This document shows positions 1-64,000 of a stretch of DNA of 64,000 bases, piece after piece. The notes under the pieces were generated by a model that saw only the letters and a program-made list of their open reading frames with translations, ran no database searches and was not told the origin of the DNA. Where the stretch lies: contig NC_056000.1 in NCBI RefSeq assembly GCF_018446385.1, forward strand, positions 35,687,511-35,751,510, written 5' to 3'. This DNA comes from Zingiber officinale. Lineage: Eukaryota > Streptophyta > Magnoliopsida > Zingiberales > Zingiberaceae. Each line of letters starts with the position of its first letter. The first letter of the stretch is position 1. Made by a program: the position numbers and the translations under genes.

Positions 1-1190
1 AAGGATCCAAAATTAATGTTACTTGTTGTCTAACAAGTATGATTGAGCTTGCAGGAATGTCCTAAGTGTTATTAGGTAAAAGTCCTACTAGATTCTAGGC
101 AGGTGAAAAATCCTAGGGGGAGGTAACCCTAGATAAATGAAAGTCCTAGTTGCGATTAGACACGAAGTCCTGATCCGGGGGATTGGGCAAAGTCTTGACG
201 GGTTGAGCACTTTGGGCGAAATCCTAGAGTCGGAGACTCTAGGTGAAAATTCTAGTGATATCGGATCAGGTGGAAGTCTGGATGGGTCATGGAGAGGGCG
301 TTCAACATAAAGACCTAAAGTCTCAAACACTGAGCAAAAATCCAGATAATCTAAAGGACCAATCTGGAAAAAGGTAAACTCTTCTAAGAGAAGTAGGTGA
401 GGACGCGTTCCCTGAAAAGAGAACAGTAGACGTCAGTTTGACCTAGAATTTCAGCGAAACTCACAATCAGAACTGGATAGTCGGATGTTGTCAAATTCAT
501 ATTCTATATACTGTTTATTGCCTAAACTAACCTTATTTCGCAGAAAATGAAGAGGCTGGAAAAAGTTGGTCCGGGTGCTCGGGATACCTGGTCGGGAGGG
601 CGAGGCGCCTGGGAGGGGGCCTTCGCGACCCCAGAGCTCAGACCTGGTCTGGGTGCCCGGAACGCTAAATTTCATCTTTTTGCCACGTTGGAGCACGCTG
701 ATTGGATGACCCTACGTCACGGTCCAAGCGCCCGAAAGGAATCTAGGCGCCTGAAACAACCTACAAAAGCAGCATTCAACCAGCACCTAAAACATAACAT
801 TCTGAACAACTTCTGCTCTTGTGTGCTGCTCAGAAAACACTTCCACGACGCCCAAACACTGCTCCGACGACCTAGAACAAGACTCTTTAGATATGTAATT
901 GTCGGTATACTTTACTTTACAGTCATTTTAATAATGTAATTTCACACTTGTACTTATTCGAAATTATTAGTGAATTTTCCAATGAAAGCGATCGACAATC
1001 ATGGGCCTTGGAGTAGGAGTCGTCATAGGCTCCGAACAAAGTAAAAGAAACATATTAGCAATTGCTTTGTTTCCTTTCTTTCTTTCCTATCTCTATTCCG
1101 TTGCGTTTCACTCGAATGTTTTTAAATAAATGCGAAAGTCACGAGAGTTATTCACCTCCCTCTAACGCATTGATCATACAGTGGGATCAT
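1..1190 (+). repeat. Decayed LTR relic, distantly related to the LTR at 15924-17097
   Basis: The order of blocks matches the LTRs at 15924 and 21349. First come short 'gtcctag' periodicities, then a 'gtaggtgaggacgcgttccc' type block near 390-415 and a 'gacctag' block. A G/C-rich 'cgcccgg'-like section follows around 570-740, then a stretch ending in 'ttattcacctccctctaacgc' near 1150-1170, the same position as the pyrimidine tract at the end of the later LTRs. It is much more diverged than the two later copies and has no coding content. The left end lies outside the window. I see no primer binding site after it. Confidence 0.6.
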
Positions 1191-3133
1191 CTACAGGTGC
1201 TATCATAACCTGATTTATAGCTTCGAAAACTTCTTGTTCCTTAAGTACATACCCTAAGGTGCTAGATCTTATACTTATCCCCATTAAGTTTTTCACCCTT
1301 GTTGAATTCTGTTATAATATTTTTGGTTGTCATAATCTATCATAAATAAACACATTATTTAGTATTCAGTGTAATTTATATATATGTAATTTATGATTGG
1401 CTCAATATTGATTTGAGTTAGTTTACAAAATCAAGTGATGACTACATTTTTACTCATCATTCTTATGACCAATCAAATTAATATTGATCAATTCTATTAC
1501 ACACATCCCAACAAATAAACTAATCATTATAGCATGATTTCTTTAATTAAATGAATTAATCATTTAATAAAATAAACTAATCATTTAATAAAATGAATTA
1601 ATCATTTATCATGCATCATGTAAAGTAGACGACATAAAAGAATGAATATATCATTAACATAAAAATGTGCTGCATATTGTTAACACATAATAAACTGACA
1701 TGAACTAAATGAACTAATACTGTTCATACATAATGACAGTAATAATAACAAAACTCTAATAAACTAGATAGGCTAACACCACTCCTACTAGGACAGACAC
1801 CTAGTGAAGTAGCCAACATTATCCCTTTCAACCTGGACTCATTTGGGGTAATTACAGATGAGACAATTTCAGGATTCTCTATTGAATCCACAATTGGATC
1901 CTCTTCTAGATCTTCCTCGATCATTTTCAGGTCCTCTTCGAACTCTTCAACATCCTCTTCAGTCATATAGTGAAGTAGTTCCTCACATAATTTTGAATAT
2001 GTGAGGCGTCCTTCATGACACCCCTATATATAGTCTATTATGACCTTAGGATACTCTGGCAATGAACGCATCAAAGCTTAGATCCTATAACTATCCAGGA
2101 CTGGAAATTCTTCTCACTCAATTTTCCAAAATAGGTCATCAAGCTGTCTAACGTGTCCGTTAACTCCATAAGCAGAGTTATACTCCATCTCCTAGATTTC
2201 CTCCCTAAGCCGGTTCTGTCGCACTTCATGACGAGTTAATGTGGTAATTGTCTGTGCTATTTGAAAAATTAAAATTAAGTAAGTCAGTACAAAGCATAGA
2301 ACCAATATAATAAATCAAGAAAAATAAATCTTCTCGGTTTTTAGGAGTATAAGTCTACTAACCCATCAGATCGGTCGATCGGGAATTCAGTTCCTAAGCT
2401 TGGTCCATTATCCTCAATTAGAACATATCTAATTAGACAGAGATCTACTGTCTCTATGTTCTGTTATTGTTTAATTTAAGTCCATTTCAGCCCATTTCAG
2501 ACTTATTGATCAAATTCAGGGTTGTTTGATCAAACCAATATCCATTGGATTAAGCCTGACTTATTAGAATAATCTAATCCATTTGATCAAATTTGACCCA
2601 TTAGAACTAATCTGGTCACTTGATCATATTTGGTCCAAACCCAATTCAATCAACCTAAATCAATTCCGATTTGGATCAAATTGGTTCAACTAAACTAACT
2701 AATAGTTTGAACCAAATCAGGATATTATTAGACCAAACTAATATGATTATACCAACCAATAATTTGAACCAGACCTGATTTAATTTAAATTAAACTGGTT
2801 CAAACCAATTTAATGGGAAATCAGACTGTTACGAGATAAGTAAGAAAATTTTTTCTTACTTTTCCTTTTCGTGAAGCCCACTATTCATGTTTTTTTTTAA
2901 AAAAAAATATTAAAATCAAACTTTTTCTCACTAAGCACGGTGCTTCGTGTTTCTTCTTCTTCTCAGCACTTTCTCCGTTGCATGCCACCCACGTCGCACA
3001 CCGCACGCCATTGCTTCCACACAACCATGATAGATACGGTCGCTGACCACGAAGGCCAATCTCCGACCTACTTGGGCGGTTGTTGGTCCTTTCCTGTGCT
3101 AGACACAGGTCGACTTTGGCCCCGCTGATTGTT
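1191..3133. other. Gene-free AT-rich stretch left of the CACTA element
   Basis: Mostly AT-rich sequence with many short repeats of 'gatcaaa', 'aaccaaat' and 'ttaatca' (about 1500-1610 and 2500-2830). Open frames are short and unconvincing. The last 200 bases (2940-3130) are GC-richer and resemble the composition found right of the CACTA element, so both probably belonged to one sequence before insertion. Confidence 0.5.
3131..3133 (+). repeat. 3-bp target site duplication GTT, left of CACTA element 1
   Basis: GTT immediately precedes the CACTA terminus at 3134 and recurs at 13406-13408 directly after the other terminus. CACTA elements make 3-bp duplications, so this fits a single insertion event. 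Confidence 0.85.
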
Positions 3134-3164
3134 CACTACAACAAAATCGCTCATAGACATCAGT

Positions 3165-3360
3165 GGAACAACAACGGTTTTAGGCTAAAACCGAAGTCTT
3201 TGAGTATTTTACACCGGTTTTTCTAAAAACCGGTGTCTATGAGCGCAGATTTTAGCTCATAGACATCGGTTTTTTAGGCGATGTCTATGAGCACCCTTTT
3301 TTTGGTTAATAGACACCGATTTTAACATCGGTTTTTAAAATCCGATGTTAATAAACCCCT
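3165..3360 (+). repeat. Left subterminal repeats of CACTA element 1
   Basis: Several copies of 'gacatcggttttt', 'gacaccggtttt' and 'atagacatcggt' occur in both orientations, often as imperfect hairpins ('accggtttttctaaaaaccggt'-like). The same units recur at 13060-13374. In En/Spm such units bind the element's own regulator; the binding here is inferred from arrangement only. Confidence 0.75.
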
Positions 3361-4299
3361 TCTTAAATATTTTAATTTTTCCCCACATGCCAAAATCTGC
3401 ACACTGTGAATTCCCTCCAAACCTAAATCTTTATCCCGCCCTTCCTCCGCGCGACATCTCTCTCGCGATAAACTAAACCTCCGACCATCCGACCACCACG
3501 CGACACCACCACGACACCACCACGACTTTCCTCCTAGCCGCTGGTCGTTCGACCATCTCTCTCAACCTCATCTCCCTCTTCCCCCCTTCCTAGATCCTCT
3601 CCCGATCAGGATCAAGACACGACGAACTTGCTTCTCCGTCCAACCACACTGCATCTCCTCCAACTCCTCCATTTGGTTGAGAAGACGAGGCCTTCTTCGC
3701 ATTCCAGTAGTTTTTTCTTCATCCATCTCCGGTCCAGCATTCACTGCCACCGCTCGAGCCCTTCTTCACATTCCGGTAATTTTTCCTTTATACATCATCG
3801 CTACTGAATTTCTTCCTCATCTTCGACAGTTTCTTCTTCTTGATCTCTTGTTTGCAAGTATTAATTGATTGATGCATGCAATGTGGTTGATGAATTTCCT
3901 CAAACACTACCTTGAGTTGATTTGATCATTTTTGTTTGATAGATTGAGGAGTTGTTAGTTCCTGTTGCTAAGTAGGTTTTATGTAATCCTTGAACTATCA
4001 AGTTTCTTTTATGTCTAGGCTAATTGTTTTCACTGAAATGTCATGGTTTCTGGTTTAGAAATTTATTGGTATAATGATGAAGTAGTTGGTTTCTGGTATA
4101 AAATTTATTGGTATAATGATGAAGTAGTTGGTTTCTGGTTTATGAAATTTATTCGTATCCTTTCTTTGGTAAGCGTAGTTGGTTTCTTGGAGGACCCGCA
4201 TAGTTAATTTATTTGTATAATGATGGATTAAGAATTTTGGCTCAGTGTTGTAATTGTCTTGATATTTTTGATTGATTCTAGATTCATTAGTACAACAAA
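3361..4299 (+). promoter_or_regulatory. Leader and promoter region of the CACTA transposase genes
   Basis: Pyrimidine- and C-rich leader (about 3410-3860) followed by AT-rich sequence to the TNP2 start. A roughly 50-bp unit with 'tttattggtataatgatgaagtagttggtttctgg' character is tandemly duplicated at about 4045-4140. No protein-coding homology is recognised. By position it is the 5' untranslated/promoter region; no transcription start can be fixed by eye. Confidence 0.45.
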
Positions 4300-7200
4300 A
4301 TGGACAAGGCATGGATGGCAAAGGATAGATTATCACATGAGTTTGAACTTGGACTAGAATCTTTCTTGCAATTTGCACTGCAACATGATACTAATCCTAC
4401 TAGTATACCTTGTCCTTGCACGAAATGTGGCAATCTATGAAACACTAATATTAACAGCATAAGGGCACATGTGTACTGTAATGGTATAGACTTAACATAC
4501 AAAAAATGGATATGGCATGGGGAAGAATCTGTATTAGGAGATTTAAAGAAAGAGAATGATGCAGCTGGAGAAAGTGAAAACTATTTTGCTGATAAACCTA
4601 TAGATATGGTACACGCTGCATATGAAAGTTCAGAGAATCCAGATCAATTTATAAAATTACTTGAGGATGCTGAGAAACCCCTGTATATTGGGTGTACTAA
4701 ATTTACAAAGTTATCTGCAATTGTGCAATTATATAATTTGAAAGCGAAATACAGCTGGAGTGATAATAGTTTTACTGAACTACTTGTATTGTTTGGAGAA
4801 ATGCTTCCCGTTGACAATGAATTGCCTTTATCTTTATATGATGCAAAGAAAAGCTTATGTGCAATGGGGATGACTTATAAGAAAATACATGCTTGCCCTA
4901 ATGATTGTGTCTTATACTGGAAGGAGTATGAGGATTTTACCGATTGTCCTACTTGTGGGGTGTCAAGGTGGAAGTTGGCCAAGAATTCTAGGATAATTGA
5001 AGGAGTCCCTGCAAAAATTTTATGGTACTTTCCTCCTATTCCTAGATTTCAAAGAATGTTTCGGAGCAAGGAAATATCTAAGGAGTTAATTTGGCATGCT
5101 AATAAAAGAGTATGTGATGCCTATATGCGACATCCAGCTGTTGCACCTTGTTGGAGACTTGTGGATCATAATTGGCCAAATTTTGCTTCTGAGACAAGAA
5201 ATCTAAGGTTGGCCATAGCAGCTGATGGGATCAATCCTCATAGTTTGATGAGTTCTACATATAGTTGTTGGCCAGTTATAATGATCACCTATAACCTTCC
5301 TCCATGGTTGTGTATGAAGAGAAAATATATGATGCTCACGTTGTTGATTTCTGGTCCCAAATAGCCGGGAAATGACATTGATGTGTACTTGGCGCCTTTG
5401 ATTGACGATTTAAAAGAATTATGGGAAGTTGGTGTTGAAGCATATGATGCACACCGAGAAGAAAGATTCTTGCTTAGAGCTGTCCTATTGTGGACAATTA
5501 ATGATTTTCCGGCATATGGAAACCTGGCAGGATGCACTGTAAAAGGATATCAAGCATGCCCTATCTGTGGTGAGGAAACTTGTGCAAAAAGGTTGAAGCA
5601 TAGTAAAAAAATGTCATTTACAGGTCATAGACGGTTTCTTCGTAGAGATCATCCTTATCGAAGGCAGAAGAAGGCATTTGATGGGACGCAAGACTTTACT
5701 ATGGCCCCAAAACCACTAAGCGGTGATGAAGTTTTAAAAAAAGTAGAAGGAATTACATGCCGATGGGGAAAAATTAGAGCAAATTTTCAATCAAAGGAAA
5801 ATGATGGTAAGTCCTGCTGGAAAAAAAAATCAATATTCTTTGAACTTGAGTATTGGAAAGATCTGCATGTTCGACATGTTCTTGATGTGATGCACATAGA
5901 GAAAAACGTTTGCGAAAGTTTGATTGGTACATTACTTGATATGCCAGGAAAGACAAAAGATGGAATTGCAGCAAGAAACGACCTAGTGGATATGAAAATT
6001 AGGGGAGAATTAGCACCACAAAAAGGGGAGAAAAGGACATTTTTGCCCCCAGCATGTTATACATTAAGCAAGGATGAGAAAAGAAGACTTTGTAATTCAT
6101 TGTTCGGAATTAAGGTTCCCACGGGTTACTCCTCCAACATCAAAAACTTTGTCTCAATGAAGGACCTAAAACTGGTTGGTCTTAAATCACATGACTGCCA
6201 CACCTTAATGCAACATTTGCTTCCAATTGCCATCCGTGGTATTCTACCCAAGCATGTCAGAAATGCTATCACAAGGTTTTGTTTCTTATTCAATGTGTTA
6301 TGTAACAAAGTAATAGATGCCTCAAAGTTGGATAAAGTACAAATAGAAATTGTGACGACGTTGTGTCTGTTTGAAAAGTATTTTCCACCTTCATTTTTTG
6401 ATATAATGGTTCACTTAACAGTTCATCTCGTGCGTGAGGTCAAGTTGTGTGGACCAGTTTGGTATAGATGGATGTTTCCATTTGAAAGATATATGAAAAC
6501 ATTGAAAGGTTATGTGCGGAATAGAAATCGACCAGAAGGATGCATGGCTGAATGTTATATTGCTGAAGAAGCTGTAGAGTTTTGCTCAGAATTTTTATCT
6601 AATATGAACACAATAGGGATTCCATCAAAGCATCGCGAAACAATACTCACTAAGTCCTTGTCAGGTGCCAAGGTGCACTTATGTTGTCACGATGAGTGGG
6701 AACAAGCACATCGGTATGTATTGGAAAATGAAGCTGAGGTTGATCCTTACATTGTGTAAGCCCTCTAATTCAGTAATAATCTCCTGAAATTGTTTAAAAA
6801 AATATATGATTAATCTCTTCAAAATTTTTTGATTAGGGAACATATGACACACTTGAAGCAAAAATTTCCTATTAAAGGTGCAAAGTGGTTACAAGATAAA
6901 CACCACAAAAGTTTTATTTCTTGGTTCCATGAACATGTACGTACCATAAATATTAGCATGTTTATTATTGAACACAAGAACTTTAAGACTTTTAATAATT
7001 AAACCCCCTTATGATGAATTGTAGGTTACAAATACAACATCATCTTCTTCCAATCAATTATCAAAAAGAGTGAAGCTGTTGGCAAATGGACCTAGCAAGC
7101 AAGTGCTAAAATACTCTAGTTATATGATCGATGGGGTCACTTATTACACCAAAGAACGTGATAATGTTACAGTTGTTCAAAACTCGAGTGTAAGCTTGCT

Positions 7201-7678
7201 GACACAAACAATGCAAGTTGCAAGTTCAAAGGATAAGAATCCAATTATAACAGACATGATGTATTATGGTGTGATACAAGAAATATGGGAGCTCAATTAC
7301 CATGATTTTCGAGTTCCAATGTTTAAGTGTGATTGGGTAGAGAATAACACTGGTATTAGAGTAGATGATAATGGTTTTACCTTGGTAAATCTTAAGAGAA
7401 TGGGATTCAAATCCGACCCATTTATCTTGGGCACTCAAGCAAAGCAAGTATTTTATGTAGAAGACCCTCAAGATCCCACATGGTCTATTGTACTTTCAAC
7501 TACAAATAGAGAGTATTTTGAATACATCACTGATGATAAGTTGGGAGATCCTTCAATCCACTACCAATGCTTCACAAAAGGGATGTCATCAATGGATATT
7601 GACGAAACTGATGACAATGAACCATCCTGTATTCGTGGAGATTGTGATGGGATTTGGGTTGACAATGAGAATTTTTAG
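4300..7678 (+). pseudogene. TNP2-type CACTA transposase (damaged by two stops)
   Basis: Exons 4300-6755, 6837-6936 and 7025-7678 join in phase with GT/AG borders. In order they show: a transposase-associated N-terminal domain (start MDKAWMAKDRLS, CPCTKCGNL metal-binding-like motif, then YCNGID and WIWHGEE); a TNP2/Transposase_21 core across roughly 4,700-6,000 (zinc-like CPNDCVLYW and CPTCG, HVLDVMHIEKNV); a DUF4218 region (HLTVHLVREV, PVWYRWMFPFERYM); and a DUF4216 region in exon 3 (YYGVIQEIWELNY). The length and order are those of full plant TNP2 proteins. Two in-frame stops interrupt it: TGA at 4438 (where Arg is expected) and TAG at 5362 (where Gln is expected). Known role of the family: binds and cuts the CACTA ends. 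As read, this copy cannot make full protein. Confidence 0.9.
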
Positions 7679-7854
7679 TTTGGTAACTTTATGTATGGTT
7701 TATATATGTGACTATTTACTTTATTTTGGTAACTTTGGTTCATTGTTTGGTAGTAGTTTTTTTTAAATATACGAATGTTTACTTTGTTGTGATTTTGAAT
7801 GATATGCTCTGCTCTATTTCAAATTCTCACTGTTATGATTAGGTTTTCGACACA

Positions 7855-10800
7855 ATGAACACTAGAAAAAAGGCCCATTTAGCACGTGAAGATGATAAGT
7901 ATTCACACACAAATGCAAAAGACAAAGAACAGGATGAAAAAGAGGGTGCTGAGGATAGCCAGGACATAGGATCAGTCGGGACGGCCCAAACAACAAGATC
8001 AAAAAGAGGTCGTACACAAATGAATAAGCTTGTTGTTCAAAGGATTCACGGAGTCAAACAAAGTGTCAAATTTAATGAGTATGGACAGCCAGTTGGCGAA
8101 AAGGCTTCTGAATTGCAAAGTTTTATTGGTGTGCTTGCTCGAGAAAAAGTTAATATTAATTACAACTCTTGGAAGCAAGTGCCAATTGAAGTTAAGAACA
8201 TGATATGGGAATCCGTCAATGTAAGTAACATGAAACTTTCTTATGTGATGCATTTTTTTCTGTTCTGTTATTTATATACTTAAGATATTTGTTTGTGTAG
8301 TTGACATACGAACTGGACCCAAAATGGAGGAATGGGTGTTTGATCTCTGCAAGCACCAAGTGGCGTCAGTATAAAACTCACCTCACCAGGAAATTCATCC
8401 ATCCAAATAGAAATAATTCGAAGCTTCTGAATAAGGTACCTCAAGGACATTGCATTTCACGTGAAGATTGGAGTAGTTTTGTGATTAATCGGATGTCTGA
8501 AGACTTTATAGTAAGTTGTTTAAGGTGGTCTTTTTAAATTCTAGTTGATATATGTGGTTATAATTCATCTATCACTATGTAGAGGAAAAGTGAACTACAA
8601 AGTCAGAGAAGCAAGGAAAACTTATACCCTCATCGTCTTTCTCGAAAAGGATATACGGGTTTGTCTGAAGAAATAGTAAGTATTTAGTTAACATTAATAA
8701 ATTCCTACTTATGGTTGTTGAGTACGTTGACTTCATGTGGTTTTTGGTATCAGTCCAGTGTTTTATGTGATGACGAAGAGATAAACAGAGCCATCCTCTG
8801 GAAGAAAGGGCGGCTCAACAAAGCTGGGGAATATGTTGGCGATGAGTTGAAGCAAACAGTGAATAAGATTGTAAGCAAAAGTATACATAAATTGCTTATT
8901 TTGTACATATATGATATATGTATATATTTAAAGTTATTGTATTTGGACTAATGACAGGATGATTATATTGTCCAAAAGAAGGATGGTAAGATGCCCTTTA
9001 CCAAACCATTTGAGGATATTCTCACGAAGGCCTTGAATTCTAACGAACATGGTGGACGTGTGAGAGGCATAGGAGCAAATGTCACTCCATCATCCTTCTT
9101 CAAGCTTGCTAGAGGGAAGGTGCAAATTGATAAGGCTGCCTATGAAAGCCAACAGAAAGAGTTTAAGGAGGCAAAAGCTATGCTTTCTTATCAAGGTGAC
9201 AGACTAGAAAAATTGGAAGCAATGGTGTTGAAACTTTCTGGTCGAGAATTTGACAGTGAGGAGAAGGGTAGCTGCTCAGTTAAACCACAATGCCTGACGA
9301 TATAAAACCTGAAGTTGAACGTCATACGCGCCTCTCAAATGAAGGCCTAGAAGAACATGATGATGATGATGTGAAAGTTATTGAGAAGGATTCGGCTTTA
9401 CAGGTTAAATTTATATTTCACGTTGATATTATTATCCCATCGTTAGTATCTAATGAATTTGGCAGTGATGTTGAAGATTCATAAATTGTTTGTCTTATAG
9501 GGAAAAGCAGTGATGTTGTTATTGCAGCCTAACGACAAGACTATTGCATATGGGACAATTGTCTCTGTTAATGGACCTGGCAACTTTATTGATGATGTTC
9601 CATTACCTGTGAATTGCATGAGGATTGCCATTGATAAAGCAATTGATCAATCAGCACCACTGCCTGTTGCAATCCCGTCTGCATGTCAGAGTATTGGGGA
9701 TGCTGTAGGTGGCCATGTGGCTTGGCCTGTGCACTTAATCAGCATGCGGGATGAGGTAAATGTGATAAAGTGTTGTGTAAATTTTGTGTACATTTAAAGT
9801 ATGTCACATATCTAATATATATATGGGTGCATCTACATATGTAGAAGACCAGGAAGAAACAAGTTGACAACAGACAAGAGAAGTCTAAGTTACAATCGTC
9901 CAATGTGCCAAGACCCTTACACATCTTATATAGTTATTTTCAACGTCTTGATGAAACAGAGAATGTGATTTTGGAATTAGTTCCTGATGTATTTGGCATG
10001 GAACGCACAGTCCATGTTAATTGCGATGACATATTTCCCTTTTGTGAATTGAAGCCAATCACAGACACTTGCATAGTTGTGTATATGTGGTAAGCTTTCA
10101 ATTGAATTGGACTTTATTTATGTGTTTCATTAATTTATATTTCATCATTTTTTTGGGATATTTTCTGTCTCACTAGTCTCCTCTCTTGTAATCCTAGTCG
10201 TCTTTATGTTTGACATTTTGATGAATCATGGCTTGTCTACTATATCTCATTACACAGCTTCACCAAATGCTGCCTCCCTATGTTTCACATTTTGTACAAC
10301 TTCCTAGGAAATTATATCTCTAATTTACAGATTTGTGAACTCAATAGTTTCAGAAAGCATATGTTAGTACCAAAACTTATGTCAGTTCTCGAAAGGCATG
10401 AAGCATTTTAAAGCATAAATATGAATTATTGCTATGTCTACTTGATAGCAAGATTATCTAATCACATGGATGTTAGTACCAAAACCTGTGCCATTCTTGA
10501 GCTCAGATCCACTCTTTGTAGGCATCTATATAGAAAGATGCAGGAAAAGATGTTGCTGCAAGATTTCAGATTGGTGGATCCAGTGCCTGTGGAATATGTA
10601 CCATCAAGAAATCAGAATAGAGATTTCATCCAAGAACAGTTGAATAAAAGGGCTTGTTACTTAAGCAGTAGGCTAATTGGTACCTCATCTGGTCAATTGG
10701 TTGTTGTGCCATGCAACGTTGGGTGAGTAAGAATAACATTATATATCACTCTCACTTGCATATTTTGAGAACTTGCAAGATGCATATATACACTAATTAT

Positions 10801-12845
10801 ATTTCTTTGTGTAGTTTTCACTGGATTTTGACTATCATCAATGTTGAGAAGGAGATTATTTTTTTGTTGGATCCTCTTAGTCACCGCATTCGTGATCAAG
10901 ATTGGAAATATGTTGTCAACATGTAAGTTTTTTGGCTTCTTTTCTTACCTTTGTTGAAACATGTAAGTATTTTGATGTGGCAATACAATTCCCATGGGTT
11001 ATATGCATGTAGGGCCTTGAAAATGTATAATGCGGAGGCTGGAAGGAAAGGGAAAAAACAACCAACATGGGTAGCTATCAAGGTATGTCCTTTTGATTAG
11101 CAACTGTTTCACTATCCTTGAAGGAGTTATTCCAATATTTCTTTTCTAACATAGGCTCCTCAACAACCGGATGCGGAGCAATGTGGTTTCTATATCATGC
11201 GATATATGAAAGATTTAATTGAAAATTTTGGAGTTGACCACAAGGATTCACTTCCAGCAATGGTAATAATACAATATTTACCCCTGGTGATTTTGATAAT
11301 TTTGATTTAGTTCCCCTGGTGCTTGCTATGATTTTTTGATACAAACCGGATGCTATGCTTTTGTTACAATGATTTTTTTTATACAAACCGAATGCTATGC
11401 TTTTGTTACAAACCATATACTAGTTGGAGACTAAATGATTGCCTAAGAAGAAAGGAATTAGAGATTAGGTTCATTTTGTGACTCTAAACTAAGTTTTTTT
11501 TTATTGTTTAAGTGTATTTTCTGAATTTTGAGAACCAATTTTTTTTTGTACATCTACCATCAAGTATGACCCTACTTTATTAGATGCTATCATGTTTCTT
11601 TATTAGAGAAAGTTTTTTTTTGTAAGTGTGATATGTTAGGATCTTTATGTTCTTGAATTTGGGATATGTTCTTTATGTTCCAGTTGATCTAGTTTGTTAT
11701 CTTTCACCCAATTGTCAAATTCAAGAAATATGATCACTGAAAAAGAAAAAGAGGAGGATTAAACTATCTAGTCATGTAGGTAATAGAACAGTGGAAATAC
11801 TTGTCAAGTATTTGGAGTTCTTCCTGATATATACGCTGAGAAGTTTCAAAGGAAACCAATGCCAATTCCACTAGATCCCTATCCTTTATGCTATAACGCC
11901 TATTTACAGGTTCAAAAAAATCAGGAGCATAATATGCAGAAAGTTGAAGATATCATTGTTGCCACACATTATATTGGAATCTTACTCGTATGAAGTTTTG
12001 AGAACTTGCAAGTTGCCAAGAGTGAAGTTCTCAATGGTATTTTTATGCTCTAAACGTTCCAGATTGGACCAAATCGAAAAATTTAGAGCATAGTCCACCT
12101 GAACAAAACTCCAAATTTATGAATGTTCAGACATGATTTTTCTTTGCAAGTAATATCCATTTACCTCTTGTAAACGCATCTGGTACTGTTCATGATTTCG
12201 GTTGGTGGTTAATGCTTCTTTCAAAAACATTCTTGACCAGGAGGCTAATTTGTCTAAACCTTGCTCGTAGGGAAATATTTTGATTTGTGATGCCTTGTAC
12301 AATTCTAATACAGTGTTCACATCCTTCAGATATGCTGCAGTTCCACAGTGTTAAAATAGTGCTCAGACTTGAGTCATGATTTGCTGTAGTTCCACTTAAT
12401 TAACACTTTCACTGCATATCAACCACCTTGTGTTTGCCTGCTTCATTGATTGTGTGGTGATGGTGAATTTTATAGCTTTTGCTCCTTATTGTATTATGTC
12501 TATTAGCCATGTGTATACAAAGGGCACAGTTGCATTCTTGCTTATGAGATTTGGAAGATGGCATCAAAGGTAGTACAATAAATAGTATATCTCTTCATTT
12601 GCTTGTTAACTATGAACATTTTCTTTGTTCTTCTATTCTTCCTTCACTGTTATATTCGTTATCTTCCACAGCAGCCTTTAAAAACTCAGTATTCTATTTT
12701 ATTTGATACATGCACACATTTATTTTAGTTATTTGACATATGGTGAATTTATGTGTTTTTACAGTTTACAAATCTCAAGTACTCCAGAGTTGAAATTGAT
12801 GAAGTGCGGTTCGAGTGGGCTGAATGCATGCTAGATTACATTTGA
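7855..12845 (+). pseudogene. CACTA second gene: Transposase_24-like region joined to Ulp1/C48 protease
   Basis: Twelve exons with GT/AG borders: 7855-8220, 8301-8510, 8583-8675, 8754-8870, 8958-9403, 9501-9755, 9845-10089, 10522-10722, 10815-10922, 11013-11082, 11155-11262, 12765-12845. All are in phase except exon 5, which is one base short of phase near 9290. The first part is a plant Ptta/En/Spm Transposase_24-like region (basic N-terminus, then ILWKKGRLNKAGEY), followed by a coiled-coil-like stretch. The next part (9501-9755; GTIVSVNGPGNF, AVGGHVAWPVHL) resembles the domain often found after it. The last exons form a Ulp1/SENP cysteine protease: FHWILTII supplies His, FLLDPLSHR supplies Asp, EQCGFYIMRYM supplies Gln and Cys. 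The family removes SUMO or related modifiers; activity here is inference. The single frameshift separates the two halves in this copy. Treating it as one gene rather than two rests on the unbroken splice phase. Confidence 0.82.
11263..12764 (+). other. Long last intron of the CACTA second gene
   Basis: 1.5 kb of AT-rich sequence between the catalytic-Cys exon and the terminal exon, against 70-100 bases for most other introns of the gene. A unit of about 45 bases with 'gaatgctatgcttttgttaca' is duplicated near 11345-11415. No coding homology is seen on either strand. Confidence 0.6.
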
Positions 12846-13059
12846 GACAGTTGTACCTTAATGTGTTAACAGAATGTTATACTTTGATTTTGATATCTAT
12901 TAGCTAGCTTTTGATGTAAAAAGAATGTTTGGGGTATTTTATGGATATTATTGTTGTAAGAAGATTATTTATATAATTTGTGAATATTTGTGTATTTTAT
13001 GGATATTATTGAATGAAGAATATTTGTACAATATGTGAATATTTGTGTATTTTTTTTTG

Positions 13060-13374
13060 TTATTGTCGGTTTTAAAATCAAATCTGTGCTGTTAGAAAAA
13101 ATACATATTACATCGGTTTTCCACCGTTATAAAGTAATATTACATCGGTCATTTACCGCTGCCAAAACTGGTGTTATTAACATACAATATTACATCGGTT
13201 TTACACCGTGTATGAAACGGTGTCGTTAAGTGATACTACACCGGTTAATAACCGATTCGAAAATCGGTGTCGTTAAGTGATACTACACCGGTTTTAACCC
13301 GATGTCTAAAATGGCAGACTTTTAACATCGGCTTCATAGACATCGGTCGAAAATCAAATAGACACCGGTGGAAA
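13060..13374 (+). repeat. Right subterminal repeats of CACTA element 1
   Basis: Dense array of 'acatcggtttt', 'acaccggttt' and their complements, several spaced by 30-50 bases around 'gtcgttaagtgatactacaccggtt'. It mirrors the left subterminal zone. Confidence 0.75.
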
Positions 13375-13405
13375 ACTGATGTCTATGAGCGATTTTGTTG
13401 TAGTG

Positions 13406-15033
13406 GTTGTTCTATGCATCCCATCGACTAGTGCATAGCCGGCTAGATGGGAAGCCATCATCGGCTTTGGAACGACATCGCCGACATATCCCCACAGCCC
13501 GAGCCCAACTCCGGTGGAAATCACGACACGGTTGCGATTTTTTCAACCTGGCGCAGTGCATTGCCGAGCAACAGTGCTAACGTCGGCGAGCGACTCTTAC
13601 CAGCGACCCTGTCGCCGGCAAGCGACCCTGTCACTGGTCTCCCTATGACCCTATTGTCGGCATCCTACTGTCGTGATGCAGTCGTCAGCGCTTGTCTACT
13701 ATGACACATTAGTCATGTAAACAGCGACAAGAAATCACAACTAGGTATAATTCCTAATGCTCTGATACCAATAAAGGAATTATAATTAAAATTTACTATA
13801 CGAGACAATAAATCATACCTTGTTGGGCGAAATCTAGAGAAGAGAAAATCGTTTAATGGAGGAAATCGCCTTATCGTCTACGAGAAGGTTACGATGACAA
13901 ACGCTTCTCGACGATTCTATAAACCAAATCCTGCAGCCTCAGATATTCTTCTTCCTCTCTTTCTTCCACACCCTCTCGTGAACCACCTTTAAACGTACCC
14001 TTTATATGGAAATTATCCCAGGGATAAAAGAAATTTTTTTTCTTAAGATTGGTGGGTAACGTGGGCTTCCCCACATTCCCATTTCCTACACAAAAACCAA
14101 ATGAGTGTTTTTTTTGGAAACATCTGCTTTTTTAATTTTTTTTAGTCAAAAGAGCATTTCACCCTACTAACCCTCTATAAAATGATATAGCTGTCTTCAA
14201 GTATAATGTTTAATCTATTTTAATTTTTTGATAGCTTAGTTTTAAGTTTAAATTGAGCGGATTAATATGTTCAACAATATGCACATTGAAGACGAATTTA
14301 ATGTTTTCACCTCATATTCACGATTTTATAATTTCTATAATACGGACTTTTCTTATTTAATAATATTTATGCTTAATCGTTATAAATTGTAATTGCTATA
14401 ATTACAATAATAAATATGAAATCGTAGTTATTATAATTCAGATTTATCTTATTCATATATTTAATTAACTGATTCAGGATTTGATATTTATGATAAAAGA
14501 TAATAATATTGAATAATATTCTTAGAGTTATTTTACATTGAATTAATATGATAGGACATTCTTTTGAAAAAAAAAATAAAAGAGAAATACTCATGTAATG
14601 CCATGATTAAAAAAGTACTCTTTTGATGTTTATCCTTCTGGGTGACTTTTTCTAAATTTAAAAGCGCGAATTGTTCTAGTTATTTGAACACGAAGGATAA
14701 TTTTTTATCGGTTGGAAGATTCGAATTTCTCTATGCATGAGAGAATCTGTTGGGGCCGCCGCTGCCCATTGCTGAGAGTGATTGGTCACATGGAATTCCT
14801 CCTATCAATTAATTAAATGTGCATCAAATTGATTGATTGGTTGATAAGACATAAATTTTGTTTGGCATTGAATTAGATATGCCTTCCACATGCACTCACA
14901 TGGTGAAACATTGCTGATGGGACTACTTAATTCAATGGACCAAGTCTATCTGACCCAACCTAATCCAACCCATTCCAATCATGAGCCACATTTGCATGGA
15001 TGGTAATGGATCAAGTATCAATTTCATATCCTC
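13406..15033. other. Region right of CACTA 1, with a possible LTR-element relic
   Basis: 13406-13720 is GC-rich and noncoding in appearance. Near 13760-13773 the plus strand reads 'tgctctgataccaa', the complement of the Met-tRNA primer binding site used by Copia elements. Together with the sequence to its right this suggests an LTR end of a minus-strand element whose inner part was hit by the CACTA insertion. From 14100 to 15033 the sequence is AT-rich with no gene that I can support. Confidence 0.4.
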
Positions 15034-15053
15034 CGTTTTCCTACTTTTCATGT
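15034..15053 (+). repeat. 20-bp target site duplication of SINE copy 1 (left)
   Basis: CGTTTTCCTACTTTTCATGT occurs here and again at 15258-15277, flanking the SINE exactly. Confidence 0.9.
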
Positions 15054-15257
15054 GGAAAAAGGCGAATCGCTCGCCCCTAGCGCCCCCGTTAATCCGTCCC
15101 TAGGCCAACACGAAGGAGATAAATCACGAGTGGCTACTAGCCATTAGTGTAAATGGCCAAGACATGAGGGAGGTTATACTCGGTCACGCCGATTTTCGAC
15201 CCCAAGACCTCATGTGGCAACACCCCATGTCTTAACTATCGCACCGCCCCAAGGGGA
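15054..15257 (-). mobile_element. tRNA-derived SINE, copy 1 (204 bp)
   Basis: Read on the minus strand it begins 'tccccttggggcggtgcgat', carries an A-box-like 'atagttaagac' and a B-box-like 'ggggtcgaaaatc', and ends near 'gcgattcgcctttttcc'. It is about 90% identical by eye to the copy at 39134-39339, and each has its own perfect long target duplication. That defines a SINE family moved by LINE machinery. The orientation is inferred from the pol III boxes at the 5' end. Confidence 0.88.
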
Positions 15258-15364
15258 CGTTTTCCTACTTTTCATGTATCTTATCCTCATATTCATACTT
15301 TCATTAAATCATCCGATAGCTTGTATGCTAATAATTTTTCCTTTTCCTATCCAACTATGCTAAT

Positions 15365-15378
15365 TTAACAAAAGTATA
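15365..15378 (+). repeat. 14-bp target site duplication of the RTE LINE (left)
   Basis: TTAACAAAAGTATA here is repeated at 25154-25167, just outside the 5' end of the minus-strand LINE. This bounds the insertion even though a 6.6-kb LTR element later split it. Confidence 0.85.
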
Positions 15379-15918
15379 CAATAATAATAACAACTAAACA
15401 TTTTCTCACTAAGTGAGATCGGCTATATGAATTCTTGTACGTCATTGAATTCTATCTCCTACTATATCATCATCTATATTTAAATAAATTTTATCTTATT
15501 TTATTGTTACTAACCAGATCTTTTTTAGTTTTCTTTTTCCTCGTTTGATATGCAGTTTATCATAGTTTCACATCATCTAACTGGAGCATTTATTTGTCCT
15601 CTAAGTAAATGTCCGTACTATCTTAAACGTGTCTCTCGGAGTTTTTCCTCAATATAGGCAACTTTGACTTTCTCTCTAATATTCATTCTTATTTTGTCCA
15701 TCCTCATATGTCCACACATCTACCTTAACATCCTCATCTCTGCAACTCTCATCTTCTACTCATGTGCTCGAGTCATAGCCAACATTCAGCTCCATATAAC
15801 ATAGCAGGTCTAACTACTACTTTATAGAATTTACCTTTAAGTTTAAGAGGCACTTTACAGTCACATAAAACACTCGACGCCCCCCTCCATTTAAACCATC
15901 CTACTTATATTCTATGTA

Positions 15919-15923
15919 AGACA
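15919..15923 (+). repeat. 5-bp target site duplication AGACA of the gag-only Copia (left)
   Basis: AGACA directly precedes the LTR start TGTTGG and recurs at 22549-22553 after the second LTR. Confidence 0.88.
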
Positions 15924-17097
15924 TGTTGGTGCGGGAAGCATCCGACGATCGAACCTGAGTTTTGATAATGGCAAAGGATTCAAAGTTAAGGTTGTGGTGA
16001 TCTAACGTGTTGAATAAGTGTTTCAGGAAAGTCCTAGCTGCGGTTAGGCAAAGGGAAAATCCTAAGGGGTGGTAACCTTAGGTCCTAGGGGGCGGTAACC
16101 CCAGGTGAGGGAAAACCCTAAGGGGTGGTAACCTAAGGTCCTAGGGGGCGGTAACCCTAGGTGGAGGAAAACCCTAAGGGGCGGCAACCTTAGGTCCTAG
16201 GGGGCGATAACCCTAGGTGGAGGAAAACCCTAAGGGGCGGCAACCTTAGGTCCTAGGGGGTGGTAACCCTAGGCGGAAAGTCCAGTCGGTCTGGAGGACC
16301 GGACTGACATCAGGTAATCTCTCCTGAGGGGAGTAGGTGAGGACGCGTTCCCCGTAGAGGGAACAGTAGGCGTCGGGTCGACCTAGGGTTTCCGGTTGGG
16401 AATCCGAAGTCAGACTCGGACTGTCAGTTCTTCTTTACTATGATTTACCAGATTCTAACACTGTCTTGTAGGGTATTTGCTCGGACTAACCTTGTTTTGC
16501 AGGAGAGGAACCTGCTGGAAAAAGGTGGTCTGGGCGCCCGGGATGGATCCGGGCGCCCGGAGGTCCAGGCGCCCGAAACAGGTCCGGGCGCCCGGGACCA
16601 AGTTTTATCCCTGCTGCGACTTCGCCACGTGGAGCATCCTGGTTGGTTGGCCACGTCACACTCCAGGCGCCCGGAAGGGATCCAGGCGCCCGGAATGTCA
16701 TATAAAAAGAGGGTCGAGGGAGCAGCTTAAAGAACAACACATTCTAAGCTTTCTTCTGTGAAGTGCTGCCAACGAGACGACCTTGAAGTGCTACAACTCG
16801 ACGTCGACGACCCGAAGCTTAGACTCTTCGATCTTTTGTTGTCGGTATTAGTTTACTTATTGCATTAATTGTAATTCAAATTGTAATCTTTCCGATATTA
16901 TAGTTGTTGCCCACCGAAAGCGGTCAAGGACCACGGGCCTTCGAGTAGGAGTCGCTATAAACTCCGAACGAAGTAAAACTTCTGCGTCTGTTGTGTTTGC
17001 TTTTACTTTCCGCTGTGTTTCTACTCTGTGTTTTAAAATCGTTAAAATAGCCACGAGCGCTATTCACCCCCCCCCCTCTAGCGCTTTCGATCCATCA
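15924..17097 (+). repeat. 5' LTR of the gag-only Copia element
   Basis: 1174 bp, TG...CA ends. It contains 5-6 tandem units of about 50 bases in which 'cctagggggcggtaaccctagg' alternates with 'accctaaggggcggcaacctta' (16040-16280). A cluster of 'gggcgcccgg' palindromes follows at 16530-16700, and a C-run just before the end. The match to the 3' LTR is close but with several indels in the tandem units. Confidence 0.9.
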
Positions 17098-17099
17098 AT

Positions 17100-17111
17100 T
17101 GGTATCAGAGC
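17100..17111 (+). other. Primer binding site (initiator Met-tRNA)
   Basis: TGGTATCAGAGC two bases after the LTR end is the complement of the 3' end of plant initiator Met-tRNA, the usual Copia primer site. Confidence 0.9.
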
Positions 17112-17355
17112 GGGGTCATTTTGAATCGGTGCAACCACCATTCAAAATATTTTTTCGTGGTATTTTTTATTTTCGGAGTCGATTAGAATTTAGCCTCATA
17201 GCTATATTCTAATTCTTTTTCCCTCGAATTGGTTTTTCTCGGAATTGGTGCAACACCACCTGAGTTCGTGATCCATTTTTTCCTTCCGCACTACTAAGCC
17301 AGGACCAAGTCCTGGGACATTTTGTTGGTTGTTTTTCGTTTTAGGTAAAACTGAA

Positions 17356-19014
17356 ATGACCCTTCAAGAAGGCTACAGTACAGCCCGCCCTCCGCTATTC
17401 ACCGGAGACGACTTCGGGTACTGGAAGGATCGGATGGAGGCATATCTCCAGACTCACTTTGAAGTCTGGATGATTGTCAAAACCGGATTCCAACTACCAT
17501 CTAACAGCGCCGGCAAACCACTACCGTACGAGGACTGGGATGCATCTTTGATCAAGAAGGTGGAAGCTAATGCCAAAGCAACCTGCACCCTCCAGTGTGG
17601 CCTATCAAAAGAAGAACTCAACCGCGTCGGCCCCTTCAACAATGCCAAAGAGTTGTGGGAGAAACTAATTGAACTTCACGAAGGGACATCCGACACCAAA
17701 GTAAGTAAAAGAGACCTAATTTTTAATAAATTATTTAACATCAAATTGCAGGAAGGTGAAACAGCTGCCCAACTCCATACCCGGATTCAAGATCTGCTCA
17801 ATGGTCTTCATGCAATTGGACAGAAGGTAGACAACCGGGACATCATAAGGTATTCTCTAAACGCCTTTCCAAGGAACACCTTGTGGGCATCCATGGTAGA
17901 TGCCTACAAGGTCTCCAAGGACTTATCTACCATTAAACTAGATGAACTTTTTGCAGAACTCGAACTTCATGAACAGACTAATGCACGCCCGACCGAGAAA
18001 GGGTTGGCTTTGGTTGCAGGAACAGGGAGATCGCGTGAGTCAAAAATCAAGCGGAGAACCGAACCTGAGTAAGAAGAAGAACCAGATTCGGAAGACGACG
18101 ATGAACTTACAACCGAGATAGTCAACTTAGTAAAGAAGCTCTGCAAAAAGAAGGGCTTCAACAAAAAGGATCTCAGAAAGGCCATCCAATCTAAAGAAGT
18201 CCAACCAAGCTCGAAGGTTAAATTCGAAGTGACCTGCTACGGATGCAATCAGAAGGGTCACATCAAGGCAAATTGCCCGAACCAGAAGGATCCAAAGAAA
18301 CCCAAAAGAAAGAAGGCATTGAAGGCAACATGGGACGAGTCTTCTTCCGAGGAATCCGACGACGAAGAACTAGAACAAACGAACTTTCTCGCCTTGACAG
18401 CCCGGGACTACACCAACGGATCCGGAAGTGAGGACGAATTGGAAGCCGAGTCCGAGAGAAGCCACGGATCTGCATCCGTTTCCGAAGGACCGAACCCCTC
18501 TGTAAGTAAAAATCATTTATATAGCTTAATTAATTATTTAATGCATAAAGTAGCTAAGTCCAAGATTCGAATCAAAACGCTTCTAAAGGAGGTAACACTC
18601 CTTAAAGAAACGCCTAACAACAAATCCTTAACTGATCAAGTTCAGACTGGAACCTCAACTCAAGTTCAAAAACTTGAGGAAGAGAATTCCAATCTGAAAA
18701 GTCAGGTAAAGGATTTGAAAACAACCCTAGAACGATTTTCCTTGGGATCCAAGAATCTTGACTTGATTCTTGGAACACAAAGGGCAATCTACAATCGAAC
18801 TGGACTAGGATATAAAAAGAAATATAAATCTTACCTATCCTTAATAAACAAACCAAATAGAAAAATGGTCCAAGCATGGGTTGCCAAGTCCAATCTGATC
18901 AATCAAGTAGGACTTGGACATTACTGGGTTCCTAAGGATCAAATACACTACCTCGATAAACCTTATCGAGGCTACGATCCAGGGGGAGCTAGCAGAAAAA
19001 CAATTCGTAATTAA
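17356..19014 (+). pseudogene. Gag protein of the non-autonomous Copia element
   Basis: The likely start is MTLQEGYSTARPP at 17356; the same frame is open from 17329. The frame shows the Copia gag core (FTGDDFGYWKDRMEAYL, a tryptophan-bearing ELWEKLIELHEGT, LQEGETAAQLHTRI), then an acidic stretch. A CCHC zinc knuckle follows at 18235-18276 (CYGCNQKGHIKANC), then a C-terminal coiled-coil-like region (VQKLEEENSNLKSQVKDL). One in-frame TAA at 18070 breaks it in the acidic linker before the knuckle. The family coats element RNA into virus-like particles. About 550 codons are present if the stop is ignored. The sequence after 19014 is not coding. Confidence 0.85.
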
Positions 19015-21333
19015 GATTTAAAATTCAAACTCAAAATTCGTAATTAAAATTTAAAATTCAAACTCAAAATTTGTAATTGAAATTTAAAATTATAACTCAA
19101 AATTCAAAATTTGAAATTAATTTAAAAGTCAATTCGAAATTAATTTAAAAGTCAATTCGAAATTAATCTAAAACTCAAAATTCAAAATTCGAAATTAATC
19201 TAAAAAACTCAAAATTCAAAATTCGAAATTAAGTTAAAACTAAATTCGAAAATAATTTAAAATTCAAAATTCAAAATTCAAAATCAATTATTCAAAATTA
19301 ATTCAAAATAGAAGGAGGGTCCAGAATAGCTGGCAACTCCAAAATCTATCTACCCGAAATGGGTAAACAAGAGTAAATTACCCGACAGGGTAAGTTAGGA
19401 TAGATTAAAAGGGTAAGATTTAACTTAACCCACAGTACTGGTGAAGTTTTTGGATGATAGTACGTTAGGGAAGCTTGGGCATCGCATGTCTAGGAAGATA
19501 TGGCTTCAACCTGGTGCATTTAGCCAAGTGGAACTGACCGAAGCTACCCTTAAATGGATCCTAACTAATTAGACCAAGGTTTAGTATTAAGTTCAATAGG
19601 TAGGACTATTTGGAAAACCTCAAAGGCTTGGTTACTTTAATGAGCTCCTTGCGACTCACCATAGCCCATAAGTTTATCCAAAGAATGCTTACTTGTTTAA
19701 CCCAAAGCTAAACCCGAATCTAACATAAAGTTAAACTAAGCCCTAAAAATTTGAACTAATTCATCTCACAGAATAATAGACCCTGATTGAAAACATAGAT
19801 CGGGTGAGATGACTAAGCAAATTAAATATTTTTAAATCAAATTAACTTAAACATTTTTCAAAATCAAATTAACTTAAACATTTTCAAAATTAAATTAACT
19901 TAAACATTTTCAAAATTAAATTAACCTAAACATTTTTTCAAAATCAAATTAACTTAAACATCTTTAAAATCAAATTAACTTAAACATTTTGAAAATCAAA
20001 TCAACTTAAACATTTAAAAAAAAAATGAGTAATCTACGAGAGGACGATCAGGCTCGTCACACTGAGCTCCTGACACTACTCCAGTCGCTGGGTTCCAGAC
20101 CACCTCCCTCATCATCTCAGTAGCTCCGACTGTAGCTCTATTATGACTCTTTTATCTATGTCGACTTTTTACTTCAGACTTGATTGATTATACCTTAATC
20201 TAATAGATCAGTCTTTTAATCACATTTTTGAAATTCTAGGCAAAACTTTGATTTTTCAAAATCACTACTTTACTAGAATTTCAAAAGTTGGATTTAGCCT
20301 AGGATTTTCCCCTAGAAATCATGTTCCCCCAAGACTCAGCCAGAGCATCTCACAAACACCTAGGTTTACCTTGATTGTGTTTGTAAAACATAGAACGGTG
20401 TGAGATGCATAGGGTACAGCCTGGACTCGAGAATGCTTATCTCTGTGCATCAATATGAGTCTGGGCGTTAAATACGTGATTAACAGTAATCAAATCAAGT
20501 CTTCCAGCCTTAGTCAAATCTAACTGGATCAATTGACTTGACTTGACTAACCAAGTGAACACTGTTGCCCTCTAGGCAATCAGCAAGTAGCTAAACGGTT
20601 AGACAGTTGGTTAAGGAAATAATAAGTCTAAGCATATCTGTACTTAAGGGATCTGACACCTGATAAAAACAAATCATGACTCATGCTTGGTCTTTAGGGC
20701 TCTGATACCTTACTAAAACAAAATGGCAAGCTATTAAACATTAAGGTTATCGCTTCTCCTTTACCTTAAGTATTTTTGAAATTTATTTATCTTAAACAGC
20801 TTTTCAAAAACTTTTTCAAATTTAAGACTTTCAAGTCTCTTCTATTTAAAATTTTTTTTCTCTGTTAGAAAATTCACTAAGTTAAAAAGAGCTGAATATA
20901 TCACAAAGAAAAATCTCCTCTAGCAAAATCAATGGTTTAAAGTTCTTTTTGCACTTAAACTATTTTCCTTAGCAAAATTTTCTTTCAAAAATGTTGCTAT
21001 TAAAACCAATTCTAAGATGTTGCTTTTCACTTACCTTTTTTGCCTCTTGCCTAAGTTAAGATTTTTAAACAAAATCAATGTTTTGTCTTGAAAAGTTAAG
21101 CTTTTTCAAAACTAACTTATTTTTGATATATGGCAAAGGGGGAGAGTAGAGAAATTCAAATTCAAAGAGAACAAAAATCCAAAGGGGAGGTCATATTAAG
21201 GGAGAGTTTGTAATGCACGAAAATTCAAAGGGGAGGTCATATTAAGGGGGAGTTTGTAATGCCCATTTTTTTTTCCTTGTACTTATACCTTACTGCATAT
21301 TACTACTTAACTTTGAATTTCGATTGCCATAAT
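19015..21333 (+). other. Noncoding internal region where pol would be
   Basis: 19018-19310 is a degenerate tandem array of 'aaattcaaaattcgaaattaa' units. 19830-20030 holds seven or so copies of a unit like 'tcaaattaacttaaacattt'. The rest is AT-rich with no recognisable pol motif on either strand. Near 21140-21265 a unit of about 60 bases ('aaaggggaggtcatattaag...gtttgtaatgc') is duplicated shortly before the purine tract. Confidence 0.75.
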
Positions 21334-21347
21334 AAAAAAGGGGGAGA
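21334..21347 (+). other. Polypurine tract
   Basis: 'aaaaaagggggaga' ends two bases before the 3' LTR, the standard place for plus-strand priming. Confidence 0.85.
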
Positions 21348-21348
21348 T

Positions 21349-22548
21349 TGTTGGTGCGGGAAGCATCCGACGATCGAACCTGAGTTTTGATAATGGCAAA
21401 GGATTCAAAGTTAAGGTTTGTGGTGATCTAACGTGTTGAATAAGTGTTTCAGGAAAGTCCTAGCTGCGGTTAGGCAAAGGGAAAATCCTAAGGGGTGGTA
21501 ACCTTAGGTCCTAGGGGGCGATAACCCTAGGTGAGGGAAAACCCTAAGGGGTGGTAACCTTAGGTCCTAGGGGGCGGTAACCTTAGGTGGAGGAAAACCC
21601 TAAGGGGCGGCAACCTTAGGTCTTAGGGGGCGGTAACCCTAGGTGGAGGAAAACCCTAAGGGGCGGCAACTTTATGTCCTAGGGGGTGGTAACCCTAGGT
21701 GGAGAAAAACTCTAGGGGGCGGTAACCCTAGGTCCTAGGGGGTGGTAACCCTAGGCGGAAAGTCCAGTCGGTCTGGAGGACCGGACTGGCATCATGTAAT
21801 CTCTCCTGAGGGGAGTAGGTGAGGGCGCGTTCCCCGTAGAGGGAACAGTAGGCGTCGGGTCGACCTAGGGTTTCCGGTTGGGAATCCGAAGTCAGACTCG
21901 GACAGTCCGAAGACTGTCAGTTCTTCTTTACTATGATTTTTCATATTCTAACACTGTCTTGCAGAATATTTGCTCGGACTGACCTTGTTTTGCAGGAGAG
22001 GAACCTGCTGGAAAAAGGTGGTCCGGGCGCCCGGGATGGATCCGGGCGCCCGGAGGTCCCGGGACCAAGTTTTATCCCTGCCGCGACTTCGCCACGTAGA
22101 GCATCCTGGTTGGTTGGCCACGTCACACTCCAGGCGCCCGGAATGTCATATAAAAAGAGGGTTGAGGGAGCAACTTAAAGAACAACACATTCTAAGCTTT
22201 CTTCTGTGAAGTGCTGCTAACGAGACGACCTTGAAGTGCTACAACTCGAAGTCGACGACCCGAAGCTTAGACTCTTCGATCTTTTGTTGTCGGTATTAGT
22301 TTACTTATTGCATTAATTGTAATTCAAATTGTAATCTTTCCGATATTATAGTTGTTGCCCACCGAAAGCGGTCAAGGACCGCGGGCCTTCGAGTAGGAGT
22401 CGTCATAGGCTCCGAACGAAGTAAAACTTCTGCGTCTGTTGTGTTTGCTTTTACTTTCCGCTGCGTTTCTACTCTGTGTTTTAAAATCATTAAAATAGCC
22501 ACAAGCGCTATTCACCCCCCCCCCCCCTCTAGCGCTTTCGATCCATCA
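21349..22548 (+). repeat. 3' LTR of the gag-only Copia element
   Basis: 1200 bp, TGTTGG...CCATCA. It matches the 5' LTR closely and differs mainly in the number and order of the tandem 'cctaggggg' units and in a shorter 'gggcgcccgg' section. Confidence 0.9.
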
Positions 22549-25167
22549 AGACATTTCTCTCAATCCCTCTATCGTTTTGTAAAAATGATCCTAAATATTT
22601 AAATCTCTATGTTCCGAGCAACTCGTCCTCTCCTATATTAACAATTGACTCATTACTTTTAATATTACTAAAGTTAAATTTCATATATTCTGTCTTTAAT
22701 CTACTAAACTTAAAACCTTTCTCTTCTAATATTTCCCGCCAAGATTCTAGTTTAGAATTTACTCCTTTAAGTGTTTCATCTACCAAAATAATATGCTTTG
22801 CAAACAATATACACCACGGTACTGTGTCTTGAATGTATGCAGTGAGTTCGTCTATAATTAGTGTAATAAGATAGGGACTTGAGCTAATACTTGATGTAAC
22901 CCTATCTTTATTGGAAATGCTTCAGTGACTCCACCTGAAGTCTTTACTATGGTCGTTACTTTCTCGTACATATCTTTAATTAGTTTAATATATGTTACAC
23001 TAACACCTCTCTTTTCTAGAATTCTCCATATAATTTCTCTTGGGACTCTATCATAAGTTTTTTCTAAGTCAATGAATACCATGTGTAGATCTTGTTTTTG
23101 CTCCTAATATTTTTTAACTAATTATCTAAGAAGATGTATAACTTCTATTGTCAACATTCTAGGCATGAACCCAAATTGATTTTTGATCACTGTGGTCTCC
23201 TTTCTTAATCTTTTTTCTATTACTTTTTTCTAAAATTTCATAGTATGACTCATTATTTTAATACCTCTGTAGTTTGCACAATTTTGTACGTCTCCCTTGT
23301 TCTTATATAAGGGAACTAAATTACTTATCCTCCATTAATCAGACATTTTTTTGTTTTTAATATCATATTAAATAATTTTATAAGTCATTCAATACCTTGT
23401 TTCCCTAGGCACTTCCATACCTCTATCGGAATATCATCTGGTCCAATGACTTTTCCATTGCACATCTCATTTAAAGTTTATTTTACTTCTAAAGTTTGAA
23501 TTCTACGATAAAAATTAAAATTTCTATGCTTATTTGATCTACTTAGATTACCGAAGTTAAGTTGATCACCTAAACCTTTATTAAAAAGTTGATGAAAATA
23601 TATCTTCTACCGCTCTTTTATTTCTCCATCGTTTACTAATACCCTATTACATTCATCTTTAATACATTTTATTTAGTTAAGATCTCTTATTTTCCTTTCT
23701 CTCACTTTAGCTATTCTATAAATATATTTTTCCCCTTATTTTGTATCCAATTTTTAATATAATCGTTCAAAAATTTTATTTTTTGCTTCACTCACTACTT
23801 TCTTAGCTTCTTTCTTGGTTATTGTATATTTTTTTAAAGTTTTTCTCGTTCTTACAAATATATAATTCCTTATAAGCTATTCATTTTAAATTCATTTTCT
23901 CTTGTACTTTCTCATTCCACCACCAAGATTCCTTACTTAGTGATGCATGCCCCTTTGACTCACCGAGTGCACTCTTAGCTACTATTTTCAACTTTGATAC
24001 CATCTTATCCCATGTTGTATTAGAGTCATCGTATATTTCACCTAATTCTTGTACTTCTACTTTCTCCTTAAATATATTTTGTTTTCTATCATTTAACTTC
24101 TACCACTTAATTCTAGGAATCATATATATTTTCTTTCTATTAATACTATGTTTGAGGTGTATATACAACACTACTAACCTATATTAGGTAGTTAAACTTT
24201 CTCCAGGGATGACTTTACAATCTTTACAAATCTTTCTATCCTTCTTCCTAACCATAAGAAAGTCAATTTGTGATTTATTATTCTCACTTTTGAATGTGAC
24301 TAAGTGTTCTCTTTTCTTAAAAAACGTATTAGCTAATATAAGGTTATATGCTATCACAAAATCTAATATAGTTTTCCCTTCCTCATTTCTCGTTTCAAAC
24401 TCATAACTCTCATATACCCTCTCATATTTCTCATTTTTCACTCCGACATGTCCATTTAGATCATCTCCTATTTAAATCATTTTATTTGGTAGAATATTTT
24501 ATAATATTTCATCTAAGTTATCCCAAAATCTTGACTTGACAGCCTTATCTAATCCTACTTATGGTGCATATACGCTAATTATGTTCATAATTTCTTTCGC
24601 TACTATTATCTTAAGAGCTATAATTCTATCTCCTTTTCTAACTACTCCTACAACTTCATCCTTTAACAAACTATCTACAATAATACCCACTCCATTTCTT
24701 ACTTTACTCTTTCCAGTGTACCATAACTTAAAACCTGAGTTCTCTATTGTCTTTGCCTTCTTGCCTACTCATTTTATCTCTTGTATACACAAAATGCTAA
24801 TTCTTCTCCTAATCATCATATTTACTACCTCCATTGATTTACCAGTGAGAGTTCCTATATTCCATATTCCAAATCTTAGATTATTAATTTTCCTATCATA
24901 TTTGTTCTTATCCAACCATGGTATGAGAACCTTTTGCCTATTTAACGCTACACCCAAGTTCTCATGGAGATGTAGCGGCCTTTGCTAAGACGTTACAATT
25001 AGACTCTGTAATGCGAACTCTTGTATATTTAGCATTACACCCGAGTTCTAGAGATGTAGTGGTCCTTGCCGAGACATTATAGTCAGACCCTGTCATAACC
25101 CTCCTTCTTTATCCGGGTTTGAGATCGGTCATGACCGGTCGTCATGGGTGGAGTTAACAAAAGTATA

Positions 25168-26400
25168 TTAAAATTAATATTATTTTTTAAAAAATAAAAA
25201 TTAAATTAAATATCTGTATAATTTATTCCTAACATCAAAAATATATATATAATTTAATAAGATATTAGGATTAAATATTAGGTATTAGTAGTTTCTCCAT
25301 ATAATTCTCTATTTAGTCCGATATTAAATTTTTTATTAAATTCGAAGAAAATTATAGCTCTACTCATAATATTAATATGAATCTATCCTATTATTAATTT
25401 AATTGGGAAAAGTAGCAAAACAATATCTTTCATTTCATTGATCCTCTCTGGTCTCTATCTAATTTGTGTCTCCCCTCACCCACATGTCCTTGTCATATTC
25501 TTCTCTAATGTTTTTCTATTGCCGTCATCAAAGTTATTTTTACCCCTAATTGACTATTCATTAAATATAAAAAAAGTTTAGGGGTTGATATAGCAAAAAT
25601 CTACTGTCTCGTTAAACACCATGCTATCATGATTTAGCCAGATTTACATAGAAAAGTTCAAACTCTTATTCACTCAAGTTTAATTAAATTAATTAATACC
25701 CATATACAATTATACTAATCATCTCCTTACCGAAACAAATACTTTTCATTGATTTCGACCTCTCTAATCCTTGTCTCTCGTCATGCACATGCATTTGTCA
25801 TGTTGTTCTATGGTGTTGCTTTATCGTTATCGTTAAATTGTTATGTTTATTCTAATTGTTTAAAGAAAAATGATATAAACAAAGAAAAAAACTCAATAAA
25901 AATTTCAAGGATAAACATATAAAGTGATGGGGCCCACAAAAAATGAAATGATGGATCATGACTTTATGTGTCTATCCTTGAAGTTTTCATTAAGATTTTT
26001 TTCTTGTGTATATCCTTGCTCTTGTTTAAAATGGATTATAAGATTCTTATCTCCTCTATCTCACTTCTGCCACTAGATCCTTCACGAAGTTGACCTCAGC
26101 ACAGATTGACATTGAGTCGAAGGAGTCAATCATAAGGCTTCATGACAAAGTTATAAATTACTCTTTAAGACACCCTCTCTCAAGCAAAAGCACTTGGGAG
26201 AAAAAAAAACTTTCGATTGATACACAATTCTATCACCTAGATACCAACTCAGATCCGCGCCCACAAAAGAAGCATAGTAATCGAAGGAGAGAGGAAGTTG
26301 TGCCTTCTCATCCTTCCGCCAAAGTAAACATACCTAAATATGGAACCAACTACGAATACATAAAGGACCTTTATGTCTTTAATTCACCTTAAATGGCCTG
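25168..26400. other. AT-rich intergenic region upstream of CDC73
   Basis: No gene or element can be supported. A 100-codon plus-strand frame at 26090-26392 has no recognisable motif and is probably chance. Confidence 0.5.
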
Positions 26401-26492
26401 ATGGGCCTGGCCCAACTTTGCACAACTAACGAAACCCCACATGAATAATTAACGGACTTTCTTGGATGGTGGGCCAGATAAATTGCTGGGCC
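26401..26492 (+). promoter_or_regulatory. Cluster of four TGGGCC/GGCCCA (site II-like) elements upstream of CDC73
   Basis: TGGGCC occurs at 26402, 26470 and 26487, and GGCCCA at 26409, all within 92 bases and 175-270 bases before the CDC73 start codon. Such site II elements are known TCP-factor targets in plant housekeeping promoters. Their use here is inferred from position. Confidence 0.5.
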
Positions 26493-26667
26493 GAGCCGGG
26501 TCTTGGGATAGGATCCGCATTAAAGTTAAATCTGGGTCGACGAAAAGACTATTATACCCTTATCTTTTTTCTCATATTATCAAGTAGCAAACCCCCGACC
26601 GCCGCCGTATTCTTCTTCTCCTCCCTCAAATCGCTCCTCTGCCGGCGTCGATTTCGCCGGGCCGGAG

Positions 26668-29600
26668 ATGGATCCGCTCTCGGTTCTGCGGGAGTACGCG
26701 ATCCGCGGAGAGTTGGACCGCGTGAGCCGCATCGGCGACGAGCTACGCTTCGGTTCCGAGTACGCCTTCCCCGCCTCCGCGGTCACCGCCTACCGCTCCA
26801 AGCAGGGCGGGTTCTACCACCTCGACGCCCTCCTCTTCTTTGCTCGTCACCACCAACTCAAGCACACCGACTACCTCCAGTCCGCCCGCCACCACCGGGT
26901 CACCACTGTCACTCTCCCCGACCGCAAGGCCCTCCTCGATTACCTCCTCGGCCGCACAGCCTCCTCCGATGCCGTATCGCTCCTCCCTCCTCCCACCTCC
27001 TCCGCCGCCAACGCCGTCGAGGAGTACCGCCCCGACGACCCCTCCCTCCCCATCGAGGAGCCCCCTTCCTCTGCCCCCGCCGTCGACGCCTACGCCGCCG
27101 ATCAACCCGCGACCGTGGCTGTCGACTACGTCGCCATGATCCGTTCCCTGGAGAGGCCCCTCAAGGACCGCGAGGCCTTCCTCGAATGTCGCAACCACGA
27201 CTTCCACGCCGTGCTCCTCGCGTCCACCAAGCGCGAGGAGGAGAGACAGCGCCTCGAGTCGCAGCAGCGCAAGGATGGTCTCGTGGCCAAGACGCGACTT
27301 ATTGGGACTGACGACCATCATCGTCCTGTTGTCGCCGCCTACGGCGGCGGCGGAGACGATGTTGCTGATGCCGTGGGCTCCAAGCCCAAGATGCATCTGA
27401 AGGGCAGCAAGATTGGGGAGGGGGTTCCGATCATTCTCGTTCCCAGCGCGTACAGTACCTTGATCACCATCCACAATGTAAAGGAATTCTTAGAAGACGG
27501 GATTTTTGTCCCGACAGATGCGAAGGTGAAGGCACTGCAGGGCCCGAAACCTGACTGTGTGACAGTGCAGAAGAAACTGAGCCGGGATCGTGCAGTGGCC
27601 GCCTACGAGGTCAGAGATAAGCCCTCAGGGTTCAAGCCAGAGGACTGGGACCGTGTTGTGGCTGTGTTTGTGCTCGGCAAGGAGTGGCAATTCAAGGACT
27701 GGCCGTTCAAAGACCATGTTGAAATCTTCAACAAGAGTGAGTCTCATTTCGAATATGTTCAGGGTTAGAACTAAGTTGATGTTTTCATGACTATAATAGA
27801 GCATGCTATGATGCTAAGCTACTAATTCTCTTCTTTGTTGCAGAATTCTGATTTTGTATGAATATGTTCAGGGTTAAGCATTTTTCTTGTGGTTGTAATC
27901 CCTTTATTCATCTACATGAATACCACAACGACAACGACTAAGCTTTGTTCCACTGGGTGGAGTCGGCTATATGGATTCTTCTATATCATTGGCTCTATAA
28001 CGCCATAGATTCCTAAATTTTTAAATGACCCTCCCTATTATTTTGAAACTACTTTACCGGACCAGATTTTTGGCATTCCTGAAAAATGTATTGGGGTAAC
28101 TTCTATAATTTAATACCAATGCATTAGCTCAGACATTAGAACTGGATAATGTTTTGTTAGTTTGGATCCTACTAATAAGTGTTGGTTTCAATTGTTTTCT
28201 AGTATACTTGGATACCTATCCTCCTGAATTTTATTACTTCTGTTCTCTTTGTTTTGATAAATTTAGGACATAGAATGCATCTGAAGTTACAGTTTTCACT
28301 AGTGCGTCCATGTGAATGAGTTGGAAGATTGATATTTATTTAAATCCCAGAACATTGACTATGAACATCTTAGTCATATATGCATGAAACAAATATATTC
28401 ACTGTATTTGAATAATTTGAAACCTAGAACATTGCTCTAACTACATATGGTTTTCACGAATGCATCTGAGTGAATGAGTTGTAACATTGATATTCATTTT
28501 TGATCCCAGAGTAACTACTATGAACATCTTAGTGGTCCATGAGTGAATGATGTATATTATATAATATACATATAGCTAGATTGTGTTTTCAGTATTATTT
28601 TTTTTTCAGAATTCAATTACTTTTCTTTTATGTTAGAAGTTACTTCATTTGAGTTATCTATCAACATCAAAGAAGCTTTTGTTTTAATTATGCTATCTTT
28701 GTTTTTATGATAGATGAAAAAGCATTTAAGTTCAATGTTCAGTAAAAGTGGGAATCTACTCCTGTGCTGGGACAAACTCCTTCTCTCATAATTGAGTGTT
28801 TATGACCTAACTAAATCATTTGTTATGTTCCATGACATCCTATTCAGTTAGTTCACTGATGAAGTCTAATTACGAAAATAGTCTTCTGTAGGCTTTTCGT
28901 GCTTATTGTTTCAGTATTATTGTTTGAATTTTGTCTGTTCTAAAAGCAGTTGCCTTATATTTTGGCTATAGAAGATTAAATTGTTATTCTTTGTTTATTT
29001 TTAATTGTTTCTCAATCTTTCATATATTACTGCTATCTATGAACTCTCTAACCTAGCATACTTATGCATTTCATACAGTGTAATTACTCTCTAACGATTA
29101 GTTGTCAAAACATTGGAGTTCTTTGCATTCTTCATTTTGAATACTGTGGTAACCCACAGCATGCTGTTAAAGAGCATGGAAAAAAGATTGGCAAACTATA
29201 ATATCATGGTAGGATTTGAAATACAAGCAGCAACTGGAATAGTGTTGACTGCCACACCGCTGCTACCTGTGGTAAACTGTCAATTTTAGTTTAATTGTTT
29301 ATGTGGCATATAAACAGAAACATCCATGCTGTTTTTGCATGATGCAACTTTAGTTGGTTTCTGGGTAAATCTTAACATTGGATATGATGGGTTGAGTCTG
29401 CCTGTTGCAAAGTTGGAAATGTAATGGATGCCTTTGGATTGTAAACTCGGGATTTCCTTTTGCTTCTCCAGTTGCACTCTCCATTGATCAAGTCTAGACG
29501 ATTAGATATGCTACTTAATAGATGTTTGCATAAATGTCCATGGCGTTGACATTGATGTAATCAATCACTATGCTTTAACTGTAAATACCCAGCTCGTATG

Positions 29601-30292
29601 GACTATAGGTCTTGCATATATCTAATTTTGCTAGGAAAAAACTTACATTCTTTTGTTATGCCAAACTGAGTTGGCATACCTATTCTTATTTCTCTTACGC
29701 CTTGCAAGAGCTTAAACTGCAGTTAGATACTTTGCAAGAGTTGTAAACTTGCCATGTGTGAGAGATGGCAGTGCTCAATATAAGTCAGGTTGATTATTGG
29801 AGTTCTTCCTGATTGATTTTGATGTCCTAAAAAAAAATCATTGAAAGATGTTCTTTTCCATGAGAACTTCTTTCGGTCTATTAAATTTAAGAACATGTTT
29901 GCTATGGTTGCACTGTCAATCTGCTTGATTTCTTATTCTGTTCTCATCAATTTTCCAGTTCTTCCTGAAAACCATCCAACTATTGTTTTCAAATGCTGAG
30001 ATTCGTTTGATGTTTTGTGCAGTTATCGGGTTCTATGTGCGTTTTGAGGACGATAGCGTGGAATCCGCAAAAACAGTGAAGCAGTGGAATGTAAAGATTA
30101 TTTCCGTAAGTCGATCCACCAAATCTTAAGCTGTGCTACCCAACTGCTCACTTTGTCACTGACCGAAGGTCCTCGTCCTCCCTTAAAACTTCTTTGCAGA
30201 TTAGCAAACACAAAAGGCATCAAGACAGAGCAGCTGCTTTAGAGGTTTGGGATCGACTAGAAGAGTTCATGCGATCGCGATCACACACATGA
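26668..30292 (+). CDS. CDC73: CDC73 (parafibromin homologue), Paf1 complex subunit
   Basis: Exons 26668-27736, 30023-30105 and 30200-30292 join in phase to a 414-residue protein, close to the known length of plant CDC73. The N-terminus (MDPLSVLREYAIRGELDRV, then YRSKQGGFYHLDALLFFA) is the conserved start of the family, which fixes the ATG. The middle is proline/alanine-rich and variable. The C-terminal Ras-like domain begins near residue 250 (GVPIILVPSAYSTLITIHNV) and runs through VFVLGKEWQFKDWPF and, in exons 2-3, IGFYVRFEDDSVESAKTVK and the basic end. As a nuclear Paf1-complex subunit it supports RNA polymerase II elongation and histone modification, and in Arabidopsis it controls flowering-time genes. 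Exon 1 is very GC-rich at its 5' end. No damage is seen. It converges on the LIFEGUARD gene about 690 bases downstream. Confidence 0.95.
27737..30022 (+). other. First intron of CDC73 (2.3 kb) with internal repeats
   Basis: GT at 27737 and AG at 30021. It contains an RTE/SINE-like 3' tail near 27920-28060 and two diverged copies of a block of about 120 bases near 28275-28420 and 28455-28560 (shared 'gcatctgagtgaatgagttg', 'gatcccaga', 'actatgaacatcttag'). No coding sequence. Confidence 0.7.
27920..28060 (-). mobile_element. 5'-truncated RTE-LINE/SINE 3' tail in the CDC73 intron
   Basis: 'cacaacgacaacgactaagc' followed by 'gtggagtcggctatatggattc' is the same 3' end architecture as the LINE at 15379-15440 (ATT/GTT repeat, then 'gatcggctatatgaattc'). 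Only the tail is visible. I could not fix its target duplication. Confidence 0.6.
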
Positions 30293-30984
30293 CTCGCGAA
30301 ATGCCTTTCTAAGAACCACGAGATGATGACTCTAATCATTTCCAATCAGTTATAGGTTCAACTGTGTTGTAGAATGTTGGATTCAACCTATTTAAGATGA
30401 AGCATGATATTATTTCTGGAAATTTTGAAATATTATATAATTAGGAACATTTTGATGCCGTTGGAGCAGTAGCTGGATTCGATGTCGCCGTCGTCTCACC
30501 GGTGCTTTGTCATCTCTGCCGGTGATAGTAGAGTGGCAAGGTCAGTGGCCGTTGAGGCTTAGGATTTTAGATGCAGTTGACTTTGCGATTTCTGTTACAG
30601 ACGATATTTCACTTTGACTCCTACAATGAGTCAAAATTTCAATTTTATCCCTATTGCAAGGAGAGGAGGTTTTCAACTAAATTGTAACTTAATTCCCAGA
30701 GGAAACTTCACTTTGATCCCTCAAATCTATCTAATTACATTATGATACAACTTGTTTGTTGTAGAGGAAATTACACTCTGACAGTTAGATAAATTTATCA
30801 AAATTATTGTAGTAAGCATAAATTAAATATATGATTTCAACAATTATAACAAGGTGTTTACTAAATTATACACATAAATTGGAATAACACTTTTCATAGA
30901 CTTTATAGAAAAAGAAGGATTACATATCCCATTGATAGTTATTTCTCAAAGCACAAATGTATTTTTATCACCTTTGATGTCCGA
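30293..30984. other. Space between the two convergent host genes
   Basis: About 690 bases serving as both 3' ends. A GC-richer patch lies at 30460-30600. No gene or element is recognised. Confidence 0.5.
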
Positions 30985-32170
30985 TCACTCTTCCATTATG
31001 CTGAGCAAGGCTAAGAACAAATTGATGATATCGAGATATAAAGAGATAGCGGCCGGGACGTACTCATCGTAGCTATGGCGCTTGATGAGGTTGTCGGTGT
31101 CATAGACAATGAAGCCGGAGAAGATGATTGCCGATATGCACCCAAATACCATTGTCGTCGTCTTTCCCAAGGGAAAAAATATCTACAATGTAATACATTG
31201 TCTCGAGAGTTTAAGTGATATTTGGATGATCATAAAATTTGAAGAGCCATTTTGAGGTGCAAAATGAAAATTTCTAATATTCTAATATGATGAATAAAAA
31301 TCTATACTATATAGTAGTTTTAACTAAAACTGCTACAATAATATTAAAAGTATAAAAAAAAAATAAAAAAATATTTTCAAAGGTAATAAAATTAATGAGT
31401 GCTTTTAAATTTTTGCTAAAATAATAGACCTGAATAAGAGAGAAAATGGTGAGGCAGAGAAGAGCTGCAAAGAGAAATGGGCCGAGGAAGCTGAAATCAT
31501 GGCCTCTTTTGGCGGCCCAAAAGGTGTAGAGAGTGAGGCCCATGAAAACTATGGCCGTTAATGCTGCAGCTTCTAACACCACGTTGCCTGCCCAGCAACA
31601 ATTTCAAATTTTAGTCTAAAAAATATCAAATATGTGACTCAGGCCCTTGCTAAATGCTAACGACCACATTGCAGTTAAGCCCATCCTATTTCAGAATTTA
31701 CATATAATTTCACAATCACCTTGACGGCCGGAGCACGCCAATCCGATAGACATCCCCATACATATCGTAAACAGCACCAGCAAAATCATGTTTACCGGGT
31801 GGCGATTGCTCAAGAACACCATCGGTATCATCACTACGAGATTTCATTCATTTCGGTCGAAGAAGATAAGTTAGTTAGAATTGATGATTTGGCGCGAGTA
31901 CATAGTTTGCAACAGCATACCTAACAGAGGTAAAATCATGATGACGAACGCGAGGATGATCGAGTTCGAGGTGCGGCTGACGAAAAAGACATGGATCGAA
32001 GGAACTATGTTCATGACCGCGGCGATGATGATGGTGATGAGGATTTGCATGGCGACGATGAGGTAAACCTTGCGGATGAATCCCCACCGGAGCTCCGGGC
32101 TCTCCATCATGTTTGGATACAGACCGGCCGACGCCCCGATCTCCACATCCCATGGTTTCTCGTTCTTCAT
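30985..32170 (-). CDS. LFG: LIFEGUARD / BI-1-like transmembrane protein
   Basis: Four exons on the minus strand, 32170-31921, 31833-31720, 31587-31430 and 31182-30985, join in phase to 239 residues, the usual size of plant LIFEGUARD proteins. The N-terminus is cytosolic (DVEIGASAGLYPNMMESPEL, then LRWGFIRKVYLIVAMQILIT). About seven hydrophobic segments follow. Family signatures include TLYTFWAAKRGHDFSFLGPF in exon 3, then FIVYDTDNLIKRHSYDEYVPAA and ISLYLDIINLFLALL in exon 4. These TMBIM-family proteins sit in ER or Golgi membranes and restrain stress-induced cell death; some influence susceptibility to powdery mildew. The splice sites are canonical and no damage is seen. The last residues (LSIMEE) differ from the more common C-terminus. 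Exact LFG number cannot be set. Confidence 0.93.
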
Positions 32171-33645
32171 CTCGATTACAAATTATTCAGATATATATAT
32201 ATATATTTTTCCCCTCGAGTTTATTTCGATATCGAAAATAAGAGAAGAAGAGGATGAAAGAAAAGGATGGATATTTAAACGAAAGAGGGGAGGTGATGGT
32301 GGATTTGGGGATCGTTTTACTAAATATACGAGCGTAGGACATTCACGACTAAATTTGCAAACATATTGCATTTGGTAAATTATGACTATTTGGATTAGAA
32401 TGATATCATAATAATGATTACGATATATTTAAAAGTTTAACACGAATACTAATTGTTAGGAGCTTTTTTTAATAAGTTAGGCGGTATATTAATTTATACC
32501 GACTAATTTTGAAGTGATCAATTTGGTCTATATAAAATTTCCACTCTATCAAAATAAATCGTAGCGTTGCTCGTCAACCCAGTTTTCTTAGATTCATCAT
32601 CTATTAAGAAAATCTATCTGTTAATTCGTCAAAATTGAAACTCAATTATTAAATATTTGGGAAGCGAAAAAGATGCTATATTAATGTACCATTCTCCTGA
32701 AGGTTGTTTAGAGTTTTTCAATGCTTTTCGAAATAGTCATTATGGACATATGAACTATCAATATTCAAATTCAACTCGCTAGATAGTTATTCTCGACGCA
32801 AGCACTATCCATATTCAAGTTCATCCTCGCAACAAGTGGCTACATTAGGTTCATAAAACCTTCAATACAATTTCATTCCTTCCTCATCTCCGCATAGGTC
32901 TAGACGCAACTTAAGCTATTGATCTCGTTGATTTAATTATGAGTAATGAAAATAATCTTTTACAACATATTGATTTAAGTAGAATGCCATGATAGAGTAA
33001 AGTAAAACGGGTCATTCCTAAAGAAGAAGATGGCAGCTGAAAATTAATATTGATAAAAAAATATCCAAAAACAACTAAACATATAATTTAAACAGCCTCC
33101 TAAAATCTAACGATGCAAATACGAAAATAATCTTAAATGGTGATAAAATTTATTCAGAGCGTCCTAAAAGGCCTTAAATGATGATTTTAGACTTGAGACT
33201 AGCCTATTATGGATTTTATCCTATAACTAACTGTAAATCTTCGAATGAACTTTGATTTGGTGGATACTAAGGTGATATTTGATTTAAGTATTTGAGAATG
33301 AGGGGATAGAATAATAAAAATATAAAATATTTTGTTAATGAGTTTGTGAATAATAATTTTGAAATCACTCCTAAATAATCAGAAATGGACAAACGCCAAG
33401 GAATTGATGGATTTAGAATTCATTCTTATCTTTTAAGCGTTTTTTTTTCCCACTTGTTTCTCTCCTCTGTGCAAACAGGGCACGCCTCCTCCATGTCGTC
33501 GTCGCACAGGTTGCAGGGGCAGAGGTGAAGGTAGGGAGGATGATGACCAATGCCGGTCGACCAGCAAGTGCAAAACACCCACTCCGGCTCGAGTTAGCTC
33601 TCGTCGAGAAACGCTGACTCGGCCGAGTCAGCGCTCTTCACCATG
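32171..33645. other. Intergenic region upstream of the LIFEGUARD gene
   Basis: Holds the LIFEGUARD leader and promoter (minus strand). A TA repeat at 32190-32206 lies within 40 bases of the start codon. From 32400 to 33440 it is AT-rich without a supported gene. 33470-33645 is GC-rich; on the minus strand it reads a cysteine-rich patch (see findings). Confidence 0.5.
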
Positions 33646-33650
33646 AGGAT
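33646..33650 (+). repeat. 5-bp target site duplication AGGAT of the young Copia (left)
   Basis: AGGAT precedes the LTR start at 33651 and recurs at 38321-38325. Confidence 0.88.
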
Positions 33651-33973
33651 TGATGGATTAATTAAACCAAATTTAACTTGCCAAGAAAAACCTCTTCATC
33701 TTCCTTGCACGTTGAAGATTAAGTGACAACAAAACTTCCCAACAAAACTCTTCACTTGCTACAATTTCGGTTTTTTAAGAGTCACAAATTAACGTTGTTT
33801 TCTTTAATGTTGGAATAAGTTACATGTCATTCAAAAGTGTATAAAAGGAGATGAATATGTATTCTTTTAGATATACTAAAAATAAAAAAAATATAAATAA
33901 AAAAAAACTTGTCTTCCTCTTAAATCTTCTTCCTCCTCTAAATATACTTTGTTCCTTTAGTAATCTTCCTTCA
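33651..33973 (+). repeat. 5' LTR of the young Copia element
   Basis: 323 bp with TG/CA ends. A TATAAAAGG box at 33840-33848 is the likely core promoter for the element RNA. Confidence 0.9.
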
Positions 33974-33989
33974 ATCTGGTATCAGAGCC

Positions 33990-36900
33990 ATGGCCAACAA
34001 TCTCGTTTCTCTTGTGCCTCGATTCAATGGTGAAAAATTTGATTATTGGAGCACTCTCATGAAGTTATGTCTTGAATCCCAAGACTTATGAAGCGTTATT
34101 GAAGAAGGAGTATCAGAGGAGGAAGATCAATTAACCGAACCACAAAGAAATATTTTGAAGAACAAGAAGCAAAAGGATAGAAAAGCTCTTTTTCAAATTT
34201 ATCAAGCCCTTGAAATTTCAGTTTATGAAAGGATTTCAAAAGCAGCGAGTGCTCAAAGAGCATGGGAGATTCTACAAACAACTTATTCTGGCCAAGACCA
34301 AGTGAAAAAGGTACGTTTACAATCTCTACGAGTAGATTTTGAAAAATTAGAGATGAAAGATAATGAAAAGGTTTCAGAGTACTTCACACGAACTAATTCT
34401 ATTGTGAATCAAATGGCATCAAATGGAGAAATCATGGAAACCCAAAGGGTAGTGGAGAAAATCTTACGAAGTCTATCAAACAAATTTGATCATGTGGTAG
34501 TTGCTATTGAAGAATCACAAGATATTTCACTAATGTCCTTGGAAAGTTTGCAAGGAAGATTGGAAGCTCATGAGGTTAGAATCCTTCAACGAAGTCCTTT
34601 TATCTCTACTTCAAATCAAGCTTTGAAATCCCAGTTCACATCCACGGGAGGCCGTGGCTCTCATCGTGGACGTGGAAGAGGTCGGAATCAAAGAAGAGGT
34701 GGTAGATTTTTTTACCAGCAATCACACGAAAATGGAAAAGAAGAGTCTCAAAAGGAGGAGAGACAATTTTCCTATAATTTCCAAAGAGGAAGAGGACGTG
34801 GAAATTATAAAGGTACAAAACCTTATATTGAATGTCATTATTTTCATAAGCCAGGACATAAAATAAATGATTGTTGGGAAAAATATCCTGAGAAAAAACG
34901 TGAAGCTGGATTAGTACATGAAAATGAACCTCAAAATTCTGAAACTTTACTAATTGCTAGTGATGGAAATATTGAAAATATTTGGTATTTGGATAGCGGT
35001 GCAAGTCGGCATATGACTGGTAATAAAAGCTTATTTTCAATGCTAGTAGAAGCTAATCATGGGCAGGTAACTATTGGAGATGCTAAGTCCTACAAAATTG
35101 AAGGAGTAGGAGAAATCTCTTTCAAAACAAAGTCGGGAAAAATTGACAAAATGTCTGAGGTATTTTATGTTCCTGGTTTACAGAGTAATCTACTTAGTGT
35201 TGGTCATTTATTGAAAAAAGGTTTTGATATTCATTTTGCTGATAAGTATTGCACCATGAAGAAGAAAAATCAGTATGTAGCAAAGATCAGTTTGGCCTCA
35301 AATAATTTATTTCCTCTCAAACTTGATATTATAAATGATGCTTGCTATCTTACTTCTAATGAAGAAATGTCCAAGTTGTGGCATGACAGATATGGGCATC
35401 TGAATTTTCAAAGCTTGAAGGAGTTAGAAAGCAAAAATATTGTTCAAGGACTTCCTAAAATTGATGGGATAAGTGAAATATGTGAAGAGTGTCAGCTTGG
35501 AAAGCAACATCGAGAGACATTCCCATCTGAATCTAAGTGGGAATCACATTCACCCTTGGAACTTGTCCACACAGATCTTTGTGGACCTATGCGTGTACCA
35601 TCTCTCGGAGGTAACTTATATTTTTTACTATTTGTTGATGATTACACCAGAAAAACTTGGATTTATTTTGTTAAAGAAAAATCAGAAGCTCTCTCTTGCT
35701 TTAAAGTCTTCAAAAGTCAAGTGGAAAATTTTTTTGGCTATCAAATAAAAAATCTAAGAAGTGACCGAGGAGGTGAATTTCTATCTTCTTTATTTGAAGA
35801 ATTCTGTCAAAGCCATGGTATTAGACATGAATTGACAGCTCGATATACGCCGCAACAAAATGGTGTTGCGGAAAGAAAAAATAGGACAATCATGGACATG
35901 GTCAGATGCATGTTAAAGAAGAAAAATTTATCAGTTGAATTCTGGGCTGAAGCAGCTTCTTGTGCTGTCTACCTAATCAACAGATCACCGACAAAAAAGG
36001 TTACAGAATTCTACTCCAAATGAGGCATGGTATGGAAAGAAACCAAATGTTACTCATTTAAAAACTTTTGGTTGTCTTGCATATTCTCATATTCCTGATG
36101 CTTTAAGAACTAAACTTGATGACAAGTCTGAAAAATGCATTTTTATTGGATATAGTGAAAGAAGCAAAGCTTACAAGCTTTACAATCCAAAAACAAAAAA
36201 AATTGTGATTAGCAGGGATGTCCGCTTTGATGAAAAAGCTTCTTATGTTTTCTTAGATTCGACAGGTTCATCAAGTTGGGAAATTCTTGAATTTGAAGAT
36301 GATTCTTCATCACTACAACCTGATATTCCTGAAAGAAATATGTCTCCATCACCATCACAAAGAAGAACAAGAAGTTTGAGAGATATTTATGATGTGACTG
36401 AAGAGATAAATATGACAGATCAAGCCCATTTTCCTTTCTTTGCAGGAGAAGATCAAATCACATATGAAGAAGCATCAAAAGAAAAGAAATGGGTGCATGC
36501 CATGAATGAAGAGATAAACTCCATTGAGAAAAATGATACATGGGAGCTCACTACTTTGCCACCAAACAAATCTCCGATTGGTGTGAAATGGATCTTTAAG
36601 ACTAAAACAAATCCAGATGGCTCCATTAATAAATACAAAGCAAGATTGGTTGCAAAGGGATACAAACAGAAAGAAGGTGAAGATTTTAATAAGGTATTTG
36701 CTCCTGTTTCTAGACTTGATACAGTTCGATTGATTATTGCACTTGCTGCTCAAAAGGGTTGGAAATTATTTCAAATGGACGTCAAATCAGCTTTTTTAAA
36801 TGATTTTCTTAAAGAAGAAATTTATATAGAACAACCCCCTGGTTTTGTGAAAATAGGTGATAAGGACAAAGTATATAAGCTCAAAAAGGCTCTCTATGGT

Positions 36901-38007
36901 TTGAAGCAATCACCTCGTGCATGGTATGACCGAATTAATGATCATTTTATTAAATATGGTTTTCAAAGATGTCCTTTTGAACATACACTTTATATCAAAC
37001 AAAATTCTGAAGGTGGTTTTATACTTGTAAGTCTTTATGTCGATGACCTTATTTTTACCGGAAATAATATGGTGATATTGACAAAATTTAAGAACTCTAT
37101 GATGAGAGAGTTCGAAATGACAGATTTGGGTGAGTTGCATTATTTTTTGGGCATGAGTATTCATCAATCAAGAGAAGGAACTTTTATCTCACAAGAATAC
37201 TATGCAACTCAAATTCTTAAAAGGTTCAAGATGGAACATGCAAACCCAGTCTCAACTCCTTGCATCACAGGTCTGAAACTAAGTAAAATTGGTGAAGGAA
37301 AGATGGTGAATTCAACAATGTTTCGTAGCTTAGTGGGGAACCTAATGTATCTTATTGCCACTAGACCTGATATCATGTATACAGTAAGTTTGATTAGCAG
37401 ATTTATGGAAAAACCTTATTCAAACCATTGGGAAGCTGCAAAAAGAGTTCTTCGATATATTAAAGGAACAATTGATTATGGAATTTTCTACAAAACACAA
37501 GTGCCCATCAAACTTGTTGGTTATACAGATAGTGATCTTGGAGGAAGTATTGATGATTCTCGAAGTACCTCTGGATATATTTTCAACCTTGGAAGTGGGG
37601 CAATCTCTTGGTGTTCAAAGAAGCAACCAATTGTGGCACTTTCAACTACCGAAGCAGAATATATAGCAGCTTCTTCAGCTGGATGTCAGACTTTATGGTT
37701 AAGAGGAGTTCTTGAAAATTTAAAATGCAAGCAAACAAAACCAACAATATTATATTGTGATAACAGTTCTGCAATTTCTGTCTCAAAGGACCCCGTTCTG
37801 CATGGAAGAACAAAGCACATTCGCCTGCGATTTCATTTCTTAAGAGAACTCGTTGATGAAGGTGAAATCAATCTTGAATATTGTACTAGCAATAAACAAC
37901 TTGCTGATATTTTCACAAAGCCACTTGGAGGACCCATATTTTCAAGAAATATTATATCACTAGGAGTTACAAGTAAATTTGGTTTACGGGAGGCATTGAT
38001 GGATTAA
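33990..38007 (+). pseudogene. Copia gag-pol polyprotein with one stop and one frameshift
   Basis: Start ATG 33990 (MANNLVSLVPRFNGEKFDYW). Gag is followed by a zinc-knuckle-like motif at 34833 that reads CHYFHKPGHKINDC: Phe replaces the second Cys. Next come the protease (YLDSGASRHMT, near 34,985), the GAG-pre-integrase, and the integrase with its Asp/Asp/Glu signatures (VHTDLCGP, SDRGGEF, PQQNGVAERKNRT). After these are the reverse transcriptase ([14 protein letters not shown] at 37036-37047) and RNase H ([25 protein letters not shown]). TGA at 34089 replaces an expected Trp codon 34 of gag. At 35991-36003, in an A-run, a one-base change shifts the frame between integrase and reverse transcriptase. 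The frame runs a few codons into the 3' LTR. Confidence 0.92.
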
Positions 38008-38320
38008 TTAAACCAAATTTAACTTGCCAAGAAAAACCTCTTCATCTTCCTTGCACGTTGAAGATTAAGTGACAACAAAACTTCCCAACAAAACTCTTCA
38101 CTTGCTACAATTTCGGTTTTTTAAGAGTCACAAATTAACGTTGTTTTCTTTAATGTTGGAATAAGTTACATGTCATTCAAAAGTGTATAAAAGGAGATGA
38201 ATATGTACTCTTTTAGATATACTAAAAATAAAAAAAATATAAATAAAAAAAAAACTTGTCTTCCTCTTAAATCTTCTTCCTCCTCTAAATATACTTTGTT
38301 CCTTTAGTAATCTTCCTTCA
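37997..38320 (+). repeat. 3' LTR of the young Copia element
   Basis: 324 bp, near-identical to the 5' LTR, preceded by 'acgggaggca', a short purine tract overlapping the end of pol. Confidence 0.9.
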
Positions 38321-38325
38321 AGGAT

Positions 38326-38600
38326 TGCGGTTGAGGCCTACTAGAGCTGGCGCGTGGAGGAAGGTTGCTTCAGTATGGTCGGCCTTGGCCCTCGCTTGCC
38401 ACGCCATCGATTCAGTTCAGAGATGCGCGAGGTGGTGCTCCAGCTCGGCGCTTCATTGCTCGCTCCATGTCCGCTTCCTTCTCACGTAGCCATTGCCGCT
38501 ATCTTCCTCGCGACGACTAATAAAGAACCGATACTCCTCCGCCTCCTTTCCAACGTTTGCCGAAGGTACTCTCCCTGAAAAAAAAAAATCAAATCTTTTC
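38326..38600. other. GC-rich flank of the young Copia insertion
   Basis: GC-rich sequence that was joined to 33470-33645 before the Copia insertion. A short plus-strand frame (38354-38578) shows no family motif. Function unknown. Confidence 0.4.
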
Positions 38601-39114
38601 AAGTTAAATCAAAAAACAAAAGCAATTGGATTTATAGAGAATGAAGAATGCTATGTGTGCGTGAAGAGCTCCATTTGTAAGAAAAAGAATAGGGAGAGAG
38701 CAAGAAATAATATGAGAGAAATAAAATCTATTGTTCATTGATATTTGCCCTAAGAATAATACAATATATAATGTTAAAAAAATACTGGATCAATTAACCA
38801 ATTAAAAAATAACAGAATTATTCTAAAAATAATTCTGAGAATTATTCTAATAATTATAACAGAATTATTATAATAATCCAAATACTAATTTGATTTGATT
38901 TGATGATTTGATCCGGTCAATTCTCCCAACAAACTTAACGGGAGATCTTTGACGTTGAGTTTGCTTGTTAACTTGTTGAAACGTTGTCGGGATAATGACT
39001 TAGTAAAGATATCAGCAATTTGATCTTCAACATAAATATAAGAGACGGATAACTGTTGAGTTGTCACACGTTCACGAACAAAATGAAAATCAATTTCTAC
39101 ATGTTTTGTATGAG

Positions 39115-39133
39115 CATGAAAGATTGGGTTTGC
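39115..39133 (+). repeat. 19-bp target site duplication of SINE copy 2 (left)
   Basis: CATGAAAGATTGGGTTTGC occurs here and at 39340-39358, cutting the RNase H reading of the old Copia. Confidence 0.9.
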
Positions 39134-39339
39134 GTCCCCTCGGGGCGGTGCGATGGTTAAGGCATGGGGTGTTGCCACATGAGGTCTTGGGGTCGAAACT
39201 CGGCGTGACCGAGCATAACCTCCCTCATGTCTTGGCCATTTGCACTAATGGCTAGTAGTCACCCGTGATTTACCTCCTCCGTGTTGGCCTAGGGACGGGT
39301 TGGCGGGGGCGCTGAGGGCGAGCGAATCGCCTTTTGCCA
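39134..39339 (+). mobile_element. tRNA-derived SINE, copy 2 (206 bp)
   Basis: Same family as 15054-15257. It begins 'gtcccctcggggcggtgcga', with A-box-like 'tggttaaggca' at 39154 and B-box-like 'ggtcgaaactc' at 39191, and ends 'gcgaatcgccttttgcca'. The perfect 19-bp duplication shows it inserted whole into the Copia RNase H region. Confidence 0.9.
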
Positions 39340-42300
39340 CATGAAAGATTGGGTTTGCTGTTAGATATGTTGCTCCAATATTGTCGCACCAAATTTTTGG
39401 TGCAATATTTGATGCAAGATGAGGTTCAAAGAGAAGTGATTGAAGCCAAATAATTTCTGATGTTGTATTTGCTATAACTTTATATTCTGCCTTAGTGCTT
39501 GAACGAGATACTATAGGTTGCTTTTTTGAATTCCACGAGATAAGATTTCGTCAAAGAAATATTGCATATCCACTAATAGACCGTCTATTTTCAGGAGAAC
39601 TTGCCCAATCTGCATCACTATATGCATGTAAATCTCGAGACGATTGACGATATAAAAGAAGACCATGTAGAATAGTACCTTTGATATAGTGAAGTATTCT
39701 TTTTTACATTATTCCAATTTTGTTCAGTTGGAGCATGCATGAATTGACAAGCACGATTTACCACAAAAGTAAATCAGGCCATGTGATAGTGACATATTGT
39801 AAAGCTCCAACAATACTTCGATAAATCTGTGGATTAGACAGAGCAGGAGAGGATGAAGTTGGAGAATTGTTTATAGCAATTGGTGTAGAGACCGGATGTG
39901 CTCCATCCATTTTGGCCCTTTGAAGAAGTCCAGTAATGTATTTTCTCTGAGAGAGAAGATAGTCATCCTCATATGGAATAAGCTCAAAACTAAGAAAAAA
40001 AATGAGCAATACCCAAATCTCGAGTAGGAAATTCTTATTTGAGAAGACTTAATAAAGTTGTGTTACCCTTGTGATCATTGCCGGTTATCAGAATGTCGTC
40101 CACATAAATATGAAAAAATATCATAGATCCATCATTATATTTGTAAAATAGAGACGAGTCAGTCTTTGATCCAGAAAATCCTTGAGCTTGTAATCAATTA
40201 GATAGTCGATAAAACCATGCACAAGGAGCTTGTTGAAAACCATATATGGATTTCTTAAGTTGACAAACATGAGATGAAAATTGTGGATGAATAAACCCAG
40301 GTGGTTGCTCCATAAATACAGTTTCCTCAAGATGGCCATGGAGAAACGCATTTGAAATATCCAATTATCGTACAGACCAATTAGAACTAATAGCTATTGA
40401 TAATAATAGCCTGCCAAATGTAATTTTGATGGTTGTGCTAAAAGCATCATTAAAGTCAATACCTGGTTGTTGACTAAATCCTTTAGCTGCAAGTCGAGCT
40501 TTGTGTCGTTCAAGAGAACCATCAACTCAATGCTTAAGACGGAATACCCATTTAGAGCCCACAACATTCATTGAAGGAGTGCGTGGAACTAAATTTCATG
40601 TTCCATTTCGAAGAAATGCATCAAATTCTGTAGTCATTACACTACGCCAGTTTGGATCCTTGCTTGCTTGTGTAAAACAAGTTGGTTCAATAGATTTTGA
40701 AGAGACCACTTGAGCTCGTGGAAGGGGATATCGAGTTGTATTTGGTGGGCAACGCTCATAAATGCCACTAATGGGAAGCATGCGACGAGGAGCATTATCA
40801 TCTGAATCACTTGTTTGTGGAGACGAGGAAGTAAGCTGACATGGCGATGTAGATGATGGACTTTCATTATCCGAGGATCTAGAACTAAAGAGCATATTAT
40901 CTTCGATCTGCGAGGCTTCGAAGATTAGAGCAGCAACCTGAGGTGATTCTGATAGCATAGGGGAGTTATTAGAGAGTTCCGGAGCAAGACCTAGGATGTC
41001 ATCACTTCTGACAATATTAGGTGGCATCAAAAAGGTGTCGCTTGTATCTGGAGGAGAGATCGAAGAAGCTACCAAAAAAGGGAATAGAGATTCATCAAAA
41101 GTAACATGTCGTGAAATATAAATTCGTCCTGTTGGTATATGCAAGCAACGATAACCATGGTGCAAATTGATATAACCAAGAAAAACATATTGTAGTGAAC
41201 GAGAGTTAAGTTTGTGTTTAGAATAGGGGCATAACCATGGATAACATGCACAACCAAAAATTCGAAGGAAAGTGTAATCAGGGATTTGATTATGAAGTTT
41301 TTCAAAAGGCACTTATGATTGAGCAATGGAGTAGGAAGTCAATTTATGAGATATACTGCAGTGCTAACAACTTCATCCTAAAATTTACGTGAAATCGATG
41401 CATGATGAAGAAGAGCTAAGACAATTTTAACTATATGTCTATATTTTATCTCAGCAGAACCATTTTGTTCTGGAGTATAAGGACAAGAAACTTGATGAAT
41501 AATTCCACAAGAGACAAGATAACGATGGAAAGCTTGATATTCGTCTCCCCAATCAGAATGAAAAGAGAGTATTTTATGATTAAAATATCGTTCAACTTGA
41601 ATTTGAAAATTACAGAATATATCAAATAAATCAGATTTCTTTCTCATAGGATAGAGCCAAGTATATTTACTAAAATGATCAATGAAGGTAACATAATATT
41701 AGAAACCTTGATTAGACAAAATAGGTGAAAGACCCCAAACATCAGAATAAATTATTTCAAGTGGAAAATTTGAAACATGATCAGATGAAGAGAAAGGTAG
41801 TTTATGACTTTTAGATTCCATGCAGGTCCTATATGAATGAGATGGAGAGGAGGTAATGGAAGTAGGTAAACCATACTTATTGATGATTGACTAAACAATA
41901 CGAAGGGAAGGATGACCAAGTCGAGCATGCCAAGCTGGTTTATTTGTGTATTCACCAACAAAAGCTTTGATTGAAGAATTCTGAAAATAGTAGAAGCCAT
42001 TTTTTATTCTCCCATAAAACACAATAGCATTTGTTCCTCTATCCTTTATAAGATAATGATTATGATGAAACTTAAAAATGATATTGTTATCAAGATAAAA
42101 CTGACGTGTAGAAAGTAAATTTTTAGTGATAGATGGAACATGAAAGACATTGCACATGTGAAAAGTTTGATTAGATAAATGAACATATGAGTTTCCAAGA
42201 TTAGTAATTTGCAAACTTGAACCATATCTGAGTCATAATATAACATTACGTTTGTAAGGATATTATAATCTGATGTGACATGATGAGTTGCTCCAATGTC

Positions 42301-42949
42301 AATATATCAATCAGTAGATGAAAACTCTAGGGTTTTACCACAAGTAGGCACAGATGAAGGACCTTAGGATATAGTTGTGAAATAGATAGTTGTCTTGAGG
42401 TTGTAGGACCACCAATGAAATTTGAGTCAAATGGATTAGGACATTGAATATCAAAATGTCCAATTTCGAGACAAATTTTACATTTTACTCGAGACCAATC
42501 AAGTCTTTTAGGGCATATATTTCCAGTATGACCAACAATGTGACAAATCTGACATTGGTCTAAACTTTGCTTTTGACCTCTTTGTTGTCATTGAGTATTT
42601 GACATCTAAAGTAAAAATAACTTGTCCGGCGGCAGCTGTTGGACAACACTACAAGAAAATCCTCATTCAACAACACTCAAATGACAACGGTTTTAAGCCA
42701 AATCGTTGTTGTTTTGCCTTTTAACAATGGTTTTAACAAAAATCGTTATCTTTTAGCAGTATTTTTTTGGCCTACAACAACGTTTTTTAAAAATTATTGT
42801 CTATTTATGCTTTTTTGGGGCTACGACAATGATTTTTAAAGGCTACGACAACAGTTTTTAAAAATTGTTGTCTATGTGCACTTTTTTGGGATTACGACAA
42901 CGATTTTTAAAAATCGTTGTCTATTAAGTGATGTTGAATACCTGTGTTT

Positions 42950-43440
42950 TTCTTCCTTCGCCGTTTTTTTCCCTTCGCCTTTTTTTGCCACCGCTTTTTT
43001 TCTTTCCCTCTCCTCGAAATTTTTTTTCCGCCGCATTCCTCCTCCCTTTACCTTCTCGAAGATCCCTAAGCATTTCTGCCCCCTTTCTCCTAGCCAACTA
43101 TTCCCCTGACCTCGACCTCCCTACCACCGACCTTCGCGCCGTCTCCAATCATCGCTCACCATCTTTCTTCCGCTGTCCCGTCTCCGCCCCCAGGCACCTC
43201 CCGGCTTCCCTAGCCTCCTCCCTCCACTCCTTCTCCTGTGACACCTCCCTCCGCCGCCTCACCAGTGTGTGGCTCTTCCGCCTCCAGAACCTCACCAACC
43301 TCTTCATTGTCGGCGCCCCCATCTCCACCAGCGGCCTCGCCGTCGTCCTCTCCCAGATGCGACGCCTCCGCCCGGAAGAATCAAGCTTTTTGGCCGTCGT
43401 CATCTCCACACTATTTTTTTTGCTGATCCGATGCAATTTT
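42950..43440 (+). pseudogene. Unidentified GC-rich exon-like fragment in CACTA element 2
   Basis: Proline/serine/leucine-rich open frame from 42928, with leucine-rich-repeat-like spacing around 43,255-43,370 (LTSVWLFRLQNLTNLFIVG, then SGLAVVLSQMRRL). I cannot name the source gene. The strong C-richness contrasts with the AT-rich surroundings and suggests a captured first exon. Confidence 0.4.
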
Positions 43441-43444
43441 TGCC

Positions 43445-43490
43445 ATGAAACGGGGGAAATCGAAGACAGATGCGTCCAAGAAGTCAGAAC
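43445..43490 (+). pseudogene. HMGB first-exon fragment
   Basis: Reads MKRGKSKTDASKKSEQ, the basic N-terminus of plant HMGB2/3-type chromatin proteins. It stops within a few codons. The matching HMG-box exons appear only 2 kb later (45473-45711), with SEC3 exons in between. Confidence 0.55.
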
Positions 43491-43600
43491 AAGTGGTTGC
43501 TCATTCATGCTAGTATTTGTCACATCTTTTCTCCCTTGGAATTCTACTAAGCCTTTTGCTGAATCTTGTTAATGATTTCCTTCTGCCGCATTTTCTTTAG

Positions 43601-44975
43601 GGATTTGATAATCTTAGAAACCAAAGTGTTGCTCCTCCTCAGTGGACAATGAGAAACAAAGATGACAGGTGATTGCCTCCCAAACTACTTTGCGTCAGAG
43701 ATGGATACAAGGATATGCTCTATAAAGAATGCACTTATTTATTCATTTCCTCTTGCAGGAACCGCATACTTCTATGCATTTTAAACATGAGCATGTCTTC
43801 CAAAAGTTGTTAGGATAGACATAGTGGAGATGGCTCTCTGGGCAAAGGTGTACCTCTTAATTTGTCTCATCTGACCTTTATATATATGCATATGAATATG
43901 TGAATACAAAGACTAATGGGTTTTATTATTGTCTTAAGATTTATAGTGTTCTTTATATGTGAAGTTGTACCATGTTGCAAATTCAAGACTAAATATTAGA
44001 TTAGGAATTAGGCTAGTATTTATCAAAAAAAAAAAAAAATGGAAAAAGCTTTGAATTGTAGCTACTTTGGCAAAGTATCTTATTCATCCTTTTCTAACCA
44101 TCTTCCATCAAGCACGATAGCATAAGAACTGCTCTTGTTTATCCTGAGCTTGAAACTGTTGTTGTCATGCAATCGTTAGAACTTTAAATTTTAATGTTTC
44201 TTCAGTTGAAGTTGCACAAATCTTACTTCTCACTCTCTCCTTTTTATGTGCAGTTTAGTGTAGAAAAGGTTTTTAACAACCATTCTGCTAATTTTATTCA
44301 GTGCATATGATTAGTGAACACGATGTTTGAATATAGGCATTGGATGTTCTATACCTGTACATAGTCTACTGTGTATGTAAACCAAAGCCAAAAAAATGGG
44401 AAAATAAGTTATTATTCTGCTACAGGAAAATAATACTGTAGTAAGAAGTCAAGTTATTACTCATGGTGGGCAAGACGCATCTGGTTTGATTCAAGGTCAC
44501 TCACAAGTTACTGTCGAAAGAGATCTTGTTTCACAAGCTGAAGAAGAGGACATGGAAGCTCTCCTTGGCACATATGTTACTTGATTATGTTTGAATTATC
44601 ATGTAAAAGTCATGCCTAGCATGCAGATATGCATCTTTGATACTTTCGTGATGCTTTTTGTTGCTCAGTGAAACAGAGCATTTAATCTGATGTGTTTTAT
44701 TTTTCTTTTCAAACTAACCTTCAGGTGTTTGTTTTCCAATATATGAATTTGTACCTCCTTTATCTTTTGATAATTTTTTTACTTGCATTATGTCCATAAT
44801 GTTCCCTCTGATATTCATACTTATGCCATGATTCACACACAAGATATTCTGATGCAGGTATGCTATGGGAATTGGTGAAGCGGAAGCATTTTCAGAAAGG
44901 TTAAAGAGGGAACTTCTGGCTTTAGAAGCAGCAAATGTTCATGCACTTGTTGAATGTGAATCCATAATAGAGGAG
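43601..44975 (+). pseudogene. SEC3: SEC3 (exocyst) gene fragment, four exons
   Basis: Exon pieces: 43601-43668 (FDNLRNQSVAPPQWTMRNKDD), 43759-43847 (NRILLCILN, then after a frame change LPKVVRIDIVEMALWAK), 44426-44575 (VTVERDLVSQAEEEDMEALL) and about 44858-44975 ([20 protein letters not shown], then [17 protein letters not shown]). These are consecutive parts of the N-terminal half of plant SEC3 (EXOC1), a subunit of the vesicle-tethering exocyst at the plasma membrane. Introns are retained, so the copy came by DNA, not RNA. A small deletion in the second exon breaks the frame, the fourth junction is poor, and both ends of the gene are missing. It is not a working SEC3. Confidence 0.85.
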
Positions 44976-45472
44976 GTATTGCTGGTCTTGATATTCTATA
45001 GTTCAATTTTATACGCCGAGTCATTAGCAAGGTCTCTCCAACTTTAGATTTCAGTTTGTTGAAAGCATTATTGTCTGCCCTAGGTCCTTTCCTGGAAGCT
45101 CATGCTTTTGGGACAGGTGATCATTTAATTTGGTCAGTTTCTATTTTTTTTATTAAAAAAATATATGTCCAGTTATGTTAGCTCATATATTGGGTTGACC
45201 AATCAGGTATGGGATATGGTCGGTTAATCAACTTTAATAAATTTTATTCATGTACGTTACAGTCTAGGACTACTTGTTTGGATATATGCAACCTTCTGCC
45301 CCATAAACTCCTTTCGTGACTTCAATATGATAGGCAAAATCTTTACTTACTTCTCATGATAATTGATGTAATGATAACAAATCTGTCACTGTCGTAAGGT
45401 TGCTCCTTCCTTTAGTTCTACTTGTTTCAGCGTCTGTAGATTGGTTTAAATCAACTTTTATCATTTGATTAG

Positions 45473-45711
45473 CTTGGTAAAGCAGGTGGCAATAAATGGA
45501 AATCACTATCGGAAGAAGTTAGTGCTATTTGTTAATTAGTTCTTATTTACCAGACCAATCTTCCTGCTTTGAAGAGGAAAATGAATTAGTAATGTTTTTT
45601 TTTAATCTGAAATTTCTTTCTGTGTTCCAGGATAAAACTCCTTATGTTGCTAAATCAGCTACATTGAAGACGGAATACACCAAGAAATTAGCTATGTACA
45701 ATAAGAATCAG
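45473..45711 (+). pseudogene. HMG-box exon fragments (HMGB)
   Basis: Two exon pieces. About 45473-45520 reads LGKAGGNKWKSLSEE and 45631-45711 reads DKTPYVAKSATLKTEYTKKL and AMYNKNQ, followed by a GT donor. These are the second half of the HMG box of plant HMGB proteins, DNA-bending chromatin factors. The first half of the box is missing. With the start fragment at 43445 this suggests one HMGB gene split by SEC3 sequence. Confidence 0.8.
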
Positions 45712-45936
45712 GTTTATCATCTCGCAAGTCACTTATTTTCCATCAATTTGATAATAATTAAACTGATTGTTCTCGTCATTTGATAATCATAACCTTATAG
45801 GTATATAACTGAGAGATTTTTTTTTCTTTCGTTTTGCAGACATTGAGTGTTGTCCTGGAATTTTGGAAATCCTTCTCTCATGTCCAGACATTAGAGCTAT
45901 GTGAAATTTTTATTCTCTAGTTACAGTTATTGGGAC

Positions 45937-45941
45937 AGAAA
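45937..45941 (+). repeat. Possible target duplication AGAAA of the SIRE-like element
   Basis: The five bases outside the LTR edge at 45942. The partner copy would lie beyond the other end of the element, which is not seen in this window. Confidence 0.3.
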
Positions 45942-46439
45942 TGTAGCTAGAGGGAGGGGGGGAGGGGGAGGAGGGGGGGGGGGGGTGAATAGCTCGTCGC
46001 GTGCTAGGTGCTCGTTGTAGCTTGTTTCTTCAGAAATACGCAGCGGAAAATATAGAAACAAACTACACAATGCTAACAAGGAGGGTTTACTTGGTATCCA
46101 CCTCACAAGAGGTGACTAGTCCAAGGATCCACACCTACTCACGCACCCTCCACTATGAAATCACTCCTTTTCGGTAACTACCGAAGGCGGAGAAGCCCTA
46201 CAATTTCACACTACAAGAAGAAAGGGAAATGATACAAAATACAGCACAAGCTTACAAGGAAACCCTAATCCTAGTTTTCTTCTTCAGCTGTAGATCCGCC
46301 TCTTGACTTGGAAACCCCCCAAGAACCTTTAAGATCTGGCGATGAGAACTTTGTGGAGAAGCTTTGGAAGCCTTGTGAAGATCTGAGATGAATGTCGTAA
46401 GTTCTGCTGAAGGAATCGAACGCCTGCAGCTAAATACGA

Positions 46440-46790
46440 CGTCAACGGTCGGATCCCGATCGATTGGATTGCTCCCAATCGATCGGGGAGGCTTTGGATT
46501 GATCCACTGATCAATCCAGAGTGCCTCTATGCTCTTGGGAAATGCCTGGATCGATCAACGGATCGATCCAGGGCTTATCGCGATAAATCGCAGCTTCCCA
46601 ATCGATCCACTGATCGATTGGGGCCTCTGGATCGATCGGCTGATCGATCCAGCAGGCTTCTGTGCGCTCGCGACTGCCTCCCAATCGATCCACTGATCGA
46701 TTGGGACAAAGGCTTCTCGCGGGGACTCCCAATTGATCAGCCGATCGATTTGGCTCCAGCCAATCGATCGGCTGATCGATCCAGCTGCTA
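46440..46790. repeat. Array of GATCGAT-centred palindromic units
   Basis: About ten units of the form 'ccaatcgatcNNctgatcgattggg' in direct and inverted arrangement, each able to fold on itself. Related units recur at 50,815-51,000. Confidence 0.8.
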
Positions 46791-47089
46791 GTTTTTGCCC
46801 AAAACTAAGTCCCAAGCCCCTCAAACCAACATCCGGTCAACCTTGACCTGTTGATACATCATGCCTAGCATCTGGTCACCCTTGACCTGCTAGGACTCCC
46901 TCACCAAGTGTCCGGTCAATCCCTTTGACCCACTTGGACTTTTCCTCATCATGCCAAGTATCTGGTCACTCCCTTGACCTACTTGGACTTTTCTTCCTCG
47001 TGCCAAGTATCCGGTCAATCCCTTTGACCTACTTGGACTTTCACCAGATGTCTGGTAAACCTTGACCCATCTGGATTTCCCCGTGCCTG

Positions 47090-47460
47090 GCTTCACTCAC
47101 CAGGACTTCCTTTCTGCCTAGTTTCACTCACTAGGACTTTCTTTTGCCTGGCTTCACTCACCAGGACTTTCCATCTGCCTAGCTTCACTCACCAGAACTT
47201 CCAACTGCCTAGCTTCACTCACTAGGACTTTCACCTAACTTCACTCACTAGGATTTTCTTCTGCCTGGCTTCACTCACCAGGACTTTCACCTAGCTTCAC
47301 TCACTAGAATTTTCTTCTGTCTGGCTTTACTTACCAGGACTTTCACCTAGCTTCACTCACTAGGACTTTCACCTGGCTTTACTCACCAGGATTTTCTCAC
47401 TGCCTAGCTTCACTCACTAGGACTTCCACCTGGCTTCACTCACCAGGATTTTCTCTCTGC
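47090..47460. repeat. Tandem array of 'gcctggcttcactcaccagga' units
   Basis: Roughly thirteen degenerate copies of a 26-30 base unit alternating 'cctagcttcactcactagga' and 'cctggcttcactcaccagga'; each is an imperfect palindrome. It follows a second set of about 45-base units with 'aagtatccggtcaatcccttt' (46,900-47,050). Confidence 0.8.
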
Positions 47461-47704
47461 TTAGCATCCCAGTTAGGACTTCTCAGTCAAGTATCTGGTC
47501 AATCTTGACCTACTTGATTCTTCTTCAACCAAACCTGATCAAGCCCTGATCAGTTGAGAATTGCACCAACAATCTCCCCACATGAACAACTGCACCTGCA
47601 TTGTTCATGTGTCGTCTGCATGTATTGGTAAACATCGAAACCATGATCAAGACTCAAGCTTGGTCAACTAGGTCAACCTTGACCTAAGAGATATTGCTCC
47701 AACA

Positions 47705-48208
47705 ATCTCCCCCTTTTTGATGTTTGACAATACCTTTAAGTTAGGCTAGTCCCATAGCCTCAAACTTCTTTCTCATGCCACTAGGTAATGAGGGCGTAAC
47801 TTACAACCTACATTCTCCCTCTAAGAAGGCAGACTCTCTCTTAGATAATGAAGGTCTAACTTAAACCCTACATTCTCCCCCTATTGACACACATCAACAA
47901 ATTCACTTGTTGAAAACTCTCCCCTTTGAGACTCTTCCCCTGAAGAGTTGCTCATCGTTGTTCACAACTTCACTCGTTGTGATCAACACGATAATGAAGG
48001 TCTCATACCCTTCATTTATCCTTAACCCTACATTCTCCCCCAATGTAGACAAATGCCCAACCTTGAGCATTTATAACTTAAACAATGAAGATATCCACTC
48101 TCCATTGTAATCCAATGCTCAACCTTGAGCATTTTTACTAAAGAAGGTTAACCACCTTCTAAGGTATATGAAAAATAGTTTTCATGTCCTTAAAGAGTAC
48201 CTCCCCCT
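47705..48208 (-). other. Internal sequence of the SIRE-like element (3' part)
   Basis: Noncoding in appearance, with repeated 'accctacattctccccct' and 'aatgctcaaccttgagcattt' phrases. It continues at 50543 after the solo LTR. Confidence 0.55.
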
Positions 48209-48460
48209 TGTAACGACCCAAATTTCCTCAATTAGAGTCCTAAAAGTACTTTAAAAATATTTTAAAATGCTATAGAAATATTCTAGGGTTTTTTAGAAAT
48301 TTTTAGAGTATTTTTATGTATTTTTTGGAGGTCGTTTGGTATTTTTACTAAACAAAGGAAGTTTCGACAAAAAAATGTCCAAGCCGAGAATTGAACCCAC
48401 GACCTTTGACTCGATCAAAACCTAGCTGACCAGGTGGGCAAACGGATTTTTCTATTTAGA

Positions 48461-48775
48461 AAAGGTAGCGAATTTATTTAAGATAGTTAACAGAATATTG
48501 GATTATAAAAGGGATAAGTTGATCTTGGATTTGTTTGTTTAGAAAATGTAGCGAATTTATTTAAGATAGTTAACAGAATATTATAAAAGGGATAAGTTGA
48601 TGTTGGATTTGTTTGTTTAGAAAAAGTAGCGAATTTATTTAAGATAATTAACAGAATATTGGATTATAAAAGGGATAAGTTGATGTTGGATTTGTCTGTT
48701 TAGAAAAGATAGCGAATTTATTTAAGGAGTTAACAGAAATATTAAGTTATAAAAAGGGATAAGTTGATGCTCTGT
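48461..48775 (+). repeat. Tandem array of about 80-base units in the solo LTR
   Basis: Four copies of a unit containing 'tagcgaatttatttaagata', 'gttaacagaatatt' and 'aaaagggataagttgat', at about 48,465, 48,545, 48,625 and 48,710. Confidence 0.85.
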
Positions 48776-49007
48776 TTTTCCGTAACTTAAACCATTCTCT
48801 CCTTCTCTTCTGCGTACGATGGCGGAGCTCGGGCAGAAAATGAAAGGGAGTTAGGGCATTATCTCCGGCGGCCGACCAAAGTCCTAGAAGCCCTTTTTGT
48901 TCGGTTGTGAGTCCAAGAATCAAGGTAAGTGCTTCTCACCTGCAGTAGGAGTAGTTTCGGACCTTTGTTCTTCTTGAATTCGAAGCATAAGAAGCGCTTA
49001 TAGTGCA

Positions 49008-49380
49008 GATTTTTAATTAAGCCTTTAGTGCAGATTTTAATTAAGCTTATAGTGCAGATTTTTATGTAGGCTTATAGTGCAGATTTTAATTAAGCTTATA
49101 ATGCAGATTTTTATGAAAGCTTATAGTGCAGATTTTAATTAAGCTTATAGTGCAGATTTTAATTAAGCTTATAGTGCAGATTTTAATTAAGCTTATAGTG
49201 CAGATTTTAATTAAGCTTATAGTGCAGATTTTTAATTAAGCTTATAGTGCAGATTTTTGTTAAGCATTAGTGTGCAAAATTTTATTAAGCTTACAAGTGT
49301 AGATTTTATTAAGATTATAATGCAGATTTTTAATAAGCTTGAATGCAGATTTTGATTAAGCTTATATGCAGATTTTTGTT
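49008..49380 (+). repeat. Tandem array of about 25-base units in the solo LTR
   Basis: About fourteen copies of 'taattaagcttatagtgcag' followed by 'attt', most regular in the middle and decaying at both ends. Each has the palindromic HindIII-like core AAGCTT. Confidence 0.88.
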
Positions 49381-50542
49381 TAAACATTTCAGTTTTTAAA
49401 GAAGCATTCTTTTATTAGAAGTATTAACAAGTATAAGAAAGATAAAGAAAAGAAAGAAAAGGCCAAGGCCTTAAGTAGATCCTAAAGTCAAGACTTTAGG
49501 GATTTTGGCACACAAGGTGCTAAAGAAAATGTCGAGACATTATATATTAGAAGTATTAAAAGATAACAAGTATTTTACTTTTATCAGTGGCACTGTACTG
49601 GACTCTCAGTTGTCCTTGGGTTGGGCTCCCATAGTCGTCCCTAGGTTTAGATAACCTAGTAGTAACGGCACGATCGACGGTCGATCGTCGACGACTCGAG
49701 GGTCGCCAAATGGGCCGTCAAATGGGTCGGGTCGTTACAATAGTAAACCCTACTAGATTCGGGACCAGTTATCTCGGGTCTAGTTAGGGATGCGCGCATA
49801 GCAAGTACAGCTGCCGGGCCCAAGAAGAAAGTTGATTATTATTTTGAAGTATTATATGTATAAGTTTTTGAACAAGTAAAGTAAGTTTTACATCAGTATA
49901 AAAGTATTAAAGAAAAAGTTTTTAAACAAGTGAAATAAAAGAATAAGTTTAGAACAAATGAAATAAGTTTCATTTTGTTTTAAAAACAGCAAGTTGAGTT
50001 TTCTTTTATGCTAGCATGTTATTTAGATTAGCTTATTGTTCTTTGCTATTAGAAGAGCATGAGTAGCTTTACATGTTTAGCATTTCAGTATGTTTGTTTC
50101 TTTTACTAGTAGATGAGCATGAGTAGTTTTCCTTTTGAGCATTCAGTTTTAGTTTTCAATATATGTACATGCATATCGAGATTTTGTGAGTTAGATAGCG
50201 CTTACTAAGCAATTTTGCTTTTAGATGCATTTCCTCTTACTGCAGATAAAGGAAAGGAAAAGCTATAGTAAAGGAAGGCGACAAGGAGGTGCGGATGGAT
50301 GTGTGATGCCTGGACTATAGAAGCCTTGGGATTTAGCATAAGAATTTATTAACAAAGAGTTGAGTAGAATGTATTAGATGAGTCATTTAGTCTTCCGCTG
50401 CTAGTTAATTGTATGTTTTGAGTTTTTTAGAGTTTATATATTGATCTTTACATGTGAACAACTCTAATTAAGTAAAGTTAGTAGTCCAGTAGCGCTCCGC
50501 CCTCACAGTCCAGTAGTGAGGAGGGTGGGGTGTTACACCCCT

Positions 50543-51096
50543 AAAGACATGGTCGTACCTTCTGTCATTGCACCAACAATGACTTGGAATCCCTAAACCT
50601 TTAGGAAACCCAAATTTAAAAGTTTTGAGGTTCAAAAGTTCAACATATGAATCAAACCTCAACCTAAACTTCAATTTAATCTACCTTAACCAATCCATCA
50701 TTATTTTCAATATGAAAATACCCTTTTTGTATATACAAATGTATTTTGAGGGGTTAGGAATGGTTACCTAGAGTAAACTTGGTTTGGAATGCTGAAATCA
50801 GGCTTTCCCAGCCAATCAGCTTCCTCAATTGATTGGAGTTGGGTCCCAATCGATCGAACCAGCTTGAATCGATCCACTGATCGATTCAGGAGGGCTGGAT
50901 CAATCGGTGGATCGATCCAGGAAGCTTCTGTTCGCGAGAAGCTTGCTCTCAATCGATCGTCCGATCGATTGAGCCCTTCAATCGATCGGGTGATTGATTG
51001 AGGTCTGATAGTTGTTGAAATTTCATTTTAGTCAACTTCAGAAACCCCTAGAAAATTCTAAAAATCATAAAAATTCATGTAGACATTATTTAGGGT
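50543..51096 (-). other. Continuation of the SIRE-like element beyond the solo LTR
   Basis: Noncoding; 50,815-51,000 carries GATCGAT units like those of the LTR at 46,440. It ends where the third CACTA end begins. Confidence 0.5.
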
Positions 51097-51114
51097 CACT
51101 ACAATAAAAACATT

Positions 51115-51425
51115 AAAAGACAACGGTTAAAAATCGTTGTCGTAGGCCCTTTAAAACCGTTGTAATTGGCAGTGTTGTTAAAAGTGGGGGGCTACGATAA
51201 CGGTTTTAAACCGTTGTCTTTGACTGAAAGACAACAGTTTTACAACGGTTTTAAATAGTTGTCTTTGAATGAAAAGACAACGGTTTAAAACCGTTGTTGT
51301 TTAGAGTATTTTTTTAATAACATTGCCCGTTACAATCATTTTTGGGGCTACGACAACGGTTTTTAACCGTTGTCTTTGAGAGTGATAGACAACAACAACG
51401 GTTTTAAACTGTTGTCTTTTAAATT
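51115..51425 (+). repeat. Subterminal inverted units of CACTA element 3
   Basis: Eight or more copies of 'acaacggttttaa' / 'ttaaaccgttgtc', several as hairpins. Equivalent to 42,680-42,925 in element 2. Confidence 0.75.
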
Positions 51426-52029
51426 ATTATCTTTAAATACCAATATATTATATTTCAATATAAATATATAATAAAGAATCATAATCACAAAAGAAAGAAT
51501 ATTCTCCACATTAATGTCATTCAGAATGTTGCTTTTACAAGAATTATAATCACAAAAGAAGAAACATGTCTCATGTTTAAATAAAAATTAACTCAATACA
51601 AATAAACAAATAAGTTCCATTTACAACTAATGAACAATAGCCAACTAATGAACAAGTCCCATCACAATCTTCAACTTGTAGGATTTCATTGAACTCTTTT
51701 TTTTTTTCACTTGCTGATTCTTTTATACCAACCTTTTTCAATATCATTGATCATCAGTTCCATAATAAATCCAGTCTTCCTCACACTAGCTCCATCAAAA
51801 AGTTCAATCTTTCCACCCCTTTGACAAGGCACCAGGAGATCAACAATCTATTGATATCAAAAGAAATACACTATTATATGTATGAAAAAACTTGTTCTGA
51901 AATATGCGTTTACCATTGTGTTGGAAAAACTTAGCAGTTATATGGTAATTCCTGATATGAGCTATATAGAAAAGTCAATCAGTTAATTTGGACCCATAAG
52001 TTCTTATTTTATCTTTCTAGTTTATAAGC

Positions 52030-52180
52030 AGTGAAAAGAGATGTTGTTCTTTCAAAGAACCGTTTGAAGGCTGTAGCAACGACGTGCCGCTGTTGGACAA
52101 TGAGTGCTTCGGCTTCTGGCCACCGTCGGAGCAGGACGTAATGGCGAAGTTTGAGTCGCTGCAATTGCCGTGGATGTAAT
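52030..52180 (+). pseudogene. Unidentified GC-rich exon-like fragment (plus strand)
   Basis: One frame reads KEPFEGCSNDVPLLDNECFG, then FWPPSEQDVMAKFESLQLPW, M and a stop. The composition and reading look like the last exon of a host gene, but I do not recognise the family. It is inside CACTA element 3. Confidence 0.35.
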
Positions 52181-52240
52181 ATATTCCAAAAATCTACGTC
52201 TAATCAGTGAATTAATGACAGTGTATGTGCAGTATATGAG

Positions 52241-52242
<2 letters not shown>

Positions 52243-52271
<29 letters not shown>
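52243..52271. repeat. AT microsatellite
   Basis: About 14 AT repeats in the interior of CACTA element 3. Confidence 0.9.
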
Positions 52272-52379
52272 CTTAGATAAGAAACAATAAACATCACTAA
52301 GGAGACCCCAAAAAACTTTAAAATAGAAATGCTTTACTTACAGAACTCAGTTATCTCTTCTCCATCGTAAGACTTTCTC

Positions 52380-52832
52380 TTATAAGATAACTGCTGATCT
52401 TTTCCTTTGACATGGTGGACTAGCATTTGGCATCTGTTGAACTTTATTATATAAACAAATAGAAGGGACCAAGTTACAGATGTGTAATGAAGCCTTGTTG
52501 ACATGAGATTTGTCATCCGTCTCATGTACCTCTTTGGAGCCTTTCAAACCACCATATGATTCATTTAAACCCTTTTTCTTTTTGATGTAAATGTCTGCTC
52601 CTTGAGCTCTATCTCTAGCTTCCTCAACCTTACTAGGAAGCTCGCGAAAGCTTCCGTAAGAATTCACCAATCTATCAGCTGGAAAACAGTTGATTGTAGG
52701 AACCACTGTCAACGGAGTGCTAAGATAAACACCCTCCATACAACATGAAGCATTTTCATATTGCAATGGCTGAGCCACTGTTGCATTTGCTGATGGAATA
52801 CAATCTGCAAGCATTAAAATATCAATCATCAC
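52380..52832 (-). pseudogene. Unidentified exon-like fragment (minus strand)
   Basis: 150-codon frame containing SYGSFRELPSKVEEARDRA and YIKKKKGLNESYGGLKG, then LHICNLVPSI. It reads like one or two joined host exons with intron sequence at the edges. I cannot name the gene. Confidence 0.35.
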
Positions 52833-53611
52833 TACCTAGGTCTGTTGTGTGATCATGATGCATCTATAAAGAGTAAACTAATACTGCCTCCATGAACTCT
52901 TGAGAAATCATCATCAGAATCAGATTCCAAGATACTAACAGAATCAAACCATGCATCTTCCTGGCTGATCACTGTAAAGAAGCGAAATCAAGAAATAAAA
53001 ATGTTGTGTCTTTACCTCTCTGAACCACTAGCATCCATCTGAGTGTGATGCCACTACAACTGAGTGAGATGGACTATCATATTAGAAGCATTGTGTTAAT
53101 AGAGAAGCTTCACCTTGTATATACAAATACATTTTTTGTTAAAAGGGAAAAGAATAAATATGACTTGGCATTTGATACTTATTAAATGATGTAAACACAA
53201 TCTTGTGACATAATAGACTAGTACACAGTTTTTCTTAGGAAATAATAGCATGTCATGATGTTATTTAAATTCCATCCAGAACTCATATACTGATCCCCTA
53301 GTGCTCATACCTTCGCAGAGGATCACTCTTTGAGAAAGCCACTACTGAAAATCCCAGTGTCAAAATCAGCACCATAAAGAACCTAAACAACCAAAGTTAG
53401 CATATGAGTTAGAGTTCTACCTGGCTGCAGGTTCTGGTCAAAACCAATATATGAATAAAGTTTCTAATATTAAGGTATGGAAACAACAAAGGTTCAAGGA
53501 AAGAAGAAAGTGGATACAACACATCAAAGTTGTGAAGCCAAATTGTGAAATAAATCAACAGATGAAAATGCATAATGATTATGTATGTCTGCAAAGGAAA
53601 TGTGGTGGCAC

Positions 53612-53897
53612 CTCAATCTCTTCTGTTGGCCTTTCCACTATCCGCCAATATTCACCTTCAATATCATCATCGGAAGGTTCTTGTTGGCAGGACCCTAAAA
53701 CAAATTCTGCACTTCTGCTAAAATATTGTCTCTTGAACTCATCTGCATACGTCTCAAAAGATTCCATAGTGAAATTTGGACCAGGTACAAATCCAAACCT
53801 CTCAACATTGTTACAACAATTAGATTCTGCCTTATCCTCTTCATTGGTATTCTCTATTTTAAGGGTCTTTCTTCTTCCCCTCATAAAGATATGACTT
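53612..53897 (-). pseudogene. Exon of a KDM5/JMJ14-like histone demethylase
   Basis: Minus-strand exon with an AG acceptor at 53898-53899 and a GT donor after EEIE. It reads [27 protein letters not shown] and [19 protein letters not shown], the conserved stretch before the JmjC core of plant H3K4 demethylases of the JMJ14/15/18 group, preceded by a basic region. Next to it (53,900-54,100) one would expect another JMJ exon, but a KCBP exon is found instead. Only a fragment; no JmjC core is visible. Confidence 0.8.
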
Positions 53898-53976
53898 CTG
53901 CACAAAAAAGAAGAAACATAACCCACAATATGTTTTAACTAACCCCTCACTTATTAATTTCTAAAATGATTGTCCA

Positions 53977-54100
53977 GGTAACAGACCTATAGGATCATCT
54001 ATCTTCCGTACACTGAAGAAAACAGAATTCCCATAAGGAGGAGTTCTCAAGATTCTAAAAAATTGCTGTTTAGCATCATCTTTTGACAAGTGTTCTTGCA
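53977..54100 (-). pseudogene. Exon of the kinesin KCBP (MyTH4-FERM region)
   Basis: Minus-strand exon reading HLSKDDAKQQFFRILRTPPY and GNSVFFSVRKIDDPIGLLPG, the FERM-domain stretch of plant kinesin-like calmodulin-binding protein (ZWICHEL). The acceptor AG is at the start; the donor at the other edge is lost or displaced. KCBP is a minus-end-directed microtubule motor. This is an isolated piece, not a working gene. Confidence 0.8.
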
Positions 54101-54189
54101 AGAAAGCACAAATATAAATAAGCAATAAGAGATAATGATAAATATTAGATAAAGAATATTTTGCCAAGATCTTTTTTAAGAATATAGAA

Positions 54190-54480
54190 GTGTGTTACTT
54201 GATTTACAATCAAGTCAACAGCCTTCCTAGCCACCTCTGTGTTTACTGGGAATTGATTCCCATGAAAATTTGACCTTCTCTTTGCAAGCACACCCTCAAC
54301 ATCGATGGTTAACAATAGATTAACAAATGTACAGCATAAACATCATCTAGAAAAACACAGTATACTAGTTATATATTACCTGTCTAATTGAAGATTTGGA
54401 ATCCATGAATCCCTGTAGCACGGTGTTACCATGGGAAGGATTCCTATTCTGAAAGCCTTGGTGTTTAATCTAAAGTCAAA
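54190..54480 (-). pseudogene. Further exon-like pieces, source unknown
   Basis: About 54,380-54,475 reads FQNRNPSHGNTVLQGFMDSK then SSIRQ before a GT donor. About 54,190-54,310 reads VEGVLAKRRSNFHGNQFPVN and TEVARKAVDLIVNQV. Both have exon-like borders on the minus strand. The source genes are not recognised; they may or may not belong with KCBP. Confidence 0.35.
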
Positions 54481-54487
54481 GAATTTT

Positions 54488-56840
54488 TGTTGGTTGCTAC
54501 TCGGAAAACCTAGAGGTTCCACTGTACAAAAATTTTGTACAAAGGTCTGAACCTTTTCCTAGCTACCATGTGTTCTTTTAAATTAAATTTTGGATCGCCT
54601 GCGGAACTTAACACGTTTGATCCAAAACTTAATCTATTCGTTCTTTTAGGTTTTGACTTGGGTCTCCTGCGGAACTTAACACGTTCGACCCAAATTACCT
54701 TAAGTTATTAATTCCATTAAATATTAATTTTCATAATTGGTTCCCAGTACTGACGTGGCGAGGCACATGACCTTCTTGGATATGGGAGCAACTACCACCG
54801 ACTAGACAAAACCTTTTATAGAAAGCTAATATTTAATTTCCTAAAATAACTTTAGGTTAACCAAAAAGAACAATCAAATCACAAGGAAAAAATAAAATAA
54901 AAGAACACAACTTCGAAAAACATATTCGAAATACTAGAACGTAAGCCTCTTGTATTTGGTATTATTTCCATAAATAACTAGTATGATGCGGAAATAAAAA
55001 TTACTAGTTATACCTTGTAGAAAAACCTCTTGATCTTCTATCGTATTCCTCTTCTAACCTCGGACGTTGTGTGGGCAACGATCTACCGAGATGAGAAACC
55101 ACCAACCACCTTCTTCTCCTCCAAGCAAGGTTCGGCCACAAAGGAAGAACTTCACCAAAGAAGAAAACCAAAATACTAACCAAGCTCCAAGAGATGCTAA
55201 CTTTCTCTCCTTCTTCTTCTTCTCCAAGTAGTATCCGGACCACAAGAACTCTAAGAGGGATGAAGTATTCGGCCACCACAAGAGGAAGAGGGAGAGGATG
55301 ATGGCCTGCCACAGCAGGAAAAGAGGAGAGAAAACAATAGAGGTTGTTTCATGAGCCACCCTCACCCCTTCTTTTATATTCCTTGGCCTAAGCAAATTAG
55401 GAAATTTAATTACAATAAAATTTCCTCAATTTCCTGTCATGATTTAATTGAAAAATAAAATAAAATTTCCCCAATTCAATCTCATGGTCGGTCACATCGT
55501 TGGAGAACAAATTGGACAAGTTTTAATCAACAATTAAAACTTCCTAATTTGTTCGGAAATTTTAAAAATAAAATTTCTCTTTAAAATCTCTACATGGTTA
55601 ATAAAAGAAATTTTCATAATTTTAATTTTACAATATGTGAATAATTTTTAAAGAAAATAAAATATCTCACCGATCTACAAATAAGGAAAGAGATCAAATC
55701 TCTTTCTTTAATCTTTGTAAATTTTACAAGAGAGATAATTTTAATTTAAATTCTCTTTAATAAATTATTTCTTCCACATAATAAAAATTAAATTAAAAAT
55801 TCTTTTTAATTTTATTTTGGCGGCCCTACTAGCTTGGGTTCAAGCCCACCCAATCTTATACCTAGGCCGGCCCTAGCTTGTTCCCAAGCTAGCTTGGCCG
55901 GCCCCTATTGAGTGGGTATAGAAGGTGGGTATAGGTGGGTATAGAACTCTATAACTAAGAGGCTACGATAGGGATGAGAGGAGGAATTGGTTTTGGTCTC
56001 CGATAAAATTAAGCATCCGTGTTCGCCCCGAAACACGACTTAATTTTATCAATGATAGTCATTCCACTAGAGAACTATCATTGAACTACCGCACAAATTC
56101 AAATTATATTTTGGGCTCCTTCTTATTATGAGTGTGTTAGTCTCACGTGTTTAAGATATCGAATGTCCACTAATTAAGTGAGTCAACGACAACTCATTTA
56201 ATTAATATCTAAGTCGAGTAGTACCACTCAACCTTATCGTCGTATCGGACTAAGTCCACTGCGGGGTTTAACATGACAATCCTTATGAGCTCCTCTTGGG
56301 GACATTATCAACCTAGTATCTCTAGGACACGGTTTCCTTCTATAATCAACAACACACACTATAAGTAATACCATTTCCCAACTTATCGGGCTTATTGATT
56401 CATCGAACTAAATCTCAACCATTGATAAATTAAAGAAATAAATATCAAATATATGTGCTTGTTATTATATCGGGATTAAGAGCACACACTTCCATAATAA
56501 CCGAGGTCTTTGTTTCTTTATAAAGTCGGTATAAAAGAAACGACCTCGAATGGTTCTACTCAATACACTCTAAGTGTACTAGTGTAATTATCTGATCAAG
56601 ATAAAGCGATACCTAATTACACTACGACCTTCAATGGTTTGTTCCTTTCTATTTTGGTGGTGAGCTCTTGTTTATAATTTATAAAGTCGATAACATTATT
56701 TTGCGTGTGACACCACAGTATGTTATCTGATATAAATTAATTGAACAACTCTGAACAAATGTAGATAATTTGACGAAATGTGATTCTTTATTCAAGACAA
56801 ATGTTTACAAAAATTTAGGCTTTCGGTATACACTCCAACA
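54488..56840 (-). repeat. 3' LTR of the minus-strand Copia element
   Basis: 2353 bp. The pair copy begins at 61778. Its protein-like readings (for example around 55,004-55,395) occur equally in both LTRs and have no family motif, so they are not genes. Confidence 0.88.
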
Positions 56841-59800
56841 ATCTCACTTATACTAATGACTAAGTTGCCATATCTTCTACCATACTGATTCCCATTCCTC
56901 CACATGTCGATCAAAGCTTTCGTGGGAAGGGCCTTAGTGAAAGGATGCCGGGTTATCTGCTGATGCGATCTTGGCGATGACAACTTCTCCTCGCTTGCGA
57001 TATCTCGTATCGGGTGGTACTTGCGCTCTATATGTTTACTTGCCTTATGAGCTCGTGGTTCCTTCGAGTTTGCAACTGCATTATCACAATAAATTGTGAT
57101 AATTTTGGGCAAACCAGAATCACATCTAAGTCCATTAGAAAGTTCCTGAGCCATACTGCTTCTTTAGTTGCCTCGGAGGTGCCACATACTCGACTTCCAT
57201 GGTTGAGTCTGAAACGCATTTCTACTTAACACTCCTCCGTGAAATGGCTCCACCTCCTAAAGTAAACACATAGCTTGATGTAAACTTACTGTTATCCTGA
57301 TTGGAAATCTGAATCCATGTAACTCACAGGGAGCAGATCGTCTACTTGGTAAACTAGCGTATAATCTCTTGTCCTTCTCGGTACTTTAATATATGCTTTA
57401 CAGCAGTCGATGTCCTTTTCCAGGGTTACTCGATATCTGCTGACCATGCCCACGAAAGCAGATATCCGGTCTCGTACATAACATTGCATACATTAAGCTT
57501 CCTACAGCCGAAGCATAAGAAACTGTCTTTATGTCCTACTCCATGTCTAAAAGATAAGAAACCTTTCTTGGAATCCTGCATACTAAAACGAGCAAGGATT
57601 GTATCTATATATGAAGCTTGGGGACAGACACAACATTCTTTTCTTACGATCCCTTATAACTTTGATCCCAAGAATGTGTGCACACTCTCCTAAGTCCTTC
57701 ATATCAAATTGTTTGGACAACCATACCCTTACGTCTGATAATACCTTGACATTGTTGCCAATTAACAAAATATCATCTACGTATAGTACAAGAAATACCA
57801 CCACGTTTCCGTTACACTTCTTGTATACACAAGACTCATCCGGACACTGAATAAATCCATATGACTGGATTACTTCATTAAACCGGATGTTCCAAGATCT
57901 TGAAGCTTGCTTCAGTCCATAAATGGACCGATTGAGCTTACACACTAGATGCTCTTTGCCCTTTTCAATGAACCCTTCTGGTTGCTTCATATGGATGTTC
58001 TCTTCAAGACTTCCATTAAGGAAAGCTGTCTTGACATCCATTTGCCAAATCTCATAATCCATATGAGCAGCAATGGATAAGAGTATCCGGATAGACTTAA
58101 TCATGGCCACTGGTGAAAAAGTCTCCTCATAATCGATTCCCTCTTTCTGAGTGTACCCTTTCGCAACAAGCCTAGTTTTGAAGGTTTCTACCTTCCCGTT
58201 TATCCCTCTTTTCCTTTTGTAGATCCACTTGCATCCAACGGCTTTTACACCATCGGTGGTTCTACAGCTCTCGGACCTTATTAGAGTACATAGACTCTAT
58301 TTGAATTCATTGCCTTTTGCCAAGATGTTGCATCTATATCTTGGAGTGCTTAAGTCATATGTTCGTGGATCGGGTTCATGTTTACCAGGGATCAAGTCGA
58401 AGACTCTCCCAAAATATGAATCTTTCGGTGCCTCACAACCCTCCCACTACGACGAGACACTGCGTGGTTGTGTATCATGCGTAACACGTGTTGCGGTCTC
58501 TTGTGGTACTTCATCTTGTACTTTTGGTGCTGAAGTAGACATGTCCTCTCTAAGTTCTTCTAAAACAACTTTCTCTTGGGCTTGTGATCCATTATATAGT
58601 CTTCTTCTAAAAGCGGGCATTGGTGCTAACAATGACCTTGGTCTTTAGGACTATAAAATAAACCACCTTTCGTTCCTTTGGGATATCCTACAAATCGCGA
58701 ACTTCATGCGGGATTCTAACTTATCGATCTGGTTTGACATGTCTTGGACTACCCAATCCGAATATGTCTTAGGTGGGCTTTCGCCCATTCCACATTCTAT
58801 GGGAGTAGAAGAAGCGATTTAGAAGGTACTAAGTTCGAGCGATATCTTCTTTGTTTCAGGCGTATCCCAAGCAATTTGGTAATTCTGAATAACTCATCAT
58901 TGATTTAACCATCTCCATAAGAGTCTATTCCTTCGTTCGGCTACACCATTCTGTTGGGGTGTTCCAGTGGAGACAATTGGGATTGAATCCGACCTCGATA
59001 AGTAATTCCTAAACTCTCCTAAGAGGTATTCGCCACACGATCGTAGTAGTGTCTTGATACTTTTACCTAGTCGTTTCTCCACATGACCTTGTATTCTTTG
59101 AACTTATCAAAGCACTCGGACTTCGGCGCATTAGGTAAATGTATCCATATCTTGAATAATCGTCATGAAAGAGACAAAATATTCAAAACCTCCTCTTGCA
59201 GACGGACATAGGACCACACAAATCAGAGTGAACCAACTCTAACACTTCTTTGGCTCTATACCCCTTGGCCTTGAACGACCTCTTGGTCATTTTACCTTCC
59301 AAGCAAGATTCACAAGTTGAAAAATTTTCCAACTCAAATGAACTCAAAAGTCCATCGGCTATAAGCCTCTGAATCCTACTTAAGTTAATATGACCAAGCC
59401 TTAGATGCCAAAGATATGCTTGTTTCATTTCCGAAGGTTCTTTTCTCTTATTAGAGTTAGAAGATGAGTTATAAATTTCCATGTTTTGCTTTGTAGAAGA
59501 AATTGGATTTAAAATATACAAATTGCCAACTAATGTACCAGAACAGATAATCATTTTATTTCTTTTAATAACTACATCGTTACTGAAAGAAACTGAATAT
59601 CCATCTAAAAACAGTTTAGAAACTGAAATTAAATTCTTTCTAAAACTGGGTATATAAAGACAATTTCTTAAAATCAAATTTCTATTTCTACTAAAAGATA
59701 AGTAGACGTCTCCCACTGCAACAGCTGCCACCTTAGTAGCATTGCCCATGTAGACGGTAATTTCTCCTTCAGATAGTCGTCGGGTTTCCTGGAACCCCTG

Positions 59801-59983
59801 CAAGGAATTGCAGACATGATCAGTGGCTCCCGTATCTACACACCAGGTGCTGGTAGATAACACCGCTAAACATGTTTCAACAACTAGAGCATGAGATATA
59901 CCTTTGTTTTGGTTCCTACGAGGACGATCCGCCTTCGATGTCCCCACGCTTATAGATGAAGCACTTGCCCTTGACTTCTTCAT
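56841..59983 (-). pseudogene. Decayed Copia pol (protease, integrase, RT, RNase H)
   Basis: From the 5' side on the minus strand: protease (STWCVDTGATDHVCNSLQGF, near 59,850); GAG-pre-integrase (LWHLRLGHINLSRIQRL) and integrase start (ELVHSDLCGPMSV, near 59,200); integrase piece with TPQQNGVAERRNRLL (near 58,930); reverse transcriptase (58110-57583, [28 protein letters not shown]); and RNase H pieces down to 56,850 (IIYCDN-like ITIYCDNAVANSKEP, then a KALPT end). Deletions, frameshifts and stops separate the pieces. The reverse transcriptase catalytic YVDD is intact, but the gene as a whole is not. Confidence 0.85.
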
Positions 59984-61763
59984 TCCATCTTTAAATCCCG
60001 TACTCGAGATTTATTCACTTTCTTTGTTGAACCGACTTGTTTCTTTTTCTTCTTTCCTTCGGTTTAAGTAGAACCATTTTCGTAGTGAATTTGAGCGTTG
60101 TGTGAAATAATCCTTCTGCTTGAAGTTACATCGGTGGTTCCGCTAAAGAATAAACCCTCTTATTCATATTATAGTTCAAACCGCTCAAAACTTCTAGGTA
60201 GCGTTTGGAGGATCATATCGATCTGGGTTTCCCATCAATTTTCCTCAAGGATCCGTATCTCGTTCGGATAAGCCATCGTCTTTAGGATATGATCCCTTAC
60301 GGAGTACCCTCTTGCATGGTGGTGTCGTTATCTTTCTTATGGCTTCTTGCCTGAAGCCCTATCATGACGAAAGAGTTCCTTGAGATTGTTCATAATATCA
60401 TTGGCTGTGGTAAATCTTGATGTTGCAATACATTTGACATTGAAGCGAAATGTAACACCGCCATCTCATATGCTTTTACCCATTTCTATGATATTCAATC
60501 TCCTCTTGGGTAGATTCACGATGGGTGCATCGAGCCTTTTCGATCGATCATATTTATAGCTTTCGTGATGAGAACAATGTCGGTTTCTTTTCCAATCTAT
60601 GTAGTTTGGTCCAATAAGTGTATTTTTCAGTATGATGGACGATCGGTTGAAAGTCATCCTAAGATTCACAAAAATAACTTTGGTCGGGACTCTAAATTTA
60701 GAATAATATTGATTCCTCAAACACTACTATTTTAAATTAACCAACACCTTAAAACACCGTGAATTTTGTATGCCACGATAGTGTGGACGTATATAAATTC
60801 AACATTTGTAAAAGAAGGGTGTAACCCATTAATTTTATTATCTTGTCAACCTAACTTTTTGACAAATACAATTAATAGTTGGTTTCCTTCAGTCATACAA
60901 ATAATAGCAGTGACTCCGATGGGGAGGATACTATTAGACGTGCCTAAGTGTATATCATTACTTGACACTAAGTCCATTAATAAGATTGTGCCCCTTCCGA
61001 TGGGGAAGAACACACGCTCTTAATTAATTTCCTATAGTCATCCAAAATGGAAGTTTGATCTAGTGATCCGCTAACAAACTCATCCGATATGGAAGAAAGC
61101 ACTCAGAGCCAACACGCAAGTTTGTTTGCATCACTTACAAACCAATAATGGAGACCGTGGAATTTATTAAAATAAATCCCTCTCCCACTTAGTTATTTAA
61201 AGTGAGGAATTTTAACTATGCTAGCCTACTAAACATGTATATTAACATGCACACACAGCATAATATAAAAGCAATAAATAGAAAATCTAATTTTCAACTA
61301 TTATGGCTTTTATTTATAGTTGTCCTCCGTGTGTTGTCATCCCAAGCTGCTGCCATATTTGGCCACCGCCACCGGGTCTAGCTGTCGCATCCATCTTGCT
61401 CCTTGTTCTGCTGCGCCTCTGGTCCTCAGAAGGTTCCACGCTTTGCAAGATTCGATCCGCGACATAAATAGAATTTTACATTTTTGATCCTATATTCCAT
61501 AAAAGGAATGTACATGTATCTAGATCAAAAATAAAATCCTAATAAAACTAAATACAGCTCCTGCTGTATTTTAATACAATCATGCACACACATATAAATG
61601 CCCTTGACATGTCCAAGGGTCCAATCACACACATAATAACTAAAAGCCATAATAGTTGGATCCTGCATCCACAAAGTTAGCACATCCTACTATTAACTTG
61701 CCTAAATTATGTATGACATGTGCATAATTAAACTAATACCAAATACACAGAGGCAAAACCCTA
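59984..61763 (-). other. Decayed gag and leader region of the same Copia element
   Basis: Only short minus-strand frames remain (for example 60720-60466, with KVIFVNLRMTF). No clean gag domain or zinc knuckle can be read. The region ends at the primer binding site. Confidence 0.5.
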
Positions 61764-61777
61764 GCTCTGATACCAAT

Positions 61778-64000
61778 TGTTGGTTGCTACTCGGAAAACC
61801 TAGAGGTTCCACTGTACAAAAATTTTGTACAAAGGTCTGAACCTTTTCCTAGCTACCATGTGTTCTTTTAAATTAAATTTTGGATCGCCTGCGGAACTTA
61901 ACACGTTTGATCCAAAACTTAATCTATTCGTTCTTTTAGGTTTTGACTTGGGTCTCCTGCGGAACTTAACACGTTCGACCCAAATCACCTTAAGTTATTA
62001 ATTCCATTAAATATTAATTTCCATAATTGGTTCCCAGTACTGACGTGGCGAGGCACATGGCCTTCTTGGATATGGGAGCAACCACCACCGACTAGACAAA
62101 ACCTTTTATAGAAAGCTAATATTTAATTTCCTAAAATAACTTTAGGTTAACCAAAAAGAATAATCAAATCACAAGAAAAAAATAAAACAAAAGAACACAA
62201 CTTCGAAAAACATATTCGAAATACTAGAACGTAAGCCTCTTGTATTTGGTATTATTTCCATAAATAACTAGTATGATGCGGAAATAAAAATTACTAGTTA
62301 TACATTGTAGAAAAACCTCTTGATCTTCTATCGTATTCCTCTTCTAACCTCGGACGTTGTGTGGGCAACGATCTACCGAGATGAGAAACCACCAACCACC
62401 TTCTTCTCCTCCAAGCAAGGTTCGGCCACAAAGGAAGAACTTCACCAAAGAAGAAAACCAAAATACTAACCAAGCTCCAAGAGATGCTAACTTTCTCTCC
62501 TTCTTCTTCTTCTTCTCCAAGTAGTATCCGGCCACCACAAGAACTCCAAGAGGGATGAAGTATTCGGCCACCACAAGAGGAAGAGAGGGAGAGGATGATG
62601 GTCGGCCACAACACCAAGGAAAAGAGGGAGAGAAAACAATAGAGGTTGTTTCATGAAGCCACCCTCACCCCTTCTTTTATATTCCTTGGCCTAGGCAAAT
62701 TAGGAAATTTAATTACAATAAAATTTCCTCAATTTCCTTGTCATGATTTAATTGAAAAAATAAAATAAAATTTCCCCAATTACAATCTCATGGTCGGCCA
62801 CATCATTGGAGAACAAATTGGACAAGTTTTAATCAACAATTAAAACTTCCTAATTTGTTTCCGGAAATTTTAAAAAATAAAATTTCTCTTTAAAAATCTC
62901 TACATGGTTAATAAAAAGAAATTTTCATAATTTTAATTTTACAATATGTGAATAATTTTTAAAGAGAAAATAAAATATCTCACCAATCTACAAATAAGGA
63001 AAGAGATCAAATCTCTTTCTTTAATCTTTTGTAAATTTTACAAGAGAGATAATTTTAATTTAAATTCTCTTTAATAAATTATTTCTTCCACATAATAAAA
63101 ATTAAAATTAAAAATTCTTTTTAATTTTATTTTGGCCGGCCCTACTAGCTTGGGTTCAAGCTAGGGTCGGCCACCCAATCTTATACCTAGCTTGTTTCCC
63201 AAGCTAGCTTGGCCGGCCCCTATTGGGTGGGTATAGAAGGTGGGGGTATAGGTGAGTATAGAACTCTATAACTAAGAGGCTACGATAGGGACCGAGAGGA
63301 GGAATTGGTTTTGGTCTCCCGATAAAATTAAGCATCCCGTGTTCGCCCCGAACACACAACTTAATTTTATCAATGATAATTCATTCCACTAGAGAACTAT
63401 CATTGAACTACCGCACCAATCCCAAATTATATTTTTGGGCTCCTTCTTATTATGAGTGTGTTAGTCTCCCTGTGTTTAAGATATCGAATGTCCACTAATT
63501 AAGTGAGTCACTGACAACTCATTTAATTAATATCTAAGTCCAAGAGTAGTACCACTCAACCTTATCGTCATGTCTGTCCACCTGCAGGGTTTAACATGAC
63601 AATCCTTATGAGCTCCTCTTGGAGACATTATCAACCTAGTATCTCTAGGACACAGTTTCCTTCTATAATCAACAACACACACTATAAGTAATACCATTTC
63701 CCAACTTATCGGGCTTATTGATTCATCGAACTAAATCTCACCCATTAATAAATTAAAGAAATAAATATCAAATATATGTTCTTGTTATTATATCAGGATT
63801 AAGAGCACACACTTCCATAATAACTGAGGTCTTTGTTTCTTTATAAAGTCAGTATAAAAGAAACGACCTCAAATGGTCCTACTCAATACACTCTAAGTGT
63901 ACTAGTGTAATTATACAGTCAAGATAAACTGATACCTAATTACACTACGACCTTCTAATGGTTTGTTCCTTTCCATTTTGGTCGTGAGCTACTGTTTATA
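61778..64000 (-). repeat. 5' LTR of the minus-strand Copia element (partial)
   Basis: Begins exactly as the 3' LTR copy does at 54488 and follows it to the window end, about 130 bases short of the full LTR length. Confidence 0.88.

Follow-up and report, generated by a model that had tools for sequence, protein, structure and literature searches.

The element that begins at position 42647 of the analysed stretch of the ginger genome (Zingiber officinale) is a copy of a non-autonomous transposon of the Pack-CACTA type, and its cargo consists of the first exon of an HMGB gene, exons of a SEC3 gene and further HMGB exons. The analysed stretch, called the window below, is 64,000 nucleotides long (C15:35687511-35751510), and the searches covered a genome of 3.09 Gb in 211 contigs. 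The structure of the element, the SEC3 donor gene and the order of the captures, according to which SEC3 sequence entered an HMGB fragment that was already aboard, can be given with high confidence. The HMGB, SEC3 and HMGB parts of the window copy all lie on the plus strand, and the features recognised are listed here by their positions in the window.

42647-42659, plus strand: left CACTA terminal inverted repeat CACTACAAGAAAA (exact match and start of homology)
42660-42951, plus strand: left subterminal repeat array with units like ACGACAACGATTTTTAAAAATCGTTGTCTAT (repeat units at 42761-42951)
42990-43424, plus strand: coding-like stretch, LRR-like by eye (214-residue frame)
43425-43489, plus strand: 5' part of HMGB, comprising the bases before the start and the first coding exon, with the ATG at 43445 and about 45 coding bases (comparison with the HMGB gene)
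43490-43512, plus strand: last 23 bp of SEC3 exon 3, with the left SEC3 junction at 43489/43490 (alignment with the donor gene)
43601-43668, plus strand: SEC3 exon 4 (donor gene)
43759-43847, plus strand: SEC3 exon 5, with a 14-bp deletion in the window copy only (donor gene and comparison of copies)
44426-44571, plus strand: SEC3 exon 6, its splice donor changed from GT to AT in the window copy (donor gene and comparison of copies)
44858-44975, plus strand: SEC3 exon 7 (donor gene)
44976-45372, plus strand: first part of SEC3 intron 7, about 400 bp, up to the end of the SEC3 homology (alignment with the donor)
45373-45393, plus strand: last bases of HMGB exon 3 (comparison with the HMGB gene)
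45473-45517, plus strand: HMGB exon 4, LGKAGGNKWKSLSEE (Pfam and HMGB gene)
45631-45711, plus strand: HMGB exon 5, DKTPYVAKSATLKTEYTKKLAMYNKNQ (Pfam and HMGB gene; homology up to about 45780)
45781-45928, plus strand: further element sequence of 148 bp (present in all nine other element loci)
45929-64000, no strand: part of a 24,218-bp interrupting stretch, the element continuing beyond the window

A preliminary description of this DNA had placed a CACTA end with a subterminal array at 42647, an HMGB-like N-terminus at 43445, four consecutive SEC3 exons at 43601-44975 and HMG-box exons at 45473-45711, and all of these were confirmed. The left terminus is an exact CACTACAAGAAAA, followed by the repeats at 42761-42951. 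The HMGB start at 43445 reads MKRGKSKTDASKKSEQ and was recognised by comparison with an intact HMGB gene (L024), and the spliced exons 45473-45517 and 45631-45711 gave a Pfam HMG_box match with an E value of 3.8e-8. The four SEC3 exons (43601-43668, 43759-43847, 44426-44571 and 44858-44975) correspond to exons 4-7 of a SEC3 gene that is intact elsewhere in this genome. The exon positions could thus be retained, but the boundaries of the parts had to be moved, as SEC3 starts already at 43490 and HMGB resumes at 45373 and not at 45473. The 214-residue frame at 42990-43424 has no Pfam match. Its LRR reading was made by eye only and was not adopted, the two PDB rows obtained for it (E 0.31 and 2) being no evidence.

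The family displays the traits of the CACTA superfamily, namely terminal repeats starting with CACTA, a 3-bp target duplication and subterminal arrays at both ends. Base 42647 is the start of homology in six of the nine other element loci as well (L009, L010, L011, L012, L014 and L018), and the left CACTACAAGAAAA is exact in six of the seven loci with a left end, L009 being the one that deviates. The right CACTA terminus was found in 6 of the 10 loci; it is exact in L011, L012, L015, L019 and the window copy and has two mismatches in L014, it was lost in L010, and it does not fall within the stretches examined of L009, L013 and L018. Right ends do therefore exist in other copies; their absence had been named beforehand as an argument against the CACTA reading. 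The right subterminal array can be seen by eye in the right arm of L012 (approx. 6230-6620) as repeated GACAACGG / CCGTTGTC units. A target site duplication, ATT/ATT, is present in L011 and L012, two of the four copies in which both ends were seen, while the window copy has unlike flanks (CAA / TGA) and those of L014 (AAG / AAA) agree only in part. The two copies flanked by ATT are complete and measure approx. 5.15 kb (5,149 bp in L012; 5,150 bp in L011, calculated from the end coordinates).

In the complete copy L012 there is no open frame longer than 163 residues and no TNP2-type transposase was recognised. Since L012 has no transposase, the element was filed as non-autonomous. It carries host gene fragments, and the SEC3 donor together with a related HMGB gene is found in the same genome, which places the element among the Pack-TYPE (Pack-CACTA) transposons and bears out the earlier proposal that a CACTA element had captured gene fragments. 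The right arm (L012 5268-6240) is common to a large CACTA family, as judged from the best 40 of 1170 candidates, thus it is not cargo peculiar to the HMGB-SEC3 family.

The possibility that the window copy is a truncated element was rejected, since its right half was found past inserted DNA. The copy is split at 45928 by 24,218 bp of other DNA (C15:35733439-35757656); the right half restarts at C15:35757657, is broken again by about 640 bp and reaches its right end, TTTTTGTTGTAGTG, at C15:35760148, about 8.6 kb beyond the end of the window. Of the span 42647-45941 originally assigned to the element the start is correct, but the end is the edge of this interruption. The 14-bp deletion in SEC3 exon 5 and the GT to AT change at the donor site of exon 6 show that this copy is decayed.

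The genome search returned 30 matches, and all 23 candidates were scored. Ten of the matches are element loci: the window, L009, L010, L011, L012, L013, L014, L015, L018 and L019. L010 and L011 form an allelic pair (96% over 9.5 kb), so that the ten loci correspond to nine sites. The full order of HMGB exon 1, SEC3 and 3' HMGB is present in six of the ten (window, L009, L010, L011, L012, L018). In case of L013, L014 and L015, SEC3 exons 5-7 and the HMGB part are preceded by a kinesin-like piece, and L019 is cut off on the left and starts at window position 44258. The whole of 43445-45711 is matched at 95-96% by four other loci and, in two parts at 96%, by a fifth at C6:35.44 Mb; with five further matching loci the HMGB-SEC3-HMGB arrangement is more than chance. 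Homology to the element extends to 45928 in every one of the nine other loci. The remaining matches are the two alleles of the SEC3 donor (L016 and L017), SEC3 pieces on C90, HMGB relics on C9/C10, HMGB loci on C3/C4 and a SEC3 locus on C17/C18. In L018, related CACTA copies are nested (TCC/TCC).

The SEC3 donor is the gene at L016 (C7:163.41 Mb), with its allele at L017 (C8:140.96 Mb); the two are 97.9% identical over 9.5 kb. They were considered as possible element copies and rejected as such, being the donor gene: they share with the element the SEC3 stretch only and contain neither HMGB sequence nor CACTA ends. The C7 allele (L016 joined with L029) was the only one read to the end of the gene, and its predicted gene model has 25 exons encoding 861 residues, every intron being GT-AG and one intron having been placed so as to keep the frame. 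The C7 protein contains the Pfam domains Sec3_C-term, Sec3_CC and Sec3-PIP2_bind. In the C8 allele all 13 exons examined are present, the thirteenth with a one-base difference. The captured piece (43490-45372, 1.88 kb) consists of the last 23 bp of exon 3, exons 4-7 and part of intron 7, and in both donor alleles exon 3 is unbroken, the donor frame being intact at the breakpoint. Two other SEC3 parents were considered and rejected. The locus on C17/C18 gives exon matches only, with 56% protein identity in the exon 6 piece, and is a second, more distant SEC3 locus; C90 matches at 84% in two places and holds broken SEC3 pieces.

The exact HMGB donor was not found in the genome search; the nearest stretches, on C9/C10, are relics that are 83-88% alike in pieces. 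The intact HMGB gene on C4 (L024), read by eye, encodes a 155-residue product with an HMG box. The HMGB order in the element matches this gene, which is only about 70% alike to the HMGB of the element. Since the true HMGB donor was not found, L024 served as a stand-in in reading the overlaps at the SEC3 junctions. A neighbouring position of the two parent genes had been proposed as evidence against capture, and this was checked as well: the SEC3 gene on C7/C8 and the intact HMGB gene on C4 are on different contigs.

The HMGB fragment was very probably aboard first, because the HMGB sequences on both sides follow the order of a single HMGB gene and the SEC3 piece is a continuous part of a SEC3 gene. 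Against this order stands that a precursor copy with HMGB and without SEC3 was not among the ten element loci. This agrees with the first of the orders suggested in the preliminary description. The SEC3 piece stands in place of the region from HMGB intron 1 to most of exon 3. With L024 as the stand-in, the left SEC3 junction has CAAGT in common between the donor and HMGB (a 5-bp overlap), and the right junction is ambiguous, with 0-4 bp shared. No CACTA end or CACTA sequence was found at either SEC3 junction, and donor exon 3 is without a footprint in both alleles. The lack of CACTA sequence at the breakpoints, together with the undamaged donor exon 3, favours copying by break repair, and judged from this anatomy the SEC3 piece was probably gained by break repair or abortive gap repair.

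By this route, a non-autonomous CACTA element would have started out with an HMGB gene fragment, and a double-strand break or gap inside it would have been filled by copying SEC3 from another chromosome (abortive gap repair, template switch), the filling of the gap removing HMGB intron 1 to most of exon 3. The resulting HMGB-SEC3-HMGB version would then have reached at least nine sites during a brief burst, with helper transposase supplied, as we infer, by other CACTA elements. Later, one daughter lineage would have exchanged its 5' cargo for the kinesin-like fragment.

Two other origins of the chimeric cargo have to be weighed. According to the model that Gisby and Catoni present for Pack-TYPE elements (after Catoni 2019), a pair of adjacent CACTA copies with SEC3 sequence between them would have been mobilised as a single element. 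Such tandem insertion and re-mobilisation is supported for other Pack-TYPE elements in the accessible part of that work (PMC8903248), and nesting of related CACTA copies does occur in the ginger family, in L018. However, SEC3 is bordered by HMGB on both sides and not by CACTA arms, and with exon 3 of the donor free of footprints in both alleles this course of events is unlikely for the present element. It is likewise improbable that HMGB and SEC3 had already been fused at another place in the genome and that the chimera was captured whole. The C9/C10 relic, as the closest HMGB relative, loses homology near the start of the 3' HMGB part of the element, which would suit a prior joining, but among the 30 matches HMGB-SEC3 junctions occur only in CACTA copies, C9/C10 has no SEC3 match and the donor gene has no HMGB match.

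In the tree of the SEC3 part, the ten element copies group together in a single clade, separate from the donor alleles, with a support of 100, and the internal branches among the copies are short and poorly resolved. The single clade and the short branches indicate one SEC3 capture followed by a burst. The distance from the majority sequence of the copies is 0.9-1.9% for the element copies and 2.1 and 2.7% for the donor alleles. If rates are taken as equal and set to 1.3e-8 substitutions per site per year, a value applied to ginger retrotransposons (PMC8342452), the burst would have taken place roughly 1.1 My ago and the capture roughly 1.5 My ago; both values double at 6.5e-9, the rate given in the other ginger genome paper.

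Comparison of the two donor alleles shows 1 difference in 435 exon sites (exons 4-7) and 34 in 1448 intron sites (2.35%), a pattern to be expected of a gene under constraint. The element copies diverge among themselves by 2.67% in exons, HMGB exons being counted as well, and by 2.91% in introns, and such nearly equal values are expected without constraint. The element differs from the donor by 1.34% in exons and by 4.36% in introns, which is consistent with the exons having changed on the element side only. In the SEC3 codons, 11 synonymous, 34 nonsynonymous and 2 stop changes separate the element from the donor. The captured exons thus decay without detectable constraint.

L013, L014 and L015 form a clade of their own in the SEC3-part tree (support 100). 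L014 and L015 lack the sequence corresponding to window 43299-43747 and have in its place about 2 kb that include a kinesin-4-like first exon, and L013 retains the right 1.5 kb of this replacement piece. The kinesin label comes from a weak PDB match (kinesin KIF4, E 0.036), the piece having no Pfam match. The kinesin version is derived, as SEC3 exons 4 and 5 and their native intron are preserved in the other copies.

A chimeric product of the two genes, as had been suggested, is doubtful. When the splice sites of the donor gene are used, the frame of the HMGB ATG enters SEC3 out of phase in all six copies with the full order, and the predicted product has 22 residues in the window copy and 39 in the other five. 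Splicing of SEC3 exon 7 to HMGB exon 4 would keep the reading frame. The assignment of GT 43493 as the end of HMGB exon 1 was rejected, since SEC3 exon 3 sequence starts at 43490 and is followed by the native donor site at 43513, which puts the two genes out of frame. This GT is present in all six copies, and if it served as a cryptic donor, HMGB exon 1 would be in frame with SEC3. What speaks for the suggested product is that a stop-free HMGB-SEC3-HMGB frame of 203 residues would then be available in two of the six, L010 and L018; stops are met in the window copy (at residue 57), L009, L011 and L012. In L010 the acceptor of HMGB exon 4 is lost, and L018 has AG/GT at every other site checked.

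The in-frame passage from SEC3 exon 7 to HMGB exon 4 and the open frames of L010 and L018 could be read as traces of an expressed and selected chimeric gene, not of transposon cargo, but this is extremely unlikely: four of the six copies are broken even with the cryptic site, the native sites lead to short out-of-frame products throughout, one of the two open copies is without its HMGB exon 4 acceptor, and a selected fusion protein is not to be expected where exons decay like introns.

A chimeric transcript or small RNAs from the element are possible. The SEC3 part of the window copy contains 1865 24-mers, of which 762 have an exact match in the C7 donor locus; for the 24-mers lying wholly within its SEC3 exons the figure is 199 of 329. 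If copies like L018 were transcribed, they might give a 203-residue HMGB-SEC3-HMG-box fusion or SEC3-matching small RNAs, and the family could tune the exocyst gene in trans, an effect that we regard as very unlikely.

Gene capture by plant DNA transposons is well known, and how the capture happens is debated. The ginger element offers a clean test case both for break-repair copying versus fusion of neighbouring insertions and for the effect of captured exons on the parent gene, because both alleles of the donor still exist, the SEC3 breakpoints are resolved to within a few bases, the cargo is nested and a later swap took place in a sister lineage.

The element represents a real compound gene capture by a Pack-CACTA transposon, a kind already known from Tgm-Express1 of soybean, a CACTA element of 5.7 kb described in the accessible text of its report as containing exon and intron pieces of several unrelated host genes (PMC1947982). 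The two are alike in size (5.7 vs 5.15 kb), in being CACTA elements and in carrying multiple host gene pieces. However, Tgm-Express1 is one insertion in F3H with chimeric splicing demonstrated by cDNA, whereas the ginger element has several dispersed copies, a fragment nested in a fragment and a donor found with both alleles. With Pack-CACTA and other Pack-TYPE elements, as the accessible part of PMC8903248 presents them, it shares the non-autonomous state, the terminal repeats, the captured fragments and families with stepwise gains. Its junctions fit copying from a distant template better than the fusion of neighbouring insertions, the model preferred there. The CACTA-like elements of Chenopodium also belong to the CACTA superfamily and carry host gene pieces, the case described in the accessible text being an 80-bp AP2 piece upstream of the TAD domain of the element's own coding sequence (PMC8978399); the ginger element differs from them in having no transposase and a compound cargo. 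Among the literature matches listed there was nothing on this element, and the main texts of two ginger genome papers (one of them PMC8342452) do not contain the word 'CACTA'.

As to its surroundings, the window copy is flanked on the left by a minus-strand Ty1/copia pol region, and a TNP2 element of a related family is situated at window 3134-13405.

A second CACTA element was found nested within the copy of the studied element at L018, another locus of its family. This and the other features considered are the following:

L018:3905-8158, nested CACTA element, TCC/TCC target duplication
Window 3134-13405, CACTA element of a related family, 10,272 bp, CACTACAACAAAA ends, GTT/GTT target duplication
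Window 51097-51377, short palindromic element, CACTA-ended
L014:672-2660, reverse strand, kinesin-4-like 5' fragment
C9:138.82 Mb (L022) and C10:128.50 Mb (L023), relics of HMGB exons 4-5
Window 54487-56676 and 61777-64000, direct repeat pair within the 24-kb stretch, 94.7% identity

The left arm of the nested element and that of the studied element are 87% alike, up to window position 43075. Exons of a homocysteine S-methyltransferase (Pfam PF02574, E-values 3.1e-10 and 1e-9) lie within the nested element, so gene capture has occurred more than once in this CACTA lineage.

TNP2 transposase frames (Pfam Transposase_21, DUF4218, DUF4216) were detected inside the 10,272-bp element, which is a possible transposase source. 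The subterminal repeats of the short palindromic element resemble those of the studied element. The right arm of the studied element, represented by L012:5268-6240 of the complete copy, is common to a large CACTA family (40 of 1170 candidates scored).

The cargo was altered in the subfamily L013, L014 and L015, where HMGB exon 1 and SEC3 exon 4 were replaced by the kinesin-4-like 5' fragment, a label derived from a weak PDB match (KIF4, E 0.036). The HMGB relics on C9 and C10 are 83-88% alike to the HMGB cargo, and their homology to the element stops near the start of its 3' HMGB part.

The direct repeats in the 24-kb stretch, which splits the window copy, are possibly the long terminal repeats of a retrotransposon.
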